From a virus: 64,000 bases of DNA. The stretch is taken from the IMG/VR virus record IMGVR_UViG_3300034682_000176, positions 62,001 through 126,000 of that record; one strand, written 5' to 3'. A program made the translations under genes and the position numbers. Of the stretch, positions 1 through 64,000 are shown one piece after another. Positions within the stretch are counted from its first letter, which is position 1. Each line of letters opens with the position of its first letter. The notes beneath the pieces were generated by a model. It was not told the origin of the DNA. It worked only from the letters and a program-made list of their open reading frames with translations, and ran no database searches.

Positions 1-2
1 AC

Positions 3-164
3 ATCGTTAAGATTGACCGGTTTGTGAATGGATACCCGGTCTTCAAGAGCACCGTCACACCCCATAAAACTTGGGATGCCGTTCAGTGGACACCGTTCTT
101 TAAGAATGGCCACTTTGCATTTCAGGTTTGTTTCAATTCACCATCCCCTAACCCAGTGGGTTAA
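3..164 (+). CDS. C-terminal end of an unknown protein (5' cut by window edge)
   Basis: The window opens inside a reading frame that runs 53 codons to a TAA at 162-164. The visible tail is rich in Phe, Val, Trp and Pro (for example TWDAVQWTPFFKNGHFAFQ), which suggests a beta-rich ending. It lies 20 bases before the next gene on the same strand, so both are probably on one transcript. The start and most of the protein lie outside the window. I do not recognise the family. The call rests on frame and context only. Confidence 0.6.
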   Translation: MVKIDRFVNGYPVFKSTVTPHKTWDAVQWTPFFKNGHFAFQVCFNSPSPNPVG

Positions 165-184
165 GCACAAAAAGGAGTTTCACC

Positions 185-709
185 ATGAAGAAGTTTGATT
201 CGGAGCACGCCAGCAAAATCAAGAGCTTTGTCGTCAACGGTGTTGGTTACACGCACATGATCGACCTGACCAACGACTCGGTCTATCTGATCGACGAAGA
301 GATGAACATCTTGCTGGAGTTCACCAGTAACAGTGTCATTTTGGATCTGACCGCAGAGCCACAGCGTACGCTGGGGCGCTTTCAGCTTCGCCAAAACAAC
401 TGGTGGTTGATTGATGACATCCAGGGCACCGAAACCATGGGTACATCGTTCAACGATCCCGACGGCCTGCTCAAGGACGAAGTGGCGTTCAGCAAACAGT
501 GGCTTGCCAACAAAGACAAGTATGCTGCCCAAGTCCAACGAGACAAAATCAGTGCGGAACGTCGCCGATCGCCAGTCCTCGCCTTTGAGGAACCTCTGGT
601 GCGTATCAAAACAGCGCAAGACGAAGAACGTCTGCGTCTGGCACAGCAAAAGCGTGACCGCAAGGCCGCCAAGCGTGTCACCCCACAACCCCAACTCCCC
701 AATTCCTAA
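185..709 (+). CDS. Unknown protein sharing a domain with the next gene
   Basis: A 174-residue protein with a strong ribosome site (AAAAAGGAG, 8 bases before ATG). Residues about 15-85 form a beta-rich segment with the pattern NG..Y.H.iDl, then a Trp-containing strand (NNWWLIDD). This resembles residues about 160-235 of the gene at 718. The C-terminal third is highly charged and Arg/Lys/Gln-rich, likely helical, and ends in a basic Pro/Gln tail. The next gene starts 8 bases after the stop, so the two are translated from one message. I recognise no family. The partial homology suggests the two proteins act together or arose by duplication. Confidence 0.85.
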   Translation: MKKFDSEHASKIKSFVVNGVGYTHMIDLTNDSVYLIDEEMNILLEFTSNSVILDLTAEPQRTLGRFQLRQNNWWLIDDIQGTETMGTSFNDPDGLLKDEVAFSKQWLANKDKYAAQVQRDKISAERRRSPVLAFEEPLVRIKTAQDEERLRLAQQKRDRKAAKRVTPQPQLPNS

Positions 710-717
710 GGACCTCT

Positions 718-1518
718 GTGGAAAACATCCTGTTCCAAGAAAATCTGCGCAAGGCCTTGACCGCAGAAACCGAAAACCGTGTCACGACCGTGCGCGGTTA
801 CGGCTCGTACCTGTACAACTTGTTGAAGGTCAGTGTCAACAAGTCGGTCAATCCTGCTCAAGGACACTACGGTCCCACCCGTAATGAGATCGAGGGCAAA
901 CTGCCCAGCATCCTCATGGTGCTGTACAACAGTCTGGACACAGCGCTGGGTATACCTTCCTACATGGTCGATGATCCAGTTTTTGCCACTGTCATCGACA
1001 ACAGCGACCTGTCCATCGTCTTGAAAACCACTGGTAACCATTACCTGAAGTACCAGCCAGGTACTTTCCAGCTGACCATTGACGGTGAAGCGTTTACAGT
1101 CTGTAGCCACATCAAGACTGTCATCTTGCTGCGTGAACTCTACGAGCTGGGCCGTAAGATCCTGACCAACGAAACCAACGCTGACAAGTTGAATTTGCAC
1201 CGGCTGCGCATGAACCCCGTCACGGTGGGTGGGAAAACCTACTACCATGTCCTTGATGCTGTCACGCACCATTTGCAAATACATGACAGCGCAGGCCAGG
1301 TGGTGATGGTGTCCAACAACCTGATGGAAGTCTATCGAGTTGAAGGCAAAACCAACACCCTAATCGGTGTGTGGAAGATTGAAGACACCAAATGGGTTTT
1401 CCAGTTCCGCGATACCTTGGATGTGTTTGAAGGCTTGCCTGTCACACAAATCGACTCTCGGGTCTTGTCGGAGTTCAATTTGACCCCAATGCTGATCCAT
1501 CGCAAATTGATCGGCTAA
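718..1518 (+). CDS. Unknown 266-residue protein, GTG start
   Basis: The start is GTG at 718 with AAGGAC just upstream. An ATG start would discard conserved-looking N-terminal sequence. The N-terminal 150 residues look mixed alpha/beta. Residues about 160-235 repeat the domain seen at the N-terminus of the gene at 185 (the pattern Y-H-x-L-D, then D.....V..SN, then a strand ending in KWVFQF). A hairpin terminator follows at 1525. No catalytic motif is visible. It could be a structural or regulatory phage protein, and I cannot assign a role. Confidence 0.85.
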   Translation: MENILFQENLRKALTAETENRVTTVRGYGSYLYNLLKVSVNKSVNPAQGHYGPTRNEIEGKLPSILMVLYNSLDTALGIPSYMVDDPVFATVIDNSDLSIVLKTTGNHYLKYQPGTFQLTIDGEAFTVCSHIKTVILLRELYELGRKILTNETNADKLNLHRLRMNPVTVGGKTYYHVLDAVTHHLQIHDSAGQVVMVSNNLMEVYRVEGKTNTLIGVWKIEDTKWVFQFRDTLDVFEGLPVTQIDSRVLSEFNLTPMLIHRKLIG

Positions 1519-1524
1519 TTCCCA

Positions 1525-1560
1525 TGGAAGACCGTTGTGGGTCTTCCAGCTTTGCCTTTG
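1525..1560 (+). terminator. Rho-independent-type hairpin after the gene at 718
   Basis: A 9-bp stem (TGGAAGACC at 1525-1533, its complement at 1540-1548) is followed by a T-rich stretch. It lies just after the stop at 1518 and ends the 185-1518 transcription unit. Confidence 0.65.
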
Positions 1561-1650
1561 TTGTAACGTAGTACCCGTAAGAAGGACCGTAATAAACGCT
1601 GGACCATCCCAGCATTTTGCATCACTTTAATCAAGAAAGAGGTTTACCCC

Positions 1651-2304
1651 ATGCGTGATTTTGTAGTAGTAATGAAGACCGCCGAAGACGTTTTGTCTGC
1701 ACAGAGCACCCCTGTTGCAGGTATCCTTTTACAGCTGCACCACGCCGTACAAGGAAGCCTCGATGAGCAGTTAGCGATCGAGCGCTGCGTCACGGGTGTT
1801 GTGACTTGGGCGCGTCAGATGTCGGTGGCCCAGCAAGTGCGTGGCTTGCTAAAGCAATGGTTGGCATTGCCCGTTGAACAAATCGAACAGTTTCGCCGCA
1901 CCAGCACAGGTCACTCTGTGCTGGCTGCGGATTTCAGTCCGATCATTCTCACCCACTTGGTACTGGAGCATCTGGGCAGTGAAGTCTTTGCCCGCACCTT
2001 GGGTGGCAGCGAGCTGAGCTTGGCTGGCAGCTGCTGCTACACCTACGACCGAGGTGTTCCCTATGTGACCCTTACGGTCTTTAACCCATCGTTCACCCAC
2101 TCGGTGTCCAGCCTGGTGCGTCAGCCGATGATCGAAGACCTGTACGACTTTCACAAAGCCTACAACGGCATTGAGCAAGAGTATGCCTTCTTGGCAGCAA
2201 AACTCACTTTAGCCATCAACCGCAATCTCCATCTAGAGCCTTTGAACCTAAACCAATATGAACAACACCGAATTTCGCCAGAAGGTGCGCGATCTACTAG
2301 CTAA
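1651..2304 (+). CDS. Unknown 217-residue protein
   Basis: AAAGAGG precedes the ATG at 1651. The protein is mostly helical up to about residue 120 (EQLAIERCVTGVVTWARQM) and then has a beta-rich stretch (CCYTYDRGVPYVTLTVFN). The last 15 codons overlap the next gene in another frame: the next start at 2258 lies 46 bases before this stop. That overlap is longer than the usual four bases here, so the C-terminal tail may simply be tolerated read-through. No family is recognised. Confidence 0.8.
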   Translation: MRDFVVVMKTAEDVLSAQSTPVAGILLQLHHAVQGSLDEQLAIERCVTGVVTWARQMSVAQQVRGLLKQWLALPVEQIEQFRRTSTGHSVLAADFSPIILTHLVLEHLGSEVFARTLGGSELSLAGSCCYTYDRGVPYVTLTVFNPSFTHSVSSLVRQPMIEDLYDFHKAYNGIEQEYAFLAAKLTLAINRNLHLEPLNLNQYEQHRISPEGARSTS

Positions 2305-2704
2305 GCAGTTTGCTTACGTTGGTGCTGATCTTCAAGCACTGAACGCTAAGCTTGCTATCATCCTTCAGTTAGACTTGCCGTCTGACAGCTGGATGCGTAA
2401 CCATTTCCCCAAAGACCATTTGCACGAAGTGGTGTTGGAGATCTACGAGTGGATTGAATGCGAGCGCCCGATTCCGTCGGTCCACTACAACGATGAGTTC
2501 TACACCGCTGTGTTGGAACACTCGATCCTTGGAAAAATGGTTCGCATCTTTGCGGACAAACGTCTGCAGTGGCGTACCATGGAAACGATCAATGTGATCG
2601 TGCACGACACCATGGTCCCCTTGTCAGCTATGTCACACCGCTTGATCTTCTTGGAAGAGCTGTGCACCTGGATTGACTCTGTCAAGACTGCCCAAGCGGC
2701 ATAA
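2258..2704 (+). CDS. Unknown 148-residue helical protein
   Basis: The ATG at 2258 lies inside the preceding gene and has only a weak ribosome site, so translation is probably coupled. The protein is acidic and almost all helical, with many aromatic and hydrophobic residues. No catalytic motif, membrane segment or metal site is visible. A strong bidirectional terminator follows at 2713. A later start at Met45 (2390) is possible but would lose well-formed helix. Function unknown. Confidence 0.8.
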   Translation: MNNTEFRQKVRDLLAKQFAYVGADLQALNAKLAIILQLDLPSDSWMRNHFPKDHLHEVVLEIYEWIECERPIPSVHYNDEFYTAVLEHSILGKMVRIFADKRLQWRTMETINVIVHDTMVPLSAMSHRLIFLEELCTWIDSVKTAQAA

Positions 2705-2712
2705 CGCAGTAA

Positions 2713-2757
2713 AAAACACCTACCCCAGCCAGCACGGCCAGGGTAGGTGTTTTCTTT
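2713..2757. terminator. Bidirectional terminator between convergent genes
   Basis: A 13-bp perfect stem (2713-2725 with 2741-2753) has A-rich sequence on its left and TTTTCTTTT on its right, so it can work on both strands. It separates the + gene ending at 2704 from the - gene ending at 2847. Two further small hairpins (about 2766-2782 and 2794-2813) lie between it and the - gene. Confidence 0.85.
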
Positions 2758-2846
2758 TGCCGTTAAACGCTCTGTGAGCGATTATTTTGCCGTAGGGTAT
2801 ACCAACATACCCTTGGATTGTTTTGATTGCTTGTACAGCGATTGTG

Positions 2847-3257
2847 TCACTCTAAAAAGACTCTCCACGGCTTTGGAAAATTGCAGTTAGTGGGAGCGCC
2901 CCGGAACATGGGCGCAACATCGTGGTGCTTAAAACCGGCAAGACCTGTTCCGATTGCTGTGACAAAGAACTTCTTGTCAGGATGCTCCTTGGCATAGCGC
3001 AAGAAGTCACAGACGCTGCGTTTGACATCATAGACGTTGCGTACACGCAACCAGCGGTCTTTGGTGGGTAGGGCATATGCGGAGCCGGTAATGCCTTCTC
3101 CCACAAACTGTTCAGCACCGTACATGTGCTTGGCCACCAGCGCAGCACCTTTGCCGTGCAGACCAGCCAGGTTGGAGCCAAACACAAAGATCATTCCGTC
3201 GTCAGGATCAGGCACTTCTCCATCTTGGTGGTAGGTGTATTGATTGCGCTTGGACAT
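2847..3257 (-). CDS. Macro-domain-like protein (ADP-ribose-type fold)
   Basis: A 136-residue single-domain protein. It shows the phage macro-like signature: an FGSNLAG.HG.GAA loop at residues 26-39, G-I-T-G-S-A-Y-A-L-P-T-K-D at 55-67, and a strand-loop VTAIGTGLAGF at 99-109. In macro domains the equivalent Gly-rich loops bind the diphosphate and distal ribose of ADP-ribose. The length fits a stand-alone domain. It is transcribed alone, between terminators. Inferred role: binding or removing ADP-ribose or a related NAD metabolite during infection. Phage members of this group are poorly characterised, so activity is uncertain. A NADAR-like gene at 35146 may be a functional relative. Confidence 0.7.
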   Translation of the reverse strand: MSKRNQYTYHQDGEVPDPDDGMIFVFGSNLAGLHGKGAALVAKHMYGAEQFVGEGITGSAYALPTKDRWLRVRNVYDVKRSVCDFLRYAKEHPDKKFFVTAIGTGLAGFKHHDVAPMFRGAPTNCNFPKPWRVFLE

Positions 3258-3311
3258 ACAAAGGTCTCTTAGTAGGTATCGGTTACAAAAATCAAACCAT
3301 AGACCCTTTGG

Positions 3312-3363
3312 AGTAAGAAAATGAACACACCTGCATCCACCCCTAAGAGGATGGATGCAGGTG
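3312..3363 (-). terminator. Terminator after the Q/A-rich gene
   Basis: An 11-bp stem (3353-3363 with 3328-3338) is read on the minus strand and is followed by a T-rich run (complement of 3312-3325). It ends the leftward operon whose last gene stops at 3381. Confidence 0.75.
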
Positions 3364-3380
3364 ATGTCGTCACTGGCCGA

Positions 3381-4256
3381 TCAGCTGTAGAAGTTGATCA
3401 GGTTGTTGACAGCGGCCGAAGGCAGGATGGACGAGGCGCGCGCAAAGTTGCACAGCTCGAATTCCTGCTTGCGGGTAGCGGGGTTGGCAGTGCGGATGGC
3501 CATGTACACCAGGTGGCGGAACTGGTTGAAGTCCTTGGGCGAGCCCTTCCAGTTGGCCTGGAAGCGGAACATGTAGTTCTCGTTGAACATCGCATCGGCA
3601 TGCTTGTGGAAGAACGCCAGCAGCGCGGCCCACTCGACCTTGAACTCTTCAGGGTTGGGGTTGTTGACCACGCGCTTGATGGTCTGGAACAGGCTGTATT
3701 GCCATTCGGCGCCGTGCTCAGCGGACACCGACTTTTTGGGGTCCACAGATTCCATGTAGCTGATCAGATCGCGTTCGACGGTTTTCATGATGCGTGTGGC
3801 GAGGTGTTGAGGGATTTCGGAGGGTTGGGGGATGAAACCGGCTTCGTCCAGGATGGCGACAGGAGCCGTCTCACCACGCTTGGTGTTTTCCGGCTCTTGG
3901 CCAACTTGCATGTCCAGCGCCACATCACCGATGTGTTGCAGATCGGTTTCGGTGGGTTGGTTCGGTGCATCGCCCAGACGTTCGGGTTGTTCAGCCGCGT
4001 GACCAGCGTCTGCTTGACCTTCAGTCAGTTGATCACCAGCAGCGGCGTCACCTTCCACAGCTTGGCCTTCTTGCGCTTGACCTTGTTGCTCACCAGTGGG
4101 TTGATCACCAGCAGCGCCATTGGGTTGAAGTGCCTGTTGATCCAGCGCAGCATCCACGTCGGCGCCTTGTGTTGCTGTCTTTTCAGCTTCCTTGGGCTGT
4201 TGTTGTTGCGCCGGCTGGGTGGGGTTGTATTCACGCACGCGGTTGTTACGGGACAT
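3381..4256 (-). CDS. Unknown protein with long Gln/Ala/Glu-rich N-terminus
   Basis: A 291-residue protein with GGAG before the ATG. Residues about 10-125 are low-complexity Gln, Ala, Gly, Glu and Asp with Pro, probably disordered. Residues about 140-291 form a compact, mainly helical domain rich in Phe and Trp (AEWQYSLFQTIKRVV, then MFRFQANWKGSPKDF). It lies 28 bases after the SLOG-like gene and is almost certainly co-transcribed with it. Both proteins pair a disordered polar N-terminus with a folded C-terminal domain, so they may work together. Family not recognised. Confidence 0.85.
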   Translation of the reverse strand: MSRNNRVREYNPTQPAQQQQPKEAEKTATQGADVDAALDQQALQPNGAAGDQPTGEQQGQAQEGQAVEGDAAAGDQLTEGQADAGHAAEQPERLGDAPNQPTETDLQHIGDVALDMQVGQEPENTKRGETAPVAILDEAGFIPQPSEIPQHLATRIMKTVERDLISYMESVDPKKSVSAEHGAEWQYSLFQTIKRVVNNPNPEEFKVEWAALLAFFHKHADAMFNENYMFRFQANWKGSPKDFNQFRHLVYMAIRTANPATRKQEFELCNFARASSILPSAAVNNLINFYS

Positions 4257-4284
4257 TGGTTTCTCCGTTGAGGTTGGTGGGTGC

Positions 4285-5103
4285 TCACAGGTCGAAGTAC
4301 TTCTGGAGCAAACTTTCAGAGGATTGCTTGCCCATGTTCACGACCGAGAAGCCGTATGTGCAAGCCATCTTGATGATGAACGAGACCCGGCCGGTGTCCT
4401 TGGTCAGTTCAGCGATACGCGATGCGCCGTCACCCGAGTAGGTGATGACCATCAAAGCGATCGAATTGTTGCGGTCACCAAAGACCATACGCACCTGTGC
4501 TGCCAAGATGGCCTTGACAGCGTCAGGGATCTTTTCCCAGCCTTGGAAGTTGCGCTGGGCCACGTCCATGGCAGTCAAGGTGTTGTAGGTATGCTTACTT
4601 TCCAACTGGTTGAAGTTGCGCCATGGCAGGTACAGTTCCACGTTCTTGGACGACAGCGATTGCACCTGCTTGACGAAGTCGGGATCGTCCGAGTTCAGGC
4701 GCACGGTGTAGCCTTTGCCGATCAGCTTGGAGGCCAGCTGGTAGAACTTCTGCTTGACGTCAGAAGGCATGTCCTTTTCCACGAACATCACCACCGGCAG
4801 ATAGGGAGGCGAGACTTCATCAGGTTTGCGCTGGAAACCACCGCCTTGGCGTTGTTGATAGCCACCACCGCCGTTGCCACCCTGACGTTGTTGATAACCG
4901 CCGCCACCGCCGTTGCCACCGTAGCCGTTTTGACGGTTCTGGTAACCACTGTTGTTGTTACCATAGTTGCCGCCGTTGTAACCTCCGCCTTCTTGGCGTT
5001 GGTTCTGGTAGCCCGAAGATTGGTTTTGTTGCTGGCTTTGTTGCGAGCTTTTCTCGACGCTGTCCACCGAGAACCCCGAGTCATTTGCGAGATCGTCAAA
5101 CAT
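4285..5103 (-). CDS. SLOG/DprA-like Rossmann protein with Gly/Gln/Asn-rich N-terminus
   Basis: A 272-residue protein. Residues 20-92 are a Gly/Gln/Asn/Tyr-rich low-complexity tract with GGGYQQRQGG-type repeats. Residues about 100-260 follow the layout of phage SLOG (DprA-like) domains: a GYTVR strand at 131-135, LYLPWRNFN at 158-165, a helical block, and an ending like the usual IPVFNL strand (GFSVVNM, 251-257). The usual nucleotide-binding GGAxGAD loop is replaced by LNSDDPD, so ligand binding may be altered or lost. Proteins of this type bind nucleotides or DNA, but the role here is inferred. The Gly-rich tract could promote condensation or nucleic-acid contact. The ribosome site is AAAAGGAAA. 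Confidence 0.5.
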   Translation of the reverse strand: MFDDLANDSGFSVDSVEKSSQQSQQQNQSSGYQNQRQEGGGYNGGNYGNNNSGYQNRQNGYGGNGGGGGYQQRQGGNGGGGYQQRQGGGFQRKPDEVSPPYLPVVMFVEKDMPSDVKQKFYQLASKLIGKGYTVRLNSDDPDFVKQVQSLSSKNVELYLPWRNFNQLESKHTYNTLTAMDVAQRNFQGWEKIPDAVKAILAAQVRMVFGDRNNSIALMVITYSGDGASRIAELTKDTGRVSFIIKMACTYGFSVVNMGKQSSESLLQKYFDL

Positions 5104-5134
5104 CGCAGTTTCCTTTTTTCCGTAAGTGAATGGG

Positions 5135-5187
5135 TAGGTAGCGCTGAATTACGCTGCCTAAAGGGGTTGATCTGAAACAATTCAGAT
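5135..5187 (-). promoter_or_regulatory. Two tandem leader hairpins before the SLOG-like gene
   Basis: A 9-bp stem (5135-5143 with 5152-5160, one wobble pair) and a 7-bp stem (5170-5176 with 5181-5187, loop ACAA) lie 30-85 bases before the start at 5103. With the hairpin at 5218-5253 they give three stems in the leader. Regulation by attenuation or message protection is inferred only. Confidence 0.35.
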
Positions 5188-5217
5188 GATAGCCAAGCTG
5201 TTGATGATTTTATCGCT

Positions 5218-5276
5218 CACCCAACTCCCAGCTTGGCAGCAAGGAGTTGGGTGTATGCATTGCGGGTCTAAGACCC
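5218..5276 (-). terminator. Terminator-like hairpins after the duplicated beta-domain gene
   Basis: An 11-bp stem (5243-5253 with 5218-5228) follows a smaller one (GGGTCTAAGACCC, 5264-5276) on the minus strand, after the stop at 5305. There is no clean T run, so termination may be partial and allow read-through to the SLOG-like gene. Confidence 0.5.
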
Positions 5277-5304
5277 AACCTCAAGACCCTGTGGGCCTAT
5301 TGCC

Positions 5305-5982
5305 TTACTGACGGATCACAACGCCGTTGACGAAGTATTCCACGCCGGCCACTTCGCTGGCAACGAAGATCTTTTCGTTGGGCAGCAGCAGCACGTTTTC
5401 CACGATGGTGGTGTCTTCCATGGGGATGGTCACCATCATCACCTTGTCGGCGTTGGTGGGTGTGGCGCTCGAAGAGATCCACATTTCCACCTTGGCGTTT
5501 TCGGTGTTGGACGTGTTGAAGATGGTGATCGATGTGGAGGTGTAGGCGGCATTGGCGAACACCGAGGAGTCGAACACTTGCACTTGCGAAGTGCCGTTCA
5601 CAGCAGCAGCGGCCAGGCGACCGGCCTTGAGGACCTTGCTGTTGTTTTCTTCCACGCCGGAGATGCGCACCGACACGGGCGAGCCATCCAGCACTTGGAT
5701 GAACAGGCGTTCACCAGCACCCACCATCACCTTGGTCAGTTCGGCGGAGTTGACTTCACCGATCAGCTCGATGTCGTCGATGAAGTAGTCCACCATGGTC
5801 AGAGCACCGGGGTTGGACTCGGAGGCCAGCGCCACAGCGATCTTGCTGGAAGTGGTCGTGTCGTTCTTGAAGAACGTCAGGTCCACCACAGCGTGGCTCT
5901 TGGTGTTGGGGCACATGTAGACCTCTTGGGCCACGCCGGGATTCATCAAGAACTTGGCAACGATGGGATTGAGCAGGGACAT
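5305..5982 (-). CDS. Virion protein with two tandem beta-sandwich-like domains
   Basis: A 225-residue protein of almost pure beta character. Two halves, about residues 16-112 and 135-224, show the same pattern: a VDLTFFKN or ITIFNTSN strand, a loop naming Thr/Ser/Asn residues, a central block, and an ending like GAGERLFIQ...VSVRISG or LPNEKIFVA...VEYFVNG. Such duplicated small domains are common in decoration, neck or fibre-associated proteins of large phages. Codon choice is strongly biased to the commonest codons, which suggests high expression. The ribosome site is AGAGG before ATG. Virion location is inferred. Confidence 0.65.
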   Translation of the reverse strand: MSLLNPIVAKFLMNPGVAQEVYMCPNTKSHAVVDLTFFKNDTTTSSKIAVALASESNPGALTMVDYFIDDIELIGEVNSAELTKVMVGAGERLFIQVLDGSPVSVRISGVEENNSKVLKAGRLAAAAVNGTSQVQVFDSSVFANAAYTSTSITIFNTSNTENAKVEMWISSSATPTNADKVMMVTIPMEDTTIVENVLLLPNEKIFVASEVAGVEYFVNGVVIRQ

Positions 5983-6030
5983 AGGGACCTCTACAAAAAA
6001 GGGTTAAGGGGAAACCGTGATCAAATTCCC

Positions 6031-7467
6031 TCAGCAAGGACGCGTGGCCACCGCAAGGTACTTGTTCACCACATTGAGCGAATACAACTGCCTATTGGTG
6101 GTCGTGATACGCACGAACAGCGTGTAGAGGTTGTTGTTGTTCGAGCCTTGAAGGATGACTTCAACCCGTTCAATTTCTTCCTCGATCTTCTTCAGCGCCA
6201 AGTAGCTCGGAATGTCCGCTCCTACACTGGCCATCAGACGCTGCGTGAGCACCAATTGCCCTTCCGTCAGGTATGTGAAATCAACAAATTTATCTTTGTT
6301 AGATAGGGTCAGCTTGCCGTCTTTCACAAACTTGTCGGTGACATCCCAGACATTGAGTTTAGGTACCGACGACAGGTCTGGACAGGACATCACCTCGTGG
6401 ACCTTGGCCACACTGGCAATGAAAGGGAAGTCCATCGAGTTCTCTTGCAAGAAGGCCCCGGCTGTGTTAGAGGCGGAGTCCACCAAACCGTACGTCATGC
6501 GGTTGTTGCGGGCAATTGGCACCAGCAGATATTCCACCGCCACGTACTCACCCATGCGCAACATGTCGCGGTTTTCCAGCTTGGACAGCTTCATCGAGCA
6601 AGTTGTCACGTACTGACGTGGCAGGTTGCGGTAGAAGGCCTTGATGCGGTTGATGAACTCTGGCACTTGGCCGTGGTTGGCCAAGAAGATCGTGGTGTTG
6701 TCGCGCTTGCCGATTTCCGCTTCGTCTTCGTTGGCCGAAACAAAGCAGTAGTTGCTGTCTTGAACCGATGGTGAGGAGCTGAAGAACAGGTCCTTGAAGT
6801 GGAACACAAAGTCCTTGGTGTAGGATTTCTTGTACTCCGCATAAGGCATCTCACTTGTGTAGATGTCTGTGCGGAACTCACCGGTGGGGTTCTCGAACTG
6901 GTAGAGAGCCGCATTAGAACCGATCACCGAGTAGTAGTCCGCGATGTCGTTGCCGTAGTCACCACTGTGACCTTTGACCCACTTGACGGTGACTTTGCAG
7001 CCACGCTCGGCCAGAGCTTTGCAGTACAGGTTGATAGACACCCAGTCATCGGTGTAGGCAATCGGCATGCCACCGACCTTCTTGTAGCCGTTGGTTTCCC
7101 ATTTGGCCAGGTTCTCATTGATACCCTTGACCACATACTCACTGTCCGTGATGATCGTGACTTCCGTCCACTCAACACGCTCGTGAACCAACTCCAGCAC
7201 GTGCAGCGTGGCTTTGAGCTCATTTTCGTTGTTGGTGGTCTTTGGGTTATTACAAGCTCGGATAAACTCCAAGATACTAACAACTTCAATCGGTTCTGTA
7301 CCTTTGGTGGTTAAGATACCTTCGTGCGTGAAGTTGAATTTATCCTTGAGGGGGTGTTTGGTGTTCTTAGGGCGTTTGGCCTCTTGGAACGTATAACCAA
7401 AGATGCCGTACCCACCAAACCCAGGGTTGGGTCGACAAGCACCGTCACAATTGAAAATTGCTTTCAT
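6031..7467 (-). CDS. Ribonuclease H with long unknown C-terminal extension
   Basis: A 478-residue protein. Residues 1-185 are a type-1 RNase H domain: CDGACRPNPG holds Asp8, TNNENELKA holds Glu83, TDSEYV holds Asp108, and HSGDYGNDIAD holds His167 and Asp177, which fit the four catalytic acids of this family. It would cut RNA in RNA-DNA hybrids, for example primers or R-loops. Residues about 190-478 have no recognised domain. They are mixed alpha/beta and end in a strand-rich segment with IEEEIERVEVILQGS. RNase HI alone is about 155 residues, so this is a fusion. It sits 19 bases after the membrane-protein gene, with a weak ribosome site. Confidence 0.85.
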   Translation of the reverse strand: MKAIFNCDGACRPNPGFGGYGIFGYTFQEAKRPKNTKHPLKDKFNFTHEGILTTKGTEPIEVVSILEFIRACNNPKTTNNENELKATLHVLELVHERVEWTEVTIITDSEYVVKGINENLAKWETNGYKKVGGMPIAYTDDWVSINLYCKALAERGCKVTVKWVKGHSGDYGNDIADYYSVIGSNAALYQFENPTGEFRTDIYTSEMPYAEYKKSYTKDFVFHFKDLFFSSSPSVQDSNYCFVSANEDEAEIGKRDNTTIFLANHGQVPEFINRIKAFYRNLPRQYVTTCSMKLSKLENRDMLRMGEYVAVEYLLVPIARNNRMTYGLVDSASNTAGAFLQENSMDFPFIASVAKVHEVMSCPDLSSVPKLNVWDVTDKFVKDGKLTLSNKDKFVDFTYLTEGQLVLTQRLMASVGADIPSYLALKKIEEEIERVEVILQGSNNNNLYTLFVRITTTNRQLYSLNVVNKYLAVATRPC

Positions 7468-7485
7468 ATATACCAGTTGTTGTTC

Positions 7486-7866
7486 TTAGTACGAGATAGC
7501 TGAGAGGCTGACTGTCAGTCCACCACCCAGCAACAAAGCGGTGAGCATTGCCGTGAAGTAAATCACACCCTGTAAGCGTTTTGTCCGCAGCAGGGTTATG
7601 CTATCCACCGTCCACATCACAGCCAAGGTGAGTACAAACAACACCCCTAAGATGATTGGTTCCAAGTACTTGGTCACGATGGAGATGACTGGGGTGACAA
7701 ACTGGTTCACAGGTGGAATCAGTATTGTCATCCAGACCATCACGACCATCATGACCAAAAGCAACAGCGCCGATGCCCGGTTTTTGACCCGGTTGTAGTA
7801 GTGGCTGGCCAACAAGACCAAACCCAACGACAACAAGAAAAGGATGCAGGTGAAGGTCATCAACAT
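7486..7866 (-). CDS. Four-helix integral membrane protein
   Basis: A 126-residue protein. The ATG at 7866 was chosen because AAGGAGCAGGCC precedes it; an upstream in-frame start would overlap the previous gene. It has four hydrophobic segments: about residues 1-20, 33-52, 59-85 (partly broken by Pro and Lys) and 95-120. The size and topology would suit a holin-like or inner-membrane protein, and the endolysin gene begins only 670 bases away on the other strand. There is no direct evidence for lysis function. It starts 10 bases after the stop of the gene at 7877. Confidence 0.8.
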   Translation of the reverse strand: MLMTFTCILFLLSLGLVLLASHYYNRVKNRASALLLLVMMVVMVWMTILIPPVNQFVTPVISIVTKYLEPIILGVLFVLTLAVMWTVDSITLLRTKRLQGVIYFTAMLTALLLGGGLTVSLSAISY

Positions 7867-7876
7867 GGCCTGCTCC

Positions 7877-8311
7877 TTAATTAGCGAGTTGATCAGCAAT
7901 GCCGCGGATGACCTTGTGGTTCTCGGCATAAAACTGGTTGAGCACTTTGCATAGTGTAGGCAGTTTCTTACGATACGCCTGACTCATCAGTCTGATGGGT
8001 CGGTTGGTGGCTTTCACAATGTCGCTCAAGGAGGTGATGGTCATCAGTGTGCCTGAGTCCAGACACTCCATGTCGTTGTAGATCAACGACTCCAGCTGTT
8101 TGAGGTATGCGTGTTCAAACTGCCCTACCGACAGCAGTGTGGCGGGGTTGGGTACCAAAGGCGTTTTGTCGATCGAGAATATGTCCTTCACCTGTTTGCT
8201 CAGGGTGAAGGTTTTAATGTCAGCCGCTGGAGCTGGCGCAGGTTCTGCCACCGAAGGCTTGACAGAGATTGGAATGTCGTCGTTCGGTGAGTACAGATGT
8301 TTCTTGTTCAT
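7877..8311 (-). CDS. Unknown 144-residue protein
   Basis: A soluble protein with a short Pro/Ala-rich linker at about residues 18-32 (SVAEPAPAPAADIK) and a helical C-terminal 100 residues. A ribosome site (CAGGAGCG) precedes the ATG. It is first in a leftward set of genes (this, the membrane protein, RNase H, beta-domain protein) read from the intergenic region at 8312-8535. No family recognised. Confidence 0.8.
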   Translation of the reverse strand: MNKKHLYSPNDDIPISVKPSVAEPAPAPAADIKTFTLSKQVKDIFSIDKTPLVPNPATLLSVGQFEHAYLKQLESLIYNDMECLDSGTLMTITSLSDIVKATNRPIRLMSQAYRKKLPTLCKVLNQFYAENHKVIRGIADQLAN

Positions 8312-8535
8312 TCTACGCTCCTGCGATAAATGGTTGCGATCGATTCCGATAGCACTGCAGGAGACATTTCTTATAGGAAAGGTTACACATACACAGCACC
8401 ATCTTCAATTTCACACCATCGCCCACTTTCGCAGTTTTTCAATGGCTGCGTACTTCTTATGTTGACCAACGCACAACGCTACTGATTGTGCCCTCCCACT
8501 AACCCTATTTGTCTGTCCCTCTGAAGGAGTCTGTT

Positions 8536-8976
8536 ATGAACCGTATCTTGATCGCAGTTGTTGCTGCTTTGATGATGATGTTTGGTCAAAGCGCATTTGC
8601 CAAGACGTACGAGCAAAAACTCGACGCCGTCGCGTGGGTCGTGTACTGTGAAGACAACACAGACATGACAGCAGCCCACTTGGTGCTGTCTACCGTTTAC
8701 AACCGTGCCAAAGCACACAGCGTAGATCAGCTGTACAAAGCTGTCTCCGCACCTCGCCAGTACCATTGCTTCAAGATCAAACCCACTGCCAAGAAGCTTG
8801 CCAGCAAGCGTTTCAAGGAGATCAAGAAAATGGTGGTCAAGTTTGTGGCTGAAAAGGAGCGACCCTCTACCAAAGCCAAGTTCTTCTACAATCACAAGCT
8901 GGTCAAGAAGTCGGCCCTAGGCAAAATGAAACTCGCGGTCGTGAAGGTCTACGGATCACACACGTACTTGGTCTAA
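8536..8976 (+). CDS. Secreted SleB-type cell-wall hydrolase (endolysin)
   Basis: A 146-residue protein; the ATG at 8536 was chosen for its GAAGGAGT ribosome site. Residues 1-22 are a signal peptide: basic start, hydrophobic core MAVV/ALMMM, cleavage after SAFA. The rest matches the SleB/Hydrolase_2 pattern: Glu39 in VVYCED is the probable catalytic acid, followed by L-S-T-V-Y-N-R-A, then a Q-Y-H-C-F segment and the A-K-F-F-Y-N motif. It would cut peptidoglycan glycan strands from the periplasm at the end of infection. The signal peptide means Sec export, so a classic large-hole holin may not be needed. It is a single-gene unit with no spanin gene beside it. Confidence 0.75.
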   Translation: MNRILIAVVAALMMMFGQSAFAKTYEQKLDAVAWVVYCEDNTDMTAAHLVLSTVYNRAKAHSVDQLYKAVSAPRQYHCFKIKPTAKKLASKRFKEIKKMVVKFVAEKERPSTKAKFFYNHKLVKKSALGKMKLAVVKVYGSHTYLV

Positions 8977-9007
8977 CTTGTCAATTGTAACAGGTCAGTT
9001 TGTGGAT

Positions 9008-9031
9008 GCCGTTTAAACGCCCTCAAACGGC
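9008..9031 (+). terminator. Hairpin after the endolysin gene
   Basis: GCCGTTT (9008-9014) pairs with AAACGGC (9025-9031). It lies 32 bases past the stop, but no T run follows directly, so it may be a weak terminator or a message-end stabiliser. Confidence 0.4.
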
Positions 9032-9052
9032 CTGTGGTTTGAAATTTCCATG

Positions 9053-9071
9053 GTAGCATATATAGAGTGTG
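9053..9071 (+). promoter_or_regulatory. TTACATATATAC-type promoter-like element
   Basis: GTAGCATATATAGAGTGTG lies 71-89 bases before the gene at 9142. It is the most divergent of four similar elements (others at 42756, 56032 and 60346) that precede short non-virion-looking units. Confidence 0.4.
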
Positions 9072-9141
9072 GGATGTAAGAGAAAATGCGTCTACGAGCC
9101 CGTAGAGCAACTCTTGCATTCCTCCAAAGGAGCAAAGAGAT

Positions 9142-9522
9142 ATGCATACCCAGGTCCTAAGGATCAACTATAACCACCTCAAGCCGTACTTTGCTGAAAA
9201 CTACTTGGGGTACAAGCAAGGTTTGGACCGTTGTATGGTTGCCGCCCTGTCCACCATTGACCTGTTGGTTCAGCCGTTGAACAACTTGTACTTTGAAGAC
9301 CAGGCCTTGCAAGCTTGCTGGGAAACAGCTCGCCAACAACCGCAGCACGAACTTGTGGTGCAATCGTTGGGTATCGTTCACTACCGTCACCACTTGGAAG
9401 AGTTGCACGAACAATTGGAAGTGTTCTTGCGCCACAAGTACTCACCCAAGACCCCAGTGGTGTTTGTCAGCACCAACCTGGATGCGACATGCCACTTGAG
9501 CATTCAGTTGCGTTCATTTTAA
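9142..9522 (+). CDS. Unknown 126-residue helical protein
   Basis: AAAGGAG lies 10 bases before the ATG. The protein is soluble and mainly helical with many His, Gln and Leu residues (YRHHLEELHEQLEVFLRH), and ends in a beta-like stretch (VVFVSTNLDATCHLSIQLRSF). It starts a rightward series of small overlapping genes up to 11952, downstream of an AT-rich promoter-like element at 9053. No family recognised. Confidence 0.8.
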   Translation: MHTQVLRINYNHLKPYFAENYLGYKQGLDRCMVAALSTIDLLVQPLNNLYFEDQALQACWETARQQPQHELVVQSLGIVHYRHHLEELHEQLEVFLRHKYSPKTPVVFVSTNLDATCHLSIQLRSF

Positions 9523-9538
9523 AAAAGGAGTTTCAGTC

Positions 9539-9583
9539 ATGCGTCACTTTCACCTCAACAACGTCCAGTGGAAAAATGAGTAA
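9539..9583 (+). CDS. 14-codon leader ORF overlapping the next start
   Basis: ATG at 9539 has the best ribosome site in this area (AAAAAAGGAG, 8 bases upstream) and reads 14 codons to TAA at 9581. The next gene's ATG (9576) lies inside it, overlapping the stop. The next gene has no good ribosome site of its own, so this tiny frame probably delivers ribosomes by coupling. It may instead be the remnant of a longer gene. The peptide itself (MRHFHLNNVQWKNE) has no recognisable motif. Confidence 0.5.
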   Translation: MRHFHLNNVQWKNE

Positions 9584-9941
9584 GGGATACATATTCAAGC
9601 TGTCATTCCGACCCTACACGCTAGAGCAAGCGTGTAGGGTGCGGTACTATGTCAAGACTTGTGCGCAAAATGCCATCCTCCGGGCTTGTGAGGACATGAA
9701 CATGTATGCCGGTCGTGTTCTTCTGAATTGCGAACCCGTCATATACCCGATTGAGTTGGATGCCGAGCAGCACACCATCTACGATGAGGTGCAAGAAATC
9801 TCGGGTATTGTCCATGAGCCTGTGTACAACATGATCGCTGGAGCATGCGGTATGATGACAGCTGACTTGGTGTTGAACATCTCGATCAGCTTCTACGACC
9901 ACAACCAGCTGGTTATCTCTCATGAGGTCTATAAGCAATGA
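9576..9941 (+). CDS. Unknown 121-residue protein, translated by coupling
   Basis: ATG at 9576 overlaps the end of the 14-codon leader ORF. The product is a mixed alpha/beta protein with three Cys in the first half and a beta-rich ending (LVLNISISFYDHNQLVI). A 12-bp perfect hairpin (9611-9640) covers codons 12-22, which may hold back ribosomes or polymerase. The stop overlaps the next ATG (ATGA at 9938). No family recognised. Confidence 0.75.
   Translation: MSKGYIFKLSFRPYTLEQACRVRYYVKTCAQNAILRACEDMNMYAGRVLLNCEPVIYPIELDAEQHTIYDEVQEISGIVHEPVYNMIAGACGMMTADLVLNISISFYDHNQLVISHEVYKQ
9611..9640 (+). promoter_or_regulatory. 12-bp perfect hairpin inside a coding start
   Basis: ACCCTACACGCT at 9611-9622 pairs with 9629-9640 across a 6-base loop. 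Every comparable stem in this window lies between genes, but this one is within codons 12-22 of the gene at 9576. There is no T run after it. Confidence 0.6.
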
Positions 9942-10504
9942 CAACCAAGGTAATGTTGCTGCCTTCCAAGCCCAACCGCGAGCTGGTCAAAGCCATCCAG
10001 CTGGGCTACATCAGTGAAGAGTTCGGGGTGCTTACCAACTCGATCGCTACGTGGGTTGCCAACCCACTGGCGCACTATAACGAAGCATTCAACCAGACGG
10101 TGTTCAAGACGCTCAATACGATCTTGCTGGACAACGTCATGTCGTATGCCATGCAGCGTGAGCGCTTTCACTTTGCCACCGTGCTGGGCTACAACCAGTT
10201 CATGTCCAACTGCATTGTCCGTGTCAAGTACTTGGACGATCTGATGCAAAACTGGGCAATGATGGCCGAGCACGACAAGGATGAGTCGGAAGAAGCGATC
10301 ACCCACTTTTTGTTGGTGTGGCTCAACAGCCATTTCCAAAAATACCACCAGGAGATCAATGCCGCGTTACTACAGTTGCACGAACAGATGATCATTCAAA
10401 CCCCTTATCGCTATGTACGCAACTACCGATTTGAGATCGACCCCGAGCTTCGGCCCGTGCTCATCTACACCGACTGCATCGATGAAGCTATGGGTGTACA
10501 CTGA
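9938..10504 (+). CDS. Unknown 188-residue helical protein
   Basis: It overlaps the previous stop by ATGA and the next start by about 20 bases, so it belongs to one translationally coupled cluster. It is helical throughout, with several Tyr, Asn and Met residues (LHEQMIIQTPYRYVRNYRFEIDPELRPVLIY near the end is more strand-like). No motif, membrane segment or signal peptide is visible. Function unknown; the neighbours suggest an accessory or virion-assembly role, but nothing proves it. Confidence 0.8.
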   Translation: MTTKVMLLPSKPNRELVKAIQLGYISEEFGVLTNSIATWVANPLAHYNEAFNQTVFKTLNTILLDNVMSYAMQRERFHFATVLGYNQFMSNCIVRVKYLDDLMQNWAMMAEHDKDESEEAITHFLLVWLNSHFQKYHQEINAALLQLHEQMIIQTPYRYVRNYRFEIDPELRPVLIYTDCIDEAMGVH

Positions 10505-11024
10505 GCTACAGTTGCGTCAGTTGTTAGATCGGGCATTGGTGCCTGAACATGTCAAGACGTTCTTTGCAGAGATGATCGTGCAAAACAACTTGAACATGGT
10601 CGAGTACATGTCCAGCATCTTCAACCTGGGGTACCTGCCTCATTACACCTTGATCACACCTCGCACGGCCTATGAGTACGAGTATGAGAGTGTGTTGCAA
10701 GACTTTCGTGGGGTGCGCAACCAGTTGCGCGGCACCGATGTGTACAACATCTATGGAATCGATCCCTTAGACGCCATCTACCAGCACAGTGCCTACAGCA
10801 GTGGCTACGATGGTTTTGGAGGGTACTTCTACGATGACCTGTACTCCCTCATGCAAACGGTCAACGCCGATGAGTGTGGTGACTATGTGCAAGACATCTC
10901 GCTTTTGGTGCGGTTTCTTGTGGAAAGTATCGAGCGTGTGTTTGTGCATTACCGAGAAAGCTCGGAACCTATCTATGTGACTGTTACCTCCGCACCTGGG
11001 GTGTTGATGGTCCTGGTGCGTTAG
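10482..11024 (+). CDS. Unknown acidic, tyrosine-rich protein
   Basis: ATG at 10482 gives 180 residues; GTG at 10494 is an equally possible start that lies nearer the previous stop, and neither has a clear ribosome site. The centre is unusually rich in Tyr, Gly and Asp (SAYSSGYDGFGGYFYDDLY), a sticky low-complexity patch. The flanks are helical and hydrophobic. The end is strand-like. No family recognised. Confidence 0.75.
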   Translation: MKLWVYTELQLRQLLDRALVPEHVKTFFAEMIVQNNLNMVEYMSSIFNLGYLPHYTLITPRTAYEYEYESVLQDFRGVRNQLRGTDVYNIYGIDPLDAIYQHSAYSSGYDGFGGYFYDDLYSLMQTVNADECGDYVQDISLLVRFLVESIERVFVHYRESSEPIYVTVTSAPGVLMVLVR

Positions 11025-11057
11025 CACCACCCAATCTAAAAAGGAGTGAATGAGAAA

Positions 11058-11414
11058 ATGAAACCATCCAATACCCCAGAAGGCGTTTTGGTACGTATTA
11101 AGAACAAGTTGTGTATTCAGCTGGATCTGAATTCGACCCGGCTGAAATTGCTGGTAGACAAGTTTGTGCGTGAGAACATGCAGACTTCTGGCTCCAAGAC
11201 CCACTACACCCGAGTGAACACATACAACGAGTTCACCACCGACAAGATGACCATCAAGGTCTTCTTCAAGTTCCTGCGCATCATCGAGATCCAATCGATC
11301 GAATTCTCCGTCAAGGTACGCACCAAGATGGGTAAAGAGGTCACGGCTACCGAGTCCATCAAACTGGCACGCGGCGAAGCGGTTAACACCCCTGAAACGC
11401 CCGACAGCAACTAA
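11058..11414 (+). CDS. Unknown small basic beta-rich protein
   Basis: 118 residues from ATG 11058, with AAGGAG 12 bases upstream; the in-frame GTG at 11046 is too close to that site. The protein is basic with alternating hydrophobic strands (FFKFLRIIEIQSIEFSVKV) and an acidic or polar tail. It resembles a small nucleic-acid- or protein-binding beta domain, but no named family fits by eye. It lies between the acidic Tyr-rich gene and the gene at 11437, with short gaps. Confidence 0.8.
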   Translation: MKPSNTPEGVLVRIKNKLCIQLDLNSTRLKLLVDKFVRENMQTSGSKTHYTRVNTYNEFTTDKMTIKVFFKFLRIIEIQSIEFSVKVRTKMGKEVTATESIKLARGEAVNTPETPDSN

Positions 11415-11436
11415 CCCAAACCCACCTCGATTCACT

Positions 11437-11952
11437 ATGAACACCAAGATCTACAACGAAGTGGTCCAGGCCAAAGACGGTTTGGACACCATCCTCAAGA
11501 AGTGCTTCCTCACACACTTGACCATATACAACCACTCTCTGGAGTTGCTCAAAGACAACCCCCAGATGAACTACGCCGAACTGCGTGAGCATGTCTTTCG
11601 CTACGTCGAAGAAAACAAAGTCCCGAACCTGCACATCCAAGCCGTGCAAAACGAGATCTACTACCTGCACAAGAAGTTCAAGCGCGATCGCCAGTTTGGC
11701 CAAAAGCTGCTGAGTTCCATCCAGTACCTGACGTTGATCTTGAAGGACTTCAACAATGGTATTACCACGCTGGACGCTACCCGCACCCAGCTGCGCTTCC
11801 ACGATCGCCCAGGCTATCTGGAGTTGCCCAAGCCTTTGCCAGAGGTGCAAGCCGGTGAAACCACGCTGTATGTGAATCTGAGCTACTCGTCCATGGAAAA
11901 CCAGTTCCAGCTGTCGATCTTCGAGCAAGTGCGCTCCGGCATTCCGGCTTAA
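11437..11952 (+). CDS. Unknown 171-residue protein
   Basis: The N-terminal 100 residues are helical and likely coiled-coil (DRQFGQKLLSSIQYLTLILKDFNN). The C-terminal 70 are strand-rich (TLYVNLSYSSMENQFQLSIFEQ). It is the last gene of the rightward cluster that starts at 9142, and a strong bidirectional terminator follows 9 bases after the stop. The ribosome site is weak. A small virion or assembly protein is plausible, but there is no direct evidence. Confidence 0.8.
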   Translation: MNTKIYNEVVQAKDGLDTILKKCFLTHLTIYNHSLELLKDNPQMNYAELREHVFRYVEENKVPNLHIQAVQNEIYYLHKKFKRDRQFGQKLLSSIQYLTLILKDFNNGITTLDATRTQLRFHDRPGYLELPKPLPEVQAGETTLYVNLSYSSMENQFQLSIFEQVRSGIPA

Positions 11953-11961
11953 CGCGGTAAC

Positions 11962-12014
11962 ACCACCCACACCTCGTCATGGAGGTGTGGGTGGTATGGT
12001 TTATTTCTTTTTTT
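11962..12014. terminator. Bidirectional terminator between convergent genes
   Basis: A 14-bp perfect stem (11962-11975 with 11982-11995, loop 6) is followed by a T-rich run on the + strand that is also coding on the minus strand. It separates the + cluster from the single - gene ending at 12001. Confidence 0.8.
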
Positions 12015-12258
12015 CCTGGGCAGCAGGCTTGTGCACTACTTGCGTAGGAGTTTCAAAGACAGCAGGGCAGTGTGCAACGATAACTTGGTGCACTCGGTTG
12101 AACTTACCCAGCAAGTACACGGTGAACATCACGTTGCCGGACAACAACAGGATCACCAGGAGCTTGATAGGGCGAAAGTTCTTGTGAAAGAAGTTGTACT
12201 CGTTCTTGTCCATCAGAACACCGAGCACAAACGTTTCCAGCAGCTTGAGGTAGGTCAT
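12001..12258 (-). CDS. Small single-span membrane protein
   Basis: 85 residues with one clear hydrophobic helix at about residues 32-50 (IKLLVILLLSGNVMFTVYLLG) preceded by a polar, basic stretch. The C-terminal 30 residues are polar and end in Lys-rich AAQEKKK. GGATGAACGGTT precedes the ATG. The topology could suit an antiholin, a superinfection-exclusion protein or another small membrane protein. It is transcribed alone toward the terminator at 11962-11995. No family recognised. Confidence 0.7.
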   Translation of the reverse strand: MTYLKLLETFVLGVLMDKNEYNFFHKNFRPIKLLVILLLSGNVMFTVYLLGKFNRVHQVIVAHCPAVFETPTQVVHKPAAQEKKK

Positions 12259-12455
12259 AACCGTTCATCCTTTCTTTGTTATTATGAGGTCGTGGGAAAT
12301 TGTAGCAGCAACAGTGGACGGTGTCAACTCCCGTGAAGGAATAACGCTTAGAGTGATCGGAGCATTTTCTGACCACTGACCCAAAGGGGTGTGAACCACT
12401 AACGGGTATGTACAGTAAACTCGTAACTGCAGACTACTAGAAGGAGTGCGACTCA

Positions 12456-13778
12456 ATGAGTAAACACATCAAGGGCTTTGTGACGTGTGACAGCTTTATC
12501 GACAACACACAGGGCGCCGTAGCGCCACTATATGAAATTTCTGGTCAGGGGTTAACCTATGCCCGTGACCGCCAGCAGTACTACAGTACGATCGATCCGC
12601 TGTACTCGTTGCTGGTCTTTCACCAACAAAACGCCGGTCTGTTGACCCAAGACGAAGTCAACAGCATCCTGGACGTGGTCAAGCAGTTTGTGCGACACGC
12701 CACGCTCAATCGTCTGCAAACCAAACAGACAGTCATCGCCGCGTTTGTCTACAACTACAACATCGGCAATCCGTTTTTCCCAGTCTCGGACGTGTCGGTC
12801 AGTGCGTTGTTGGACATTGGTGAGACAGTTGCTGCCGACTACTTGAGCTTCACGGTGCGTGATGTCAACGTCGGATTGTGGCTGAGCGACAGCTCGTTCC
12901 GTGGTTTCTATCCCCACTACGACATCGATATCATCTTCCCGTTTGAGGACTTCGACGCGGTGGTGCGTACCGGTGCCGGCATGATGGATGCCATTGCCAA
13001 TTTTTCTTTGGTGCAATTCAACAAGCGTATCGAGGAAAAGAAGAACAACCAACCCACCACCTACACCGCCATCCTCAACATCCCCTACAAGCTGCCTAAC
13101 AGCACTGTGGTGCGTGATGTGTACTTTGCCTTTAACCAGTACGGCAGCCAAGGCAATTATGACTACGTCCTCAAACTCAAGCTCTATGAATACCTGCTCA
13201 GCCTGGGTTTGAGCAGCGAGTACATCGAGTCGATCTTCCCGACCATCTTGAAGATCAATGAGTTCTTCATCACCCCGCGCTGGAACAACATTGCGGTGCC
13301 GTCGCAAGTCGGTCAGAACGGCGTGATGAGTCAGATCACCAAAGCCTACGACACAGACTTTGATCTGGACAAGTTCATCAAGGTCTACACCGATTTGACA
13401 TACCTGCGTGCCAACAGCTACAACGTGCCGTACGACTACAACAACATCTTGCTGACAGTGACCAACGGTTTCTACAGTGAAGACGCTGTGAAAGACTTCC
13501 GCACGGTGTACAAAGACCTGATCTCGGTCACCAGCATGCACCCCGACTTTGGTCGCATGAGTCGCAAAACTCAACGCCTGGTCTCGCTGCTGGAGAACAT
13601 GTTGGTCATTTGCGACAGCACAACGCCAACACAGATGTTCACCCGCATGATGGACAACGAGAACTACGACTTCAACATCCTGACTCGCCAAGGTGTGAGT
13701 TATCTGTCGGTGCAGTACGAAGGTCACCAGTACTACATGGTACCTAAGTTTGAGTACCTGCAGCGTATTGCAACCTAA
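12456..13778 (+). CDS. Probable virion structural protein, 440 residues
   Basis: AGAAGGAG precedes the ATG. The protein is rich in Tyr, Asn, Phe and Val, with many alternating strands, few Cys and no enzymatic motif, the usual look of large-phage structural proteins. It is a single-gene unit between its own upstream region and the bidirectional terminator at 13789, next to the tail-fibre array on the other strand. That position suggests a tail or baseplate part, but this is inference. No family recognised. Confidence 0.7.
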   Translation: MSKHIKGFVTCDSFIDNTQGAVAPLYEISGQGLTYARDRQQYYSTIDPLYSLLVFHQQNAGLLTQDEVNSILDVVKQFVRHATLNRLQTKQTVIAAFVYNYNIGNPFFPVSDVSVSALLDIGETVAADYLSFTVRDVNVGLWLSDSSFRGFYPHYDIDIIFPFEDFDAVVRTGAGMMDAIANFSLVQFNKRIEEKKNNQPTTYTAILNIPYKLPNSTVVRDVYFAFNQYGSQGNYDYVLKLKLYEYLLSLGLSSEYIESIFPTILKINEFFITPRWNNIAVPSQVGQNGVMSQITKAYDTDFDLDKFIKVYTDLTYLRANSYNVPYDYNNILLTVTNGFYSEDAVKDFRTVYKDLISVTSMHPDFGRMSRKTQRLVSLLENMLVICDSTTPTQMFTRMMDNENYDFNILTRQGVSYLSVQYEGHQYYMVPKFEYLQRIAT

Positions 13779-13788
13779 GTGAAACGAC

Positions 13789-13835
13789 CCACACCACCCA
13801 GCGTTTTGCCGGGTGGTGTGGATCACGCTTTTAAG
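13789..13835. terminator. Bidirectional terminator beside the fibre array
   Basis: An 11-bp stem (13789-13799 with 13811-13821) sits between convergent genes ending at 13778 and 13831. It ends the whole leftward fibre array and the + gene. Confidence 0.75.
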
Positions 13836-14595
13836 CGTACTTGATGTAGCTGTTCATGCCGGCAGCATCGGTCAGGGTGGTGTCGGGCAGTTGGAACTGA
13901 CCTTCAGGGACCGTACCGACGTTGTAGCGCGTGCCGACCACTGCAAACAGGGCGGCGTAGGTGGTCTGGGAGACAAGACCGCCGTTGGTGCGCAGGTGGT
14001 TGGTGGGATTGGTGGTCGAAGCGCTGGTGACGATGTCGCCGATCTTGCCAGCACCTTGGTTTTCACGAGCGGTGACCGCGGCATCCACATAGGCCTTGTT
14101 GACCAAGTGGGTGGGCAGCGATGGTGCGCTGGTGATGTACAGAGGGCCGGTCATCGTGCCGCCGGTGGTGCGCAGGGCGTCCGTGATCCCGTAGCCTTCC
14201 AGCGTAGTGGGTTTGTCCAGGGTGATCGAAGACCAAGGCACATTGGTCAGCACGCTGTAGTCCACCAGTTCGCCGTAGGTCACAAAGCCCTTGGCGTTGA
14301 CGGTGATCTTGTTGTAGGTACCAGGAATCACGCCGGTGGGCTTGAGTTCAAAGATACCGTAGCCGGACGAGAAGATGTCTTGGCCGGTAAAGGCAGGCAG
14401 ACGCTCGGCAGGGATGGTGCCGGTGATGTTTTCCACAGCGACGTGGCCAAGCATCATGTCCACGTACTCCTTGGTCACGGCGTGCAAGGGGTCGGTAGGG
14501 TTGGACGGCAGGTATAGTGGCGCCGAAATCGGACCACCGTTAGGGGTCAGGCCATTGAGACCATAACCGCCACCGTTATACATTTTCGTGCGCAT
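13831..14595 (-). CDS. Short tail-fibre protein with an uninterrupted collar domain
   Basis: 254 residues; ATG 14595 was chosen for the AAAGGAG site. The N-terminal part has the AVTKEYVD motif and a G-T-Y-N-K-I-T-V-N-A-K-G turn shared with the five larger fibres. The last 56 residues are a tail-collar domain: HLRTNGGLVSQTTYAALFAV followed within 15 residues by FQLPD and an ending SYIKYA. Here the collar is continuous, while in its paralogues a beta-propeller sits between the two halves. Probably a fibre or adhesin attached to the baseplate. It may be the ancestral form, or one that lost the propeller. Confidence 0.75.
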   Translation of the reverse strand: MRTKMYNGGGYGLNGLTPNGGPISAPLYLPSNPTDPLHAVTKEYVDMMLGHVAVENITGTIPAERLPAFTGQDIFSSGYGIFELKPTGVIPGTYNKITVNAKGFVTYGELVDYSVLTNVPWSSITLDKPTTLEGYGITDALRTTGGTMTGPLYITSAPSLPTHLVNKAYVDAAVTARENQGAGKIGDIVTSASTTNPTNHLRTNGGLVSQTTYAALFAVVGTRYNVGTVPEGQFQLPDTTLTDAAGMNSYIKYA

Positions 14596-14663
14596 GTGTT
14601 CTCCTTTCAGAACAGGTAAAGTCTGGTTGACGTTGCGAAGAGAGACAGGTAAAGGAATCTTCG

Positions 14664-14673
14664 TCAAATAGTT
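14664..14673 (-). promoter_or_regulatory. AACTATTTGA element before the short fibre gene
   Basis: Exact AACTATTTGA on the minus strand, 69 bases before the start at 14595 and 6 bases past the terminator of the gene upstream. One of six exact copies, each before a fibre gene. Confidence 0.6.
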
Positions 14674-14678
14674 AGGAT

Positions 14679-14715
14679 ATAGACCACTGCCTCCCCACGG
14701 AGTGCAGTGGTCTAT
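14679..14715 (-). terminator. Terminator after the fibre gene at 14722
   Basis: 12-bp perfect stem (14704-14715 with 14679-14690). No T run; the AACTATTTGA element follows instead. Confidence 0.6.
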
Positions 14716-14721
14716 CCCGCG

Positions 14722-16647
14722 TTACGGCAGTGCTTTGATGTAGTACTCGTAGATGCCATCGTTCTTGGCTGTCCAGTCCGGCAGCTTGAACAAGGTTGGA
14801 TCAATGCCCGATTCTACAATCAAGGCAATGTAGTCGTTGGTACCTCCTCCGAACCCGGAGTAGTAGATAGTGCTTGTGATTGAGAAATACTTGATGGGAT
14901 TATTGACATCCCCATAACCCACCAACCCACCAATACAGTACACACGAGAGCTGGTCACAAACACAACTTGAGCACCGACACGGACCGGTAAAGATTGGGC
15001 GGATGTCCAGCTTCCCATTGTGCCGTCAGCATTGATGGTTGCACTGTGTACTTTTTGAGTGCCGGATGCATAAGAGACACTTCCGCCATTACCGGCACCT
15101 ATCCACGTTGATTGAAAACCAGTACCACCAATAGCATAAGCACGCTTTTGGGTCGAGACAATTCCAGCACTTTGATAACCGCTCAAACCAGTGACCGAGA
15201 ACCCCGGGTTATATGTAGACCAACCACCCAACGTCCCATCAGCATTAATGGCTGCGGAATAGCGAACATTGCCAAGAACGATGTGAACGTACGTTTTGGT
15301 TACCGAAATAATTGACAACACGGTGCTGACTGCCACCGGTACAGAACCGGCACTAACCCAGCTACCAATGGTGCCATCGGAGTTGATCGGAGCACGATAG
15401 ATAGAGCTTCGATAAGCGCTTCCATTGTACCCACCGATCATATAGACGTAGTTTTTGACTACAACCATAAACTGGCAGGAATTAGCAAATGGCAAATTGG
15501 TCGTTTTAGACCAAGCGCCAATGGTGCCATCTTCATTGATCTTGGCCATGTAGACCGAATTGAGGACAGTTTCTCCACCACTATCAGGCAAAAACGTCAT
15601 GGTGGACTGGCCGCCAAAAATGTATACGTAGCCCTTGGTCACCACCACCGATGCACTTGCTACACTAATTGGGAATGCGGAAGCCGCCGCCCAAGACCCC
15701 AACGTACCATTGGAGTTAATGGTCGTTGTATAGACTTTATTGATGGTTGCGGTATTTGAGGAGGTATCTGGACCTTGATAACCGCCGACCACATACACCC
15801 GGTTCTTGGTGACAAACGGGGTTGCGTGCGCAATAGTGATCGGGAAAGAACCAGCAGTCCCCATACCAAGACTGGTGGAGTTGTCCGTATCATTAAACGC
15901 ACCTTGTTGTGCCCAGGGTTGGCCAGCATAACCTGCCTCCCCGCCACTTCCGCCACTGGTGCTGTAAGTCAGACCAATGAGTGCAAACAGATCGGGATAC
16001 ACCGCACGCTCCACCCAAGCGCCGTTGGTGCGCAGATATTTGTCATGCGCCACGGTGTTAGGTTTGATGGCCAGGTCACCGACGTTTTGCGAACCAAACG
16101 TGCGGCTGGCAAACGAAGTCAAATAACCAAAGGTGGTGGCTTCCACTTCCGTGGTTGGAGCACGACTCAGCGTCAAGTTGTCGCTGAGTGCGGTGTTCTG
16201 GAAACCGACAGTGTTACGGATGTATGGGGTGGTGTTGGTAGTGTAACCATCCACACCGGTAGGGCGATTCTTGATCTCGCTGAAAGACAGCGATGGCAAG
16301 GCATTGTCTTGGGAGATGGGAAGGCCTGCGATGATCTGACCTTTGGCATTGACGGTGACACGGCTGTAGCTGCCGGATGCACCGACAGGACGCAAAACCA
16401 CCTGCGTCTTGTTATACAGACATACGTCACCATCGATGCCATCGGCAATCTTGTCTATCGGCACCACCCCACCTGTGATGTTTTCTACCGAAAGGTTGTA
16501 GGGGAAGTTATCGACGTAGTTCTTGGTGGCAGCTTCATTGGCAGTCATCGGCAAACGTGCCAGTGTCAAGTACCCCACCATGGTAAACCCTTCCAGCACC
16601 ACGCTTCGATCAAAAATGCCGGAGTTGGTAAACAACTTGATTTTCAT
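14722..16647 (-). CDS. Tail fibre / receptor-binding protein 1 with six-repeat propeller
   Basis: 641 residues from MKIKLF, the start shared by the paralogues; ATG 16653 two codons upstream is possible but sits against the AGAAAG site. The N-terminal 200 residues are the conserved fibre base (EAATK.YVD; Y-S-R-V-T-V-N-A-K-G). A collar-domain first half (YLRTNGAWVERAVYPDLFAL) is followed by six repeats of about 50 residues with V-T-K-x-x-V-Y-x-x-G-G and I-N-x-D-G-T-x-G-x-W, a Kelch-like beta-propeller. The collar second half (FKLPDW...YEYYIKALP) closes the protein. It shares a 76-base identical block with the next paralogue. Role: host recognition, inferred. Confidence 0.8.
   Translation of the reverse strand: MKIKLFTNSGIFDRSVVLEGFTMVGYLTLARLPMTANEAATKNYVDNFPYNLSVENITGGVVPIDKIADGIDGDVCLYNKTQVVLRPVGASGSYSRVTVNAKGQIIAGLPISQDNALPSLSFSEIKNRPTGVDGYTTNTTPYIRNTVGFQNTALSDNLTLSRAPTTEVEATTFGYLTSFASRTFGSQNVGDLAIKPNTVAHDKYLRTNGAWVERAVYPDLFALIGLTYSTSGGSGGEAGYAGQPWAQQGAFNDTDNSTSLGMGTAGSFPITIAHATPFVTKNRVYVVGGYQGPDTSSNTATINKVYTTTINSNGTLGSWAAASAFPISVASASVVVTKGYVYIFGGQSTMTFLPDSGGETVLNSVYMAKINEDGTIGAWSKTTNLPFANSCQFMVVVKNYVYMIGGYNGSAYRSSIYRAPINSDGTIGSWVSAGSVPVAVSTVLSIISVTKTYVHIVLGNVRYSAAINADGTLGGWSTYNPGFSVTGLSGYQSAGIVSTQKRAYAIGGTGFQSTWIGAGNGGSVSYASGTQKVHSATINADGTMGSWTSAQSLPVRVGAQVVFVTSSRVYCIGGLVGYGDVNNPIKYFSITSTIYYSGFGGGTNDYIALIVESGIDPTLFKLPDWTAKNDGIYEYYIKALP
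16061..16136 (-). repeat. 76-base identical block, copy 1
   Basis: Identical at every position to 18001-18076 in the neighbouring fibre gene, although sequences just outside it differ. It codes for the segment before the collar domain, which points to recent gene conversion. Confidence 0.85.
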
Positions 16648-16706
16648 ATCCATTCTTTCTACAAAGTACAAACGTCAGCTTGTCGATATTATCGAGTTGA
16701 ACTGCT

Positions 16707-16716
16707 TCAAATAGTT
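16707..16716 (-). promoter_or_regulatory. AACTATTTGA element before fibre 1
   Basis: Exact copy 60 bases before the start at 16647 and 11 bases past the preceding terminator. Confidence 0.6.
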
Positions 16717-16726
16717 AACGTACACA

Positions 16727-16760
16727 CACCCACACACTGCCAAACAGCAGTGTGTGGGTG
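16727..16760 (-). terminator. Terminator after fibre 2
   Basis: 14-bp perfect stem (16747-16760 with 16727-16740, loop 6), 7 bases past the stop at 16767. Confidence 0.65.
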
Positions 16761-16766
16761 CAGTGA

Positions 16767-18587
16767 TTACGCTGTAGCTTTAATGTAGTACTCGTAAATC
16801 CCATCTTTTTTGGAGGACAGATCAGGGAGTTTGAACTTGGTTGTGTCGTAAGACCACTCGGTCATGACAGTAAGGTAATCGTTAGTGCCGCCATTAAACG
16901 GTGTAGAGTAAACCGCCTTAACGATGGTGCTGTTGTTGTTGCCATTAATAATAATCAACCGGTTTTTAACGACCGCCGCTAAAAAAGCCCATGCCGGATA
17001 AGGTAAAGTGCTGCTACTTAGTGTCCATGACCCTAATACACCGTTGCTATCAATCGGGGCGTAGTAGATTGTATTTAGAGAGTAAGTTCCATCAAAACCG
17101 CCTAAGATGTACGCCATACTCTTAGTGACAATATATCTGGGACTAAAATTGATGTTGGGAAAATTAGGCATAGTAACCCATGTTCCAATACTGCCGTCTG
17201 CATTGACCGGTGCACGAAACACGGTGTTGGTGTAAAATGAACCGGTTTTAATTCCACCAATCAAGTAAATGTAAGAAGAGGTCAAAATGGGGCTACCGGC
17301 TGCCAACCCGTACGGTAAGGTAGTGCCAGCAGTCCAGCTACCAATGGTCCCATCTACGTTAATGGCTGCGCTATAAGTGCGATCTGACTTAGTTCCGTTT
17401 GACGTTGTAAACCCTAGGATGTGAACACGGTTATTGGTTGCTACAACCGTTGCATCAAAAATAGGCTCTGGAAACGTGCCGTAATTGCTCCAGCTGCCAA
17501 TGGTGCCGTCTGCGTTGATAGGGGCACTTAAAATGGTATTAATGTAATTGGTACCATTATTACCTCCCATTAGGAACAATCGGTTCTTAGTCATAAAGAC
17601 TGCCGGGGAATAAACTGCGCCAGGTAGCGAGCCAGCTACTGTCCATGCAGATGGTGTCCCATCCGCCGCAAGCGTGGCAGTGTAGATGGTCTGCGTGGCT
17701 ACAACTGCGTTAGTAAGTACACCACCCAGGGTATACATGCGGTTTTTGGTAACAATTAACTTAGAACCCCAAAGCTCTACAGGTAGAGAGTTTGGCAGCT
17801 GTGTCCAGGTAAACGTTGTAGGGTTTGTTTGTTCGTTGAGTGTTCCTTGCTGGACCCACGGCTCACCAGTAGCAGCTACAGGTATAGAGATAGGCACTAG
17901 TCCATACTGATCACCAATGGCACTGTAGAGTGTTTGGTAAGACGCCCTATCCAGTGTGGCACCGTTAGCTCGCAAATACTTGTTGTGAACAATGGTGTTG
18001 GGTTTGATGGCCAGGTCACCGACGTTTTGCGAACCAAACGTGCGGCTGGCAAACGAAGTCAAATAACCAAAGGTGGCAACTTCGGCACCAGCTGTTGGAG
18101 CACGAAACAAGGTCAGCGCCGAGCTGAACGCTGTGTTGTTGACATTGGCTGGTGTGCGGATATAGTTGGTGGGTGCTGCGGCATAACCGTCCACAGTGGT
18201 TGGTCGGCTCTTGATCTCTGAGAACAACAGAGAAGGGTCGGCGTTGTCCAGGTACACTGGGATGCCCGACACAATCTGGCCTTTGGAGTTGACTGTCACC
18301 CGACTGTAGCTGCCGGCCGCACCCACAGACTTCAAAGCCGTCTGGGAGGCATTGTAGGTGACAACGTCACCGGAGATTCCAGCCCCAATACGTTCGTAAC
18401 GAACTGGACCGCCAATAATTGCGTCTACCGACAGACCATAGGGAAGGTTGTCGACATAGCGCTTGGTGGCTGCTTCATTAGCAGTCATGGGGTTGCGCGC
18501 CAAAGTCAGATGCCCCACCATGGTGAAGCCTTCCAGGACCACGCTGCGGTCAAAGATACCAGAATTCGTGAACAGCTTGATTTTCAT
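16767..18587 (-). CDS. Tail fibre / receptor-binding protein 2 with six-repeat propeller
   Basis: 606 residues; AAGAGG precedes the ATG. It has the same architecture as fibre 1, and the first 45 residues differ from fibre 1 at only a few positions. The repeats carry the signatures LAADGTPSAW, INADGTIGSW, INVDGTIGSW, VNADGSIGTW and IDSNGVLGSW, plus a first divergent blade. The propeller surface loops differ strongly from the other copies while the base and collar are kept, as expected for alternative receptor specificities. The end is FKLPDLSSKKDGIYEYYIKATA. AT content of the propeller is higher than in the base, a sign of faster change or separate origin. Confidence 0.8.
   Translation of the reverse strand: MKIKLFTNSGIFDRSVVLEGFTMVGHLTLARNPMTANEAATKRYVDNLPYGLSVDAIIGGPVRYERIGAGISGDVVTYNASQTALKSVGAAGSYSRVTVNSKGQIVSGIPVYLDNADPSLLFSEIKSRPTTVDGYAAAPTNYIRTPANVNNTAFSSALTLFRAPTAGAEVATFGYLTSFASRTFGSQNVGDLAIKPNTIVHNKYLRANGATLDRASYQTLYSAIGDQYGLVPISIPVAATGEPWVQQGTLNEQTNPTTFTWTQLPNSLPVELWGSKLIVTKNRMYTLGGVLTNAVVATQTIYTATLAADGTPSAWTVAGSLPGAVYSPAVFMTKNRLFLMGGNNGTNYINTILSAPINADGTIGSWSNYGTFPEPIFDATVVATNNRVHILGFTTSNGTKSDRTYSAAINVDGTIGSWTAGTTLPYGLAAGSPILTSSYIYLIGGIKTGSFYTNTVFRAPVNADGSIGTWVTMPNFPNINFSPRYIVTKSMAYILGGFDGTYSLNTIYYAPIDSNGVLGSWTLSSSTLPYPAWAFLAAVVKNRLIIINGNNNSTIVKAVYSTPFNGGTNDYLTVMTEWSYDTTKFKLPDLSSKKDGIYEYYIKATA
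18001..18076 (-). repeat. 76-base identical block, copy 2
   Basis: Partner of 16061-16136. It lies in the same relative position of the paralogous gene. Confidence 0.85.
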
Positions 18588-18632
18588 AACAGACCTCTTG
18601 GAGCAAAATAGGGTATGGCGTTGTCGCGCTTA

Positions 18633-18642
18633 TCAAATAGTT
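18633..18642 (-). promoter_or_regulatory. AACTATTTGA element before fibre 2
   Basis: Exact copy 46 bases before the start at 18587, extended to AACTATTTGATAAG. Confidence 0.6.
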
Positions 18643-18651
18643 CTTGATCAT

Positions 18652-18687
18652 GACACCACCTCAGCGCCAAAACGCTACGGTGGTGTC
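18652..18687 (-). terminator. Terminator after fibre 3
   Basis: 9-bp outer stem (18679-18687 with 18652-18660) plus an inner AGCG/CGCT stem. It begins 7 bases past the stop at 18694. Confidence 0.6.
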
Positions 18688-18693
18688 GTTCAT

Positions 18694-20493
18694 TTACGGC
18701 AAAGCACGGATGAAGTATTCCAGCGGACCATAGGTCTTGTCGCTGTGGTCAGGCAGTTTGAACTGCGAAGTTGGGTTGATTGTGTTGGACAAGATCACAG
18801 CAATGTAATCATTCACACCCCCAAGGAAAGGTGTTTGATAAACAGTTGACACTGTAGTGTTGGCGTCCGAATACCCACCAAGAAGATAGATATACCCATT
18901 AGTCACGACAGCTTGACCGCCGTGTTGAGGACTTGGGAGATTAGTCCCCAACGACCAACTACCCAGTGTGCCATCGGTGTTGATTGGCGCAGTGTAAACG
19001 GTGTTTTTGCTGGTGTTGGCGCTATACCCACCCAAAATGTATACACGACTCTTGGTAACGATAGGTTGTGTGTGACTGACTGGAATTGGGAAAGAACCTG
19101 CCGAACTCCAACTACCCAGTGTGCCATCACTATTCACAAGTGCAGTGTAAATCACACTCAGAGATCCGTTGGCGTCTTGTCCTCCAATCAGGTACACCCG
19201 GTTCTTGGTCGTGACCACAGAGGCATTGCGAATGAAGTAAGGGAAATCGGGCTCAATCACCCAAGACCCCAAACTACCGTCCAAGCTAATCGGTGCGCTG
19301 TAAACCGCTTTAGTGTGTCCAGCATTGTTAGAACCTGCCAGCAGGTACGCCCGCTTTGTGGTCACAACAAGCTGTGCGTGAGCAAGCTCTTTTGGAAGTG
19401 AGGGACCGGTCACCCAACTCCCTAACGTTCCGTCGGCGTTGATGGGCGCATAACGAACTGCAGAAATGGTGGTAGTACCGTCGTACCCACCCAGCAAGTA
19501 CAACCGATTTTTGGTGACAAATGCCTGGGTCGCATACAAAGGTGTCGGCAGACTTGTTTCCAACTGCCAGCCAACCAAAGTGCCGTCTGGATTGAGCATG
19601 CTGCTGTAAACACCGGCACCAGTGCCAGAGCCTGAGTAATACCCCAACAGGTACACACGACTCTTGGTAACTACTGCTTGTGAGGAACCTACGGTAATAG
19701 GTAAATTGGTGCTGGGACTCCAGGTCAAACTTGCGGAGTTGGTCTGGTCGTTGAATGCGTACTGCTGGCGCCAAGGCTGACCCATGAACCCAAGAGGGTC
19801 GATGCTGTAAGTATCTCCAATGATCGCGTACAGTGCAGCGTAGGTGGTTTTGCTGATCACCCCGCCATTAGCACGCAAGTACTCAGCACCAGCAACACCA
19901 ATCGTAGAGATCTTCAGACTGCCGACTGGAGGGCGACCTACCATACCAGCAGTCTTGCCAGCGACATAAGCTTGCGTTGCCACGTGGTTAGGCAGTGTGG
20001 GTGTGACTTCACTCAGCAGGTTGCCGTCGATCTCGACATTGCTGTTAAAACCATTGGTCTTAATGGCATACCCCGAGGCGTCACCAATGTACCCTACAGT
20101 TGTTGTAGGACGGGCAGTGATGTTGGTAAATGGAAGGACCAACGGACCGCCGCCAGGTACTTGTTGGGCAGCTATCACACGGCCTTTCTCATTGACCGAA
20201 ACACGGTTGTAGACACCAGGCTGCACACCAGTGGACGACAGGTACACGTCTGTGCCGTTGAAGCCGACCAGATCACCACCGATACCGCCGATCAAATTGG
20301 CTTTGCGGATGGGTTTGCCGGAAATCATGCTGGCATCAAACACCGTTGGAAAACTGTCCACGTAACGCTTGGTCGCTGCTTCGCTGACGCTTTCGGGGTT
20401 GCGGTACAAGGTCAAGAAATCAAGGAGTGTGAAGCCATCCAGAAAGACGTTGTTCTGGAGAATGCCGTTGCTGGAAAAAAGTTTGATTTTCAC
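18694..20493 (-). CDS. Tail fibre / receptor-binding protein 3, GTG start
   Basis: 599 residues. The conserved VKIKLF start corresponds to GTG at 20493; no ATG is available at the paralogous position and the longer in-frame extension is absent from relatives. The base has EAATKRYVD and Y-N-R-V-S-V-N-E-K-G. Collar halves are EYLRANGGVISKTTYAALYA and FKLPDHSDK...LEYFIRALP. The propeller has six repeats, five carrying N-x-D-G-T/S-L. The initiator difference may lower its translation relative to the others. Role in host recognition is inferred from architecture. Confidence 0.8.
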   Translation of the reverse strand: MKIKLFSSNGILQNNVFLDGFTLLDFLTLYRNPESVSEAATKRYVDSFPTVFDASMISGKPIRKANLIGGIGGDLVGFNGTDVYLSSTGVQPGVYNRVSVNEKGRVIAAQQVPGGGPLVLPFTNITARPTTTVGYIGDASGYAIKTNGFNSNVEIDGNLLSEVTPTLPNHVATQAYVAGKTAGMVGRPPVGSLKISTIGVAGAEYLRANGGVISKTTYAALYAIIGDTYSIDPLGFMGQPWRQQYAFNDQTNSASLTWSPSTNLPITVGSSQAVVTKSRVYLLGYYSGSGTGAGVYSSMLNPDGTLVGWQLETSLPTPLYATQAFVTKNRLYLLGGYDGTTTISAVRYAPINADGTLGSWVTGPSLPKELAHAQLVVTTKRAYLLAGSNNAGHTKAVYSAPISLDGSLGSWVIEPDFPYFIRNASVVTTKNRVYLIGGQDANGSLSVIYTALVNSDGTLGSWSSAGSFPIPVSHTQPIVTKSRVYILGGYSANTSKNTVYTAPINTDGTLGSWSLGTNLPSPQHGGQAVVTNGYIYLLGGYSDANTTVSTVYQTPFLGGVNDYIAVILSNTINPTSQFKLPDHSDKTYGPLEYFIRALP

Positions 20494-20562
20494 GTCTGTC
20501 TCGCTTTCGGTTAAAGAGCAATCGATGAGGAGGTAACCAGACGGCTTAACAGTCTGGATCAA

Positions 20563-20572
20563 TCAAATAGTT
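20563..20572 (-). promoter_or_regulatory. AACTATTTGA element before fibre 3
   Basis: Exact copy 70 bases before the GTG at 20493 and 7 bases past the preceding hairpin. Confidence 0.6.
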
Positions 20573-20578
20573 AAAGAA

Positions 20579-20611
20579 ACCAGAGCTAGGGCATTGTGCC
20601 CTAGCTCTGGT
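20579..20611 (-). terminator. Terminator after fibre 4
   Basis: 15-bp perfect stem (20597-20611 with 20579-20593) and a 3-base loop. Confidence 0.65.
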
Positions 20612-20624
20612 CTATTGGACTGGT

Positions 20625-22424
20625 TTATTCCACCGCACGGATGAAGTATTCCATAACGCCATTTTTCAGGCTGGAGTAGTCAGGCAGTTTGAACTGCGTT
20701 TCATCTGGGACAAAACTGCTGATCAACGCCATGTAATCGTTGGTACCACCATTGAACGGGGTGCTGTATGTCGAGTTGATGTAAACCGAACCAGACCACC
20801 CTCCCAACAGGTAGAACTTGTTATTGACACACGCCCCTTGAGTTGCGGCCAACGCTACAGGCAAGGTACCCATCGAGCTCCAAATCCCCAGGCTGTCGTC
20901 CAAATTGATGGGGATGGTGTAGATTGACGTAATGGTTGCGGAATAACTCGCGCCACCCATAAAGTAAATGCGATTGCGAGTAGCAAAGGCATATGTGCAG
21001 TACGCAGCAATCGGTAGCTCCGGCCCGGTTGACCACGCACCCAGACTTCCATCAGCATTAATGGGAGCTGTGTACACCGTACTGATCGGGGCTGAACCAC
21101 TAAATCCGCCCAATAGATAAACACGGGTTTTGGTAACGATGGCTTGGGAGTTTGAAACACCGACCGGCAGACTTGTCGAACTGGTCCAGGCACCCAAGGT
21201 ACCATCCACGTTGATCGGGGCTTTGTAAACATTACCCACAAAAGTCGAACCGTTATACCCGCCAAGAAGGTAAACAAAGTTCTTGATAACAACAGGGCTG
21301 GACGACGCCAGACCTTGTGGAATGTTACCAGCACCAGACCAGACACCAATGGTACCATCGGCATTGATCGGAGCAGTGTAGATCTTGGATGTCACGCTGT
21401 ACAAACCTGTACCGGCACCCATGATATAGACACGGTTTTTGGTGATGATCACGTTGGCTTGGGTCAACACTTCTGGCAGTGGTGTAGCACTAGCCCAACT
21501 CCCTAGCGTGCCGTCTGCGTTGATCGGAGCAGTGTAGACGGCGGAAGTCCAAGTTGAGGTGGTAGTGCGACCACCCATCAGGTAGATGCGATTGGTTGTC
21601 ACGACGACAGAGCTGTCAGTCAAGTTGATAGGCAGTGACGTGCCTTGGGTAAAAGTGAAGCTGGTGGAGACATTGCCATTGAACGCATACTGCTGGCGCC
21701 AAGGTTGTCCCATGTAGCCTTCCGAGTTTTGATTGTTGTACGTGTCGCCAAGGACTGCGTATAATGCTGGGTAAGTGGTTTTGCTGAGCACACCGCCGTT
21801 GGCACGCAGGTACTCTGGACCACGGATTGCAGCAGTGGAGATCTTCAAGTCACCCACACGGATCTTTGGAACCATCGCACCAGCCTTCTGGTTCAGGTAA
21901 GAGCGCGTGGCAGCATGTCCACTGGTGGTGGGTGTCACACTTGTGTAAAGGTTGTCTGTAAGTGTCAAATTGCTGTTGATCCCGTTGGTTCGCACTGCAT
22001 AGCCGGACACATCATCCACATACCCCGATGCATTGACTGGGCGGTCGATAATGTTACCAAAATGCAACACCGAAGAACCACCGTAGGTCTCAGTGGTAGC
22101 GGCGATAATACGACCCTTGGCGTTGACGGTGACGCGGTTGTAAGAGCCGGGTTGAATACCGACACCCGACAGGTATGCGTCAGTCCCATTGAAACCGGCC
22201 AGATCTCCACCAAACCCACCCAACAGCAGAGCCTTCGGAATCACAGAACCGTTGATTTGGTTGACGTTGAACGTACTGGGGAAACTGTCAGCGTATCGCT
22301 TGGTAGCAGCTTCTTGGGGACCGTCTGGGTTGCGGTACAACGTCAAGAAATCCATCAAAGTGAACCCGTCCATGATCACGTTGTTTTGGAAGTTGCCGCT
22401 GTTAGAGAAAAGTTTGATTTTCAT
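20625..22424 (-). CDS. Tail fibre / receptor-binding protein 4 with six-repeat propeller
   Basis: 599 residues. Base: residues 1-200. Collar first half: 205-230 (EYLRANGGVLSKTTYPALYA). Propeller: about 250-565, with five I-N-x-D-x-x-L/I-G-x-W signatures and one divergent first blade; one repeat has NLDDSLGIW in place of N-x-D-G. Collar second half: about 575-599 (FKLPDYSSLKNGVMEYFIRAVE). The base is closest to fibre 3 (GFTLxDFLTLYRNP). No clear Shine-Dalgarno site is seen before the ATG, unlike the neighbours, so expression may be lower. Host-range role inferred. Confidence 0.8.
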   Translation of the reverse strand: MKIKLFSNSGNFQNNVIMDGFTLMDFLTLYRNPDGPQEAATKRYADSFPSTFNVNQINGSVIPKALLLGGFGGDLAGFNGTDAYLSGVGIQPGSYNRVTVNAKGRIIAATTETYGGSSVLHFGNIIDRPVNASGYVDDVSGYAVRTNGINSNLTLTDNLYTSVTPTTSGHAATRSYLNQKAGAMVPKIRVGDLKISTAAIRGPEYLRANGGVLSKTTYPALYAVLGDTYNNQNSEGYMGQPWRQQYAFNGNVSTSFTFTQGTSLPINLTDSSVVVTTNRIYLMGGRTTTSTWTSAVYTAPINADGTLGSWASATPLPEVLTQANVIITKNRVYIMGAGTGLYSVTSKIYTAPINADGTIGVWSGAGNIPQGLASSSPVVIKNFVYLLGGYNGSTFVGNVYKAPINVDGTLGAWTSSTSLPVGVSNSQAIVTKTRVYLLGGFSGSAPISTVYTAPINADGSLGAWSTGPELPIAAYCTYAFATRNRIYFMGGASYSATITSIYTIPINLDDSLGIWSSMGTLPVALAATQGACVNNKFYLLGGWSGSVYINSTYSTPFNGGTNDYMALISSFVPDETQFKLPDYSSLKNGVMEYFIRAVE

Positions 22425-22490
22425 AGTGACATCGCTTTCTAGTCAAAAGAGGGAACAAATAACCTTGTCGGGTAAATCGTTCAAGGTTTA

Positions 22491-22500
22491 TCAAATAGTT
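22491..22500 (-). promoter_or_regulatory. AACTATTTGA element before fibre 4
   Basis: Exact copy 67 bases before the start at 22424, directly after the long palindrome at 22507-22542. Confidence 0.6.
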
Positions 22501-22506
22501 AGTGAC

Positions 22507-22542
22507 GTAGAGTCAGAGTAGCCTAGGCTACTCTGACTCTAC
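22507..22542 (-). terminator. 36-base near-perfect palindrome after fibre 5
   Basis: 17-bp arms (22507-22523 and 22526-22542) separated by only two bases. It lies 7 bases past the stop at 22549 and could form a very stable hairpin or a cruciform. Confidence 0.65.
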
Positions 22543-22548
22543 TGGCGA

Positions 22549-24372
22549 TTAATTAGCCGCGCAAATGAAGTATTCCAAAATACCGTTGGTCAAATTGGAG
22601 TAGTCCGGCAGCTTGAAGCTGGTGGTGGGGTTGAAAATGTTTCCGGCAACAGTCACAACGTAGTCGTTGGTGCCACCGGAGAACGTATAACTCGTGGTGG
22701 TGGTCAGCGCAGTACCGCTGGGGTTGTATCCACCAATCATGATCATGCGGCTGTTGGTGACAACAGCCTGGCCGTACGCCATACCGCTGGGCAAGGCTGT
22801 AGATGTTGTCCACGTACCCAAGGTGCCGTCGGCATTGATGGGGGCGGTATACACAGTCGTCAGGGCACCGGTGTTGGTTGCAGCTCCGCCAATCAGGTAC
22901 ACCCGATTGTTGGTCATGACCGCTTGGGCAAACGCCACGGCCGAGGGCAGCGAAGTGCCAGTAGTCCAAGCACCCAAGGTGCCGTCAGCGTTAATCGGAG
23001 CGGTGTACACCGCAGAAGTGTGGGTGGCGGAAGTCACCGCACCGCCAAGCACATACACCCGGTTCTTGGTGATGACAGCTTGGGAGCCGTTCAAGACACC
23101 TGGCATATCTGCTGCAGAAGTCCAGGCACCAATGATACCGTCGTCATCGATCGTGGCAGTGTAGACCTTCTTGGAGTAACCGACGGCATCCAAACCACCC
23201 ATCAGGTAGATGCGGTTGGTGGTCACGACCACACTTGCGCCGCAGACACCGGCAGGCAGCGAAGTGCCATCTGTAAAAGCACCGATGGTGCCATCGGCGT
23301 TGATGGTTGCCCAGTATGTGGTAGGTGTGAATTGGGAAGGGGAGAGTGCACCACCGATGAGGTACAACTTGTTCTTGGTCATGACAACCGTGTGTCCGCA
23401 ACGCGCGCTGGGGATGGTGCCAGCGCCAGCCCAGGTACCAACGGAGCCATCGGCGTTCAAAGGTGCGGTATAGATATTGGGGGTGTAGGTGCTGTTAGCA
23501 ACAACGCCACCGAACATGTAGATGCGGTTTTTGGTCACTGCGGCCTGGCTCCACCACAGAGCTGCCAACAAGTTGCCACCAGCTGTCCATGCACCGGAAG
23601 TGCTGTTGTTAACGGTGTTAAACGCGTACTGCTGACGCCATGGTTGCGCCACATAGCCAGTTGTACCGCCCGCCCCACCGCCACTGCTGAACGTGTCTCC
23701 GATGACAGCGTACAGCGCGGCATAAGCCGTTTTGTCCAGGACTGCCCCGTTGGCACGCATGAAACGTGTGCCGGCGATGCTGGGTGTCGAAATCTTGAGA
23801 TCACCGATCTTGGCACCAGCACTCATGTTTGCCATTTTGGTTTGCAGGTATTGCTGGGTCGCGGCATGGGTGTCCACCGTGGGCTGGGTGTTCACCATCA
23901 GGGTGCCAGTCAGACTGATGTCCGAATTGGTACCGTTGGTCTTTATGGCGTACGGCGAAACATCGGCGATGTAACCGCCAGCGGTTGTGGGTTTGTTGGT
24001 GATCGAGTTGAAACTCAGTTGCTGGGTGCCACCTGTGTCGGTGTGTGCGGCAGTAACACGACCCTTGGCATCCACCGTGACTTTGTTGTAACTACCTGCG
24101 GTGATACCCATCGACTTCAGAAACAGATCGGTGCCATTGAAGCCGATCAAATCACCGCCAACACCACCTACCAGACGTTGTTTAGGAATGGTGTCTCCGA
24201 CGATTTTGCTGACGTCGTAAGTTGTCGGGAGTTTGTCCACGTAGCGCTTGTTCGCAGCTTCGTTGGAGAATTCTGGGTCACGGTACAGGTTGAGGAAATC
24301 CAGCAGCGTGAAGCCATCCACTTCGACGACGTTATCTTGAGCACCGCCTTGGGGGAAGATTTTGATTTTCAT
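22549..24372 (-). CDS. Tail fibre / receptor-binding protein 5, first of the array
   Basis: 607 residues; AAAAAGGTG precedes the ATG. Its N-terminus is the most divergent of the five (MKIKIFPQGGAQDNVVEVDG) but keeps FTLLDFLNLYRDP and NKRYVD. Collar halves are RFMRANGAVLDKTAYAALYA and FKLPDYSNLTNGILEYFICAAN. The propeller has six repeats with regular I-N-A-D-G-T signatures, and its DNA is more GC-rich than in fibres 1-3, so it may be the longest resident. It is the promoter-proximal gene of the array and faces the + gene at 24538. Confidence 0.8.
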   Translation of the reverse strand: MKIKIFPQGGAQDNVVEVDGFTLLDFLNLYRDPEFSNEAANKRYVDKLPTTYDVSKIVGDTIPKQRLVGGVGGDLIGFNGTDLFLKSMGITAGSYNKVTVDAKGRVTAAHTDTGGTQQLSFNSITNKPTTAGGYIADVSPYAIKTNGTNSDISLTGTLMVNTQPTVDTHAATQQYLQTKMANMSAGAKIGDLKISTPSIAGTRFMRANGAVLDKTAYAALYAVIGDTFSSGGGAGGTTGYVAQPWRQQYAFNTVNNSTSGAWTAGGNLLAALWWSQAAVTKNRIYMFGGVVANSTYTPNIYTAPLNADGSVGTWAGAGTIPSARCGHTVVMTKNKLYLIGGALSPSQFTPTTYWATINADGTIGAFTDGTSLPAGVCGASVVVTTNRIYLMGGLDAVGYSKKVYTATIDDDGIIGAWTSAADMPGVLNGSQAVITKNRVYVLGGAVTSATHTSAVYTAPINADGTLGAWTTGTSLPSAVAFAQAVMTNNRVYLIGGAATNTGALTTVYTAPINADGTLGTWTTSTALPSGMAYGQAVVTNSRMIMIGGYNPSGTALTTTTSYTFSGGTNDYVVTVAGNIFNPTTSFKLPDYSNLTNGILEYFICAAN

Positions 24373-24433
24373 AGTTACACCTTTTTACCGCGTGATGAAA
24401 AATGATCCAAAGTACCTTGCGGACAGTACCTTA

Positions 24434-24443
24434 TCAAATAGTT
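24434..24443 (-). promoter_or_regulatory. AACTATTTGA element before fibre 5, without a preceding terminator
   Basis: Exact copy 62 bases before the start at 24372. No - strand gene or hairpin lies upstream here, so the element is not simply a terminator tail. This favours a promoter role. Confidence 0.65.
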
Positions 24444-24537
24444 CCATCATAAAACCCCCACCCTTCATTATGAATGTCACGCACTGGCTGATTTTGTGAT
24501 ATCTATTTGCCCGTGATAACCCAATAAGGATACCGCC

Positions 24538-25203
24538 ATGGCCAACCGTAAAAAAGCCGAAGCACTGATCTTGCAGTACGTCAACGAGATTGAACCCACT
24601 GGCTACAACGCAAAGTGCTACGAGAAGATCTTTGCCGAAATGTCGGACAAGGATTTCCATGAGTACATGAAAGACTTGCGAGACGGCAAGAAAACCCTGG
24701 TGATGTTTAAACCCATGTACGAAGCCAAGGGGATCACCGTAGAGAACAACCTGGAGCTTGGCAAGAAGTACGGTTTAAACTTCTTCGAGCGCTTGAAGTT
24801 CACGGACAACCCCAATGAACCCGATCACATTACACCGATTGAATACATGGTAGTTGATCTGCCCTGGCGCAAGCAGTCGCAAACAGCTGCTAAGAAGATC
24901 AGTGTGCCGGACAACAACAAGACCATTGACCAACTGACGTTCCAACCCACTGGGGCGTCCAAGGGCTCAAAGGTCTCGTTCCCTGAATTACAGGTGATGA
25001 TCGGTATGGGGTTGGATGAGTCGATCAAAGAGCTAACCCAAGTGCGAGGTGGTGACCGCGGCAGCTTCTCCGCATACAACGCCATGTTTGCACGCTACGG
25101 CAATGTCAGCCTCAAATCCATCGACCAGTACGCCACCGGTGTGGAGTCCACCCGCACCCTCAAAACGTACTTGGCTTGCATGCACATCACTTCAACCTTG
25201 TAA
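24538..25203 (+). CDS. Protein resembling the C-terminal end of RNA polymerase beta (RpoB)
   Basis: 221 residues; AAGGATACCGCC precedes the ATG. Residues about 100-218 follow the order of the last 100 residues of bacterial RpoB: an EYMVVDL strand, then QPTGASKGSKVSFPELQV (RpoB: QPLGGKAQFGG...FGEMEV), then a helix with IKEL, a G-D turn, a Tyr-containing helix, and a final S-T-R-T-L-K-T-Y-L helix. The N-terminal 100 residues are unassigned. If real, it is either a subunit of a split phage RNA polymerase or a mimic that binds host polymerase. The match is by eye and remote; the function is inferred. Confidence 0.45.
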   Translation: MANRKKAEALILQYVNEIEPTGYNAKCYEKIFAEMSDKDFHEYMKDLRDGKKTLVMFKPMYEAKGITVENNLELGKKYGLNFFERLKFTDNPNEPDHITPIEYMVVDLPWRKQSQTAAKKISVPDNNKTIDQLTFQPTGASKGSKVSFPELQVMIGMGLDESIKELTQVRGGDRGSFSAYNAMFARYGNVSLKSIDQYATGVESTRTLKTYLACMHITSTL

Positions 25204-25215
25204 CCACTTTCTGTT

Positions 25216-25998
25216 ATGACCGATAAGACCAACAAGATCTACGTGGATCTACCGTCGCTGTTTGATCTGCGTCACAGTGCTTTGTTCCAGATGCTGGATG
25301 AAGAACCGTTGTTGGAGCTGGTATCGTCCCACCGGTACAACCTGCGTGAAAGCGATGTCATCGAAGGTATTGACAACCAGCTGTTCCAAGCCTATCTGGC
25401 GACCGACGATCTGCGCCTGTGGCACAGTGCCCCCATGACTTACATTCAGGTGGCACTGGCCAGCAAGGTCAAAAACATCGAGCGACGCAACTCGTTCATG
25501 GCCGAGTCGAGCGAACCCGAAGTGGTGCTCAATGTCTACCCGTTCCAATGCACAGGACAGATGGCGGAGCTGATCCAAAACGCCTTGTTCCTCAAGCTTG
25601 GCAGCTCTTGCACCGTCAACATCGTGCACGAACACCCAAGAGGTCTCACCCCTCACTTTCTCAAAAACAGCGGGTTTGTGGCGTGCTTCATGTACGATCT
25701 ACACAACTGGCTGCAGTACCACGCTAAAACAGTGCAAAACGCTGACCTCAAAGAGGTCATGATGTACTTTGCCGCAATCTACAAGACCCCTCCGACCAAG
25801 GAAGATATCAAGATCTTCACCAAACTGGGGTTCAAGGATGTGTTCAGCTACACCGAATACCTGTTTACAGGCCGGATGCAGCTGAACTTTTTACCGGTGT
25901 TTATGTACAGCTCCCTGGTGACGGCAACTGTCTTCTTGAAAGCCAATGAAGATGCGTTGAAACCGGATTCCAGTGAGGTGGTGAAGGATCGCTTATGA
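25216..25998 (+). CDS. Unknown 260-residue protein
   Basis: It starts 12 bases after the RpoB-like gene with no strong ribosome site, and its stop overlaps the next ATG, so the three genes form an operon. It is mixed alpha/beta, with helical stretches (LKEVMMYFAAIYKTPPTKEDIK) and aromatic segments, and no enzyme motif or membrane helix. Operon position beside a possible transcription protein is the only functional hint. Confidence 0.8.
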   Translation: MTDKTNKIYVDLPSLFDLRHSALFQMLDEEPLLELVSSHRYNLRESDVIEGIDNQLFQAYLATDDLRLWHSAPMTYIQVALASKVKNIERRNSFMAESSEPEVVLNVYPFQCTGQMAELIQNALFLKLGSSCTVNIVHEHPRGLTPHFLKNSGFVACFMYDLHNWLQYHAKTVQNADLKEVMMYFAAIYKTPPTKEDIKIFTKLGFKDVFSYTEYLFTGRMQLNFLPVFMYSSLVTATVFLKANEDALKPDSSEVVKDRL

Positions 25999-27944
25999 AC
26001 ATGCCGACCAACATCAGCAAGAACCGGCTGAAGTTTACCGATGATGAAAACAAGGTTTTTGTCAAGGACTTGAGCGAGCTGATTGACAGCACGCCGGTTA
26101 ACGATGCCAAGGCCTCGGCACAAGAGGTCAGCGAAACCGCGCTGGCAAAGTTTGCCGATATGTCGGCACTCAAGAGCTTACAGTCTCCCATGGGAGACAT
26201 CACCCAGTCACTGTCCTCAGGCGACGCCGCATCACAGATGTTGGCTTCTATGAACAAGTCCGTTCCGACCGCTTTGCCAGATATGCGTTCTGTGACCGCT
26301 ACAGTCTCGGGGGTGTTTGGTAGTGGTCAAGCCCAAGCGTCCAATCTGACACAGTCGATGATGGGTTCTATCAACCAAAGCCTGAGTCAGGTACCAGCCA
26401 GCATTGGAAAAGTTGACCAGCTGTCTTCGGGGGTAAAAAGCTACCTGTTGAAAAACTCGGTCGCCGACTATGCACGCTCGGGGTTGGGGTTGATCACCCA
26501 AACCGTGGTCAGTGCAACTGCGATCTTGCAGGCTACCAATGCTCTTCGCCAAGGTGTTGGTCAAGCAACCCAATCGGTGATGGCTGCCAAACAGCGGTTT
26601 TCCCCTACACCGCACCCACAGTCCTACAACCTGTCCCACATCACTTCCCAAACCAACGCCCAACGCATCATGGAAACACTCAACAACCCAGCCGGCGCAC
26701 CAATCACGGAAGTTGGAACGACTTCGCAGCTGTTGCCAGTTAGCAGTCCAGATGGAATTTCTCCAGCAGCGCCAGAACCTACCCTGTCGTTGCTCTACAG
26801 CAACCACGCTTTGTTGGTGTTGATGGGTGGCATCACCTGGTACCGCAGCCTGTACACCTACATGTTCAAGGAGCTGCAACTCACCCATTTGGCACACACC
26901 TACGGCTTGGCTGAAGACCACTACGCCATGCTGTCGTTGCAAGGCACGCCACTGCAAGACGAGCAGCTGCGCAACTTCCAATCGCTGATCATCGCTAACA
27001 CACCCGACAACCCAAGCAAGAACTTGTTCGTGTACAACCAGTTCCAAACGGTACTGGCATACCTGACGCAAGACTTGCCTACCTTGCCTGACAAGTCTCG
27101 CATCTATGCAGTACTGGCTTACATTGGTCAGTTGCTTCCGGTGATCCCACTCAAGGATCTGGTAACAGAATACGACTACAACCGTCTGAGCAACCAGGTG
27201 GCCCGTGAGGTCGTGACTGCAGCCAGTGACACCTATAGCGAGCTCAGTCCTGAAGAATTTGGACAGATCTACCGAGACTCGTTCAAGCTTTTGGTGACAG
27301 ACGCCATTGTGGCACACCGTGGCCAGAACCAAAACGATGGTTCTGTGAAGTTTGCGGAGTCGAGCAGCAGCATTGCGCTGTACTGTGGCGTGTGGCTGAT
27401 GCGTGAACTCTTGTTGGGGTGGATCAAGACCACTGACCCACAGGCCCGTGAACGTTTGGTGACTGCGCTGGCGGCTATCTATAACACCCAGATCGACCAG
27501 ATGGAGTTTGCGTATACCGACTTTCACGAGTTGGTGCAACAAGGTCTGCCTGTCTACTACCAACCTAACACCAAGGCGTTCAGCCAGTTGGGGTTTGTGT
27601 TCATCAAGCACTACCACCTCAACCGTACGGAAATCTTCAAATCTCGACAACACCTGCTTCAAGATGAAGAGAAGATGGCGTTTGACGCACTGGCCATGCG
27701 GCTCGATGCTCTGATTGAAAACCCACTGCCGCAACTGCAAGCGATCTTGGAGGTCGACGCACCTTTCAGCTCGATCGCGCTGTCTGAAGAACTTTTGGAG
27801 CTGGGGCGGGTGTTTTCACACGCCATGATCAGTAATCGCCGCCTGGTGTTGGATGCTTTCAGTTTCCCAGCACGCACCTTCGAGCGCTACTCGGCTTCGG
27901 TCGAGCAGCTGTACTACGACAACAACGTGGCTGTCATGCGTTGA
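25995..27944 (+). CDS. Unknown 649-residue protein with low-complexity N-terminal half
   Basis: ATG overlaps the previous stop (ATGA), and GAAGGA lies 6 bases upstream. Residues about 60-250 are Ser/Ala/Gln/Thr-rich with repeated short helices (MMGSINQSLSQVPASIGK), resembling the C-terminal part of the baseplate spike protein at 31307. Residues about 265-649 are a large helical domain with many Leu, Tyr and Phe. No catalytic motif is visible. A virion role (tail or baseplate) is plausible from composition and size only. Confidence 0.75.
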   Translation: MNMPTNISKNRLKFTDDENKVFVKDLSELIDSTPVNDAKASAQEVSETALAKFADMSALKSLQSPMGDITQSLSSGDAASQMLASMNKSVPTALPDMRSVTATVSGVFGSGQAQASNLTQSMMGSINQSLSQVPASIGKVDQLSSGVKSYLLKNSVADYARSGLGLITQTVVSATAILQATNALRQGVGQATQSVMAAKQRFSPTPHPQSYNLSHITSQTNAQRIMETLNNPAGAPITEVGTTSQLLPVSSPDGISPAAPEPTLSLLYSNHALLVLMGGITWYRSLYTYMFKELQLTHLAHTYGLAEDHYAMLSLQGTPLQDEQLRNFQSLIIANTPDNPSKNLFVYNQFQTVLAYLTQDLPTLPDKSRIYAVLAYIGQLLPVIPLKDLVTEYDYNRLSNQVAREVVTAASDTYSELSPEEFGQIYRDSFKLLVTDAIVAHRGQNQNDGSVKFAESSSSIALYCGVWLMRELLLGWIKTTDPQARERLVTALAAIYNTQIDQMEFAYTDFHELVQQGLPVYYQPNTKAFSQLGFVFIKHYHLNRTEIFKSRQHLLQDEEKMAFDALAMRLDALIENPLPQLQAILEVDAPFSSIALSEELLELGRVFSHAMISNRRLVLDAFSFPARTFERYSASVEQLYYDNNVAVMR

Positions 27945-27965
27945 GACTTACTTTAGGAGCAACCC

Positions 27966-28202
27966 ATGCAGTTGAACCATGTGCGATTGAACTTGCCGAC
28001 GCAAGTCACCCGAACTGCTGTGACCACCGGTAACTCGCTGCGTATCGACGCACAGCTGGATTCGGAAGTCTTTCAGCAAATCTACAAAGACAAAATCGCC
28101 AATCCCGGACTGTCCGAGGAAAAAGCGATTGCGTTGTCTATCCAACCCAAACAGTCGCTGCCGGCTGTGCACGACTTGTTGCTGCGCCATCTACGGGCAT
28201 AA
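27966..28202 (+). CDS. Small unknown protein (78 residues)
   Basis: TAGGAGC precedes the ATG. The first half is strand-like (VRLNLPTQVTRTAVTTGNSLRI), and the second half is helical with an EVFQQIYKDKI helix and basic end. It closes the operon that begins at 24538, just before a bidirectional terminator. It has no recognised motif. The size would suit a small DNA-binding or assembly factor, but nothing confirms this. Confidence 0.75.
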   Translation: MQLNHVRLNLPTQVTRTAVTTGNSLRIDAQLDSEVFQQIYKDKIANPGLSEEKAIALSIQPKQSLPAVHDLLLRHLRA

Positions 28203-28206
28203 GGAC

Positions 28207-28241
28207 CACACCACCACACTCCTTGCGGGTGTGGTGGTGTG
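28207..28241. terminator. Bidirectional terminator between convergent operons
   Basis: 13-bp perfect stem (28207-28219 with 28229-28241). It lies between stops at 28202 (+) and 28248 (-). Confidence 0.75.
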
Positions 28242-28247
28242 CGTCTG

Positions 28248-28652
28248 TCAACGCAGGTCTTCAGGCAGTTCAGGAACGTCGGTACGTAAGATCAACTCAC
28301 CGGGAGTGACTGTGCTGCCAGACGGTGTGTACACCGGGGCTTCGGCGTTGAGGGTCAACGGTACGGGTGCAGCTGGAGCACCACGGTTTTGGTGCAACTC
28401 CAACATCAGGCTGCGCAGCAATTCCTTGCTTTGTGCCGCATCCTTGGCGCTGTCATCGTCAATCCGCAGTTTGGTGCGACCCAAGATACTGCGGTCGATA
28501 CTTTCCAGCAAGTTGGTGGTGGCCATCAACTCAGCCGGTTTTTTAGGCAGTTCCGTATCAGGTTTACCCATGATGTTTTCTGCCAAACGCAAGCGCATTG
28601 CCTGCGTTTTCTCCAAAACCGTCAAGTCTTCTGGCGTAAAGGTTCCGCTCAT
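28248..28652 (-). CDS. Unknown 134-residue helical protein
   Basis: Last gene of a three-gene leftward operon, 2 bases after the previous stop. The N-terminal 90 residues are helical and charged (DAAQSKELLRSLMLELHQNRG), and the C-terminal 45 are Pro/Thr/Val-rich and probably extended. The size and helical character could fit a small terminase-type or scaffold protein, but no specific signature is visible and I do not assign it. Confidence 0.8.
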   Translation of the reverse strand: MSGTFTPEDLTVLEKTQAMRLRLAENIMGKPDTELPKKPAELMATTNLLESIDRSILGRTKLRIDDDSAKDAAQSKELLRSLMLELHQNRGAPAAPVPLTLNAEAPVYTPSGSTVTPGELILRTDVPELPEDLR

Positions 28653-28654
28653 CC

Positions 28655-29305
28655 TTATTCTCCTAAGACGATACCCAGCTGGTTGATGCGGTCAACCAGG
28701 CCTTGGTACTTTTGCCGCATTTCTTCCAGTTGGGTTTGGGTTGATTTGACAACGGTGATGCTGTTGCGCCGTACTGTTTCACGCTGGTCGTGTTCTTCCA
28801 CACTGATCGACAGAGGATCACCCAGACTCACTTCACGGATCGTTGCTGTGATGCCGGTGCGACTTTGGATAAAGTCCACCAAGTCTGCATGCAGTATCTC
28901 GGTGTCCAGATCCACAAACTGACCACCCAGACCAATCACGATGTTGCGGTCCAGGTAAGTGATCTCGGCCACCGAATCGTACCCTTCCAGGTACGACAGC
29001 GGGATACGGACATACTTGACCGTACCGTTAGAAGCCGTGAACTGGAACGTGACGATGTGGATGTTGTCCATCAGGTCTTGGTTGTACTGGGCTTGTTCCA
29101 GACCAGCCGGCGCGTACGCCTCCAAGAAAGGATCGCGCAGTTCGGACTGCAGCATCTCCTTGATTTCATTGATGGCGGACACCCGCAGCATGAACTGCGT
29201 GGAGCTAACCCCCAGGCGGTTTTGCAAGCTGCGTGTCATGGGTTCTTTGAACTTGAAGTAAGCTTCAAGCCCAGGGGTAGGACAAGCGATCGTTACTGTT
29301 TGCAT
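28655..29305 (-). CDS. Unknown 216-residue virion-like protein
   Basis: Mixed alpha/beta, with a central beta-rich part (IHIVTFQFTASNGTVKYVRIPLSYLEG) and a C-terminal coiled-coil helix (TQTQLEEMRQKYQGLVDRINQLG). It sits between the other two genes of the operon with gaps of 2 and 7 bases, so all three are made together. A part of the baseplate or neck would fit the build, by inference only. Confidence 0.8.
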   Translation of the reverse strand: MQTVTIACPTPGLEAYFKFKEPMTRSLQNRLGVSSTQFMLRVSAINEIKEMLQSELRDPFLEAYAPAGLEQAQYNQDLMDNIHIVTFQFTASNGTVKYVRIPLSYLEGYDSVAEITYLDRNIVIGLGGQFVDLDTEILHADLVDFIQSRTGITATIREVSLGDPLSISVEEHDQRETVRRNSITVVKSTQTQLEEMRQKYQGLVDRINQLGIVLGE

Positions 29306-29312
29306 GGGTCAT

Positions 29313-29999
29313 TCACTTTCGCACGTGGTTTTCGAGTTTGTTGGGAGTCTTCTCTTGGTGGACCAAAGCGCTCACCAAGCTCTCATCGAAGTAGTTGCCA
29401 GCCAGCTTCGAGAGTGTCGACAGTGTGGAGTAGCGCACATCCATCAGATCTACAAAGGTGTATTCTTCACCGGGTTTCAGTCGGTAGAAGACGCCCTTGT
29501 TCTTGAGCAGACGGGTGATAAAGCTGACCACCACTTCGTTACTGACCAAGTTGGCACCCAGGTTAGAAGCTGCGTATTGGACCATGTTGTCCAAGATCCG
29601 GCACAGATCTTCATAGGTCAGGAACCACGGCACCTTGCCTTGCATGAAGTCGGCGTCAAAGAAGTTGTACGACAGGAACGAGTGTTGGATCACTTTCTCA
29701 CTCTCGATGATGCGGTCACCCTTGCCATAACGCAACTGGATGTATGGCTCTCCAAAACGCTCCACTTCCGTGATCAAAATTGGCGCAGTCACCAACACGG
29801 TTGGGATGACCGACACCGAGTACTTGTTGCCGCAGTGGATCGAGAAGATGCCGTACAGGTATGTGTTGTCGGCAATGTCGAACATCTGCTTGTCTTGGTA
29901 CCACTTGGGAAACTCGATGTTGACCGGCTCCTTACAGTAATACGCACCGTCTTTGAGCTCGACGATCGAATCCATGAAGTCTTTGTCACGTGCAAACAT
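29313..29999 (-). CDS. Unknown 228-residue protein, first of a leftward operon
   Basis: AGAAAGA lies 5 bases before the ATG. The N-terminal half is rich in aromatic strands (GAYYCKEPVNIEFPKWY, YLYGIFSIHCGNKYSVSVIP), and the C-terminal half is helical. No active-site motif is visible. It is followed closely by the genes at 28655 and 28248. Structural role suspected from composition and context. No family recognised. Confidence 0.8.
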   Translation of the reverse strand: MFARDKDFMDSIVELKDGAYYCKEPVNIEFPKWYQDKQMFDIADNTYLYGIFSIHCGNKYSVSVIPTVLVTAPILITEVERFGEPYIQLRYGKGDRIIESEKVIQHSFLSYNFFDADFMQGKVPWFLTYEDLCRILDNMVQYAASNLGANLVSNEVVVSFITRLLKNKGVFYRLKPGEEYTFVDLMDVRYSTLSTLSKLAGNYFDESLVSALVHQEKTPNKLENHVRK

Positions 30000-30077
30000 G
30001 GTTGTCTTTCTATTCGTGTAAAGTCATGTGCGGATAAACTCAAACGCACTCACACCATCGCAAGCATTACGCACAAA

Positions 30078-30116
30078 ATACCTACCCACATACCTGCGTG
30101 GTATGTGGGTAGGTAT
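30078..30116 (-). terminator. Terminator between leftward operons
   Basis: 17-bp perfect stem (30100-30116 with 30078-30094) and 5-base loop. It follows the gene ending at 30121; only a short T run follows. Confidence 0.7.
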
Positions 30117-30120
30117 CTGT

Positions 30121-30426
30121 TCATGCCGAGCTTTTATCGACTTTCACTTCCTGGTACACCGACTCGACAAACTGCTTGTGGTGGGACGCCAGTTTGTTTT
30201 GAAGGTTTTGTACCGCAGCTGGGGTTGGGGAAGGAATCAGATTGGCTGGCTGGTTGAGTTGGGTTTGCAGCGCTTTGAGTACTTCGTTGGCTTGATCGTA
30301 CCCACCACACGTTAAAGTGATGGTGTCCACAATGTAGCGCACGCGATTTTTCTGGAGGGTCAAGCCGACAACAATACCGACAAACAGTGTCGCCAGCCAG
30401 GGTAGAAGAGTTTCAACCACCTGCAT
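30121..30426 (-). CDS. Small N-terminally anchored membrane protein
   Basis: 101 residues with one hydrophobic helix at about residues 6-24 (TLLPWLATLFVGIVVGLTL), followed by a soluble helical domain (NEVLKALQTQLNQ; AAVQNLQNKLASHHK). It starts 3 bases after the previous stop. The topology (short N-terminus, one span, long helical tail) is also seen in spanin-like i-subunits, but no outer-membrane partner is beside it and I cannot claim that role. No family recognised. Confidence 0.7.
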   Translation of the reverse strand: MQVVETLLPWLATLFVGIVVGLTLQKNRVRYIVDTITLTCGGYDQANEVLKALQTQLNQPANLIPSPTPAAVQNLQNKLASHHKQFVESVYQEVKVDKSSA

Positions 30427-30429
30427 GCG

Positions 30430-30741
30430 TTAGCCCAGCAGTTTGTCTTCGTTGGCCTTGATGAAAGGAAGCACGATGATCTTGATGTCGTCCAGCCAGT
30501 CGTTCACATCGACAGCCATGTTCAGACCCAGACGGATTTCCGACGGCACGACGGCAGGGCCTTCCAACAGCACGTTGGACAGCGCCAGCGTCAGGTAGGT
30601 CTTTTGGTTCAAAGGAACCTGACCCACGGCAGTCTGGTAGTGGACCATCTGCTGGATGCGCTGAATGTTCTCAGGCTTGAACTCCAGTTGCTGGAGCTGC
30701 TTGTTCAGTTCTTCACACAGATCCAGGGTTTGCTCGGACAT
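30430..30741 (-). CDS. Unknown small acidic protein
   Basis: 103 residues, acidic and helical, with Leu-rich helices (LCEELNKQLQQLEFKPENIQRI) and no Cys pair, metal site or membrane segment. AGAAAGAGAG precedes the ATG. First gene of a two-gene leftward unit whose second member is the membrane protein at 30121, so the two may act together at the membrane. No family recognised. Confidence 0.75.
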   Translation of the reverse strand: MSEQTLDLCEELNKQLQQLEFKPENIQRIQQMVHYQTAVGQVPLNQKTYLTLALSNVLLEGPAVVPSEIRLGLNMAVDVNDWLDDIKIIVLPFIKANEDKLLG

Positions 30742-30864
30742 GACGATGCTCTCTTTCTCTCAGACAGTTGCTTGGGTTGTGAAAAGCGCAGTTGGCTTGC
30801 TATTGTATAGCCTGACATACCTGCAGCTACACAATGGTTTTGTGACACGAAAAAAGGAATCACC

Positions 30865-31275
30865 ATGTTGTTCAATTGGCTCTCTCGTCTGCGTCGTAAC
30901 AAGAAAGAAAAAATCCCACTGTACATCGCTCCGGTTGAAGAAGCACCTGGGCCAAAGACCACACGTTCGGAATTGGTGGCCATGCTCAAGAACGTGGATA
31001 TCAACGAGATTTTGAAAAACCCTGTGACCCAGATGGCAGTCGTGCCGCTGTACTGCGCATCGATTGACAATCTGATGCAAGAAGTGCTGGTACCGTCTCG
31101 GGATCGCGCTTTGGTGGGGGTGACTTTGGTTCACTTCTTCAAGGAGTCTAACTTGGAGCCTCACTTGGCAATGGAGCGTTTGGCTGGCTTGTTTGCCAAC
31201 GAACCTCCTTCCAATTTTGCACGGTTTGATATCATCACGCTGATTACGGAAATGCGAAGTCTGGCCAAAGTGTAA
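30865..31275 (+). CDS. Unknown small protein with basic N-terminus
   Basis: 136 residues; AAAAAAGGAAT precedes the ATG. Residues 1-16 are hydrophobic then strongly basic (MLFNWLSRLRRNKKEK), which could bind nucleic acid or the membrane surface. The remainder is helical (LMQEVLVPSRDRALVGVTLVHFF). It starts the rightward block that continues with the baseplate spike 31 bases later. No family recognised. Confidence 0.75.
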   Translation: MLFNWLSRLRRNKKEKIPLYIAPVEEAPGPKTTRSELVAMLKNVDINEILKNPVTQMAVVPLYCASIDNLMQEVLVPSRDRALVGVTLVHFFKESNLEPHLAMERLAGLFANEPPSNFARFDIITLITEMRSLAKV

Positions 31276-31306
31276 TCTAGGTCCGGCAGTGCATTGAGAG
31301 GACTTT

Positions 31307-33145
31307 ATGGATACCTTTACCCAACAACCTGAACAAGACACCCGCAAGCTGGAAAAACCCAGTGACTTGAGTGGGTTAAAGTTCTTCTCAATGGCGGTGG
31401 TGGCCCGCACTCCTAAAAACCACCCTTCGGCTGTCATCGAAGTCACCCCCATTGAATCCTTGTCAATCCAAGACACAGGACCGGTGGCAAAGAAAGACAC
31501 GACTTACCGCCAGACCCACCAAGAGGCCAGCGGTAAGTACGACTCTCAAAAAGACGTCACCAAGAACAACATCATCGAGGCAGAGTGGTTGCCGTTGTCC
31601 GACAGCAACCGTGATACCCCGCCTTGTGTGTACCAGGACGAAAGCGTCATCCTGTTTAAGTATGGGGACGTGCAAAAGTACTACTGGGCGACCATCAAAC
31701 ACCAACCAGAGCTGCGACGCAAAGAGATCGTGCGCTGGTCGGCATCCAACGAGACTGCACCCCTGGTGCCTTATACCCGTGACACCTCGTATTTCTTCGA
31801 GATGAACGCCATCGAAAAATGGTTGCATGTGGCCACACCGGTCAACGGTGAAGGTGTGGCGTACCGCCTGTTGATGGACGTGGGTAAGAGCCAGCTGGAT
31901 GTCTCGGACAACCAAGGCAACAGCATTGTCATTCAATCGGTATCTGGCAAGTTGACTATCACAGCCAGAGACGACATGGATTTTAATGCAGGCAAGAGTT
32001 TCAATTTCAATGCCCCACTTTTTAACGTCAACTCCCCTGACGTCAAACTCAATGGCGAAACAGCTGTCAGCAAGGGTTTGAAGATTGCCAACGGAATTGC
32101 TGTCGCAGGTGGTGGTGGCGGTAAGGCTGCTGTCATTGGTGGTGACTTGGCTGTTGTTGGTAACTTCCAAGCCCGCAACATCCTGACAAATTCGGTCACG
32201 GAAGGCGGCGTTGGTTCTGTGGACGTTCCCAAGGCAGCGATCCAAAACCAAGCCGCAGCAAGCACTTCGGCACCCTTCGGCCCAACAGCCTCATCTGCGT
32301 CTTCTGCTCCTTCGGCGATTCAAGCCCCTGTGTCCCCATCGGTCCAGATGGATAAGAATGTCGTCTATGACAATGCCACCACTGTCAACAAAGCACCCAC
32401 GGTGCTGACTGGAGACAAGGTCCTTGACGCTCCCAAACTGGCCACTGGCATAGTCCCTAAGAGCGTGTCGTTCAATATGCCCGACATCTCTTCACTCAAA
32501 GAGACTGCCTCTAAACTGGCCAGCCCTGGCATCCAGCTCGGCTCGCTCGGTATGGGTGGTTTGTCAGGACTGGCAGACCAAGCCCGTTCTCTGCAAAACA
32601 CCGTTGGATCAACCATCTCTGGAGCTACAGGTGCTGCTTCTTCCATCATCCAACAAGGTCGTGCGACCGTGATGGACCCCATCAATGCAATCACCCGTAC
32701 TGTCAGTCTTGGCACGTCTTCGGTCATCAACATGATCCAAAGCCCGACCTCAGGCTTTGTCAACCAAGTCAATGGGTTCTTGCAACCCATCAACAACCTG
32801 TCACGCTCGTTGGGTGGCAAGGGTCTGGGCTCCATGACCCAACTGAACGCACTGACTGACAGTGTTTACAAGACCACTGGTAAGATCTACAACATCAACA
32901 ATGCGGTAGGTTTGCAAGTCAGTCGGTTTACCACCCCTATCAACAGCTTGACTTCTCAAGCTGGCAGCGCTATCAACACCGCTGGTTATGCGGCTGTGAA
33001 TGTGACCGACCCGCTGCGGGTTGCAACAGACACCATCAGCACGACCCAAAGCTCTGCCCAGTCCGCCAAAGCCCAGCTGGAAGCTTTGGCCACCCATTCG
33101 TCCGGTGTATTTGGTAGTCAAAAAACCCTGGACGAACTGCTTTGA
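31307..33145 (+). CDS. Baseplate spike / gp5-like puncturing protein
   Basis: 612 residues. The N-terminal 150 look like an OB-fold collar (DESVILFKYGDVQKYYWATI). Residues about 195-300 have the short-period beta-helix style of phage spikes: QLDVSDNQGNSIVIQS, GKLTITARDDMDFNAGKSFN, then AVAGGGGGKAAVIGGDLAVV. T4 gp5 has these parts plus a lysozyme domain, which is absent here. The C-terminal 290 residues are Ser/Thr/Ala/Gly-rich with amphipathic repeats and match no known spike tip. It would sit at the centre of the baseplate and pierce the outer membrane. The assignment rests on pattern only. Confidence 0.6.
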   Translation: MDTFTQQPEQDTRKLEKPSDLSGLKFFSMAVVARTPKNHPSAVIEVTPIESLSIQDTGPVAKKDTTYRQTHQEASGKYDSQKDVTKNNIIEAEWLPLSDSNRDTPPCVYQDESVILFKYGDVQKYYWATIKHQPELRRKEIVRWSASNETAPLVPYTRDTSYFFEMNAIEKWLHVATPVNGEGVAYRLLMDVGKSQLDVSDNQGNSIVIQSVSGKLTITARDDMDFNAGKSFNFNAPLFNVNSPDVKLNGETAVSKGLKIANGIAVAGGGGGKAAVIGGDLAVVGNFQARNILTNSVTEGGVGSVDVPKAAIQNQAAASTSAPFGPTASSASSAPSAIQAPVSPSVQMDKNVVYDNATTVNKAPTVLTGDKVLDAPKLATGIVPKSVSFNMPDISSLKETASKLASPGIQLGSLGMGGLSGLADQARSLQNTVGSTISGATGAASSIIQQGRATVMDPINAITRTVSLGTSSVINMIQSPTSGFVNQVNGFLQPINNLSRSLGGKGLGSMTQLNALTDSVYKTTGKIYNINNAVGLQVSRFTTPINSLTSQAGSAINTAGYAAVNVTDPLRVATDTISTTQSSAQSAKAQLEALATHSSGVFGSQKTLDELL

Positions 33146-33240
33146 TTTCAACTTTTTAGGCAAAGGGGTATGTTGTGCGATAGCACGCATATCTCTTGCT
33201 TATACCGATAGCAATCACAACGACCATAGAGAGAATTCAG

Positions 33241-34677
33241 ATGAAAAAGGTCTTTAACAAGCAGCCCGAAATGACTGTAATTGACGCCATGAAAGTGTAT
33301 TACAACATCGGGGCGTTGATGGACATCCCGACAGGTGACTATGTGCGAGGGGCACGTGGTGAAAACATCCTCAACGGCGGGCTGGGTGCACTGACGGCGG
33401 TGGCGGGTAAACCCAACACCTTCAAGTCCACCATTGCACACTTCATGACCTTGGCTGCAGCAGCCCATGTCGCCAGCAGCGGTTACGCTCCGTTCATCAA
33501 CACGCTCGACACTGAGATGAACATGATACCTAAGCGTCTGCTGTTCTTCTCGAAGATTTTCCCTGAATTCGCCGACATCGACATCATGGATGAAGGCATC
33601 TGGCAAGTCACTGACCAGACCAAGCACATGGGCGATGAATGGTTCCACCTGCTCAAGGAGTACTTGCGCAACGAAAAGCTCAAGAACGCCAAGCAGTATC
33701 TGTTCGAGACACCTTTTGTCGACAAGCACGGTAAACCCATTTTTGTCTTGTTTCCGACCTTTGGTCAAATTGACTCCCTGTCCAAGTTCATCAGCTCGGA
33801 CGTGGAAGAAATGCAAAAGAAGAACCAACTGTCCGAAGGCCAGACCATCTACATGCGCCAAGGTTTGGCCAAGGCTCGTATGTTGATGGAACTGCCTGGT
33901 CTGTGTAACTCTGCTGCGCACCATACCATCGTGACGACCCACATCGGTAAGAACACCAACATCATGCAAGTGGGTGCTGGTCAAGTTCCGGTCAAACAGC
34001 TGCAACACATGAAGGCCGACGAAGCGATCAAGGGTGCGCCTTTGGATTTCTTCTTCCTGACCAACAACCTCTGGCAGGCTATCAGCTCGACCGCATTGGT
34101 TCACAAAGACACTAAGGGTCCAGAGTTCCCTCGCACCCAAGCTGACCAAGAACACAATTCGGCCGACCTGAACAAGGTCACGTTGAAGCTGTTGCGCAAT
34201 AAGTCTGGTCCTTCTGGACACAGCATCGACATCTTGCTGTCGCAGCGTGACGGTGTACTGCCTTCGTTCACGGAGTTCTACTTCCTGCGCGAGCACGATC
34301 GTTACGGTATCGAAGGCAACGACCGTTCGTACTGGCTGACCTTGTTCCCTGAACTCAAGATGGGTCGCACCACAGTGCGTGAAACGCTGGACAGCAGTGA
34401 ACACCTGCGCCGCGCGGTGAAGATCACGGCAGATTTGCTGCAAATCCAGCAGATCTACCGCACACTGCCGCTGCAAGTGCCGCCGCTGGCTGACTTCTAC
34501 AAGAAGCTCGACGAACAGTACGGCTGGGTCAACATCCTCAACACCCGTGACTACTGGACATTCAACCAGTACGAACACGAAGTCCCCTTCCTGTCCACCA
34601 TGGACATGCTGGAAATGTACCACGACAAGTACGTGCCCTACTGGTGGAAGCCTGAAATGAAAGGTGCTAAGCAATGA
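33241..34677 (+). CDS. UvsX/RecA-like recombinase
   Basis: 478 residues; ATG 33241 was chosen (AGAGAG upstream). Walker A is GKPNTFKS at 56-63, with Phe before the catalytic Lys as in T4 UvsX (GPSKSFKS), not the usual Gly. The strand-end INTLDTEMNM puts Glu92 where RecA and UvsX carry the ATP-activating Glu. A T-T-H-I-G motif follows in the position of the UvsX INHTYE segment. It would form filaments on single-stranded DNA and drive strand exchange for recombination-dependent replication. It is about 85 residues longer than T4 UvsX (391), mostly at the C-terminus. A DnaB-type helicase is the main alternative. Confidence 0.6.
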   Translation: MKKVFNKQPEMTVIDAMKVYYNIGALMDIPTGDYVRGARGENILNGGLGALTAVAGKPNTFKSTIAHFMTLAAAAHVASSGYAPFINTLDTEMNMIPKRLLFFSKIFPEFADIDIMDEGIWQVTDQTKHMGDEWFHLLKEYLRNEKLKNAKQYLFETPFVDKHGKPIFVLFPTFGQIDSLSKFISSDVEEMQKKNQLSEGQTIYMRQGLAKARMLMELPGLCNSAAHHTIVTTHIGKNTNIMQVGAGQVPVKQLQHMKADEAIKGAPLDFFFLTNNLWQAISSTALVHKDTKGPEFPRTQADQEHNSADLNKVTLKLLRNKSGPSGHSIDILLSQRDGVLPSFTEFYFLREHDRYGIEGNDRSYWLTLFPELKMGRTTVRETLDSSEHLRRAVKITADLLQIQQIYRTLPLQVPPLADFYKKLDEQYGWVNILNTRDYWTFNQYEHEVPFLSTMDMLEMYHDKYVPYWWKPEMKGAKQ

Positions 34678-35114
34678 ACCCGCATACCACTGTGATCAAT
34701 CCTGAAATGCTGCTCCTGCTGGAAAAGGAGATTGACAAGTACCCGTCGATGACCAAGTGCTTGGACACACTCAACATGACCAGCGGTGGTATTCTGACGA
34801 CCACTGGCATCGAGATGGTTTCCAAGGCAATTTCCAGCGATCTGACAGTCGTTACCGAGTGCTTTGCTTTTCTGGATGTGATCGACTTTCTGTCCATGTT
34901 CTACTCGGGTGACCCCGATGTGTTCGTGACCCGCATGGTGACCGCTCTGGCAGCCTCTCGTGCGTTGCCTAAGCCAGAGCTGTGTGGTATTCGTGTTGCG
35001 GTGGACAGCTACACGGTCAGCAAACCTGAAGCACTTGTCGAACTGTTGGAGAACAACCGCCCTGTCATGGCTTTGATCTTTTTCTCGATCATCAAGCGTC
35101 TGTTTTACAAATAA
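34674..35114 (+). CDS. Unknown 146-residue protein coupled to the recombinase
   Basis: Its ATG overlaps the recombinase stop (ATGA), so the two are translated together. Mostly helical, slightly acidic, with a hydrophobic C-terminal helix (PVMALIFFSIIKRLFYK) that might reach the membrane or pack in a complex. In T4 the recombinase works with a loader (UvsY) of similar size (137 residues), so a loader role is possible by position and size, but no sequence similarity to UvsY is visible. Function unassigned. Confidence 0.75.
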   Translation: MNPHTTVINPEMLLLLEKEIDKYPSMTKCLDTLNMTSGGILTTTGIEMVSKAISSDLTVVTECFAFLDVIDFLSMFYSGDPDVFVTRMVTALAASRALPKPELCGIRVAVDSYTVSKPEALVELLENNRPVMALIFFSIIKRLFYK

Positions 35115-35117
35115 GCC

Positions 35118-35138
35118 ATAGGTGCCTTGTGCACCTAT
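35118..35138 (+). terminator. Short hairpin between coupled genes
   Basis: 8-bp stem (ATAGGTGC with its complement) and 5-base loop just past the stop at 35114. It is weak, and it lies directly before the next start, so it may control translation rather than end transcription. Confidence 0.4.
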
Positions 35139-35145
35139 TTGCATC

Positions 35146-35736
35146 ATGACCAATAACTACAACCATCCCAACGCTTACGACCAAGAAGGTGTCGACCACA
35201 TCAACATCAGCTCGCGCTCCAGCTCGCACCTGGGCAAGCTGCTGGACCCCTCGTACTTCAAGACCCTGGAGTATCCCCACATCGGCAAGTTCGGTTCTGT
35301 GATGAACCTGTGGTACTGGCTGCGCACCGATCCTTGTATGGATGTGCTGCGCCGTGCAGCAGGTGACAAGTTGCGCAAGCACTTGAACCAACACAAGAAC
35401 GACGCCTACGTCCCCAACTTTCGTGCCATCATCGCGTACGCCACTTACCAGAAGTTGTTGGCGTATCCTGACGCGCTCAACGAAATCCGCAACCTGCCGG
35501 AACACATCGAGTTTGTGTCGTACTACATCCCCAACGGCACACAGCTGCGGGTGTGTAGCAACTACGCCAACGTGATGGTGCCGATTGCCAACACCATCCG
35601 TCAAGCCCTGGTCGCTAAGACCGAGCCTGACTTCCACTGCCTGCTACCCGCTGACTCGGATGACTCGTTCGATTGGCTGGGACCTTTCCTGTCCAAGCGC
35701 TTTCCGCAGCTGCACGCTCGATTGACCACTCCGTAA
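35146..35736 (+). CDS. NADAR-like protein
   Basis: 196 residues from ATG 35146 (no clear ribosome site). The order of motifs resembles phage NADAR-like proteins: DHINISSRSSSHLGKLL (17-33), then GKFGSVMNLWYWL (47-59), then LRRAAGDKLRKHL (68-80), where a Lys would sit in the helix that carries the key Lys in NADAR enzymes. NADAR proteins remove ADP-ribose from guanine or act on NAD-related compounds. Here the usual F-S-N-F element is replaced by LLDPSYF, so activity is uncertain. Substrate and role are inferred. Confidence 0.45.
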   Translation: MTNNYNHPNAYDQEGVDHINISSRSSSHLGKLLDPSYFKTLEYPHIGKFGSVMNLWYWLRTDPCMDVLRRAAGDKLRKHLNQHKNDAYVPNFRAIIAYATYQKLLAYPDALNEIRNLPEHIEFVSYYIPNGTQLRVCSNYANVMVPIANTIRQALVAKTEPDFHCLLPADSDDSFDWLGPFLSKRFPQLHARLTTP

Positions 35737-35742
35737 AGCAGT

Positions 35743-35782
35743 GATCCACCAGGTAGCTCAGGCTACCTGGTGGATCGTTTGA
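35743..35782 (+). terminator. Terminator after the NADAR-like gene
   Basis: 15-bp perfect stem (35743-35757 with 35762-35776), 4-base loop, then GTTTGATC. Confidence 0.75.
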
Positions 35783-35811
35783 TCTGTGGTTCTTTGAATA
35801 GGAGTCTTCGT

Positions 35812-36660
35812 ATGAACGCCATTGACTATGCAGTCAGTGTTATCCGCAACAACACTATCCCGTATGAGATCTTGCACGCGGCCATGACCTATGGGGAAGA
35901 CCCACAAGTGTCGGCTTTGTCGTCGATCGAGGACAAGCTGGTGAACAAGGTCATCAAAAAGCGTGTGCTACTGACCTGTAACGTCATTGGTGGTATTGAG
36001 CACTTTGTGCCAATCAACATGCTGCAACCCACGTTCTTCGAGAACATGTACACCGTCTATCAAGTGCCGGCTGACTTGGTGATGAACAAACAGATCGTCT
36101 CGGCGTTGACATTGTCGTACATGCCGGGCTCTGGGTTCATGGGTGGTCAGATGAGTGGTTACTCGGGCAATGGCAGCATTGTTGCGCCGGGTTCTCCTGA
36201 CATGTATTCGGCCAACCCTGTGATGAATGTGGCGGGCCGGATTGGTGCAGCAGCGGCCATGAACGGTGTGCTCACCAACGCCCACTTGGAGATCGTGGCC
36301 TACAACACCATTGCGGTGTACGCCAACTTCCGCACGCTGTCCAATTTTGGTATCTGGGTGGTGTTGGAAAACGACAACAACCTGAACAACTTGTCTCCAC
36401 GCTCGTACGAGAAGTTGGCGATCTTGTGCACGCTGGCCACCAAGTCCTACATCTACAACAAACTGATTGTTCCGCTGAACATGGGATACCTGTCTGGTGG
36501 TCAGGATTTGGGGGTGTTCAAGTCGATCGTCGAAAGCTACCAAAGCGCTGAAGAGGACTACAACACCTATGTGCAAGAAGTGTGGGGTAAAGTGCTGTAC
36601 CATGCCGATACCGCCCGCACCAACCGCTTGATCAACAGCATGATTGCACCTGATCTGTGA
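35812..36660 (+). CDS. Probable virion structural protein, 282 residues
   Basis: ATG 35812 was chosen for the TAGGAG site. The N-terminal 110 residues are mixed, then comes a flexible Gly/Ser/Met loop (GSGFMGGQMSGYSGNGS) and a helical C-terminal half with many Tyr and Asn. Such Gly/Met loops occur in head-neck and portal-associated proteins, but no homologue is recognised. Single-gene unit between two strong terminators, which suggests separate high expression. Confidence 0.7.
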   Translation: MNAIDYAVSVIRNNTIPYEILHAAMTYGEDPQVSALSSIEDKLVNKVIKKRVLLTCNVIGGIEHFVPINMLQPTFFENMYTVYQVPADLVMNKQIVSALTLSYMPGSGFMGGQMSGYSGNGSIVAPGSPDMYSANPVMNVAGRIGAAAAMNGVLTNAHLEIVAYNTIAVYANFRTLSNFGIWVVLENDNNLNNLSPRSYEKLAILCTLATKSYIYNKLIVPLNMGYLSGGQDLGVFKSIVESYQSAEEDYNTYVQEVWGKVLYHADTARTNRLINSMIAPDL

Positions 36661-36665
36661 CGCGT

Positions 36666-36717
36666 CTCCATCCTCCCAAGGTCTTCCTGGGAGGATGGAG
36701 TTCTGCTGCATTTTTTC
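36666..36717 (+). terminator. Strong terminator
   Basis: 13-bp perfect stem (36666-36678 with 36688-36700), then a T run at 36711-36716. Confidence 0.8.
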
Positions 36718-36729
36718 ACAGTTCCCCAT

Positions 36730-36739
36730 TATGCTCTGA
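36730..36739 (+). promoter_or_regulatory. TATGCTNTGA promoter-like element
   Basis: TATGCTCTGA, 38 bases before the GTG at 36777 and just past a terminator. Two more copies lie at 41345 and 58845. Confidence 0.4.
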
Positions 36740-36776
36740 AACCGCCCTAGTTCACCTGTTTACAAAAGGATACGCC

Positions 36777-37349
36777 GTGTCTAAACCTATCTCCAAAATC
36801 CATCAACGCGTGATGGAAGCCCAACGTCTGCGTGTTGGTAAAACCGACCGTGCCATCGACAAGATCATCTCGGACGGCATGGACATTGATCGCAGCGGTG
36901 ATGCCGACTTCCTGGCCTACAACAACCAAACCTGGACTGATCTGAACACTCTGCGTGAAGAGCTGGCCACTGCGACCATGACGTTCACTGGCCAAGTGTA
37001 CGGCATGATCAACAACCCCCAAGTGGTGGTCGCGCTGGGTGACAAGAAACCCAAGTTCGACCGTCTGGTGGAAACTTTCTTTGCTGACGCCCAGGCATTC
37101 AGCTCCCGCGTGGCCGAGTTGCGTGCCCAACACGAACACCGCACTGGCTCGTTTGCATCGCTGGAAGAATACGGCGAGTTCAACAAGCTGGCGCTGCAAT
37201 ACCAGAACGCCAACGACGAACTGCGTGTGCTGTTGGCACCAACCATCTCCGAGATGGTGCTGATCGTGCACGAACAAACTTCTGCAGCTGCCCAGCAAGC
37301 CGACCTGCTCGACCCTAAGGTGGTGTCGGACGTGGAAGTTAAGGCTTAA
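36777..37349 (+). CDS. Unknown coiled-coil-like protein, GTG start
   Basis: 190 residues; GTG 36777 follows AAAAGGA by 6 bases. Long amphipathic helices dominate (RVMEAQRLRVGKTDRAIDKI; SRVAELRAQHEHRTGSFASLEEYGEFNKLALQYQNANDELRVLL). The build suggests a structural rod, scaffold or chaperone. It is read just before the frameshifted hub protein, with 15 bases between them, so joint action is likely. Family not recognised. Confidence 0.75.
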   Translation: MSKPISKIHQRVMEAQRLRVGKTDRAIDKIISDGMDIDRSGDADFLAYNNQTWTDLNTLREELATATMTFTGQVYGMINNPQVVVALGDKKPKFDRLVETFFADAQAFSSRVAELRAQHEHRTGSFASLEEYGEFNKLALQYQNANDELRVLLAPTISEMVLIVHEQTSAAAQQADLLDPKVVSDVEVKA

Positions 37350-37364
37350 CTGCAAGGACCCAGC

Positions 37365-38966
37365 ATGACTGATCAAATTCAGCTGGGGCATAACGAGCCC
37401 CAGCAACCTGACCCCACTATTGCCGACAACACATCTGCTACCGAGGAAGTGTTGTTCGATATTGGTGACCGAGACACCCCTCCCCCAGCTCTGCAAGAGT
37501 CTGCGGAGCAACCTGAAGCTGCACCTCAGGAAGAAGTGGTTCCGACCACCAACGCGATCTTGCAAGATCCGATCGAGCTGCCTCTCAAAAAGCCTCTGTT
37601 GCCTGGTGACTTCCGCGTCTCGCTGCCTTCGTTCCCGTTGGGCATTTTCACTGGACTGTGGCAACGCGCAGCAGCTACCGACAAGAACGCCATGGAAGCG
37701 GTCACCCGCGCCGAATGGCAGAGAGCCACGGATGAGATGTCGGAGATGTACATGCCGGGTGGCATGTACTCCGAACGTCTGCAAGATCCAACTTCGCAAT
37801 TCCGCCAAGGTCTGCTGACGCAAGACGGTGAGTTGCAACAGTTTGCTCCACCTAAGCACAAGGCAAAGAAGCCTGATGACAAAGATTTGCGTGGTGAATT
37901 GGCACTGCTCAAGGTCAGTCGTGCGTTGGGTCAAGGTGAAGTGCAGATTGTGCCTTTGCCCCACTCGGGCATCAACGTCGCCATCAAACCACCAGGTGAG
38001 CGCGCCGTCATCAATTTCTACAACACCGTGTTCCGTGAGAAGATCGGCATCGGCCGTATGACCGCCGGTCTTACGCTGACCAACTTCTCCACCCACATCA
38101 ACAACCGTCTGTTCGAGTTCATCTTGGAACACGTGCACTCGATCAACTACGGTGATATCCCCAAGAGCGATCTGCGCAAGTACCTCAAGCTGCCGGACTT
38201 CTACATCCTGGCAACCGGTATGGCCGCAGCGCAGTACCCCAACGGCTTTGAATTCCAGCGCCCTTGCATCTCCGAAGATGCCAAGTGCGACTACATCGCC
38301 AAGGGTCTGATCAATCTGTCCAAGCTGTACTGGTTGGACAACACGGCTTTGACCGAAGTCCAAAAGAAGATCTTGCTGGATGCACGTCCTGGGATCTTGA
38401 CCAAGGAACACTACAACAAGTACCAGCTGGATCACACCCGCATGGTGACTTCCAGCTTCACCGTCAAGAACGAGCAATCGTCGTTCAAGTTCCACATGCG
38501 TGTGCCGACCTTCGAGCAACACGTAGAAGATGGCATGGCCTGGATCAACCAGATCAACGGTGCTGTGGACGCTATCATCGTCACCGACGGTGATGAAGAA
38601 GAAACCCGCACCCAGATGCTGCAGCAGTACGTCAAGAGCTCGACGCTGCGGCAATTCAGCCACTACATCGAGTACATCGAAATCGACGACGAACCCATCG
38701 TCGACCGCGAGACCTTGAACAAGGTGCTGGAGCTGCTGAGCGCTGACGATGTCATGCGTGAAGAGCTGTTCCGCCGTATCCTCAAGTACAAGTCCGACAC
38801 CACCATTGCCATCATCGGCATTCCTTCCTACAAGTGCCCGAACTGCCACGCTGAGCAGAACACTGAGCCGGTCAACCAAGGTTTGGTCGACGTCATTCCT
38901 CTGGACGTCATGAACCTTTTTTTTACATTACTTACTCTCCGCATGTCCCGCATTCTGGAGAGATAA
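37365..38966 (+). CDS. Baseplate-hub-type protein (gp26/gp28-like), frame-0 product
   Basis: 533 residues. Residues 1-75 are acidic and Pro/Gln-rich; then PLKKPLLPGDFRVSLPSFPLG resembles the N-terminal element of T4-type hub proteins. A CPNC pair at 491-494 lies before a hydrophobic ending, as in that family. The frame ends with a 14-codon tail after the slippery T run at 38918-38924. The -1 frame opens into a further 161 codons, so this is likely the short form of a two-product gene. T4 gp26 and gp51, hub assembly proteins, are adjacent genes, which may be the counterpart. Virion-assembly role inferred. Confidence 0.6.
   Translation: MTDQIQLGHNEPQQPDPTIADNTSATEEVLFDIGDRDTPPPALQESAEQPEAAPQEEVVPTTNAILQDPIELPLKKPLLPGDFRVSLPSFPLGIFTGLWQRAAATDKNAMEAVTRAEWQRATDEMSEMYMPGGMYSERLQDPTSQFRQGLLTQDGELQQFAPPKHKAKKPDDKDLRGELALLKVSRALGQGEVQIVPLPHSGINVAIKPPGERAVINFYNTVFREKIGIGRMTAGLTLTNFSTHINNRLFEFILEHVHSINYGDIPKSDLRKYLKLPDFYILATGMAAAQYPNGFEFQRPCISEDAKCDYIAKGLINLSKLYWLDNTALTEVQKKILLDARPGILTKEHYNKYQLDHTRMVTSSFTVKNEQSSFKFHMRVPTFEQHVEDGMAWINQINGAVDAIIVTDGDEEETRTQMLQQYVKSSTLRQFSHYIEYIEIDDEPIVDRETLNKVLELLSADDVMREELFRRILKYKSDTTIAIIGIPSYKCPNCHAEQNTEPVNQGLVDVIPLDVMNLFFTLLTLRMSRILER
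38918..38962 (+). other. -1 ribosomal frameshift site with downstream hairpin
   Basis: Slippery heptamer T-TTT-TTT (38918-38924) lies in frame 0 phasing (codons CTT TTT TTT). CTCTCC (38935-38940) pairs with GGAGAG (38957-38962), 10 bases downstream. The frame-0 stop is at 38964-38966, and the -1 frame is open for 161 codons without a usable start of its own. Confidence 0.7.
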
Positions 38967-39409
38967 CCGACATTAACGATGCGACCGCACTGAACTCGCG
39001 GTACGTCGCCAACAAGTTGTTTGGTCTAGAGGTGGATTGGGATGCCTTCATCGAGCGGTGCCTGACCGGCATGCGTAAGCCTCCAAACTACATCTATGCC
39101 AAACAGCTGCTGATTGAGTTGTATGAGACCGCCTACGGGATCTACGACCATGCCAATTCCACCAATCCCTTGTCTGGGGTAATGCAGCACGATGCTGAAA
39201 AGTATCTGGACGGTTACCTGTATGACAACTACTTGAGCACATTCTTGTACAAAGAGATCTATGCTCGTACCGGACTGTCGTTTGACGACTTCCTTGACAA
39301 ACCCCGCTTTGAGATTGAAAAGATCTTCAAGCTGGTGGATGAGTACAATTCCAAAAAGTCAACGATTGCAAACAACCTCGTGAACGATTTGGAAAACCAA
39401 AACAAATAG
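38924..39409 (+). CDS. -1 frameshift extension of the hub-type protein
   Basis: 161 residues reached only by slipping back one base at 38918-38924, giving a fusion of about 681 residues. The extension reads smoothly from the join (FFYITYSPHVPHSGEITDIN) and is acidic and helical. No ATG or GTG lies in its first 48 codons, and no ribosome site precedes the TTG at 39017, so independent translation is unlikely. Position just after the hub-type gene matches T4 gene 51 following gene 26. An undercount of the T run in sequencing would give the same picture. Confidence 0.65.
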   Translation, partial: YITYSPHVPHSGEITDINDATALNSRYVANKLFGLEVDWDAFIERCLTGMRKPPNYIYAKQLLIELYETAYGIYDHANSTNPLSGVMQHDAEKYLDGYLYDNYLSTFLYKEIYARTGLSFDDFLDKPRFEIEKIFKLVDEYNSKKSTIANNLVNDLENQNK

Positions 39410-39414
39410 GGCAA

Positions 39415-39460
39415 ACTCCTGCACGATATCTTCGGGTATCGTGCAGGAGTGACTCTTTGT
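39415..39460 (+). terminator. Terminator after the frameshifted gene
   Basis: 14-bp stem (39415-39428 with 39437-39450) closed by a cTTCGg-type loop, then TGACTCTTTGTTTG. Confidence 0.75.
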
Positions 39461-39532
39461 TTGTATGGTGAAAAGACTTTATCAGTGATACAGTGATTGC
39501 GTCCTTAGATTGACGCGGATAAAGGATACCAC

Positions 39533-41287
39533 GTGGCTGAGCAAAAGAAGATCATACGCAAAGAAATCCGCTTTGCTATCCATCTGCCTAAGAAAGACTA
39601 CCGTGAAGACGCGCACTACATCAAAGAGCACATCTACTTCGAGGACGGCACCAGTACCTGGCATACGTTCCTGACGGAAAACTACCAACGCCCGATCTGG
39701 GTGACCAAGCCATCGGCTCGTAACCACAAAGACAAGAAAGAGTTTGAGTACCGTACCAACCTGATTGAGCAAAAATGCACCCAGTCGGACGTCAACCGCA
39801 CAGTAGCGGGCCTGTTGGAAGTGCCGCACTTGGCCAACCGCCCTATTGAGCTGCGCTCATCCCCTTACGTGTATGGGTATGACCAGACTTCCACGTCGAT
39901 CATCAAGCTGCAAAGCCTGATGAAGAACAACTTTGTGCAAAGCCCTTACACCGTGGCGGCATCGGACAGTGAAACCGATATTGACACACGGGAAGTGTTG
40001 ATGGTCTCAATTGCCTTCCAAGGCAAGACCTACACTTGTATTTTGAAGCGGTTCTTGGAAAACAAGGGCATTTACGACTTTGACAAGCAAGTGCGTGCCG
40101 CCATTGACAAGTACCTGCCGCAGTACCAAGGCAAGTTGCAATCTACCTTCCGCATCTTTGATAAGGAAGCAGATTTGTTGGCAGATCTGTTCCGGGTCGC
40201 CAACGAGTGGGGTCCAGACTGGCTGGCCTACTGGAACATGAACTTCGACATTAAGCGCTTCGTGGAGCGCGCTAAGGCTTTGGGGGTTCGTGATTCCGAC
40301 ATCTTTGCTGACACCTCGGTACCACGCAAATACCGTTTCAGTCGTTACAAGGAAGGCATCAGCTCCAAGGAAAAGGGTGGCAAGTCCAAACCCATCAACC
40401 CTTCGCTGCAGTGGCACAGCTTGATCTCGACATCGAGCTTTTACGTCATCGATGCGATGTGTGTGTACCGCCAGCTGCGCATGGCCAAACAGGAAGAGCC
40501 CAGCTACTCCCTGGATTGGATCTTGCAAAAAGAGTTGGGTAGCCGCAAGCTGAAGTTTGAAGAAGCTGCAGCGTACCAAGGCGAGAAGTGGCACCGCTTC
40601 ATGCAGCAAAACTATCCCATTGAGTACATCGTCTACCACTTGTACGATTGCTTGGGGATGTTGGAGCTTGATGCCAAGCTGCGTGACCTGTCGCACTCGG
40701 TGCCTTCGTTTGCCTCCATGACCGACTTTGGGAAGTTCAACTCCAACCCGAAGAAGATTGTGGATGCTTTGTTCTTGTTTGGCCTGGAGCGTGGACAGGT
40801 GGTTGGCACCACCATGCCTATCCGAGACAAGGATGAAGAGGTGGCCGAGCAAGAGTCATTGATCACCGACGAGATGCTTGAAGACGGTGAGACCGATGAC
40901 GAAGAAGAGGAGGAAAGCGACAACCCGGATGACTACAAGGGTCTTGACCTGCGTGGTTGGATTCAGCTGTTGCCGCAGAACTTCTTGATTCGTGATGGTC
41001 TGAACTGTCTGGCCGACTTCCCGGAAGTGACCACCAGCATCCGTGGTATGGTGGCGGACTTGGATGCGACTTCTGCGTACCCCACGGCAACCTTGGTGGC
41101 CAACGTCAGCAAACGCACTTGTATCAACGAACCTATCCGTATCGACGGCTTGACCGAAGAGACATTCCGCGAACAAAACCTGAGCGTTTGTTTGGGTGGT
41201 GTGAATTCGCTGGAGTATTTCAACGTAGTCTTCCAAATGCCTGCGCTGGACTCCCCAGAGATGGAAGCCTTCCTAGAGACTTTCTAA
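39533..41287 (+). CDS. N-terminal part of a split family-B DNA polymerase (exonuclease to motif A)
   Basis: 584 residues from GTG 39533 (AAAGGA upstream). The 3'-5' exonuclease motifs are present: Exo I SDSETD (Asp145, Glu147), Exo II WNMNFDI (Asp239), Exo III YHLYD (Tyr368, Asp372). An acidic linker (about 430-470) precedes palm motif A, DLDATSAYP (Asp511 to Pro517). Only 67 residues follow. Motif B (K...NS.YG) and motif C (DTD) are absent from the protein and not seen elsewhere in the window. A terminator follows 6 bases after the stop, so this is a clean gene end. Related split gene 43 occurs in some Aeromonas T4-like phages. The polymerase half is presumably elsewhere. Confidence 0.8.
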   Translation: MAEQKKIIRKEIRFAIHLPKKDYREDAHYIKEHIYFEDGTSTWHTFLTENYQRPIWVTKPSARNHKDKKEFEYRTNLIEQKCTQSDVNRTVAGLLEVPHLANRPIELRSSPYVYGYDQTSTSIIKLQSLMKNNFVQSPYTVAASDSETDIDTREVLMVSIAFQGKTYTCILKRFLENKGIYDFDKQVRAAIDKYLPQYQGKLQSTFRIFDKEADLLADLFRVANEWGPDWLAYWNMNFDIKRFVERAKALGVRDSDIFADTSVPRKYRFSRYKEGISSKEKGGKSKPINPSLQWHSLISTSSFYVIDAMCVYRQLRMAKQEEPSYSLDWILQKELGSRKLKFEEAAAYQGEKWHRFMQQNYPIEYIVYHLYDCLGMLELDAKLRDLSHSVPSFASMTDFGKFNSNPKKIVDALFLFGLERGQVVGTTMPIRDKDEEVAEQESLITDEMLEDGETDDEEEEESDNPDDYKGLDLRGWIQLLPQNFLIRDGLNCLADFPEVTTSIRGMVADLDATSAYPTATLVANVSKRTCINEPIRIDGLTEETFREQNLSVCLGGVNSLEYFNVVFQMPALDSPEMEAFLETF

Positions 41288-41292
41288 GCCTG

Positions 41293-41334
41293 CCTACATC
41301 ACTGTCCTTGCGGACAGTGATGTAGGTCTTTCCC
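41293..41334 (+). terminator. Terminator after the polymerase N-terminal gene
   Basis: 15-bp perfect stem (41293-41307 with 41312-41326) with loop TTGC, then TCTTTCCCC. Confidence 0.8.
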
Positions 41335-41344
41335 CACACAAAAC

Positions 41345-41354
41345 TATGCTATGA
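41345..41354 (+). promoter_or_regulatory. TATGCTNTGA promoter-like element
   Basis: TATGCTATGA, 30 bases before the ATG at 41384 and directly after a terminator. Confidence 0.4.
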
Positions 41355-41383
41355 CCATCTTTAACCCTTAGAATTATACCATC

Positions 41384-42706
41384 ATGTTTCTTAGCCTGGA
41401 AACCATTCAGTACCAGCACAAAGACCGCTTTGAGAAAGACCTCAAGGCCCTGCTGGGTTCGATCTACGACAGTGTGAAATCTAAGGAGTACAAGACCACC
41501 AACGAGATCATCAGCAAGCACCCTGCGGTCAAGAAGATCGAAGAGCTGGTGATGGATCGCTTGGGATTGAACATTGAGATCACCAAGGATTTGTACGTGA
41601 TCTCTCCTGCTGCTGTGATCCCGTTCTTTGGGGATTACATGCGCGGTTATGGAACCATGGGCTTTTACCAGACGTTTGGCTCTGGTGTGAAGTTCGGTGA
41701 CATCTTGAAGAAGATCGAAGCGATCGACAAAGCCAAGCTGGCAGCCATGAAGAAAGCCCACAACAAAACAGGGTTTGTGGACTTGAAGCATGCGCGGGTG
41801 GGTGGATACTTGAGCGATCTGCGCCACTACGTGCTGTTTGACTTTGTCTGGATGTACAAGCACGACATCACGCCTGATGAACAAGCCGGCATCATGACCC
41901 ACGAGCTGGGTCATGCGTTTGACGGCTTGGAAGAGCACTACCGCTTGCAAACCACCAACCGTGCCATCTTTGACATCTTGGTGGATCTGCGCGAAGGCAA
42001 CGAAGACAAAGCGTTGTACCGCTACCGCCACACCTTCACCGAAAAAGAGTTCCGCCACGCACAGCTGAACACCAGTGCTGAGCGCCAAGACTTTTGTTCG
42101 GAGTTGGCCCTGCGGTACTTGGACACCATCAAAGGCCAGTACCTGGATGACAAGTACGACGAAACCAACTTCGAGAACATGGCTGACACCTTTGCCGCAC
42201 GTTTTGGCATGGGTAAAGACGTAGTCTCTGGGTTGCAGAAGTTGCACCTGGCCGGCGGTGCAGTGCTACCACGCAACGGCTTTGGTTACTCGATCGTGAC
42301 CTTGGTCCAAGTGTTGACAGCTGCCACGGTCTTGCTGGTGGCTCCGCCTTTTGGTGCATTGGCATACGTGGGGGTGTCGGTGCTGCTCATGGGTAAACGC
42401 AATGCCGACTTGACCTATGATCTGCCGATCGATCGCTACCAGCGTATCAAGAACACGATGGTCAATGCGATCAAGAACACCAAGTTACCCACAGATGTCA
42501 TCAAAGACCTGTTGGATCAAATCAGCTACATCGACACCCTGATCGAAGGGTTCATGAGCAACGATTTTGACTTGGGGGATGCAATCGCTAACTTGCTGTC
42601 GCCATCGAGCCGCCGGGCGGTCTACTACATCAACCTCCAGCAAGATCTGGAGCGCAACCTCAACAACGAGTTGTTTGTGAAGGCAGCCCAGCTGCGCACC
42701 CTGTAA
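41384..42706 (+). CDS. Membrane-associated zinc metallopeptidase (HELGH)
   Basis: 440 residues. HELGH at 173-177 gives two zinc ligands (His173, His177) and the catalytic Glu174. A likely third ligand is Glu264 in NFENMADTFAARFG, the usual E-x-x-x-D spacing of gluzincin-type enzymes. Residues about 303-337 hold two hydrophobic segments (IVTLVQVLTAATVLLVAPP; LAYVGVSVLLMG), so it may sit at the membrane, though burial in a protein core cannot be excluded. N- and C-terminal parts are helical. Possible substrates include host or virion proteins; none is indicated. There is no clear ribosome site. Single-gene unit. Confidence 0.7.
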   Translation: MFLSLETIQYQHKDRFEKDLKALLGSIYDSVKSKEYKTTNEIISKHPAVKKIEELVMDRLGLNIEITKDLYVISPAAVIPFFGDYMRGYGTMGFYQTFGSGVKFGDILKKIEAIDKAKLAAMKKAHNKTGFVDLKHARVGGYLSDLRHYVLFDFVWMYKHDITPDEQAGIMTHELGHAFDGLEEHYRLQTTNRAIFDILVDLREGNEDKALYRYRHTFTEKEFRHAQLNTSAERQDFCSELALRYLDTIKGQYLDDKYDETNFENMADTFAARFGMGKDVVSGLQKLHLAGGAVLPRNGFGYSIVTLVQVLTAATVLLVAPPFGALAYVGVSVLLMGKRNADLTYDLPIDRYQRIKNTMVNAIKNTKLPTDVIKDLLDQISYIDTLIEGFMSNDFDLGDAIANLLSPSSRRAVYYINLQQDLERNLNNELFVKAAQLRTL

Positions 42707-42709
42707 TGG

Positions 42710-42752
42710 ACACCACCCATCCAGTTACGGATGGGTGGTGTTTGCTTTTATT
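42710..42752 (+). terminator. Terminator after the metallopeptidase gene
   Basis: 13-bp perfect stem (42710-42722 with 42729-42741), then TTGCTTTTATTT. Confidence 0.8.
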
Positions 42753-42755
42753 TCA

Positions 42756-42780
42756 GTTACATATATACAAAGTGACATAT
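42756..42780 (+). promoter_or_regulatory. TTACATATATAC-type promoter-like element
   Basis: GTTACATATATAC, then AAA, then GTGACATAT. It lies 52-76 bases before the ATG at 42832 and directly after a terminator. Confidence 0.55.
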
Positions 42781-42831
42781 GGACCTTGTATATCAGTGCT
42801 GTTACTGGTAGGGTTTCATAAGGAGTGTCAC

Positions 42832-43158
42832 ATGGCCACAAATTCCTTCAACCAAAACCATCTGGAAACTATTGCCAAGATGGTTCGCTCTGTCAACCCA
42901 GAGTTTTGCACCAAGCGTTCTGATGTGTACAAGAACGCTGTGGTGATCGGACGCCCTAATCAAAAGGGTGCGATCATTCTCTCGCTGACTGACGACATCG
43001 ATGAGTCGCGCAGCGTTTGGTTGTCCCACATGTTCAAAGATGTGGACCCCAAGGCCCTTGCTGACGGCAAAGCAAACTTGGGAACTGGTGAAGAAAACCG
43101 GGACTACTATTGGGCAGACATGCTCAACACAATCAAAAGCCTTGTTCAAGAGCTTTGA
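42832..43158 (+). CDS. Unknown 108-residue protein
   Basis: ATG 42832 was chosen for AAGGAG 6 bases upstream. Mixed alpha/beta with KNAVVIGRPNQKGAIILSLTDD (two strands and a turn) and a helical acidic end. It has its own TTACATATATAC-type element upstream and a terminator downstream, so it forms a one-gene unit. Such units here are short and not virion-like. No family recognised; a small regulatory or host-takeover protein is a guess from context. Confidence 0.75.
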   Translation: MATNSFNQNHLETIAKMVRSVNPEFCTKRSDVYKNAVVIGRPNQKGAIILSLTDDIDESRSVWLSHMFKDVDPKALADGKANLGTGEENRDYYWADMLNTIKSLVQEL

Positions 43159-43161
43159 TTG

Positions 43162-43204
43162 AAAGAAAAAACACCACCGTTTCGGTAGGGGTTTTTTCTT
43201 TTTA
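43162..43204 (+). terminator. Terminator with A/T-tract stem
   Basis: An imperfect stem with AAAAAAC on one side and GTTTTTT on the other, followed by CTTTTT. Confidence 0.75.
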
Positions 43205-43262
43205 CGTCCAATGGTCTTGATCCTGTGATGTACACCAACTCCTTGATGAAAGTGACTGCACT

Positions 43263-43721
43263 ATGCCCAAAATCACCAACGAAGTCCTGTTGCGCAAACT
43301 GATCGGTTTCGGTCACCGTCGTCTCAAGCGCGGTGAGATCTTCTTGCTGGCCAAGGCCATCGCGGACAAGCTGCCTATCGGCAACGGCATGCCTGAGAAC
43401 ATCCGTACCTACACACTGAACCTGCGCAACCAGATCGACAACACGATCTACGGTCTGTCCGACTACGTGTACCTGCCCGCCGAAGATGTGAACCAGGCCT
43501 ACGCCCTGATCGACGGGCTTCTGCTGTGGCGCATGAGCGTGGCGTTCGATCCTGCACCGATGGTCTTTACGGGCGACCCCACCACGGTGGTGGATGAAGT
43601 CTCTTCCATCCTTCGCTACGTCGACGTGCGTGAAGTTTGCTCGGTGGGCGACATCGCACAAACGGCCAGCTACATCGCTGACATCTTCCAAGACTACGTG
43701 GCGCAGGCTCAACTGCAATAA
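43263..43721 (+). CDS. Unknown 152-residue protein
   Basis: Mainly helical, with a basic first third (KLIGFGHRRLKRGEIF) and acidic end. There is no strong ribosome site at the ATG. It is followed by the gene at 43733, 11 bases later, in the same unit. No motif or membrane segment. The two together look like a small assembly module, by inference. Confidence 0.75.
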   Translation: MPKITNEVLLRKLIGFGHRRLKRGEIFLLAKAIADKLPIGNGMPENIRTYTLNLRNQIDNTIYGLSDYVYLPAEDVNQAYALIDGLLLWRMSVAFDPAPMVFTGDPTTVVDEVSSILRYVDVREVCSVGDIAQTASYIADIFQDYVAQAQLQ

Positions 43722-43732
43722 AGGAGCGTTTT

Positions 43733-44653
43733 GTGGACTTGAACGATGTACTCAATGACATCCAGGGCGATCTCGCCCCGGCTGACAACCAGCTGAACCT
43801 GCCAGACAGCGAAACGGCTCCTGAGCAGACCATCCAGGAAGTCAACATCCCCAGCACCAGCCAGGACAACAGTCCACATGCAGCGGACTTTGAAGCGCTG
43901 GAGAACCTCAAGACTTGCCTGGTGTACCGCGGTGCACTGGAGTCGATGGAACTCGTGCCCAAGACCTTGGCGCAAGAGATCTTCACGATGCTGCCTGACT
44001 TGAGTGATCCGCTGCTGGCGGCCAAGCTGACCAACGCTGCCAGTGCGCACAACAAGTCTTTGCTGCTCAACCGTCTGGACTCGTACCAGCCTTCCCCCGA
44101 ATCGCTGATGCCCATGTTCTCGCAGATCTATGCGACCTTGAGCGATGTGGTGACCAAGCTGGCCGAAGTCAAACCCGTGGTGATGCAAGTGGTGCAAGAG
44201 CTTGAAACCCAAGTGGCACGCACCCGCACTACAGCAGTGATCGTGTTCTGTCGCAAGTCTTACCACTTGTACGACACACCTTTGTCGACGTTGTTGACCG
44301 TCAACGATGCCTTGATCGACTTCGCACCTTACGAGGGTCGTCTGACCCGCGCGGTCGAAGAGATTGTGTACACCTCGGAGTACCAACAGTTCTCCGAAGG
44401 TCGCGCTGGCGAAGTCACACTCGCCGATGTGATCCAGTACATCAAGGGTTCGGCTGTGGCGTTCTCCTCGATCGAAGAGAGTTTGGACAGCATGAGCAAA
44501 AAGCTGTGCAACTACGATCCCAAGACGTTCACCCAGGTGGACTTCAAACGTCTGATCCAACACATCGATTCTGCCAACCGCATCATCGACAGTTTCACCA
44601 AAGATACTGCACTGCCTGATGGCGTGCTCAAGCTCTTGCGCCTGTTGGTGTAA
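43733..44653 (+). CDS. Unknown 306-residue helical protein, GTG start
   Basis: AAAGGAG lies 6 bases before GTG 43733. Residues 1-50 are acidic and polar (VLNDIQGDLAPADNQLNLPD) and probably disordered, the rest is long helices with regular heptad-like Leu/Ile spacing (VVMQVVQELETQVARTRTTAV; SSIEESLDSMSKKL). It resembles a scaffold, tape or internal protein in build, with no specific family seen. Ends just before the bidirectional terminator at 44659. Confidence 0.75.
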   Translation: MDLNDVLNDIQGDLAPADNQLNLPDSETAPEQTIQEVNIPSTSQDNSPHAADFEALENLKTCLVYRGALESMELVPKTLAQEIFTMLPDLSDPLLAAKLTNAASAHNKSLLLNRLDSYQPSPESLMPMFSQIYATLSDVVTKLAEVKPVVMQVVQELETQVARTRTTAVIVFCRKSYHLYDTPLSTLLTVNDALIDFAPYEGRLTRAVEEIVYTSEYQQFSEGRAGEVTLADVIQYIKGSAVAFSSIEESLDSMSKKLCNYDPKTFTQVDFKRLIQHIDSANRIIDSFTKDTALPDGVLKLLRLLV

Positions 44654-44658
44654 GCAAA

Positions 44659-44695
44659 CTCCCCTGCACCCTCCTTACGGAAGGGTGCAGGGGAG
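44659..44695. terminator. Bidirectional terminator between convergent units
   Basis: 14-bp stem (44659-44672 with 44682-44695) between stops at 44653 (+) and 44704 (-). Confidence 0.75.
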
Positions 44696-44703
44696 CAGCT
44701 ATT

Positions 44704-47580
44704 TTAAGCCACGACCTTAAAGTCAATGGCGATGTCTTCCTTCAGGTTGTAGCCGTCGGATTCCACCGAGAGGGTTTTGGACAGACTGATACGGGAGTTG
44801 GGGTCAACCAACTCAATGTACTCTGCGTTCAGTTGCGTGAACTGCGGCAAAGAGATTGTGACTACGAATTCACGCAGCTGTGCAAACAACTGCTGGCCGA
44901 GCTCAGCCTTCTTGATCACTGTGGTATCGTGCAGATATTCATCGATCGTTTTGGTGACGGTGTAGATGATATTCTCACGGATTTTGAGGTTGTTATAGAC
45001 AGCGTAACTGACATACACGTCCACCTTGAAAGCTTGCATCGAAGGGATGACGTGAACGCCGGCGCCGGTCTTGACCTTGACGTCGGAGATGGTCTTGGGA
45101 ACCACCACAAACGCTTGGGAGTTGTCCAGCAAGTCTTGGTGTGCGACGGCTGCGTTTTCGGTAATGACCTCGGTCAGGAACTGACGGATCTGTTGGTTGT
45201 AGTCTTTGTTGTTCTTGGTCGTGGTCAACAAAGCACGGTGGTCGATGAACAACAAGTTGATGAAGCGGGTGACTTCCAGGTCGTGGACCGACACTGGGTT
45301 TTGGTACGCATCCATCTTGGTTTGACCCTTGAGGTGCTGGAAAACCGTGTTACCGTCATCATCCAGAACAATGTCTCCGACCGCATGGATCACTTCGTTG
45401 GCGCTGTTGTAGACCGTCTGGGTGTAGCGCAAAGGGACGTCTTCCTCGTAGGTCTCAAATTCGCTGTAACCCACGGCAGTGTGGATACCAGCAAACAGAT
45501 ACTGCAAGTGATCGCCAAACCGCACGCTGATATCTTCCAGAGACACCACACAGTGGGTGCCGGCCATGAAGCTGCCGTTGATGTAGCTGTCCATCGCAGT
45601 CGTGACGTATTCCGGTGGAATGACGTTGCTCACGTACATGATCTCCAGCTTGGCGTGGAGATCCACGTCTATGTTGGTGGTTGCGCCATTGGCGTCCAAG
45701 AAGTTTTGCAGGTGAATGCGGTTCTTGGCGTTGATGTAGTACCCCGAATCGATCAACAAACGGAACACCGGTTGCTTGTTGATGTCGGTGTAGTACGCCG
45801 CTGGACGGTAGTACCGCGTGCCAGAAGGCTCGGTGTACACCAAGTAAGGCGTGATGTTCAGGTGGTCGATGGCCACGTTGTACTTGATCAGGTTGGTCAG
45901 CAAGTCAATGGCGTAACCACTCTTGGTCTTGTACAGGTTGGTCTGGGTGGTGTTGATACCGACCCGTGCGGTGGCGTTGAACTCACGGAAGTTGACCGAC
46001 TCCACCCCAGGAGAATTCAGGTCATAGGCACGCACCACAGCCGTGTCGTTGGAGGTGTCAATGACGTAATGGTAGTACAGCGACAGGTAGTTGTGCTTGT
46101 TGACTTCGGTCGACAGCGCGATGCCGGACAGACCTGCCAAGAAGTTCACCTTGTCTTGGGGCAAGATCTTCAAGATACCGTTGTCGATCTGGAAGATGGT
46201 GCCTTCAGGCAACACGGTGACGTCATCGCCGTAGTGGGTCACACCAGCACCCGAGCGGATCTCACTGATGGTGCCCTTGTACTCGATGATGTCCAGGTTG
46301 TACTTGGTGATGGGGTAGCGGGTACGGGGTGCTGGGATTTGGGTCTCCAGCTTGAAGATGCGGTTGGTGAGCACATCCACGTGGTTGACGATCTTGAAGC
46401 GCGAATCGTTGACGCTGTACTCCAGCTGTTTGGCAGTGATAGGCAACTTACGGTCACCGATCGAGTTTTGGATGACGGCATCTTTGAGTTCTTCAAAGGT
46501 CTTGCCGTTGGAGCCCGACTCAACCACATCGGTGGTATAGACCACCTTGGTGACGTTTTGCACCGGTTGGGTGTACTTGTCCAATTCAGTCTCTGGGAAC
46601 ACATCACCGTAGACCAAGTTGAAGTCGGCCATCTGGTAATCCCCGAAATTCACCGAGATTTTACCCATGGTCGTATAGACCAGGAAACGCACCCGCCCAG
46701 AGACTTGGTTGGTGTTCAGGTACACCGCAGGGATATGGTACGAGACCTTGTGGTTGGTGACATCCACCTTGATGATACAGGTGGGTTTGAAGACGTCGTA
46801 CACCTCGTTGGTGTGGGTGACGATCATCTCTTGCCAACCACCGTCCTTCCAGTGGAATGCACGGAAGAAGTAGAACTGGCGATCGGCGTTGAAGCTGATG
46901 GTGCTCTTGAGCTCGCTGATGTTGGAGATCGGGGCATCGGCCACTTCGATATCCACTTCAGGCAGTTTGAGCACAAAGTTCAGATAGGTCTCTTCGTGGT
47001 TGACCTTGACGAAGTTGAAGTTGATGTAGTTGGTCTGGACCGGGAAGATGTTGTTGAAGTCCTGATTCTCGAACTTGATATCAACGATCCCGTTTTCCGT
47101 CATACGGATCACGATCGCCGAAGTCAGCAAGTAGCTGTACTTGCTGATGGTCACCTTCAAGTGGCGCGGCAGCTTGAGCACCCAGTCGCGGGTCAATGGG
47201 TCAAACACCGCCTTGCTCTTGAAGTCGTTGAACAAGATGTTGAAGATGACGTTGGCGTACGAAGGTTCGGAGAAGCGACCCAAGTAGTCAAAGTCCGACA
47301 TGTGCAGACTCAGGTCATCGTCATGGTTGGCCATGCGGGGATAGAGTTTGCGGGTTTGCATGGCATACTCTTGCACCGCAAACGCTGTGTTCAAACAGCT
47401 GGTCTCCAGCAGGTACGCAAACGGGGTCGAAGGGTCACTCAACTCCACCTTGCCGTCGAGCATGTCTTGCAGGCGGTTGAGAGATACGTTCAAAATACCA
47501 GAAGGATGGTATTTGTACAGGCTCAGGTTTTCGAGCTCTTGCTCGATGTTCATGGGGTTCGTCGGAATCAAATTGGCCAT
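44704..47580 (-). CDS. Baseplate wedge protein (gp6-like)
   Basis: 958 residues; ATG 47580 was chosen for AGGAG, as the longer frame adds 15 unlikely residues. Near the N-terminus, DYLGRFSEP and LETSCLNTAFAVQEYAMQTRKLYPRM are of baseplate-J/gp6 style. The C-terminal 200 residues (VKTGAGVHVIPSMQAFKVDV, then YTVTKTIDEYLHDTT, then FTQLNAEYIEL) follow the wedge-protein end that packs into the baseplate ring. T4 gp6 is 660 residues, so this is larger, as often in jumbo phages. The opposite strand has a long open frame, a shadow of the codon bias. It would form the baseplate wedge with the next gene's product. Confidence 0.65.
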   Translation of the reverse strand: MANLIPTNPMNIEQELENLSLYKYHPSGILNVSLNRLQDMLDGKVELSDPSTPFAYLLETSCLNTAFAVQEYAMQTRKLYPRMANHDDDLSLHMSDFDYLGRFSEPSYANVIFNILFNDFKSKAVFDPLTRDWVLKLPRHLKVTISKYSYLLTSAIVIRMTENGIVDIKFENQDFNNIFPVQTNYINFNFVKVNHEETYLNFVLKLPEVDIEVADAPISNISELKSTISFNADRQFYFFRAFHWKDGGWQEMIVTHTNEVYDVFKPTCIIKVDVTNHKVSYHIPAVYLNTNQVSGRVRFLVYTTMGKISVNFGDYQMADFNLVYGDVFPETELDKYTQPVQNVTKVVYTTDVVESGSNGKTFEELKDAVIQNSIGDRKLPITAKQLEYSVNDSRFKIVNHVDVLTNRIFKLETQIPAPRTRYPITKYNLDIIEYKGTISEIRSGAGVTHYGDDVTVLPEGTIFQIDNGILKILPQDKVNFLAGLSGIALSTEVNKHNYLSLYYHYVIDTSNDTAVVRAYDLNSPGVESVNFREFNATARVGINTTQTNLYKTKSGYAIDLLTNLIKYNVAIDHLNITPYLVYTEPSGTRYYRPAAYYTDINKQPVFRLLIDSGYYINAKNRIHLQNFLDANGATTNIDVDLHAKLEIMYVSNVIPPEYVTTAMDSYINGSFMAGTHCVVSLEDISVRFGDHLQYLFAGIHTAVGYSEFETYEEDVPLRYTQTVYNSANEVIHAVGDIVLDDDGNTVFQHLKGQTKMDAYQNPVSVHDLEVTRFINLLFIDHRALLTTTKNNKDYNQQIRQFLTEVITENAAVAHQDLLDNSQAFVVVPKTISDVKVKTGAGVHVIPSMQAFKVDVYVSYAVYNNLKIRENIIYTVTKTIDEYLHDTTVIKKAELGQQLFAQLREFVVTISLPQFTQLNAEYIELVDPNSRISLSKTLSVESDGYNLKEDIAIDFKVVA

Positions 47581-47608
47581 TGTCGGCTCCTGTGCAATGC
47601 GTTGTCTG

Positions 47609-48751
47609 TTAAACGTCGGTCTCACCGTTCAAGATGTCTCCACTTGAGCCAAATTGGTCTTGTGGCGCCCACCATTCCAGCTCATTGGTGTGTAAGTTGA
47701 TAAAGGGAACTGCGCGGTGGTTGACCGACAGATACCCCGAATCGACACCTTGCATTTCTGCTGCCATACCGACCATGTAAGGCACCTTGATGTAGTCGCT
47801 ACCAGGGATCTGGTAGACAAAGGCGGGGTCTTCCCGAGTGGCAGCGTCCCCCCAGTTTTCCAAGTCATGCTGCAACACTTTGCGCATGCTGGGGTTGAAG
47901 ATCGCTACCGTCTGGTTGAACCAATACTTGATGATGTCTTCAAACGCCATGAACCCCATGCAGCGAAAACGGATGTTCAGCTCGGCGTTGCGGGTGTTGA
48001 AAGGGGTGTCGGTGTTCAGGTCGAACAAGTTGCCTGTTGGGACATTGACCGGGAAGCTGGCGCCAGTGCAACCAATCTGCGTGACGTAGCGCTTGGTCGG
48101 ATCGGTCACCACCCGGTAGATACGGGTCATGTAATCGATCTCGTTTTCAGCGATCATGTCGAAGTACGGGTTCAAGATCCCCTCGAACACCAGCGACGAA
48201 TACTTGATCCAGATGTAGAAGAAGTACAGTAGCGGGTTGCCCCGGGTGTTGCGAAGCACAGCGTCGATGTCGAATGCTTCATAGTGGTTGGTGACACCGT
48301 CCACAAAGCTGTGTTCCTCACCATACAGCCCGGTAGCACTGGTGTGGACTGGAACTGTCAAGTCAGGCCAACCCGACATACTGACGATGTTGTTGGTCAA
48401 CACCGAGATGAACGGATTTTGCTCGTCCACAAAGGGACTGGTCAAACGAGAGACATATCCCAGACGAGGGTCCAACATCAACCGGGTGAAAGCTTGGTAG
48501 CTGGCCGTGTTCTTGGTCAGCAGGTTGTAAAACCCTCGGTAGTTGGTGATGTTCAGTGTCGAGAGATTCAGCTGAGGGCGGGTAAAGAAGGCAAAGCCAT
48601 AGCCGTCTTTAGAGCGAGGTACTGCGTTGCCTGTTTGGCGGTAGTTGATGCCGTACAGGTTATTACCAATGGCCCGCTCAACACTACCGATTGGGAGGTT
48701 TTCAAGGATGGAGTCCAGTGACTTTCCTACGATGTATTCAGTGTCAGACAT
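47609..48751 (-). CDS. Probable virion structural protein, first gene of the wedge operon
   Basis: 380 residues. Aromatic and Asn-rich (NYRGFYNLLTKNTASYQAFT, IDYMTRIYRVVTDPTKRYV), with many strands and no enzymatic motif, as in large-phage structural proteins. The stop is 29 bases before the wedge-protein start, so the two are co-transcribed and likely assemble together. No homologue is named with confidence; a baseplate or tail-tube-associated part is the best inference from context. The ATG at 48751 has no strong ribosome site. Confidence 0.7.
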   Translation of the reverse strand: MSDTEYIVGKSLDSILENLPIGSVERAIGNNLYGINYRQTGNAVPRSKDGYGFAFFTRPQLNLSTLNITNYRGFYNLLTKNTASYQAFTRLMLDPRLGYVSRLTSPFVDEQNPFISVLTNNIVSMSGWPDLTVPVHTSATGLYGEEHSFVDGVTNHYEAFDIDAVLRNTRGNPLLYFFYIWIKYSSLVFEGILNPYFDMIAENEIDYMTRIYRVVTDPTKRYVTQIGCTGASFPVNVPTGNLFDLNTDTPFNTRNAELNIRFRCMGFMAFEDIIKYWFNQTVAIFNPSMRKVLQHDLENWGDAATREDPAFVYQIPGSDYIKVPYMVGMAAEMQGVDSGYLSVNHRAVPFINLHTNELEWWAPQDQFGSSGDILNGETDV

Positions 48752-48871
48752 GACCCACTCTTATAAAGTTTAAAATCACCAGATGTCGCCTATATTAAGC
48801 ATTTAGCTATGACAAGTATTCCTAGATAAGTCCTAGATGTTTTGATTTTCCACACATACATGGGGTACACA

Positions 48872-50077
48872 ATGCCAGTGAACGGTCAACCAACGCTTGT
48901 CGAAAGCGTGCGCAACATCATCACCACTTACAAGGGCACTGTCGGCGACGGGATGTCGCTGGCAGACATCAGCAAGATTGCTCGCGTGGAGCCACTGACG
49001 CTGATCTCTTCCAACCTGACAGGCGTCAAGGATCTGTACAACATCCTGCACGGGGTGCTGAACATCTACTCGGCCTACCACTTGCAAGCGGTCAACATCT
49101 TGTCGACCCAGATGGTGGACAGCCGCATCTTGCGCATCCTGGACAAAACCAACCCCGACCGTGACCTCAAGACCTTCCTGACCTCCGGCCAGTTTGGTAT
49201 GGAAGCGCTGAACCTGGACAGCCTGAACGTCGAAGGCTCGGCCCTGGCCACCCGCACCATGTCGCTGGAAGGCTGCAAGTATCGCCTGCCCATGCTCAAG
49301 AGCGACCAACCCAAACGGGTCTCGACCGAGTCGCTGGATCACCAGTCGATCTACGGCGAAGGTGACGACGTTGCCGAAGACTCCGCACTAAACGCTGCCA
49401 TGCTGCGGGTGGACAGCTTTGACAAGTTGGGTCTGACGGTGGGCAAGGTGATTGAAGTGTCGTTCTTTGCCAACAACGAAAACGACGGTGATGGTCAGAA
49501 GGTGCGTGTGCCGGTGGTGGTCAAACTGGACACCATGATCATGCCTTCGGACGCGGTGCAACGCATCCTGACTTCCAACACCGAAGAGATCACCTTTGGT
49601 CCTCGTTTCAAGGACGCCATCAGTGGACGCATTCCGTTCATCAAGGACTTCTTGCTGTGTCAGGACTTGATCAAGAGCCAAAAGCGCGCCATGATCAAAG
49701 ACCCCACCAACTACTACAGCAACCTGCTCAAGCGCGTGAACAACTCCAAGATGTACTCGGCATTGTCGGGCAACATCTCGATGGCCGGCATCTCCAGCGT
49801 CTACGTGCTCAGCGAAGAAGACGAAGAGCAGATCCAACGCAAGATCGGCGGCAAGCTGACCAACCAAAAGACCCGCGACATCGTCTTTGACAACACCTCG
49901 GCCATGCTGATCGTGGTGATCGACAAGGAGTGGGAACGCGTCTCGATCTACGTACGTGACATCTCGGGCTTCAGCCAGGCATCGTTCGACAGCTTCCGTG
50001 GCGCAACCGACAAGGGCAGCACCATGATCGCCGACATGCTCAAGGGGTTCACCATGAACAACCCTCCCAGCTTCTAA
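48872..50077 (+). CDS. Unknown virion-like protein, 401 residues
   Basis: ATG 48872 follows GGGG by 6 bases; ATG 48860 is also in frame. The protein is mainly mixed alpha/beta, with a low-charge N-terminal part and charged C-terminal helices (SEEDEEQIQRKIGGKLTNQKTRD). A strand-rich segment VIDKEWERVSIYVRDI follows. It begins a rightward run with the genes at 50111 and 51041, closely spaced, which end at a strong terminator. Similar three-gene sets in large phages are virion parts; the role is inferred. Confidence 0.75.
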   Translation: MPVNGQPTLVESVRNIITTYKGTVGDGMSLADISKIARVEPLTLISSNLTGVKDLYNILHGVLNIYSAYHLQAVNILSTQMVDSRILRILDKTNPDRDLKTFLTSGQFGMEALNLDSLNVEGSALATRTMSLEGCKYRLPMLKSDQPKRVSTESLDHQSIYGEGDDVAEDSALNAAMLRVDSFDKLGLTVGKVIEVSFFANNENDGDGQKVRVPVVVKLDTMIMPSDAVQRILTSNTEEITFGPRFKDAISGRIPFIKDFLLCQDLIKSQKRAMIKDPTNYYSNLLKRVNNSKMYSALSGNISMAGISSVYVLSEEDEEQIQRKIGGKLTNQKTRDIVFDNTSAMLIVVIDKEWERVSIYVRDISGFSQASFDSFRGATDKGSTMIADMLKGFTMNNPPSF

Positions 50078-50110
50078 GCCTTTAACCAGTTAGCAAAGAA
50101 AAGAGACCGT

Positions 50111-51022
50111 ATGAACATTTTCGGATTCGTAGCTAAGATGCTACCCAGCGTGAGCCGTTCGGATGCTGAAGCGGACATGGAGATCTCCATGGAAGCTGTG
50201 ACATCGGTGCTGGACGTGTACACCCAGCTGGCCCAAACCCAAACCGCCACCAAGTTCAACAGCAAGATCGGTGTCAAGCTGATCCAAGAGTTCGAGAAAG
50301 AACTGCGTGACGCCAAACCTGCCACTCGCCTGCACGGCAAGACGCTGGCCGAGCTCTCGCTGGAGCTGTTCAAAAACGTCCAGGTCAATGGTGCCCAGAT
50401 CACCAAGGAGCTGGAAGACATCAAGAGCGAAGTGATCGTCTCGCATGCCATCTCGGCCTCCAAGGCTTCGATCCTGCGTGCTGTGGCACACTACTACTTC
50501 ATGACGAAGTTCGCCATGGACTTCGCCAACTACCTGATCATGCTGGAAGCAGAGCACGGCGGCGTCGAGCTGCCCCGCGACGCCAAACCCAACAAGAAGC
50601 AGGTGCAGTACATCGAAGACAACCTGTGGATCTATGCCCGTTTGCTGGCCGTGTACGGCTCGGACTCGGACAAGTTCCTCAGCCGCCTGTCGGAGATCGA
50701 AAGCTACCAGATCACCAAAGACTCGGTCAACGATGCACTGGGTGTGTCGGCCAACAAGATCGATCTGTTCAACAACCTGCCCGACGGCTTCATCGGCTCG
50801 CCCATCTACACGGTGGGTTTGATCTTTGCTCAGTGGGAGGCCGATCGCCACAAGGAGCTCAAGGACAAGAAGCGCTTGCTGGAGTTGCGTTTGCTGCACC
50901 TGCGCGTGCTCAAGGAGCAAGGCAATGGTGATGCTGGGACCGAGAAGGAAATCGCCCACTTGCAAAAGCGGGTGACAGACATCGACTACAAACTGGCTAA
51001 AATCGAGCAAGACCTCGACTAA
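50111..51022 (+). CDS. Unknown helical virion-like protein, 303 residues
   Basis: AAAAGAGACC precedes the ATG. Mostly alpha-helical, with regular amphipathic helices and a long charged C-terminal coiled coil (WEADRHKELKDKKRLLELRLLHLRVLKEQG; AHLQKRVTDIDYKLAKIEQD). Codons are strongly GC-biased at third positions, as in the neighbouring gene, which suggests high expression. It lies 33 bases after the previous stop and 18 before the next start. A structural role is plausible; family not recognised. Confidence 0.75.
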   Translation: MNIFGFVAKMLPSVSRSDAEADMEISMEAVTSVLDVYTQLAQTQTATKFNSKIGVKLIQEFEKELRDAKPATRLHGKTLAELSLELFKNVQVNGAQITKELEDIKSEVIVSHAISASKASILRAVAHYYFMTKFAMDFANYLIMLEAEHGGVELPRDAKPNKKQVQYIEDNLWIYARLLAVYGSDSDKFLSRLSEIESYQITKDSVNDALGVSANKIDLFNNLPDGFIGSPIYTVGLIFAQWEADRHKELKDKKRLLELRLLHLRVLKEQGNGDAGTEKEIAHLQKRVTDIDYKLAKIEQDLD

Positions 51023-51040
51023 CCTATAAAGGACAACATC

Positions 51041-51640
51041 ATGACTGAACAAGTTGTCCCTACGGTTTTCGCTACCAGTGGTTTTGTGGTCCCTCTGACT
51101 CCATACCACTGCCCCTATAGCGAAATCGCTGGACTCAAAGAAACCTTGTTTGCTCGTGTGTTTGCGTCGACCTCCGACCAAATGACGCGTGAGTACTTCA
51201 AGAACTCCAACATCTACATCTCTGAGACTGCCAAAAAGCTGTATGACGAGTATGTGGGCAATCCTTGCCTGGACACGTTCATTGCGATCGTGGACATGGT
51301 CACGGACATCCTGAAGATGACGACCCCGCGTCAATTCTTCCAGTGGCAAGTTGGCAGCAACCACATCTCCCCCATCTCCTTGATGTTTTGCAAGGACGTG
51401 ATCACTGGCAAGTTTGTCGAGAACTACAACACCTACAACGTGTTGAACTTCAACGCTCGCTTTGCCATCAGCAACAACGTGACGTCGCACGAAGCGGCTG
51501 CGCACTGGCGTGAGTTTGAACGGCTCTTGAATAACAGCTACGGTCAAGGAGAATCCTGGACCGAGATGCTGACTCCGCTGATGAACAAGCGTCCTGCCTT
51601 CATGGCGTTCTTCAAACACATCTTCGTCGATTACTATTGA
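51041..51640 (+). CDS. Unknown 199-residue protein
   Basis: AAAGGACAACATC precedes the ATG. Mixed alpha/beta with many Phe, Tyr and Asn residues (HISPISLMFCKDVITGKFVENYNTYNVLNF). No catalytic motif is visible. Last gene of the operon that begins at 48872, before an 18-bp terminator stem. Structural or assembly function is inferred from the operon. Confidence 0.75.
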   Translation: MTEQVVPTVFATSGFVVPLTPYHCPYSEIAGLKETLFARVFASTSDQMTREYFKNSNIYISETAKKLYDEYVGNPCLDTFIAIVDMVTDILKMTTPRQFFQWQVGSNHISPISLMFCKDVITGKFVENYNTYNVLNFNARFAISNNVTSHEAAAHWREFERLLNNSYGQGESWTEMLTPLMNKRPAFMAFFKHIFVDYY

Positions 51641-51645
51641 CGCAT

Positions 51646-51685
51646 CACCACTAGGCAAGAGGAGCAATCCTCTTGCCTAGTGGTG
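51646..51685 (+). terminator. Very strong terminator hairpin
   Basis: 18-bp perfect stem (51646-51663 with 51668-51685) and loop GCAA, the longest perfect stem in the window apart from the palindrome at 22507. It is followed by GGATGTTTTGATC. Confidence 0.8.
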
Positions 51686-51749
51686 GGATGTTTTGATCTT
51701 TACCCACAAGGAGCATCTGTGGGTCACACTTCTTATCTTGGAGGGCCGT

Positions 51750-53261
51750 ATGGCAAAGCTGTATGCGTTGGAAGCAGATGACAAAACGCAAGAACTCGAT
51801 CCCCTGGACAAACGCAATCAACTGTTGATTGAAAAGGTGCTGGACTACGACAAGAAGTCGATGCCAGCGACTTCGGTGACTGCTGACTTGCTCAAACAGC
51901 GTCACGACCTGCGCAAGGAAATCACCGAACAACTCGACCAGCAAAAGCAGGAAGAAGAGCAAGAAGGAGATGGTGATGGTGACGACAACCAAGACCAAAA
52001 TCCCGACAACAACGAGGAAAATACCCCGGCTGATGAAGGCGGCGACAACCAGCCTCAAGATGACAACAACACCGACGACAACGACAATGGCGGTGAGCAG
52101 CCGGCTGACAAGACCAAAGGCAGCGCTACTGACGATGAAAGCGAAGAGTCGGTAGCCGCTGACGATGTCGACAGTCTGCGCAACCTGGTGGGTGGTAAAG
52201 GCGGCAAGAGTGAGAACAAGGGTGACGACAAGGCATCGACCGAATCGTTCCATACCCAGCGCGCTCCTAAACCCAAGCCTGTGGTCATGTCGGTGGTCGG
52301 TCAGATGACAGCCCTGCGTGGTTTGTTCGAGCCTTTGAAGCAGTCGCATCGTCGCCGTATGGTGGCCATCGAAGGCTTCCAACTGAACGCTTCTCCCAAG
52401 GTCACCGACCAACCTTTGGCGTACGTCAAGGACGATGTGGTTGAATCCCTCAACCGCTTGATCACTTTGTCCAACCACTACATCGCCAAGAACAACTCTA
52501 CCGTTGCGCAAGGTGCGGAAGGTTTGAAGTCCTTGGGTGAGCAGCTGACTGCGTATGGCCAGTACATCGAAGCGGGCAAGTTCCACTTCAGTCAACAGCT
52601 GATCCAAGATGAAGAGCTGCTCAAGCCTTTGTCGGTTAAGGGTAAGAACGAGTTGGCTTACACCTCCACACTGCTGGCCAAGTACCTGGAGAGCTCTTCA
52701 GCCATGGCGGTCAAGCTGATGCAAAATCCGTTTGAACAACTGCCAGACGCTTTTGCTTCGGGTGGTTACAAGGACGAGCAAGGGGTGATGGTCAATGAGT
52801 TGGTGCTGCCAGGCTTTGCCCAGATGCAAGCAAGCGTTGTTCCGTTCTCCAACTACATCGACACCAAGTACGAGGAGTACCAGGTCTACAAGGTGCAAAC
52901 CTTCAAACCTCACGATCTGTACAGCTTGCCGGCGATCAGTCTGGAAGAAGACAAGGACCTGAAGAAGCTGATGACCGAGTTGGACAAGATCTTGATCAGC
53001 GCGGGTCTGATCCTGGACAACGTAAAAGATATGAGTGCACACTACCAGACGTTCATCGACGGTCTTAAAACGATTAGCTATGACGTGGAAAAGGGTGCAC
53101 AAACAAATCTAGCGGGGTTGGGACTCGATGACAAGCTCAAGGACTTCATCAAGTTCAAGCTGGTCACCGAGTTGTACATCAATGACTTGGACGCTGCTGT
53201 TCATTACCTGAGCGCAGCGATGAGCGCATTGGCCCAGCTGGTTGAATTGTCGGACAAATAA
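51750..53261 (+). CDS. Probable internal virion protein with acidic, disordered N-terminal third
   Basis: 503 residues; ATG 51750 was chosen for GGAG 6 bases upstream. It begins MAKLYALEADD, like the proteins at 53394, 54724 and 61415. Residues about 60-170 are extremely acidic, Asp/Asn/Gln-rich (GDGDGDDNQDQNPDNNEE), like a propeptide or DNA-mimicking tract. The C-terminal 330 residues are helical. T4 internal proteins also carry a short N-terminal capsid-targeting tag that is removed by the prohead protease. Role as an internal head protein is inferred from N-terminus and context. Confidence 0.6.
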   Translation: MAKLYALEADDKTQELDPLDKRNQLLIEKVLDYDKKSMPATSVTADLLKQRHDLRKEITEQLDQQKQEEEQEGDGDGDDNQDQNPDNNEENTPADEGGDNQPQDDNNTDDNDNGGEQPADKTKGSATDDESEESVAADDVDSLRNLVGGKGGKSENKGDDKASTESFHTQRAPKPKPVVMSVVGQMTALRGLFEPLKQSHRRRMVAIEGFQLNASPKVTDQPLAYVKDDVVESLNRLITLSNHYIAKNNSTVAQGAEGLKSLGEQLTAYGQYIEAGKFHFSQQLIQDEELLKPLSVKGKNELAYTSTLLAKYLESSSAMAVKLMQNPFEQLPDAFASGGYKDEQGVMVNELVLPGFAQMQASVVPFSNYIDTKYEEYQVYKVQTFKPHDLYSLPAISLEEDKDLKKLMTELDKILISAGLILDNVKDMSAHYQTFIDGLKTISYDVEKGAQTNLAGLGLDDKLKDFIKFKLVTELYINDLDAAVHYLSAAMSALAQLVELSDK

Positions 53262-53293
53262 CTGTCTGGTGAAATCGGCATATCGAATTGAGA

Positions 53294-53310
53294 GGTGGTC
53301 GCCAACCACC
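53294..53310 (+). terminator. Small hairpin after the gene at 51750
   Basis: GGTGGT pairs with ACCACC across a 5-base loop, followed by CCTTAAC. Weak compared with the other terminators. Confidence 0.35.
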
Positions 53311-53344
53311 CCTTAACAATAGTTTGGCTCGTAATAGGGTCATC

Positions 53345-53358
53345 ACCATACGTATGGT
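53345..53358. promoter_or_regulatory. 14-base perfect palindrome upstream of a major virion gene
   Basis: ACCATACGTATGGT lies 36-49 bases before the ATG at 53394. It may be an operator or simply part of a leader hairpin; no function is shown. Confidence 0.35.
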
Positions 53359-53393
53359 CTTAATCCCCAACCTTTTCTCGTTAGGAAATCAAA

Positions 53394-54590
53394 ATGGCAA
53401 AGCTGTTCGCAATTGAAGAAGAAAACCTGGACGCAGGTGTTGATCTGGAAGTGTCGCCTGAAGAAGGTGAAGTGGCTGACGTGGTCGTCGACACCGACGC
53501 TGGTGCGGGCGACGTGGGCGAAACCGTGGAAGCTGTGGACGGTGGTCTGGAAGCTTCGGCCGAGCTGGAACAAGTCGAAGCCGTGGTGGAAAAGGCTGTG
53601 GAAGAAGGCGAAGGCCTGGACCCCGTGGCTGCTGAAGCCATCCGCATCGCTGTGTCGGCCATCGCCTCCAAGGTCGGCGCCAACCCCAAGGCCCTGTACA
53701 GCCTGTACGCTTCGGAAAACTTCCAAGCTGCATCCAGCCGCCGTGGCAACTCGACCCACGCTCTGGAAGGCGTGCAGGAGTTCCTGAAGGACCTGTGGAA
53801 GAAGATCAAGGCCGCTCTGAACAACCTGTGGACCAAGTCCAAGGCTTTCTGGGCCAAGCACATCTCCAACGTGGGTCGCGTGAAGAAGGCGCTGGACTCC
53901 ATGAAGGCCAAGGTCAAGGCTTCCAGCGGCAAGATGGAAGGCAAGCCCTACCTGGACAAGGCTCCCAGCGGTCTGCTGTCGGCCTTCCCTGGCAAGGGTG
54001 ACCTGAACGCCAAGTCGGTGGAAGCCTACCTGAGCGGCATCGACGGTCTGGTCAAGCGCGCTGGTGTGGTGGCTGACGCCATGGCTGGCAGCGGTGCTAA
54101 GGACCTGGCTGCCTGGAAGTCCAAGATCGACTCCGCCGTGGGTGGCAGCGAGTCCTACGTGGTGGTGGGTGGTGACACTCTGTCCATCAAGTACGACGCC
54201 GACGCCGCTGAAGGCAACGTGACCCTGGAACTGGAACGCGAGCCTGTGACCGACAAGGAAGAGGAACGCGGCATGGTCGTGGCCGACAAGGGCACCCTGG
54301 TCAGCCTGCTGGACAAGGCCCTGGCTTCCATCAAGGTCACCATCGACATGCAGAAGAAGGCTGACAAGTCGGCCCAAGCTGCCACTTCCTTCATGAACGA
54401 CATCGAGCGTGAAATCGCTAGTGCCGGCGAACAAGGCGACGCTGCCAAGGCCACTCGCGCCAAGATGCGTCTGGGCTACAAGCTGTCGGCTTTCGACGCC
54501 AAGATCGCTTCGATCGCTGCCTCCGAAAACGTCAAGGCCTGCAAGGGCGTGCTGGCGTTCGCTGCTGCTTCCGTGAAGCAGTACAAGTAA
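53394..54590 (+). CDS. Abundant internal-head-type virion protein A
   Basis: 398 residues. N-terminus MAKLFAIEEEN, then an acidic tract to about residue 75. Residues 127-165 are an amphipathic Trp/Lys/Phe-rich helix (FLKDLWKKIKAALNNLWTKS). It aligns without gaps to the next gene for its first 160 residues. EASAELEQVE at about 53-62 is identical in the next protein except for one residue, a candidate protease site (A-x-E type). Codon use is extreme: Lys is almost only AAG and Leu only CTG, with near-absence of AT-ending codons, which points to very high expression. Virion location is inferred. Confidence 0.65.
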   Translation: MAKLFAIEEENLDAGVDLEVSPEEGEVADVVVDTDAGAGDVGETVEAVDGGLEASAELEQVEAVVEKAVEEGEGLDPVAAEAIRIAVSAIASKVGANPKALYSLYASENFQAASSRRGNSTHALEGVQEFLKDLWKKIKAALNNLWTKSKAFWAKHISNVGRVKKALDSMKAKVKASSGKMEGKPYLDKAPSGLLSAFPGKGDLNAKSVEAYLSGIDGLVKRAGVVADAMAGSGAKDLAAWKSKIDSAVGGSESYVVVGGDTLSIKYDADAAEGNVTLELEREPVTDKEEERGMVVADKGTLVSLLDKALASIKVTIDMQKKADKSAQAATSFMNDIEREIASAGEQGDAAKATRAKMRLGYKLSAFDAKIASIAASENVKACKGVLAFAAASVKQYK

Positions 54591-54622
54591 TCCATCAGCC
54601 TGAACAAGGCTAATTGATGAAC

Positions 54623-54661
54623 CTAGAAGAGACCCGGGCCTTGTGCTCGGGTCTCTTCTAG
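54623..54661 (+). terminator. Terminator between the paired internal-protein genes
   Basis: 14-bp perfect stem (54623-54636 with 54648-54661), then GCGTCTTTGC. It may limit read-through from the first gene to the second. Confidence 0.7.
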
Positions 54662-54723
54662 CGTCTTTGCCGCTGTCTGACCTATTTTGTGAGTTTATCT
54701 ATCAACCCTGAAAGGATGCCGTC

Positions 54724-55950
54724 ATGGCTAAACTGTTTCCCTCCGTCGAAAGTGACGATGTGATCAACCAAGTGGAAGAGCTGGAAGTGTCGCCTGAAGA
54801 AGGTGAAGCTGCAGCCGTTCAAGCTGAAGCTGAAGTCGAGTCCGACGGCGTGCTGGAAACTGCTGAAGCCGTCGATGCTGGCGCTGATGCTTCGGCCGAG
54901 CTGGAACAAGTGGAAACCTTGGTCGAAGGTGCGGGTGAAGAAGGTCTGACCCCTGTGGCTGCTGAAGCCATCCGTGTGGCCATCTCGGTCATCGCCTCCA
55001 AGGTCGGCGCCAACCCCCAAGCGCTGTACCAACGCTACGCCTCGGAGAACTTCGTCGGCGCTGGTGCAAGCCCTGCCAACACCGCCCACGCTCTGGAAGG
55101 TGTGCAGGAGTTCCTGAAGGACCTGTGGAAGAAGATCAAGGCTGCCCTGACACAGATGTCGGCCAAGCTCAAGAGCTTCTGGGCCAAACACCTGTCCAAC
55201 TCGGGCCGCATGGTCAACGCCATCGCTTCCATGAAGAACCGTGTCAAATCTTCCTCGGGCAAGATCAGCGGCAAGGCATACCTGGACAAGGCACCTGCGG
55301 CCGTGGCCAGCTACTACAAGACCACCAAGGACATCAACGCCACGGTGGTGCGCGAGTCGATCTTCAACCCAGCCATCATTCAAACTTACAGCAAAAACGC
55401 CACGGGCTTTGCTGATCGCATTGCTTCGCTGGCGAAGACTGGTATGTCGGACAGCGCCAAGGCGGCGCAAGCGTTCGATGCTGCGATCAAGAACATCCAG
55501 AGCGGCAGCCTTGAGCTGCCGGTGGTCGGTGGTGAAAAGGTGGTGGTCGAAATCGAACCTGATCATGAAGAAGGTTCGATCAAGACCACGTTCACCCGTG
55601 AACCCAACGGCGATGTGGAAGAGTCTCCCAGCATGGCTGTGGCGGACAAGGCTACTTTGCTGTCGCTGCTGACCGACGCAGAAACGCTGATCAAGGCTGT
55701 GGTCAAACACAAGTCCGAATCCGAGAAGCTGAGCCAAAAGTTCAACGAAGCTTTGGTCGGTGTGGAAAAGCTGTTGGGTGACGCCAACTTGCAAGGTACT
55801 GTGGCATCCAACGTCCGCAAGTGCATGCGTCTGGTCTACAAGAGCGCCGCAACCGACGCCAAGGTCGAGACCTTGTTCATCAACGAGTCCATCCGCTGCG
55901 CTAAGGCCGTGCTGACCTACAGCGCTGCTTGCTTGAAGCAGTACAGCTAA
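54724..55950 (+). CDS. Internal-head-type virion protein B, paralogue of A
   Basis: 408 residues; AAAGGATGCCGTC precedes the ATG. Begins MAKLFPSVESDD, then an acidic tract and the same SPEEGE, ADASAELEQVE, GLTPVAAEAIR and ALEGVQEFLKDLWKKIKAAL elements as the preceding protein. After residue about 200 the two diverge. Less extreme codon bias than A, so probably less abundant. A tandem duplication is clear. The helix around 127-165 could be membrane- or DNA-active after ejection into the host, as proposed for internal head proteins; that is inference. Confidence 0.65.
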   Translation: MAKLFPSVESDDVINQVEELEVSPEEGEAAAVQAEAEVESDGVLETAEAVDAGADASAELEQVETLVEGAGEEGLTPVAAEAIRVAISVIASKVGANPQALYQRYASENFVGAGASPANTAHALEGVQEFLKDLWKKIKAALTQMSAKLKSFWAKHLSNSGRMVNAIASMKNRVKSSSGKISGKAYLDKAPAAVASYYKTTKDINATVVRESIFNPAIIQTYSKNATGFADRIASLAKTGMSDSAKAAQAFDAAIKNIQSGSLELPVVGGEKVVVEIEPDHEEGSIKTTFTREPNGDVEESPSMAVADKATLLSLLTDAETLIKAVVKHKSESEKLSQKFNEALVGVEKLLGDANLQGTVASNVRKCMRLVYKSAATDAKVETLFINESIRCAKAVLTYSAACLKQYS

Positions 55951-55971
55951 TCCCTAGCCTATAATGGCTTA

Positions 55972-56007
55972 GACACCACCAGCAGGCTTCGGCTTGCTGG
56001 TGGTGTC
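55972..56007 (+). terminator. Terminator with TTCG tetraloop
   Basis: 16-bp stem (55972-55987 with 55992-56007, one wobble pair) closed by TTCG. Confidence 0.75.
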
Positions 56008-56031
56008 TGTCTGCGTTTTGAAACCAATTCG

Positions 56032-56053
56032 ATTACATATATACCACATGACA
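56032..56053 (+). promoter_or_regulatory. TTACATATATAC-type promoter-like element
   Basis: ATTACATATATACC, then ACATGACAT, 77-98 bases before the ATG at 56130. A 6-bp leader hairpin (ACAGAC/GTCTGT, about 56074-56093) lies between them. Confidence 0.55.
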
Positions 56054-56129
56054 TAAACCTCTTGTAATTTGTAACAGACTCTTATTTGTCTGTGGTTACA
56101 AGACCGGTTCATCAAAAAGGAGTTTCACC

Positions 56130-56894
56130 ATGATCCCACGTTCTATCGCTCTGGTTCTGCGCAACGACACTGAAGCTGAAACTATTGTGTTGCAAACCTA
56201 CGGTGTGGCTGAAGATGTCACAACAGTTCAACTGCCGTTTGACAAAGAACAGTTTCAGACCAAGATGCATGAAGTCGGTGAAAAGCTGCGTATGCATCTG
56301 CACGGTATTGCTGTGCAACTGTCGGAAGACACCAAGGCTGCGGGTCTGCTGGAGACCTTTGTGACCTATATGGGAACATTGGAAGTTGACCACAATGCTA
56401 AAGTGCCTGATGAATTCCGCGGCACTCTGCGCAAGCGTGTTGCACGCCTGGCATCGCTGTTGCGCAAAAACGCTACCGACCCTGCTTCTTTGGTCAAGGG
56501 CTACTTGATCGGAACTGAAAACGGTCTGGTGCTGAACCTGTGGGTTCACACCGAAGAGTTGGTCTTGCTCAACGAAGTGGTGGAGCCAATCAACGTACAA
56601 GACACCGTTGACGCAAAAGCTCTGCTGGAGCAAGCGGTCACCACTGTGGCTGATCTGGCACCGTTCACTGAAGAGCTGACCATGGGTCAAGAACTCGGCA
56701 AAAACGTTGAGGTGACTTTGATCCACCCAGCACAAAAACCCATCATCTTGAACAAACCAACTGACCCTGGTTTGGACGGTGATGAGTTCAACACTCCTAT
56801 TCAAATGGGATTGACTTACGATCCCAACTTGAATCCGAAGTCCGCGCGCAGTGTCACAACAGCTTTGGCACAGCGCTTTACCCGTCACTTTTGA
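56130..56894 (+). CDS. Unknown 254-residue protein
   Basis: AAAAAGGAG and spacing identical to the gene at 185. Mixed alpha/beta, with an N-terminal beta-strand run (SIALVLRNDTEAETIVLQTY) and helical middle. No Cys pairs or metal sites. It forms a one-gene unit with an early-type promoter element and a strong terminator, separate from the virion run on both sides. Unlike the internal-type proteins it lacks the MAKL start. No family recognised. Confidence 0.75.
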   Translation: MIPRSIALVLRNDTEAETIVLQTYGVAEDVTTVQLPFDKEQFQTKMHEVGEKLRMHLHGIAVQLSEDTKAAGLLETFVTYMGTLEVDHNAKVPDEFRGTLRKRVARLASLLRKNATDPASLVKGYLIGTENGLVLNLWVHTEELVLLNEVVEPINVQDTVDAKALLEQAVTTVADLAPFTEELTMGQELGKNVEVTLIHPAQKPIILNKPTDPGLDGDEFNTPIQMGLTYDPNLNPKSARSVTTALAQRFTRHF

Positions 56895-56899
56895 CGGGA

Positions 56900-56947
56900 A
56901 CTAGACCAGGGAGGCGGACACCTCCCTGGTCTAGTCTTTTTATTTTT
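56900..56947 (+). terminator. Strong terminator with long T run
   Basis: 15-bp perfect stem (56900-56914 with 56921-56935), then CTTTTTATTTTT. Confidence 0.85.
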
Positions 56948-57003
56948 GACGTTAGCTTATGACAGCTAAAGTTTTTGTCACCACACCACCCTAGGAGTTT
57001 CAC

Positions 57004-58140
57004 ATGTACCAACGCAATCAATTCGCCCGCCACCAGTTCAGCCAAGGCACACCCACCTTCCACCCTGGAGCCACTTACCCTAACCCAGTACAGGAATACA
57101 GCCTGATCTCTACACCCATCTTGGTGATTGATCCAACTGACGGGTCTGTGGTCTACAGCGACACTGAAGTGGGTTCGGTCCTGCGTTTTGCATTGCTGCA
57201 GGACGACTATCTACCGATGGTCGAAGTCTACACAACATCCAAAGTTGCCACAATCAAAGAGCTGGCAAGCTCCCGCGAAAAGTTTTTGGCGACTTACCAA
57301 CCTAACCAAGCCAACATTTTGCGCCGTGTGGTTGAAGGTCAAGTGGGTTTAGATGAAGTCGAGAAGCACAAAATCCACGATTATGAAGGTGCTATCAAGA
57401 CTTTGGCAAAACTGAACGCTCGTATCAGTGAAGCTGTCAACAACATCGAGTTGGTCGGTGTTGCCAAGTCCATCGGCTATGAAGGCACTGAAAAAGTCTT
57501 GCAGGTCTCGGTTCAGTTCAAGAACAAGATTGACGGTGTGGTCACCACGGTGCGCACCATCAAAGGTCCGCACACCGTGCCGACATTTGCTGTGGATTAC
57601 CCAACTTCAGTGGGTTACGGCCTCAACGGCCCTGCCGGTCCGTACGCTGTTGTTCGTGAAGCAAACTGCTTTCAAGGTTCTGTCCAAACTGATCCATTCG
57701 CCCATTACGTCGACGCACTGCAAATGACATATGCAGCAAGACCCGCTGTCATGAAAGACCTAGACCTCAAGTCGTGGGTTATTTGCAATGTCTTCGGCAT
57801 TTCGATCAAAGTAGACACTCCTGCAAATAAGCGCGAAGAGTTTATTCTTGGTGTGCGAAGTATGTTGGAAGACGTTTTGAGCAACCATCTAGCAAACAAA
57901 CTAGAAGCTGGGTGCACATATCCCGGTAATGTGGTTGTTGAATTGTTTCAAGCATCTCATATCTTCAGGTTCGATCCATCCACTCTCTCACGCAACATTC
58001 CCGAGGTTGACCATATCGCACAACGTTTTCAACAAGACCCTAACCATTGCCAGTGGCTCAAAGAAACCATCAACTTTGACCCTCGCGTCCCTAACGCTAC
58101 CGCAACTTTGCTGCGTGCTGTAATCCAACTGCTGAAATAA
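57004..58140 (+). CDS. Unknown 378-residue protein, partly paralogous to the next gene
   Basis: TAGGAGTTTCAC precedes the ATG. Residues about 30-180 follow the layout of the next protein: a D-P-x-x-G-x-V-x-Y-x-x-T strand-turn, a helical section starting TTSK (TTSA in the next), and V-A-K followed by strands (VLQVSVQFKNKIDGVVT). The C-terminal 200 residues are unrelated and Pro/Asn-rich. The hairpin TTAGC...GCTAA lies in the leader (about 56952-56969). No family recognised; shared domain suggests a functional pair. Confidence 0.75.
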   Translation: MYQRNQFARHQFSQGTPTFHPGATYPNPVQEYSLISTPILVIDPTDGSVVYSDTEVGSVLRFALLQDDYLPMVEVYTTSKVATIKELASSREKFLATYQPNQANILRRVVEGQVGLDEVEKHKIHDYEGAIKTLAKLNARISEAVNNIELVGVAKSIGYEGTEKVLQVSVQFKNKIDGVVTTVRTIKGPHTVPTFAVDYPTSVGYGLNGPAGPYAVVREANCFQGSVQTDPFAHYVDALQMTYAARPAVMKDLDLKSWVICNVFGISIKVDTPANKREEFILGVRSMLEDVLSNHLANKLEAGCTYPGNVVVELFQASHIFRFDPSTLSRNIPEVDHIAQRFQQDPNHCQWLKETINFDPRVPNATATLLRAVIQLLK

Positions 58141-58180
58141 GCAACCCTTCAACACACCTATCTCTACAGAAGTACCTACC

Positions 58181-58762
58181 ATGTTCATTTCCAACGACAC
58201 CCCCGCCCGTTTCCAAGTCATGCTGCTGGAACCCATCACAGGCAAGATCTTGTACGATGAGACGAACCATCTCCAAATGACAGCGCAACCTGTGCGCTGC
58301 TTTACGGTGGAGACTATGTCGTACCTGAAGTTTGTCGCCAAGGCCCAAACAACTTCGGCCGACACATTGGCGATTTTGGCAGAGCGTCGCCAAGAGCTGC
58401 TGGACTCTGTGGACGACAAAAAGCTGTTGGAACAGATCATCAACTACGTGGACTACGGCATCGGTCAAGAATACCTGCTGACGACCCACAACAACGTGCA
58501 ACACAAACGCGAAGTCTTTGAACAACTGTGCCAGCTCAACGTCGAAGTGTTCAAAGCGTCGCGGGTTGTGACTCTCAAGGAAGTGGCCAAGCGTGTGCTC
58601 TTGGGTTCTGATGATAAACCAACCAAGACTGTAGTGACCGCAGTGTTTGTGGATCACAATGGTAACGAGTTGGTCCTGCACGCTTTTGAAGTACCGCACC
58701 CTGTGGCCAGCCCTCGTCCTTGGCAGCAGCCGTTGCCGGTCAGCCGTATGGCCCAGATCTGA
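58181..58762 (+). CDS. Unknown 193-residue paralogue of the preceding N-terminal half
   Basis: A weak ribosome site precedes the ATG. It is built like the N-terminal half of the previous protein: EPITGKILYDET, then TTSADTLAILAERRQELL, then VAKRVLLGSDDKPTKTVVTAVFVDHNG. It lies 40 bases after it, so both are expressed together. The C-terminal 25 residues are Pro/Trp/Arg-rich. Function unknown. Confidence 0.75.
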   Translation: MFISNDTPARFQVMLLEPITGKILYDETNHLQMTAQPVRCFTVETMSYLKFVAKAQTTSADTLAILAERRQELLDSVDDKKLLEQIINYVDYGIGQEYLLTTHNNVQHKREVFEQLCQLNVEVFKASRVVTLKEVAKRVLLGSDDKPTKTVVTAVFVDHNGNELVLHAFEVPHPVASPRPWQQPLPVSRMAQI

Positions 58763-58797
58763 TCAACTTGAACTGATCTTGTTGCATTCGTGAAAAC

Positions 58798-58838
58798 AAA
58801 GAAAGACACCGGCATTGCGCTGGTGTCTTTCTTTTTTG
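58798..58838 (+). terminator. Strong terminator
   Basis: 13-bp stem (58798-58810 with 58822-58834), extended by a GGC/GCT inner stem, then TTTTGCC. Confidence 0.8.
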
Positions 58839-58844
58839 CCTGAG

Positions 58845-58854
58845 TATGCTGTGA
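58845..58854 (+). promoter_or_regulatory. TATGCTNTGA promoter-like element
   Basis: TATGCTGTGA, 26 bases before the ATG at 58880, followed by TCTATTTTTACC. Confidence 0.4.
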
Positions 58855-58879
58855 TCTATTTTTACCTTGGAGCATGCGT

Positions 58880-60295
58880 ATGTCGCGTTACTTGTACCAG
58901 TACCAACAAGACCCTTCAGTCCCAGTCCGTCGCCCAGCACCCCAACCCGAAGTCTCGGTGGAAGCTTTGTTCACCCAGCTGAACAACCACATGCAGGCCT
59001 ACGAGAGTGTGCAAAAGGTCTACGGTCATGTGTCATCGGAATCCCTGGCCTTTGTGGACAACAAGAACGTGGTGCTCTTTAACGAGTACATGACCATGAT
59101 GGCCAAGAACTTTGGTGTGCAGCCCAAGTTGGTCAACCCCGCAGCGCTGGAGTCGCAACACCTGGCCACTGTCAACTATGATCTGGCTTTGGAAGGCTGG
59201 ATCAAGGACATGTGGACTAAGATCAAGGCGTTCTTCACCAAGATCTTTCAAGCCATCAAGGACTTCATGACCAAGCACTTCACCCGCTTGGGTCGTCTGA
59301 AGAACAAGCTGGAGAACATCAAGACCGTGGCTGGCGAGGCTGGCAAAGAAATGGGTCCAGCCCGTTTGGATGAAGTGCCTTCTGGTTTGGCCTCCAAGTT
59401 CAAGGTCTTTGATAACATCACGGAACAAGAAGTCAGCAAAGCTATCAAGTCTGCGCACGACGCCGTGAACGAGATCAAGGCTTTGTCCAATGAAACCAAA
59501 ACGGTTGCCGGCACTGGCATCGTCAGCAGCGACTTTGTTGCCGAGATCAAAAAGCTCAAGGAAGTGGCTTTGGCTGCTAACAAGCAAATTGGTGAAAACA
59601 ACGCCAAGCGCGGTGAGTTGGGAGTGTTCAAAGACCGTAAGGAGCGCGCTGCTCTGAAGGACGACAACAAGTCGTTGGCTCAAACGGCCAAGGACGCCCA
59701 AGACAAAGCCGACCAGCTGGACACCACCTTGGTGAAAACGGGTAACGACTTTGACGACAGTGATGAGGGTCATGAGAAGAGCGCTCAACTGTCGTTCAAG
59801 GAGTACCTCAAGACGGTGGTTTCTTCTTTGGAGAAATACGTCGACGTCAAAATGGTTGGCGGCAAGACCATCACCAAAGTGTCGGTCACAGACGACAACG
59901 AACTGGAAGTCGAATTCGACGAAAGTGAAGGTGGTGACGGTCCTACCTCGGTGATGCTGACCAACAGTGCCGGTGTGCAAAAGTTGGCAGGCGAAGCACT
60001 GGAGATGATCAAGAGCTCTGAAGCCCAGGGTCAGGTCTACGCCAAGACCAACGACGAGATCATGAAGTTGTTGGGTACCATCGACAACGTGATCGCTGAC
60101 ATTGACCGCAATGAACCTGAGCGTTACGGCAAGTACCGCCAGCTGCTGGACAAGCGTATTCGCACGCGTCTGAACATGATGCGTGTGTTGTTCCGATCCT
60201 ACAACCAAGTCAGTCGCAACTTCTCTGAAGTGGCACTGAACACTGGTGACGCTGTGGTGGACTACTGCGTGATCTGCATGAAGAACTTCAAGTAA
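58880..60295 (+). CDS. Internal-head-type virion protein C
   Basis: 471 residues; ATG 58880 lies 7 bases after GGAG, so it is favoured over ATG 58874. Residues about 104-140 form the same Trp/Lys/Phe amphipathic helix as in proteins A and B (GWIKDMWTKIKAFFTKIFQA), followed by G-R-L-K-N-K-L-E-N-I-K and a D-E-V-P-S-G-L turn also present in A (DKAPSGL). The N-terminus, MSRYLYQYQQD with Pro-rich sequence, lacks the MAKL tag. The rest is helical and charged. It may share the fate of A and B (packaged and ejected) by a different signal. Inferred. Confidence 0.55.
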   Translation: MSRYLYQYQQDPSVPVRRPAPQPEVSVEALFTQLNNHMQAYESVQKVYGHVSSESLAFVDNKNVVLFNEYMTMMAKNFGVQPKLVNPAALESQHLATVNYDLALEGWIKDMWTKIKAFFTKIFQAIKDFMTKHFTRLGRLKNKLENIKTVAGEAGKEMGPARLDEVPSGLASKFKVFDNITEQEVSKAIKSAHDAVNEIKALSNETKTVAGTGIVSSDFVAEIKKLKEVALAANKQIGENNAKRGELGVFKDRKERAALKDDNKSLAQTAKDAQDKADQLDTTLVKTGNDFDDSDEGHEKSAQLSFKEYLKTVVSSLEKYVDVKMVGGKTITKVSVTDDNELEVEFDESEGGDGPTSVMLTNSAGVQKLAGEALEMIKSSEAQGQVYAKTNDEIMKLLGTIDNVIADIDRNEPERYGKYRQLLDKRIRTRLNMMRVLFRSYNQVSRNFSEVALNTGDAVVDYCVICMKNFK

Positions 60296-60304
60296 GCAAG
60301 ACAC

Positions 60305-60345
60305 TCCTGATACCTAGGGTTTCCTAGGTATCAGGATGTTTTTCA
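60305..60345 (+). terminator. Terminator after protein C
   Basis: 14-bp perfect stem (60305-60318 with 60323-60336), loop GTTT, then TGTTTTTC. Confidence 0.8.
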
Positions 60346-60367
60346 ATTACACATATACGCTGTGAGA
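60346..60367 (+). promoter_or_regulatory. TTACATATATAC-type promoter-like element
   Basis: ATTACACATATACGCTGTGAGA, 31-52 bases before the ATG at 60398 and directly after a terminator. Confidence 0.55.
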
Positions 60368-60397
60368 ACAATGTTGTTTTCGTAAAGGAGCTTCATC

Positions 60398-60655
60398 ATG
60401 AATCAATCCAACATCCAATTCAACTCCAAGCGTGCACCTGGCTCGGTCGTTGTGACCAAAAACGGTGAACCTATAGCCATGATTGTCAAGTGCACCAGCG
60501 ACAACTCGTCCAAGCTCAAGAAAGGCGATTGGTTTGCCGTTGCTACCACCTTGAATGAACAGCTGCGCGACCAGATCACGGCTGTGCCTTTTGGTACGTA
60601 CGACAGCGTCAAGGACCAGGTGACCAAAGTGCTCACGCAAGGGGATGCATCATGA
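60398..60655 (+). CDS. Unknown 85-residue protein
   Basis: AAAGGAG precedes the ATG. The N-terminal half has APGSVVVTKNGEPIAMIVK, a strand-turn-strand shape also seen in Phd-type antitoxins, but the rest does not fit that family. The C-terminal half is helical. Its stop overlaps the next ATG (ATGA), so it forms a two-gene coupled unit with the zinc-finger-like protein, read from an early-type promoter element. No function assigned. Confidence 0.7.
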   Translation: MNQSNIQFNSKRAPGSVVVTKNGEPIAMIVKCTSDNSSKLKKGDWFAVATTLNEQLRDQITAVPFGTYDSVKDQVTKVLTQGDAS

Positions 60656-61065
60656 ACTGGCACACCCGGTCCATGGTTGGCCACTATCCACACGACCTCA
60701 AGAAAAAGGAAGTGCAACAGTGGGGTGGTTGCGAACATGTGGTCACTGACCCGTCGCTGCTGTACAGCATCAGCTATGAAAACGACAGCTTTGGTCGTGA
60801 AGGGTATTGCCAGTGTGAAGAGTGTTACCGGGCTGTTGTAGCAGCTCGTGATGAGGAGCAAAAGTCTTGCGATGATTGCTATCGCATCTTCACGCGCAAA
60901 GAGCTGACCAGCTGGATAACCTACGACCACAACCCTCGTGACGGTGATCGCCCACTGTACCTGTGTGTGAGTTGTTTGACCAAAGACAAACACTTGCAGC
61001 GCATCAAAGATGACCGCAATGCCAAAATTCAAGAGTTTGGCCCCGATGAGGACTATTTTGACTGA
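60652..61065 (+). CDS. Unknown Cys-rich, probable zinc-binding protein
   Basis: 137 residues with eight Cys in a regular array: Cys27; C-x-C-x-x-C at 53-58; C-x-x-C at 73-76; C-x-x-C at 105-108. The pairs suggest one or two zinc ribbons or treble clefs. Tyr, Trp and charged residues surround them. It would suit a small DNA-, RNA- or protein-binding regulator. Coupled to the previous gene. No family recognised, so binding partner is unknown. Confidence 0.75.
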   Translation: MNWHTRSMVGHYPHDLKKKEVQQWGGCEHVVTDPSLLYSISYENDSFGREGYCQCEECYRAVVAARDEEQKSCDDCYRIFTRKELTSWITYDHNPRDGDRPLYLCVSCLTKDKHLQRIKDDRNAKIQEFGPDEDYFD

Positions 61066-61133
61066 GTGTTAAATACCTCGTCAAAAACGTTCATCTGGTG
61101 ATACAGAGCAAACTGTTTTGAAAGGACATTGTT

Positions 61134-61298
61134 ATGCATATCGCTGACAATACGGGACTCAATCGCTATGCCAACAACTTAGCGAAGAATGCCCCTCAGG
61201 AAGTGTTGGACCGTTTGGCTAAACTGCGCGACACACTCAAGCAGAAAAAACCAACACCTCCTGCCACCCCTTTGCAAAAGCTCCAGCCTCATCGCTGA
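61134..61298 (+). CDS. Small 54-residue protein
   Basis: ATG 61134 has AAAGGAC 7 bases upstream and reads 54 codons to TGA, with a strong terminator 5 bases later. The N-terminal 40 residues are helical (RYANNLAKNAPQEVLDRLAKL), and the end is Lys/Pro/Thr-rich. Codon use fits the neighbours. It may be its own unit, since GTGATACAG upstream (about 61097) also occurs before the gene at 39533. Function unknown. Confidence 0.65.
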   Translation: MHIADNTGLNRYANNLAKNAPQEVLDRLAKLRDTLKQKKPTPPATPLQKLQPHR

Positions 61299-61302
61299 AT
61301 GT

Positions 61303-61347
61303 CCACCAGTACACCCGCAAGGCGTGTACTGGTGGTCTTTCTTTTTT
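61303..61347 (+). terminator. Terminator after the 54-residue gene
   Basis: 12-bp stem (61303-61314 with 61324-61335), then TCTTTCTTTTTT. Confidence 0.8.
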
Positions 61348-61414
61348 GACCAATTATCAATTTTCTGATCTATGCGGGCAAGGGTCCCGTCTTTACCTTT
61401 ACAGGAGTACATTC

Positions 61415-63214
61415 ATGCCCAAACTCTGGCTGGCCGCAGAAAACGAACACGAGGAGTCGGTGCACTACGACGCCTACCAAAAACCCCAACCACCGGGTGA
61501 CGGTGTGACCGACTTCATCGAAAGTCCGACCGAGATGGTGGTCGACGGTCAAGACTCTCTGATGATGGCTGAAGATGCTGCTAAAACGGCGTTTGAGCAG
61601 ATTTCTATCATCCAAGGTATCCAAGACAGTCTGGGCTCGAAATCGTTCTGCAGCGACGCTTATATGACGTCTTTGGAGAACTACCGTCCGGTGGTCGAGC
61701 AGCTCATGGGGAACCTGGGTGCCGTGCGTGCGATCCCCAGCACGGAAGATTTCCTGAGCGTTCACCGTGCTCAGGTGGCCCACCACATCGCCAACGAAAG
61801 TCTGGGTGACTTTGTCAAAAAGACTTGGGAAAAGGTCAAGGAGTTCTTTGCCCTGTTCTTCAAGAAGATGGCACTGTACCTCAAGCGCATGGTCAAAGCC
61901 AACTTGGATTTGGAGGACTACGAGAAATACCTCGACCCCATGATGGCCAAACTGCGCTCGGGTGGCAGCAACACCAAACCCACCGATGTCTCTGAATTCG
62001 ACAGCAAGCTTCCCATGATCCTGGCTGACGAAGGCATGGAGAAGATGGATGCCGAGTACCTGATGAACTACGGCGTGCGCAAGGTTGACCGATTGCTGAC
62101 AGTGATGGACCGTATCGGTTTCAAGGGTGTAGGCAAGCTCAACGACAACGACGGCCTGCCAATGCTGACGGAAAAGGTTCGTGCCTTTGCCACGATGCAC
62201 GGTGGTGACACCCATCACCCTCTGGCCAAACTCAAAGCTGATGCCATGGAGCTGCAGCAGTTTGCGCTGAGTGTGGTGACTTCCAGCTTCGAGCACCTGG
62301 TCAACGATCCGCGTGAACTGCCTGAAGAGGTCTACCAAGCCATCCACGATGCGTTCAACCACGCCCAGATGGGTGAAGGTTTTGCCATCCGAAGCCTGGA
62401 GCCCCACAACTCTGGTCGTGACGGCTTGCCCAAGAACGCCAACATTTTCCTGGCACATTCGGCCACAGGCGCTGCCTTGGTGAGCGGTCACATCGGCACC
62501 AACACCTACGTGCGTAACCTGATTGCACCTCCAGCTTCTTTCAAGTCGCTGCAAGGCATGCATGACTTCTACAAGAGCCGCATTGCCAAGACCAAGGTGC
62601 AAGTGGCAGACCGTACATTGGACAAGACCAACGACTTGATCATGAAGTTGCTGGGTGTGTTGTCCAAGGACTTCAGCAAGATGGTCGACAACGTCTCCGC
62701 AGCTGCCAAGAATAGCGCCAGTCGTGATCTGGCCGAGTTGATGGTCGCTGCCAGCAACCGCGGTATGACAGCAACTTCCATCATGAACACCGTCATGAAC
62801 AAGTTCCAAGATGTGGACCTCAGCTCGATGGTGACTGACCCGGACTACGGTGATGTGTTCCAGCGCTTCATGCAAATGCCCATCCAAGACAACGACTACT
62901 ACCGTCGTCAGGTGCGCCAAGCCTTTGAAGAAAAGCTGCGCACTCTGATGAACAACTACGGCGCGTCGTTGGACCAGTTCAACATCTGGCTCGAAGAAGA
63001 GCTCTCTGGCGGCGCTCCCAGCCAGTCTCCCCAAGAGTTGCAAGAAGCCAAAGAAGTCATCAAAGACCTCAGCCGCATTCTGACCAACTTGCTGACCAAC
63101 CTGCAATCCATCCTGCGCTTTGTGATGACTTCGGTCTACGGGGTCTATACCGAGCTGCGTTACGAATTCGTTCGTTACCTGTACCTGAGTGCCCAACGCT
63201 ACCGCGTCACTTAA
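61415..63214 (+). CDS. Internal-head-type virion protein D
   Basis: 599 residues; ATG 61415 was chosen for AGGAG. N-terminus MPKLWLAAENEHEES resembles the MAKL-aromatic-acidic start of three other proteins here, followed by an acidic, Pro-containing tract to about residue 50. Residues about 129-165 repeat the helix type of proteins A to C (DFVKKTWEKVKEFFALFFKK) but with more hydrophobic character. The remaining 430 residues are helical, with one region rich in Ser/Asn/Gly. Probable internal head protein, possibly ejected; inferred. Confidence 0.6.
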   Translation: MPKLWLAAENEHEESVHYDAYQKPQPPGDGVTDFIESPTEMVVDGQDSLMMAEDAAKTAFEQISIIQGIQDSLGSKSFCSDAYMTSLENYRPVVEQLMGNLGAVRAIPSTEDFLSVHRAQVAHHIANESLGDFVKKTWEKVKEFFALFFKKMALYLKRMVKANLDLEDYEKYLDPMMAKLRSGGSNTKPTDVSEFDSKLPMILADEGMEKMDAEYLMNYGVRKVDRLLTVMDRIGFKGVGKLNDNDGLPMLTEKVRAFATMHGGDTHHPLAKLKADAMELQQFALSVVTSSFEHLVNDPRELPEEVYQAIHDAFNHAQMGEGFAIRSLEPHNSGRDGLPKNANIFLAHSATGAALVSGHIGTNTYVRNLIAPPASFKSLQGMHDFYKSRIAKTKVQVADRTLDKTNDLIMKLLGVLSKDFSKMVDNVSAAAKNSASRDLAELMVAASNRGMTATSIMNTVMNKFQDVDLSSMVTDPDYGDVFQRFMQMPIQDNDYYRRQVRQAFEEKLRTLMNNYGASLDQFNIWLEEELSGGAPSQSPQELQEAKEVIKDLSRILTNLLTNLQSILRFVMTSVYGVYTELRYEFVRYLYLSAQRYRVT

Positions 63215-63224
63215 AGCCTTGACC

Positions 63225-63255
63225 TACCTCTGAAGCTCACAAGGCTTCAGAGGTA
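63225..63255 (+). terminator. Terminator after protein D
   Basis: 12-bp perfect stem (63225-63236 with 63244-63255), then TGGTTTGATTCCC. Confidence 0.7.
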
Positions 63256-63290
63256 TGGTTTGATTCCCTTTTGGCTAAAGGACAACCAAC

Positions 63291-64000
63291 ATGCCTGTCG
63301 CATTCATCCCGCTGGAAGAGACCAACCGAACCATCTTGTCGGCTTCATATTACAAGATCATTCAGCAGGTCCTTCACCAAACCAACGTTCCCTACGGGAC
63401 TTTGATTGCCATGCACAAAGGCATGGAGATCAACCCCACCGATAATCAATCGAATATGACCAGCCAGCAGCTGTCCAACTTGCCCTCTACGGTGGCACAG
63501 CGCCGGGTCAAGGTGGACATTGCGGAAGAGTACAACGAAGATGCATTGGGTACCACAGCGGTGAGCTACAAAGATGCGCCACCGATCTTTGTGGACCCGC
63601 AAATCGACCTGTTGATTTACCCGGTGTTTGTTAGCACCGACGTCACACTGCAGATCAGCTACACCACGCCCAGCAAGACCGAAGCCAACAAGCTGCGTGA
63701 TGAGCTGCGTATCAAGTTGTCCCAGATGCGCAACATCCTTCACCACGAGGTGGAGTACGACATCTTGCTACCGCTGGAGGCACAAGAGATCATCGCAGAT
63801 TGCCACCAGTTGAAAAACCGGCTGTATCCGATGGAGCTGAGCGAGTACTTTCACACCTTCGCCACTCGTCAGACGTACATGCTCACCGACACCGCCAACC
63901 CTGACAACGCACAGATTGCGATCCGTGAGCGCCAGGTCCGTATCGTGGGTCGTTTTGACTTCAACCCCATGCCTGAAGCGGTGGAAGAAGACCGTGACAA
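63291..64000 (+). CDS. Virion-like protein, 3' end outside the window
   Basis: AAAGGAC precedes the ATG. The frame is open for 236 codons to the window edge. Mixed strands (IDLLIYPVFVSTDVTLQISYTT) and helices (SKTEANKLRDELRIKLSQMRNIL) fit a structural protein of large myoviruses, with no enzyme motif. The strand-rich region followed by a charged helix is seen in several baseplate-type proteins, but no name can be given. Truncated at its C-terminus by the window. Confidence 0.7.
   Translation, partial: MPVAFIPLEETNRTILSASYYKIIQQVLHQTNVPYGTLIAMHKGMEINPTDNQSNMTSQQLSNLPSTVAQRRVKVDIAEEYNEDALGTTAVSYKDAPPIFVDPQIDLLIYPVFVSTDVTLQISYTTPSKTEANKLRDELRIKLSQMRNILHHEVEYDILLPLEAQEIIADCHQLKNRLYPMELSEYFHTFATRQTYMLTDTANPDNAQIAIRERQVRIVGRFDFNPMPEAVEEDRD

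Follow-up and report, generated by a model that had tools for sequence, protein, structure and literature searches.

A probable receptor-binding display slot: Kelch propellers in a tail-collar loop of paralogous fibres of a phiKZ-like jumbo phage

Several phage fibres are known to carry a further domain within their C-terminal collar. T4 gp12 (1ocy, 5lye; PF07484 and PF14928) hosts its receptor-binding head there, the T4 gp37 tip (2xgf) is hosted in a collar of the same fold, and the tail fibre of cyanophage A-1(L) (8kec) has a large insert in it. Kelch repeats are also known from phages. Those of CBB, EL, phiR1-37 and Erwinia phages, all jumbo phages, lie in structural proteins or in proteins reported without a function, and the available text of these reports (PMC5259590, PMC7760394) does not describe the collar-hosted arrangement presented below. 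Furthermore, Paenibacillus phage phiERICV encodes a structural protein with Kelch repeats, in which the profile models used here detect no collar. A literature search for Kelch combined with tail collar found no paper. Here, we describe paralogous fibres in which a whole Kelch propeller is hosted by the collar. We name loop 1 the collar loop that precedes the LPD strand and loop 2 the loop that follows LPD.

Fibre genes and their phage

The window, i.e. the whole stretch of 64,000 nucleotides analysed, corresponds to bases 62001-126000 of a viral record of 224,810 bases. Six consecutive minus-strand ORFs (13831-24372) encode five long fibres (599-643 aa) and one short paralogue (Table 1). The long fibres (14722-24372) all have the same layout: a shaft, the first half of a collar, a six-bladed Kelch propeller and the second half of the collar (FKLPD...YFIK). 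Four further fibres of the long type are encoded in the same record outside the window (C1:8086-16952), which brings the record to nine fibres with a propeller and one without.

Table 1. Fibre genes of the window and their parts (positions in the window)
Feature	Position	Strand	Remarks
Short paralogue fibre	13831..14595	-	254 aa; shaft and uninterrupted collar, without propeller
Short paralogue, empty loop 1	13897..13923	-	9 residues, GTRY to FQLPD
Large fibre B	14722..16653	-	643 aa counted from ATG at 16653
Fibre B, collar first half	15964..16098	-	Pfam Collar and alignment
Fibre B, propeller module GQPW...NDY	14830..15924	-	Pfam and alignment
Fibre B, collar second half FKLPD...YYIK	14725..14790	-	alignment
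Large fibre C	16767..18587	-	606 aa
Fibre C, collar first half	17904..18038	-	Pfam Collar and alignment
Fibre C, propeller module	16875..17867	-	Pfam and alignment
Fibre C, collar second half	16770..16835	-	alignment
Large fibre D	18694..20493	-	GTG start at 20493
Fibre D, collar first half	19807..19938	-	Pfam Collar and alignment
Fibre D, propeller module	18805..19782	-	Pfam and alignment
Fibre D, collar second half	18697..18762	-	alignment
Large fibre E	20625..22424	-	599 aa; long fibre chosen for modelling
Fibre E, collar first half (residues 186-229)	21738..21869	-	Pfam Collar and alignment
Fibre E, Kelch propeller module (residues 239-564)	20733..21710	-	AlphaFold2 pLDDT; Kelch fold Z 32
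Fibre E, collar second half (residues 578-599)	20628..20693	-	invariant F-x-L-P-D in alignment
Large fibre F	22549..24372	-	607 aa
Fibre F, collar first half	23689..23820	-	Pfam Collar and alignment
Fibre F, propeller module	22660..23649	-	Pfam and alignment
Fibre F, collar second half	22552..22617	-	alignment

Genes for an RNA polymerase beta subunit (phrog_3233 match, E 3.4e-76) and a DNA polymerase (phrog_3011 match, E 5.6e-148) lie near the fibres, and the neighbouring genes also include matches to baseplate and internal head proteins (internal head: phrog_2497). Among the matches listed, the relatives of this DNA polymerase in cultured phages are jumbo phages (31-35% identity). We take these relatives and the matched RNA polymerase, DNA polymerase and internal head families to be phiKZ-like, and the presence of all three kinds of protein places the virus among the phiKZ-like jumbo phages. 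The fibre cluster is also found on IMG/VR 3300034072_001178, where the gene tested is 100% identical. Moreover, two more contigs bearing collar-hosted propellers (163 and 189 kb, possibly one virus) encode a phiKZ-type DNA polymerase.

The interrupted collar and its propeller

In the five long fibres, Pfam Collar (PF07484) is matched over its first part only (about positions 9-45 of 57 of the profile) and is followed by Kelch families, whereas in the short paralogue it is matched without a break (1-52/57, E 1.3e-10). The curated cut-off of this family (24 bits) is passed by the short paralogue and by four of the five long fibres; the remaining one, fibre B, scores 22.5 bits in the ORF search and 25 in the six-frame search. 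Between the G-D-x-Y/F end of the first half and F-K-L-P-D there are 348, 348, 357, 356 and 391 residues in the long fibres versus 9 before FxLPD in the short paralogue. Hence, an earlier note on this DNA was right in that repeats, here identified as Kelch by Pfam and alignment, separate the collar halves in all five large fibres, but it had put the first half at about 25 residues instead of about 40-45 and the gap of the short paralogue at 10-15. A second propeller-less paralogue, encoded by another viral contig (L003), has a gap of 10 residues. In an alignment of 13 fibres, the insert occupies a single point, between the helix with GDTY and the FKLPD strand, with invariant collar residues on either side. 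The insert of the long fibres of the window is therefore in loop 1, and only 17 residues follow FKLPD (13-22 after LPD in propeller fibres overall).

The predicted collar of the short paralogue (residues 181-254, pLDDT 78-93) resembles T4 gp12 (1ocy; 68 residues, 2.0 A, Z 8.7), the A-1(L) fibre (8kec, Z 8.6) and the T4 gp37 tip (2xgf, Z 7.5). A PDB sequence search with this paralogue gave no match, and the collar HMMs built here missed T4 gp12, but Pfam and structure comparison did detect it. Structure prediction had been proposed in the earlier note as a check. Run as monomers, it returned this confident short collar and a closed propeller for a long fibre, fibre E (AlphaFold2, 16 sequences in the alignment), but the collar halves of the latter stayed at pLDDT of about 30-58. 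In this low-confidence part, the order of elements of the short collar (strand-strand-strand-helix, then strand, strand) recurs at residues 193-224 and 577-596. The FxLPD part and the terminal strand belong to the collar fold according to sequence and to the short-paralogue model. Since only the element order recurs in the monomer model of the long fibre, it is by homology that the FKLPD half would pack with the first collar half there.

The collar of the long fibres might instead simply be truncated, with the FKLPD tail as an unrelated C-terminal segment; Pfam Collar indeed covers the first half only, and the tail is of low confidence in the model of fibre E. However, the uninterrupted collar of two short paralogues ends in a homologue of this tail, the tail is retained whether 1, 2, 3 or 4 propellers precede it, and its strand order matches the confident collar model, so that truncation is extremely unlikely. 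That the propeller is hosted between the two collar halves, as the earlier note had put forward, has good support from the sequences, from the existence in two phages of paralogues whose collar is intact, and from the tandem propellers, which still have a single collar half on each side.

The propeller module counts about 326-365 residues. Its six blades correspond to six NRVY-x-x-GG strands, in agreement with the six repeats noticed earlier, and the DGTxG turn of blade 6 is absent because the collar joins there. Kelch families are matched with E values down to 1e-22 in Pfam and 1.6e-14 in a PDB sequence search. For residues 250-556 of fibre E, the model shows a closed propeller with high confidence (pLDDT mostly 80-95). 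Comparison with PDB (Foldseek, VIA-align) retrieves Kelch domains over residues 252-560: LZTR1 (Z 32.0), NS1-BP (Z 31), KLHL12 and Keap1 (both Z about 30), the match with Z 32 covering residues 254-558. The six repeats are thus predicted to close into a six-bladed Kelch ring, as the earlier note had expected. In fibre E, both borders of the module fall in one blade: the module starts immediately ahead of strand d and stops immediately behind strand c. Since these ends flank one c-d turn, the collar replaces that turn. All a-b and c-d turns are on the collar-side face of the modelled propeller.

Searches for homologues of the propeller returned about fifty viral loci and eight genome loci. Most collars host one of them, but there are two in L002, L020, L025, L027 and L030, three in L034 and four in L023, and both collar halves are single throughout. 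Similar insertions, for which the earlier note had suggested a profile search, thus occur in other uncultured phages, with 1-4 propellers. A search with the first collar half alone also yielded a non-Kelch protein, L126, with a 153-residue insert in loop 1. Modules typically start with G-x-P-W-x-x-Q and end with G-G-x-N-D-Y. The seam motifs GQPWRQQY and GGxNDY are also present on modules without a collar (L022, L028), so the module is defined independently of the collar. Among 50,697 deposited phage records, no collar-Kelch fusion was detected with three query proteins at tblastn sensitivity. Two candidates were discarded: the matches of the L002 fibre in Sinorhizobium phages phiN3 and phiM6, which seemed to enter the insert, turned out to be ordinary collars whose loop 1 is short, and the Kelch match of Pseudomonas phage D6 is a separate gene annotated as galactose oxidase, amid tRNA genes.

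The variable face and its probable function

Ligands of Kelch propellers contact the face formed by the BC and DA loops, as in Keap1 and KLHL20 (PMC4668279, PMC6720452). In the 36 collar-hosted modules, mean entropy is 2.89 bits for the DA and BC loops versus 1.05 for the AB and CD turns (Mann-Whitney p about 1e-21, a rough guide only since the modules share a common ancestry and their repeats are not independent observations). As both ends of the propeller are at one missing c-d turn, the collar is attached on the conserved side, and the BC/DA side, which is variable, should point outward. The conserved turn motifs are also found in module copies outside collars; hence, face polarity favors receptor binding at the fibre tip without proving it.

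In most paralogue pairs of this phage, the propeller diverges faster than the shaft and the collar. For instance, fibres B and C share 70% identity in the shaft and 64-69% in the collar but 34% in the propeller; the L002 pair shows no such acceleration (55% in the propeller, 49% in the shaft). Swapping of propellers between paralogues was considered for B and C, which are sisters by shaft (support 99), but replacement is not proven: propeller data are compatible with the B+C clade (p-AU 0.965), so fast divergence suffices and the tree cannot separate it from replacement.

Taken together, we consider it likely that loop 1 serves as a receptor-binding display slot in these fibres. In this explanation, each chain starts with the shaft at its N terminus and finishes in a small T4 gp12-like collar. 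The propeller, inserted whole in loop 1, is joined to the collar where blade 6 lacks its c-d turn, with its conserved turn face against the collar and its variable ligand face outward. Its C-terminal position and the analogy with T4 gp12 and gp37 suggest display at the fibre tip. If it behaves as in T4 fibres, the collar would form trimers and thereby gather three propellers in a cluster, which could bind a receptor on the host surface, and paralogues with different propellers may provide several specificities within one virion.

Two other functions have to be weighed. The propeller could be an enzyme acting on surface sugars, such as a mutarotase of sialic acid like NanM or an enzyme like galactose oxidase, rather than a binder. 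This would agree with the Pfam NANM matches (above the cut-off in fibre F, below it in three of the five long fibres, absent from fibre B) and with the resemblance to YjhT/NanM (2uvk, Z 30). However, no DA or BC position is conserved over the 36 modules (lowest entropy 1.81 bits), and the invariant Gly, Trp, Tyr, Asp, Pro and Asn belong to the repeat frame and the seam. The conserved active-site face of NanM (N-acetylneuraminate epimerase) is thus lacking, which indicates that the modules have no catalytic site in common on the usual active face and makes an enzymatic role very unlikely.

The propeller could also be a structural or generally adhesive decoration, with weak binding to glycans or particles, that does not determine specificity. 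The occurrence of the module in many contexts (e.g. with concanavalin-like domains in the large protein of L044, or in the collar-less L022 and L028) favors this explanation, as do the Kelch proteins of other jumbo phages, for which the available text of the reports gives no function (PMC5259590, PMC7760394). It is nonetheless unlikely, given the faster divergence of the propeller in most pairs, the concentration of variation on the ligand face and the nine paralogues in a single genome. A role as receptor-binding slot therefore remains our preferred explanation. A concrete role is thereby suggested for the Kelch proteins of giant phages that have no known function: closed rings, each attached by a conserved face and with a variable face outward, of which a single collar loop accommodates up to four. 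If receptor binding is confirmed, these fibres would be a naturally occurring modular scaffold for binding, akin to Keap1-type propellers.

Comparison with known fibre tips and Kelch proteins

Matches of the short collar to gp12, gp37 and A-1(L) span far more of the chain than the aligned residues, because those collars host a domain too. For instance, alignment of the collar model of about 70 residues spans residues 340-526 of T4 gp12. The position of the guest is different, however, which the earlier note had not remarked. In T4 gp12, Collar is unbroken (344-400), loop 1 counts about 7 residues and the head (PF14928, 433-525) follows GLPDMRG, in loop 2. Likewise, Collar is unbroken in T4 gp37 (816-863), whose needle and head occupy loop 2, and the insert of A-1(L) follows the FGVP strand and is thus also in loop 2. 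The window fibres have no such loop-2 tip, their insert being in loop 1. Other viral collars, sampled by searching with the first half alone, have 7-13 residues in loop 1 and 83-258 after LPD, opposite to what is seen in the propeller fibres. These data suggest that the tail-collar fold has two alternative loops able to carry a tip, used singly in the proteins compared. We slightly favor the broader view that loop 1 is a second, independent slot for tip domains, which in uncultured jumbo phages would receive exchangeable stacks of 1-4 propellers whose variable face sets specificity, on up to nine fibres per phage.

The guests differ as well: a knitted head in T4 gp12, a Kelch propeller in the window fibres. 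The latter shares the six-bladed fold of Keap1, LZTR1, KLHL12 and NanM/YjhT (Z about 30-32) but, unlike these proteins, has one blade open at its c-d turn, is hosted by a collar and lacks BTB or other partner domains. Hence, a tip domain hosted in a collar loop and Kelch proteins in jumbo phages are both already known; what differs here is the slot, loop 1, and the guest, a Kelch propeller.

Variable contents of collar loop 1

Several viral contigs carry other sequences in collar loop 1, the loop preceding the F-x-L-P-D strand. In L126, this loop holds an insert of about 153 residues that is not Kelch. In L041, and likewise in L102, it comprises 434 residues that include the GQPW seam with which propeller modules typically start and that give no Kelch match, and this content is perhaps a degenerate propeller. 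The 246 residues of the L074 loop contain about four repeats, being either a smaller propeller or near-identical repeats collapsed in assembly. In L049, a low-complexity stretch of about 400 residues splits the propeller.

A short segment in the DNA polymerase gene

About 32 residues, perhaps a small insertion, separate two stretches of the DNA polymerase gene matching phrog_3011.

Fibre clusters and their neighbours

Plus-strand genes flank the fibre cluster of the window on both sides. Four collar-propeller fibres form a second cluster in the same record, outside the window. Moreover, SbcD-like and SbcC-like genes (labels assigned by eye) adjoin collar fibres in three divergent contigs, which suggests that gene order around these fibres is conserved.

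Coordinates of the features described
Feature	Location	Positions
Fibre cluster, minus strand	window	13831-24372
DNA polymerase segment	window	40840-40936
Second fibre cluster	G000:C1 (source record)	8086-16952 (= L015:3084-12439)
SbcD-like and SbcC-like genes	L015	5016-6134
	L002	2991-4154
	L003	607-3024
Locus with non-Kelch insert	L126	440-1990
Locus with GQPW-seam loop	L041	2-1543
	L102	
Locus with loop of about four repeats	L074	3884-4894
Split propeller	L049	1496-4729

Follow-up and report, generated by a model that had tools for sequence, protein, structure and literature searches.

The window analysed here is a stretch of 64,000 nucleotides that corresponds to positions 62001–126000 of a 224,810-bp virus record, and the genome was searched family by family. 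The gene under study lies on the + strand, starts with an ATG at 24538, ends with a TAA stop at 25203 and encodes a protein of 221 residues; a ribosome-binding-like AAGGA is present about 10 nt 5' of the ATG. Two antisense open reading frames that overlap the gene (24385–24660 and 24825–25085) were taken as chance. The gene, its conserved motif and two nearby genes are given below in window coordinates.

24538..25203, + strand: gene for the 221-aa protein, almost certainly the beta-C subunit of the virion RNA polymerase (vRNAP), ortholog of phiKZ gp149, 201phi2-1 gp233 and SPN3US gp218 (phrog_3233, tblastn, match to RpoB profile and fold)
24943..24987, + strand: codons of the motif Q-P-T-G-x-S-K-G...S-x-P-E (residues 136–150), counterpart of E. 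coli RpoB Q1257–E1272 (invariant columns and RpoB alignment)
25216..25998, + strand: phiKZ gp147-like gene, phrog_3328 (weak gp147 match, E 3e-4)
29313..29999, − strand: beta-prime C gene, ortholog of phiKZ gp176 and SPN3US gp244, 228 aa (phrog_2926 and gp176 match; match in the record at 91319–91975)

The 221-aa protein matched phrog_3233 ('RNA polymerase beta subunit') with an E of 3.4e-76 and over the full length, residues 1–221 aligning with positions 2–222 of the profile. Homologs were found by tblastn in 275 phage records, and in 273 of these the match spanned 80% or more of the protein. The identities were all below 60% (best ∼44%), and the commonest sources were phages of Pseudomonas, Erwinia, Salmonella, Vibrio, Serratia, Aeromonas and Klebsiella, with record lengths of 218–322 kb among the matches listed. 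The protein is orthologous to phiKZ gp149 (33.6% identity, E 1.6e-39), with which it shares a similar length (221 versus 224 aa), homology from end to end, membership of phrog_3233 and a gp147-like gene downstream. Relatives of the latter gene lie directly downstream of gp149-like genes in most of the retrieved loci; in phiKZ itself, however, the gp148 gene is situated between those for gp149 and gp147, and none was seen at the present locus. A second ortholog is 201phi2-1 gp233, whose record notes a virion protein by mass spectrometry that is similar to phiKZ gp149; the records of both proteins carry the annotations RNAP beta and head or virion protein. SPN3US gp218, likened here by its published description, is a virion subunit of 222 aa with the same assigned role in a phage whose genome encodes a five-part vRNAP, and is listed as vRNAP beta-C (PMC5105663). 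In the 221-aa protein the Q136–E150 segment reads QPTGASKGSKVSFPE. The motif described by the earlier note is real, and seven of its positions (Q136, T138, G139, S141, K142, G143 and E150) do not vary across an alignment of 65 relatives.

Relatedness to bacterial RpoB was assessed by profile comparison. Residues 1135–1342 of E. coli RpoB, read from MG1655, were aligned with 32 other proteobacterial RpoB tails (n = 33), and this profile was compared by hhalign with that of 12 phage homologs. The comparison yielded a probability of 92%, a score of 50.4 and an E of 5.1e-7 (the value for a database of one), and the match was collinear over 166 columns, from residue 9 to residue 186 of the phage protein. 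The top score after permutation of the columns of the RpoB profile was 25.2 (n = 200). A merged alignment of 74 sequences scored 34.8 versus a permuted maximum of 29.6 (n = 100 permutations). With only the 65-sequence IMG/VR alignment, the E was 0.009. Changing the alignment alters the strength of the match and leaves its register unchanged; the similarity to the RpoB C-terminus greatly exceeds chance expectation. The likeness had originally been placed at residues 100–218. The resemblance was confirmed, but not these limits, as the hhalign match starts around residue 9. Because the N-terminal half matches too (SDKDFHEYMKDLRDG pairs with SDEEVMRLAENLRKG, E. coli about 1165–1180), most of the 221-aa protein is RpoB-like and of RpoB ancestry. 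With the bacterial region (E. coli beta about 1135–1342) the phage protein shares the collinear profile, the fold of the C-terminal part and the Q-P-x-G...K...E motif, whereas it differs in being a separate polypeptide, with about 16–17% identity, and in falling under Pfam detection. The 221-aa protein had no Pfam match of any kind, the Pfam scan of 65 relatives likewise yielded no RpoB domain, and searches of PDB sequences with the single sequence and with profiles of 12 and 65 sequences gave nothing credible (best E 0.17–0.28, unrelated proteins). An RpoB tail missed by Pfam had been picked out by reading of the sequence alone.

An AlphaFold model was built from the 65-sequence alignment. 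The mean pLDDT was 77.7 and the pTM 0.41, and residues 111–150 were poorly modelled (pLDDT 55–63). The top match in Foldseek was the beta chain of the AR9 non-virion RNAP (nvRNAP; best E 5e-3, which is weak), followed by bacterial RpoB chains. All 50 of the 50 Foldseek matches listed were beta chains of multisubunit RNAPs; the same was found for the 50 matches listed by VIA-align, here aligned at the C-terminal end. In the latter program residues 140–221 superposed on the extreme C-terminus of RpoB (for example Thermus 1028–1101 and E. coli 1264–1339) over 74–76 residues at 2.0–2.5 Å, with a Z of about 8, a value that is not decisive by itself. The structural match is nevertheless weighty because every listed row represents the same RpoB region, in the order predicted from the sequence.

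The search of the 224.8-kb record for further RNAP fragments retrieved both a vRNAP and an nvRNAP set. The genes for all four vRNAP partners (beta-N and beta-prime N, M and C) are present in the same genome as that for beta-C. In addition to the beta-prime C gene given above, the following polymerase genes are relevant here (record coordinates).

217299–221687: beta-N, phiKZ gp178 ortholog
173120–174727: beta-prime N, phiKZ gp180 ortholog
59571–60878: beta-prime M, phiKZ gp80 ortholog
26414–28486: nvRNAP beta-C, gp71-73 ortholog, in a PHROG other than the phrog_3233 of vRNAP beta-C

The beta-prime C protein is 24.9% identical to phiKZ gp176 (E 3.6e-20) and belongs to the same family, phrog_2926 (E 1.6e-42); its gene was found once in the genome. 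In SPN3US, the phiKZ gp176 homolog gp244 has been designated as the beta-prime C-terminal subunit that had been missing (PMC5105663). Because this gene lies inside the window, the previous statement that no other RNAP piece is seen there is wrong. The gp178-like beta-N protein aligns to RpoB 514–1111, albeit with a weak score (E 0.02), and beta-C starts at about 1138; this placement would suit a division of beta shortly ahead of beta-C, at a score too low to establish it. The nvRNAP set in the record comprises orthologs of gp55, gp68, gp71-73, gp74 and gp123, and the nuclear-shell protein chimallin is encoded in the same genome (phrog_4795, E 2.6e-53). With chimallin, two multisubunit RNAPs and a genome of more than 200 kb, the phage is a nucleus-forming jumbo phage (Chimalliviridae).

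The presence of two polymerase sets raises the question to which of them the 221-aa protein belongs. The nvRNAP beta-C proteins (AR9; phiKZ gp71-73) derive from the same region of RpoB, and the AR9 nvRNAP beta chain being the top match in Foldseek shows that the non-virion homolog is similar in fold. They have a different split site, however, and include more of beta, are part of a separate paralogous set and do not occur in the virion. The structures that turned up in the literature searched were all of nvRNAPs. Assignment of the 221-aa protein to the nvRNAP is very improbable, since a separate nvRNAP beta-C, in a different PHROG, is encoded in the same genome and the orthologs gp149, 201phi2-1 gp233 and SPN3US gp218 are found in virions. 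When the beta-C family was compared with the gp71-73 ortholog of the same genome (a two-sequence profile), no match was obtained; the paralogs may be too distant from each other, or the two-sequence profile too thin. In principle, a stand-alone RpoB tail could also act as a mimic that binds and remodels the host RNA polymerase, which the fold would permit and which was otherwise only a general idea of the earlier note. The occurrence of all four vRNAP partner genes in the genome and the recovery of the ortholog gp149 together with the phage vRNAP make such a function exceedingly improbable; the host-RNAP-binding role and the nvRNAP assignment were both considered and rejected. The chance that the protein has an unrelated fold and is a virion structural protein with a fortuitous RpoB-like pattern is negligible: several database records do carry the name 'virion structural protein' and Pfam gives zero RpoB hit, but the profile score is twice the best permuted score and the structure searches uniformly match RNAP beta.

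We conclude with high confidence that the 221-aa protein is the beta-C subunit of a phiKZ-type vRNAP. The proposal of a split-off RpoB C-terminus from a multi-part RNAP of the phiKZ type is borne out by the profile, the structure and the partner genes in the genome. The remark that a separate RpoB tail would be unusual outside such polymerases was apt as to type, but within the phiKZ group the subunit is common, with hundreds of phiKZ-like records.

In bacterial RNAP the corresponding segment begins past the catalytic beta barrel and ends with the C-terminal anchor, which packs on beta-prime at the clamp base. By analogy, beta-C would complete the active-centre cleft and join the beta and beta-prime pieces at the clamp base, and it would form one multisubunit enzyme with beta-N, beta-prime N, beta-prime M and beta-prime C, each of them encoded by a gene of its own. 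The assembled vRNAP would contain no homologs of alpha, omega or sigma, in line with reviews that describe the vRNAP core as five polypeptides without alpha, sigma and omega homologs (PMC7598289; PMC13282480). For the relatives, precipitation from infected cells recovered phiKZ gp149 with gp180, gp178 and gp80, and early in infection the phiKZ vRNAP and the injected DNA co-localise (PMC10612078). In a beta-N mutant of SPN3US, gp218 is lost from the virion along with all other vRNAP subunits (PMC5105663). Carried over from these relatives, the protein of the present phage would be located in the virion, associate with the counterparts of gp180, gp178 and gp80, and function in early transcription. 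The vRNAP would be packed in the capsid and injected with the DNA, and its transcription of the early genes would precede formation of the phage nucleus.

The beta-C gene assigns the window to a nucleus-forming jumbo phage of the phiKZ type that has full sets of both phage RNAPs. The split RNAPs of phiKZ-type phages are of interest as enzymes, but earlier work has already described this phage group, the division of its polymerase and the subunit itself; the gene adds a new ortholog to a known subunit family in phages of a known type and is ordinary for phiKZ-type jumbo phages. The new genome contributes an ortholog that is divergent (no more than about 44% identical to members of the phage collection) and of help for alignments.

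Locally, only one thing could be called unusual, namely how near the beta-C and beta-prime C genes lie to each other: they are ∼4.1 kb apart on opposite strands, whereas about 24 kb separates them in phiKZ. A limited tblastn search (E 1e-3, flanks up to 5 kb) detected no beta-prime C homolog in the retrieved loci of other relatives. That the two genes were brought together in this lineage because co-expression of the vRNAP clamp pieces was selected for seems very unlikely to us, and a chance rearrangement is the likelier origin of their closeness. The gene order also differs for a UvsX-like recombinase, the phiKZ gp152 ortholog (33196–34677, + strand; match at 33286–34665, 38% identity, E 3e-87). 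It lies ∼8 kb downstream of the gp149 ortholog, in contrast to its upstream position in phiKZ, 201phi2-1, Goslar and others; its placement relative to the beta-C gene is a local rearrangement.

A few other genes around the locus were recorded. The 649-aa open reading frame at 25995–27944 (+ strand) has no PHROG or Pfam match and, among the compared loci from elsewhere, was present only in L002, a contig with an identical beta-C. The 612-aa protein encoded at 31307–33145 (+ strand) matches the baseplate assembly family phrog_3216 with residues 21–235, and a long Ser/Ala/Gln-rich stretch follows outside this match. On the other side of the beta-C gene, 14722–24372 (− strand) holds five consecutive tail-fibre-like genes of similar build, each for about 600–650 aa. 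Their products have a Phage Tail Collar domain (scoring under Pfam's cut-off in the fifth protein) and, at the C-terminus, a beta-propeller of the Kelch type; this tandem array of five fibre genes with Kelch tips has the look of a locus for host recognition.

Follow-up and report, generated by a model that had tools for sequence, protein, structure and literature searches.

The stretch of DNA analysed here, referred to as the window, is 64,000 nucleotides long and spans 62001-126000 in a virus record of 224,810 bp. On its plus strand, an open reading frame at 37365-38966 encodes a protein of 533 residues. Its matches include phiKZ gp077 and the corresponding proteins of many giant phages, which form family phrog_4585. 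A CPNC motif is located at residues 491-494 (38835-38846), and both of its cysteines are nearly invariant across the family. Close to the end of the frame is a run of eight T residues, at 38917-38924. Bases 38910-38927 are read in frame 0 as ATG AAC CTT TTT TTT ACA. This codon reading places the heptamer T-TTT-TTT at 38918-38924 in the X-XXY-YYZ phase, fit for tandem -1 slippage as the initial annotation had proposed, and at a conserved Phe-Phe pair. A stem-loop at 38935-38962, which begins 10 nt past the heptamer, and the TAA stop codon of frame 0 at 38964-38966 follow; folding and the sequence agree with the initial annotation on both. The open stretch of the -1 frame spans 38867-39409. Within it, the extension (38924-39409) comprises 161 codons and a stop, and a slip would join 520 residues to these 161, giving the 681-residue fusion that had been predicted.

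Immediately past the stop codon of the -1 frame is a strong hairpin with a UUCG loop and a 16-bp stem (39415-39450, plus strand, -31.4 kcal/mol, z -8.6). It is a probable transcription terminator, and as such would close one transcript spanning both frames. The downstream neighbor of the locus encodes a DNA polymerase; a tape measure gene is not adjacent. An antisense open frame of 710 residues at 36747-38879 on the minus strand looks like a shadow of the coding strand. The T8 run is the only one in the 64-kb window. The 224.8-kb record contains four such runs, each on the plus strand, the other three, of at least eight T residues, being located at 142590-142599, 164785-164795 and 217230-217239 of the record (G000:C1).

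The core of the upstream protein was modeled with confidence by AlphaFold (pLDDT 92.9, pTM 0.90). Beyond its own family, a Foldseek search with this model matched assembly proteins and subunits of T4-like baseplate hubs with E values of 3e-7 to 2e-5 and a probability of 1.00. The matches in BFVD have TM scores to the target of about 0.5-0.6, with predicted models on both sides of the comparison. The sequence also matches the T4_baseplate family PF12322, with E=2.4e-4 in a search of the genome, at 16.5-17.4 bits and thus below the curated cut-off of 24.5. The predicted fold of the core, residues ~175-533, is therefore of the T4 gp26 type, in line with the gp26-type identity that the initial annotation had given to the upstream protein. 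Fold and sequence searches of the PDB found nothing related to the core. PF12322 has one match in the whole record, and no second copy of the T4 style was seen.

The extension encoded in the -1 frame is predicted to form a helical domain (pLDDT 82.6, with the first 17 residues poorly modeled). It corresponds to families phrog_12109 and phrog_7580, the former being matched by 77 of 79 family members of the -1 part. A search of the PDB by sequence found no relative of the extension. The profile of the phiKZ-type extension did not significantly match that of the C-terminal tail of T4 gp51, whether the parts were compared alone or as whole fusions (hhalign probability 9, P 0.004, with the alignment confined to the helices at the very C-terminus). 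Sequence profiles thus give no more than a hint that the -1 domain and the gp51 tail are homologous.

The arrangement of the two frames is conserved in relatives. We compared 28 named phages including the window, among them phiKZ, PhiPA3, EL, SPN3US, Goslar, Ea35-70, LucasX and Noxifer. The -1 part matches the gene directly downstream of the gp077 counterparts in the same phages, and in 28/28 the downstream open frame overlaps the upstream one and is in the -1 frame relative to it. A fully canonical, in-phase T-TTT-TTN is found at the conserved Phe-Phe in 22. The first base of the heptamer is mismatched in FLC9, PhiPA3, Noxifer, Psa21 and PA1C, and the slip site of pVa-21 is A-CTT-TTT. As a control, the next gene upstream of gp077 was considered, and its frame is mixed (frames 0, 1 and 2 in 7, 4 and 13 of the 24 named phages tallied manually from annotation tables). 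No frameshift is annotated in the named records, and every one examined shows two separate genes. The annotated start of the downstream gene is an internal ATG, GTG or TTG, often one that removes conserved residues.

Two profile scans of IMG/VR yielded a further sample of 105 loci with distinct junctions, which partly overlaps the named phages through copies and relatives. The downstream open frame is in the -1 frame in all 105. An in-phase N-TTT-TTN is found at the same Phe-Phe in 99 of them; 81 are fully canonical T-TTT-TTN, and a further 18 have a first-base mismatch in the P site. The remaining six (L138, L139, L170, L171, L177 and L208) are divergent phiKZ-type loci with the -1 open frame intact and weaker sites in place of N-TTT-TTN, such as A-CTT-TTT or G-GTT-TTT. 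The closest relative, L124, whose upstream protein is ~50% identical, retains AACCTTTTTTTTACATT exactly. Codon usage at the slip site is strongly biased. All 99 loci have TTT as the first Phe codon, compared to 35 expected from the Phe usage of each gene, and even genes that use TTT for <10% of their Phe codons have it at this position. Multiplied naively, the probabilities give 10^-58; as these loci are not independent samples, it is the direction of the bias that is clear. The comparison of T runs and frames thus revealed an X-XXY-YYZ heptamer in the right phase and conserved in relatives, as expected of the programmed -1 frameshift suggested in the initial annotation.

The -1 open frame also shows the substitution pattern of a coding sequence. 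Past the stop codon of frame 0, differences between close pairs at the first, second and third codon positions of the -1 frame number 381, 234 and 943. In the region of overlap, most changes are at the wobble positions of the two frames, 19 and 11 compared to 3 elsewhere. These patterns argue for protein-coding selection on the -1 frame, which appears to have no conventional initiation site of its own.

Together, these observations suggest that the locus is very probably one gene with two products, a tail assembly chaperone pair of the phiKZ group (TAC-N/TAC-NC, of the lambda G/GT type) produced via -1 ribosomal frameshifting. Most ribosomes would read 37365-38966 and produce the 533-residue, gp26-type short form (TAC-N). 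A minority would slip back by one base, with two Phe tRNAs on T-TTT-TTT, and continue to 39409 to produce the 681-residue long form (TAC-NC). That short and long forms share an N domain follows from the reading frames alone. Judged by homology to T4 gp26/gp51 and by the model of lambda gpG/gpGT, both forms would be tail or hub assembly chaperones. Many copies of the short form may bind or coat the tape measure or hub, and a few long forms may recruit tube or hub proteins through the C-terminal domain, in which case the slip rate would set the ratio of the two. The locus is not directly upstream of the tape measure gene, the position that characterizes lambda G/GT. The distance from the tape measure gene, the weak match to the gp51 tail and the six weaker slip sites limit the claim of membership in the family, not the frameshift itself.

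A frameshift could also be real and yet yield two structural components of the hub, present in the virion in a fixed ratio, instead of chaperones. Some studies of T4 located gp26 in the hub, as noted in a T4 review (PMC3004832), and some database records name the family ‘baseplate protein’. However, gp26 and gp51 appear among the hub assembly chaperones in the same review, other records name the proteins tape measure protein assembly chaperones, and the PRFect paper (PMC10885494) gives the short/long chaperone reading for T4-like phages. We consider a structural role for both proteins unlikely.

Long T runs are slippery for RNA polymerase as well. Were a U added in the run during transcription, part of the mRNA would carry the fused frame. 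The T8 run here, and the runs of seven to nine T residues in 73 of the 99 loci with N-TTT-TTN, are consistent with such slippage. The other 26 have just five or six, including G-TTT-TTC, and the run in cyanophages is six. In addition, the known route to the long form in tail chaperones is ribosomal (PMC5009743). Transcriptional slippage is therefore improbable, and ribosomal slippage is the preferred route.

Translation of the downstream frame as a separate protein is still less probable. It could begin at a codon of its own, such as ATT 38972 behind GGAG or TTG 39017, or be coupled to the stop codon of frame 0. In its favor, GGAGAG is located 9 nt ahead of ATT 38972, and database annotators placed a downstream start in relatives. 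This rare ATT is, however, the sole candidate start with a four-base Shine-Dalgarno match in the window, and L124 has no start codon at the equivalent spacing. Across the family, a Shine-Dalgarno match of at least four bases with a start codon within 30 codons of the slip site is found in 1/99 loci, which agrees with the initial annotation that the frame lacks a start and ribosome site of its own. The extension begins with FFYP ahead of any start codon, and these conserved residues and later ones precede the annotated starts. A separate start also leaves the invariant in-phase TTT codon and the fixed -1 frame (105/105) unexplained. Finally, homopolymer runs are error-prone in general, but loss of a T in sequencing or assembly that split a plain single gene, a concern of the initial annotation, is already refuted by relatives, since the same -1 relation in the 28 named phages and 105 IMG/VR loci, at T runs of 5 to 9, indicates that the frame relation and not the run length is maintained. 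A second contig record (L012), possibly built from related reads, shows no difference over 7,679 bases, the T8 among them.

We also searched for elements that may stimulate the proposed ribosomal frameshift. The hairpin at 38935-38962 has a folding energy of -10.9 kcal/mol (z -2.9). Its six-base arms, CTCTCC and GGAGAG, are identical in L124, at about 50% identity, and the loop is different. Downstream RNA structure across the 99 folded loci showed no excess over controls, and a family-wide stimulatory structure was dropped as a candidate. The hairpin is thus at most a local aid to slippage, which it may stimulate here. An upstream Shine-Dalgarno-like motif is found in just 4/99 loci, and a search of Rfam matched nothing relevant.

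The initial annotation drew a parallel to T4, in which gene 26 is followed by gene 51. In the T4 genome (L031:5803-7229) the two genes are adjacent and divergent, gene 26 on the minus strand and gene 51 on the plus strand, so they are not on one message and a tandem arrangement was ruled out. As at the phiKZ-type locus, the tape measure gene is not adjacent, gene 29 being two genes further on. Both T4 proteins match PF12322. The longer gp51 is paralogous to the whole of gp26, has an additional C-terminal tail, and is not the missing downstream half of a gp26-51-like fusion. What stands of that proposal is the frameshift and the gp26-type upstream protein.

An adjacent, overlapping arrangement with a slippery site does occur in cyanophages. 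In P-SSM2 (L042:3306-4201), gp26 ends in LQSFFV, encoded at the junction AG-T-TTT-TTC-GTA-TAA, and gp51 is an open frame in the -1 frame; the two are annotated as separate genes. In 80/80 loci of T4-type cyanophages (including L043-L122), gp51 is in the -1 frame and T-TTT-TTC is found in phase where gp26 and gp51 meet. The cyanophage gp51 frame aligns with residues 200-247 of T4 gp51 (hhalign probability 95, E 4e-8), so that the tail of T4 gp51 is its counterpart. The likeness to T4 gp51 suspected in the initial annotation is weak for the phiKZ-type -1 part. Cyanophage gp26 matches T4 gp26 with a probability of 98.5 and the N-terminal part of gp51 with one of 90.6. Judging from these junctions and alignments, cyanophages seem to produce the long form by frameshifting, and T-evens encode it in a gene of its own. 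In the Ackermannviridae phage ECML-4 (L260:2944-3117), an unannotated -1 open frame is located right after a gp26-like gene and contains a YSxxEISESMPW motif similar to that of cyanophage gp51 (YSLTELENMMPW). Its junction, GAA ATT TTC ATT TAA, is without a canonical heptamer.

Frameshifting on poly-T at the end of gp26-type chaperones could go back to one ancient recoding site, older than the divergence of T4-type and phiKZ-type phages, that was kept almost throughout both groups and was replaced by gene duplication in T-evens. We regard this history as tentative, its chances slightly short of even.

Reading T4 gp26/gp51 as a short/long pair has a precedent. Vladimirov, Gautam & Davidson (2022), as reported in two later papers (PMC10885494, PMC12846349), named gp26/gp51 short and long tail assembly chaperones. 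According to the summary of that work in the PRFect paper (PMC10885494), some T4-like phages use a second, longer gene instead of a frameshift, and it is the source given in the Adele paper (PMC12846349) for poly-T slip sites of TAC-N genes in T4-like phages. Atkins et al. 2016 (PMC5009743) list T4 as an exception to the conserved G-T frameshift. The initial annotation knew of no description of such a frameshift. For T4-like phages this was overtaken by the short and long forms of Vladimirov et al. 2022, as relayed in those papers. For phiKZ-type phages it held in the open-licence literature searched, including jumbo-phage reviews and the core-genome paper. The kind of device is known; this member and its reach across the phiKZ-type phages appear to be new.

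With this locus, the phiKZ-type (Chimalliviridae-like) phages gain a candidate tail assembly chaperone pair, and an explanation emerges for phrog_4585 and phrog_12109, two linked families of unknown function. All named records examined either separate the downstream part from the gene or shorten it. How the frameshift ratio shapes tail assembly in nucleus-forming phages becomes readily testable, as does whether the duplication of gp26/gp51 in T4 replaced a frameshift.

Several known systems resemble the proposed chaperone pair. The direct homologues are phiKZ PHIKZ077 and PHIKZ076.4, where T-TTT-TTT is in phase and the -1 frame runs into 076.4; unlike in our reading, they are annotated as two genes of unknown function. 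T4-like gp26/gp51 share the gp26-type N domain and the short and long forms, and the long form of T4-type cyanophages likewise depends on -1 slippage at T-TTT-TTC, at the same terminal Phe-Phe. T4 itself differs, with two divergent paralogous genes and no frameshift. The phiKZ-type proteins are also larger (533 residues compared to 208-239), and so is the extension (~160 compared to ~50-60). The slippery sequence of lambda G/GT is GGGAAAG, unlike the poly-T found here. The likeness to lambda (PMC5009743) is one of analogy, and the tape measure gene is not directly downstream at the phiKZ-type locus. The tail chaperone frameshift of Vandenendeviridae and Andersonviridae, with a GTTTTT motif (PMC12846349), belongs to other virus families and is similar in the arrangement of its slip site: the site is poly-T, the -1 frame is open family-wide, and the downstream part is annotated as a separate hypothetical gene.

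What the first reader, a model, noticed from the sequence alone, without database searches (positions are those of the whole stretch)
39533..41287. DNA polymerase split cleanly between motifs A and B
All three exonuclease motifs and palm motif A are present and intact, then the protein ends 67 residues later, followed within 6 bases by a strong terminator. Motifs B and C are not found in the window. Clean ends argue for a functional two-subunit enzyme and not a decayed gene. Split gene 43 is known in Aeromonas T4-like phages, where homing endonuclease insertion is linked to the split; here no endonuclease is next to the break.
Basis: partly seen in the sequence, partly recalled or inferred. 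Interest (0 to 1): 0.75.

Follow-up and report, generated by a model that had tools for sequence, protein, structure and literature searches.

The report
Split DNA polymerase of phiKZ-like phage
This giant phage makes its DNA-copying enzyme as two separate proteins from genes 45,000 bases apart, each holding one of the two catalytic aspartates; this is an ancient, already reported trait of the whole phiKZ-like phage group, not a new or broken gene.

Summary
Window 39533-41287 (+) encodes a 584-aa family B DNA polymerase front half: three exonuclease motifs and palm motif A, then an intact stop. The missing half is in the same 224.8-kb genome, 5.3 kb outside the window, at contig 54606-56750 (-): 714 aa with motif B (KIYANSLSG) and motif C (SDTDS). 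No PolA, PolIII-alpha or second PolB was found. Its comparison is not: the break is not the Aeromonas T4-like gene-43 break, which lies at the fingertip. It is the split polymerase of phiKZ-like jumbo phages, already reported ("split subunit DNA polymerase", SPN3US gp18/gp44, first in phage OBP). I add that the split is lineage-wide: none of about 240 related loci, from Pseudomonas to Bacillus and Staphylococcus phages, is fused. Motif A's aspartate is invariant in 51/51 front halves; motif B and C residues in 45/45 back halves. The two predicted folds cover RB69 polymerase residues 1-430 and 447-894. The metal-binding aspartates therefore sit on different chains, correcting a published description of the front half as a mere standalone exonuclease. 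Novelty: new member of a known kind.

The parts
39533..41287 (+). N-terminal polymerase subunit, 584 aa: N-terminal domain, 3'-5' exonuclease domain, palm motif A (front half of a family B DNA polymerase). Its partner, the C-terminal subunit (714 aa), lies outside the window at contig 54606-56750 (-)
39965..39973 (+). Exo I, D145-S-E147
   Evidence: D and E in 51/51 relatives
40232..40249 (+). Exo II, W234-N-M-N-F-D239
   Evidence: N 51/51, D 50/51
40634..40648 (+). Exo III, Y368-x3-D372
   Evidence: 51/51
41057..41083 (+). palm motif A, D509-L-D511-ATSAYP517 (D511 = RB69 D411)
   Evidence: D509, D511, Y516, P517 in 51/51; aligned to RB69 410-430
41292..41327 (+). 16-bp hairpin 5 nt after the stop codon, weak T-tract
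39415..39450 (+). 16-bp hairpin upstream, likely terminator of the preceding gene

Best explanation
The ORF is the N-terminal subunit of the two-subunit replicative family B DNA polymerase of a phiKZ-like jumbo phage. The C-terminal subunit (fingers, motif B, a long helical insert, motif C, thumb) is made from a separate gene 44.8 kb away on the opposite strand. The two proteins associate non-covalently into one polymerase. The N-subunit gives the N-terminal and proofreading exonuclease domains plus the palm strand with the first metal-binding Asp (D511). The C-subunit gives the second metal-binding Asp (in DTDS) and the dNTP-binding Arg/Lys of the fingers. Neither chain should polymerise alone. 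Shown: both genes, intact motifs, complementary fold coverage, co-inheritance, lineage-wide conservation of the split. Inferred: physical assembly, and the need of the N-subunit's motif A region for the partner in order to fold.
For: The partner gene is in the same genome (PF20286 E=5e-190, single copy). No PolA or PolIII-alpha was found. Catalytic residues are invariant: motif A in 51/51 N-halves; K148, N152, G156, D402, D404 and fingers R118/K122 in 45/45 C-halves. The C-halves tested carry no motif A pattern. The N-half model aligns to RB69 1..430 (Z 27) and the C-half model (a 58%-identical relative) to RB69 447..894 (Z 14). Alone, the N-half folds well to about residue 425 but residues 502-535, with motif A, have pLDDT near 30-40. 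N and C distance matrices agree across 13 genomes (Mantel r 0.96, 0 of 20,000 permutations). No fusion was seen in the relatives examined, although ordinary single-chain PolB was recognised in the same scan. Literature.
Against: No structure of the complex was predicted (the tool folds single chains) and no biochemistry is held. Low pLDDT of the motif A region can also reflect prediction failure. The C-half folded was that of a relative, not this phage's own. The genome record is of unstated completeness, so an undetected further polymerase cannot be fully excluded.
Confidence: 0.95

Rival explanations
1. The N-half is only a standalone proofreading exonuclease, and the C-half (PF20286) is the complete polymerase, as described for 'group 1' jumbo phages by Iyer et al. 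2021.
For: The exonuclease domain folds on its own with pLDDT above 90. Iyer et al. describe the polymerase as lacking a fused exonuclease, which they say is encoded elsewhere.
Against: The exonuclease protein carries motif A, with D509, D511, Y516 and P517 invariant in 51/51. The C-halves tested have no motif A pattern and align to RB69 only from residue 447 on. AR9 gp131 is itself annotated as 'exonuclease and partial catalytic domain'.
Confidence: 0.03
2. The halves are joined into one polypeptide by a split intein (protein trans-splicing).
For: Split inteins occur in other phage PolB genes (Aes123; MIJ3).
Against: No intein family matches either half. The ends of both halves align with conserved polymerase-family sequence. 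The fold of the C-half starts directly in polymerase elements.
Confidence: 0.015
3. A decayed or truncated polymerase gene, or an assembly or frameshift artefact.
For: The protein lacks the back half in the window.
Against: The same break is found in every uninterrupted relative; 51 aligned N-halves end 65-141 aa after motif A. A separate contig record has an N-half 100% identical to this one (L005). All catalytic residues are intact in both halves.
Confidence: 0.005

Closest known systems
Split-subunit DNA polymerase of phiKZ-related phages (OBP gp99 + gp55; SPN3US gp44 + gp18; C-half PHIKZ050; PF20286 divDNApol + phrog_3011)
   Same: Same two protein families, same break between motif A and the fingers, halves tens of kb apart and usually on opposite strands (27 kb SPN3US, 35 kb OBP, 45 kb here)
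   Different: Only sequence divergence: 24-38% identity to isolate proteins, 58-60% to the nearest metagenomic relative
AR9 gp131/gp151 and phiR1-37 g170/g167+g164
   Same: Same split at the equivalent place
   Different: Halves closer (15 kb; 1.7 kb divergent). The C-half keeps the motif B Tyr. The phiR1-37 C-half is further interrupted by a group I intron, not by a third split
Split gene 43 (43A/43B) of T4-like Aeromonas and Acinetobacter phages
   Same: Family B polymerase split between motif A and motif B
   Different: The break is further downstream: 43A includes the first long fingers helix. The 43A and 43B genes are adjacent, or a few kb apart with a homing endonuclease nearby
Two-subunit archaeal PolB (Methanothermobacter PolBI, Nanoarchaeum PolB)
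   Same: Functional family B polymerase made of two polypeptides (own knowledge)
   Different: Break further towards the C-terminus, between motifs B and C as recalled (not tested here)

Membership tests
phiKZ-related split DNA polymerase | N-half of the exonuclease + motif A family (phrog_3011) | tested here: met
   E=6.1e-148; single place in the genome
phiKZ-related split DNA polymerase | C-half of the divergent PolB family PF20286 in the same genome | tested here: met
   E=1.7e-188, residues 8-702; single copy
phiKZ-related split DNA polymerase | Motif A only on the N-half, motifs B and C only on the C-half | tested here: met
phiKZ-related split DNA polymerase | Non-adjacent genes | tested here: met
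   44,783 bp apart, opposite strands
phiKZ-related split DNA polymerase | Two proteins form one active enzyme | not testable with these tools
   needs co-expression and activity assay
Chimalliviridae (nucleus-forming phages) | Chimallin gene | tested here: inconclusive
   No match to PF25677 or to an Agricanvirus chimallin; but PF25677 also misses the annotated OBP nuclear shell protein fragment, so absence is not shown
Aeromonas/Acinetobacter T4-like split gp43 | Break after the first fingers helix | tested here: not met
   This N-half ends before the fingers helices
Aeromonas/Acinetobacter T4-like split gp43 | Homing endonuclease associated with the split | tested here: not met
   No endonuclease family in the flanking ORFs tested
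Split-intein PolB | Intein fragments at the break | tested here: not met
   No intein model matched either half

The most novel reading that the evidence does not exclude
The two chains are separately regulated, so that assembly of the active site (one catalytic Asp per chain) is a control point of jumbo-phage replication, with the free N-subunit acting as an exonuclease. The uniform Tyr-to-Ser change in motif B (RB69 Y567 position) would mean base selection works differently in this enzyme.
Probability: 0.12. Interest if true: 0.55.

Novelty: new member of a known kind. Interest (0 to 1): 0.25.

Why it matters
It settles what the lone polymerase front half is. It also shows that the phiKZ-type polymerase active site must be built from two polypeptides, across a split found in Gram-negative- and Gram-positive-infecting jumbo phages, so annotations that call one half the polymerase and the other an exonuclease are incomplete. 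The invariant residues listed here make the intersubunit active site directly testable by mutagenesis.

Tried and rejected
2) Scanning viral contigs with this phage's C-half alone found nothing; an alignment of six C-halves did. 4) A joint model of both chains was not possible (single chains only; fusing them would be a changed sequence). 5) Homing endonuclease at the break: rejected. Introns in relatives sit at motif A (own residue 509) or residue 427, not at the break. 6) A three-piece polymerase in phiR1-37: rejected, since g167 and g164 flank a group I intron. 7) The original OBP paper (DOI 10.1128/JVI.06330-11, from memory) is not held; its claim is taken from later papers that cite it. 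8) Chimallin in this genome: searched, inconclusive.

Full report
Observation. The ORF at 39533-41287 (+) starts with GTG behind an AAAGGA-like site and reads 584 codons. Pfam sees only a sub-threshold exonuclease domain (PF03104, 21.8 bits against 23), because the protein is divergent; PHROGs names it DNA polymerase at E=6e-148. Exo I-III and motif A are all present, and the protein ends 67 residues after the motif A proline. The hairpin right after the stop is strong (-29.2 kcal/mol, z -7.7) but its T-tract is weak, and the scan does not list it as a terminator.

The missing half. The window is bases 62001-126000 of a 224,810-base virus record. PF00136 rings once in the whole record, at 56190-56498 (-). 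The open frame there gives a 714-aa protein from the ATG at contig 56750 down to 54606. It matches PF20286 'Divergent Family B DNA polymerase' at 1.7e-188 and holds motif B (KIYANSLSGAFG) and motif C (LSDTDS). Each half is single copy. No PolA or PolIII-alpha was found.

Relatives. tblastn against phage records finds 268 records covering at least 80% of the N-half and 264 covering at least 80% of the C-half: the phiKZ-like jumbo phages of Pseudomonas, Erwinia, Salmonella, Vibrio, Serratia, Klebsiella, Aeromonas and Burkholderia, with weaker C-half matches in Bacillus, Staphylococcus and Yersinia phages. In SPN3US, OBP and FLC9 the halves lie tens of kb apart, in AR9 15 kb apart and in phiR1-37 1.7 kb apart. 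From viral contigs I took 80 N loci and 80 C loci of the phiKZ-like branch. No locus has both halves within 4 kb. Every uninterrupted N-half ends shortly after motif A, except L052, which carries an extension without motifs B or C. In the AR9-like branch 80 more C loci have open frames of at most 753 aa, and where an N-half is near it is divergently transcribed; the same scan recognised ordinary single-chain PolB genes, so a fusion would have been seen. Loci include near-duplicates, so these are counts of loci, not of independent lineages.

Constraint. In 51 aligned N-halves, D145, E147, N235, Y368, D372, D509, D511, Y516 and P517 are invariant. In 45 aligned C-halves, K148, N152, G156, D402, T403, D404, S405 and the fingers residues R118 and K122 are invariant. 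At 30-40% identity this excludes decay. Distances between genomes agree for the two halves (13 genomes, Mantel r 0.96, none of 20,000 permutations; 0.94 without AR9), as expected of partners inherited together. One of the 13 pairs uses the N-half of RAY and the C-half of its congener Simmy50.

Structure. The N-half model (mean pLDDT 81.8) is confident to about residue 425; residues 502-535, with motif A, are not. It aligns to RB69 gp43 residues 1 to about 430 (Z 27.0, 358 residues, 3.6 A). The C-half model of the nearest fetched relative (pLDDT 90.5) aligns to RB69 447-894 (Z 14.3, 382 residues, 5.7 A), with an extra multi-helix stretch between motifs B and C. The two halves tile one polymerase, with the junction in the palm between motif A and the fingers. 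That the motif A segment folds only with its partner is an inference.

Mechanism. In RB69 and other family B enzymes, catalysis needs the Asp of motif A and the Asp of motif C to hold two metal ions, and fingers residues to hold the dNTP (established knowledge). Here these lie on different chains. The simplest mechanism is a non-covalent heterodimer. The alternative in Iyer et al. 2021, a complete polymerase plus a standalone exonuclease, does not explain the invariant motif A on the exonuclease protein nor its absence from the C-halves tested. Trans-splicing by a split intein has no support in either sequence.

What is known. [quoted passage not shown] AR9 gp131 is annotated as exonuclease plus partial catalytic domain. 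The Aeromonas and Acinetobacter T4-like gene 43 split is a different event: 43A of Aes012 and Lazarus runs on through the first fingers helix.

Introns. In relatives, the N-half gene is interrupted at own residue 509, inside motif A (L039, L059, L069, L072, L085, L090, L098 and Goslar), or at residue 427 (L070, L077, L078, L097); group I introns were found by Rfam in seven of the eleven loci scanned (L039, L059, L070, L072, L077, L078, L097). In Goslar a NUMOD1/HNH ORF follows the first exon and the motif A exon lies downstream. None of these sites is the split point, so current introns do not mark the origin of the split.

Verdict.

Noticed in passing
C-half, contig 54606-56750 (-); L104 residue 155: The motif B tyrosine equivalent to RB69 Y567 is serine in 45/45 phiKZ-like C-halves, but Tyr in AR9, phiR1-37 and Staphylococcus phages. 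RB69 Y567 governs base selection (own knowledge).
   Followed up: partly
window 41057-41065: Motif A has an extra invariant Asp two residues before the catalytic one (DxD; 51/51, also in AR9 and phiR1-37) that T4-like enzymes lack.
   Followed up: partly
L039, L059, L069, L072, L085, L090, L098, L070, L077, L078, L097: N-half gene interrupted at motif A (own residue 509) or at residue 427 in relatives; group I introns found in seven of these loci.
   Followed up: yes
L014:2414-6100 (Goslar): Annotated DNA polymerase gp068 (499 aa) stops at motif A because of an insertion with a NUMOD1/HNH ORF; the motif A exon is unannotated downstream.
   Followed up: yes
L016:14850-17173 (phiR1-37): g167 and g164, annotated as two DNA polymerases, flank a group I intron (15611-16010) and look like exons of one C-half.
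   Followed up: yes
L052:3983-6793: N-half with a 445-residue tail after the motif A Asp, without motif B or C; function unknown.
   Followed up: no
window 41384-42706: 440-aa protein with a HELGH metalloprotease-like motif and no known family beyond phrog_2767 (unknown function).
   Followed up: no
L002:14568-15884: Fragment of a multisubunit RNA polymerase (phrog_2962), as in other phiKZ-like phages.
   Followed up: no
L005: A separate 41-kb viral contig carries an N-half 100% identical to this one.
   Followed up: no
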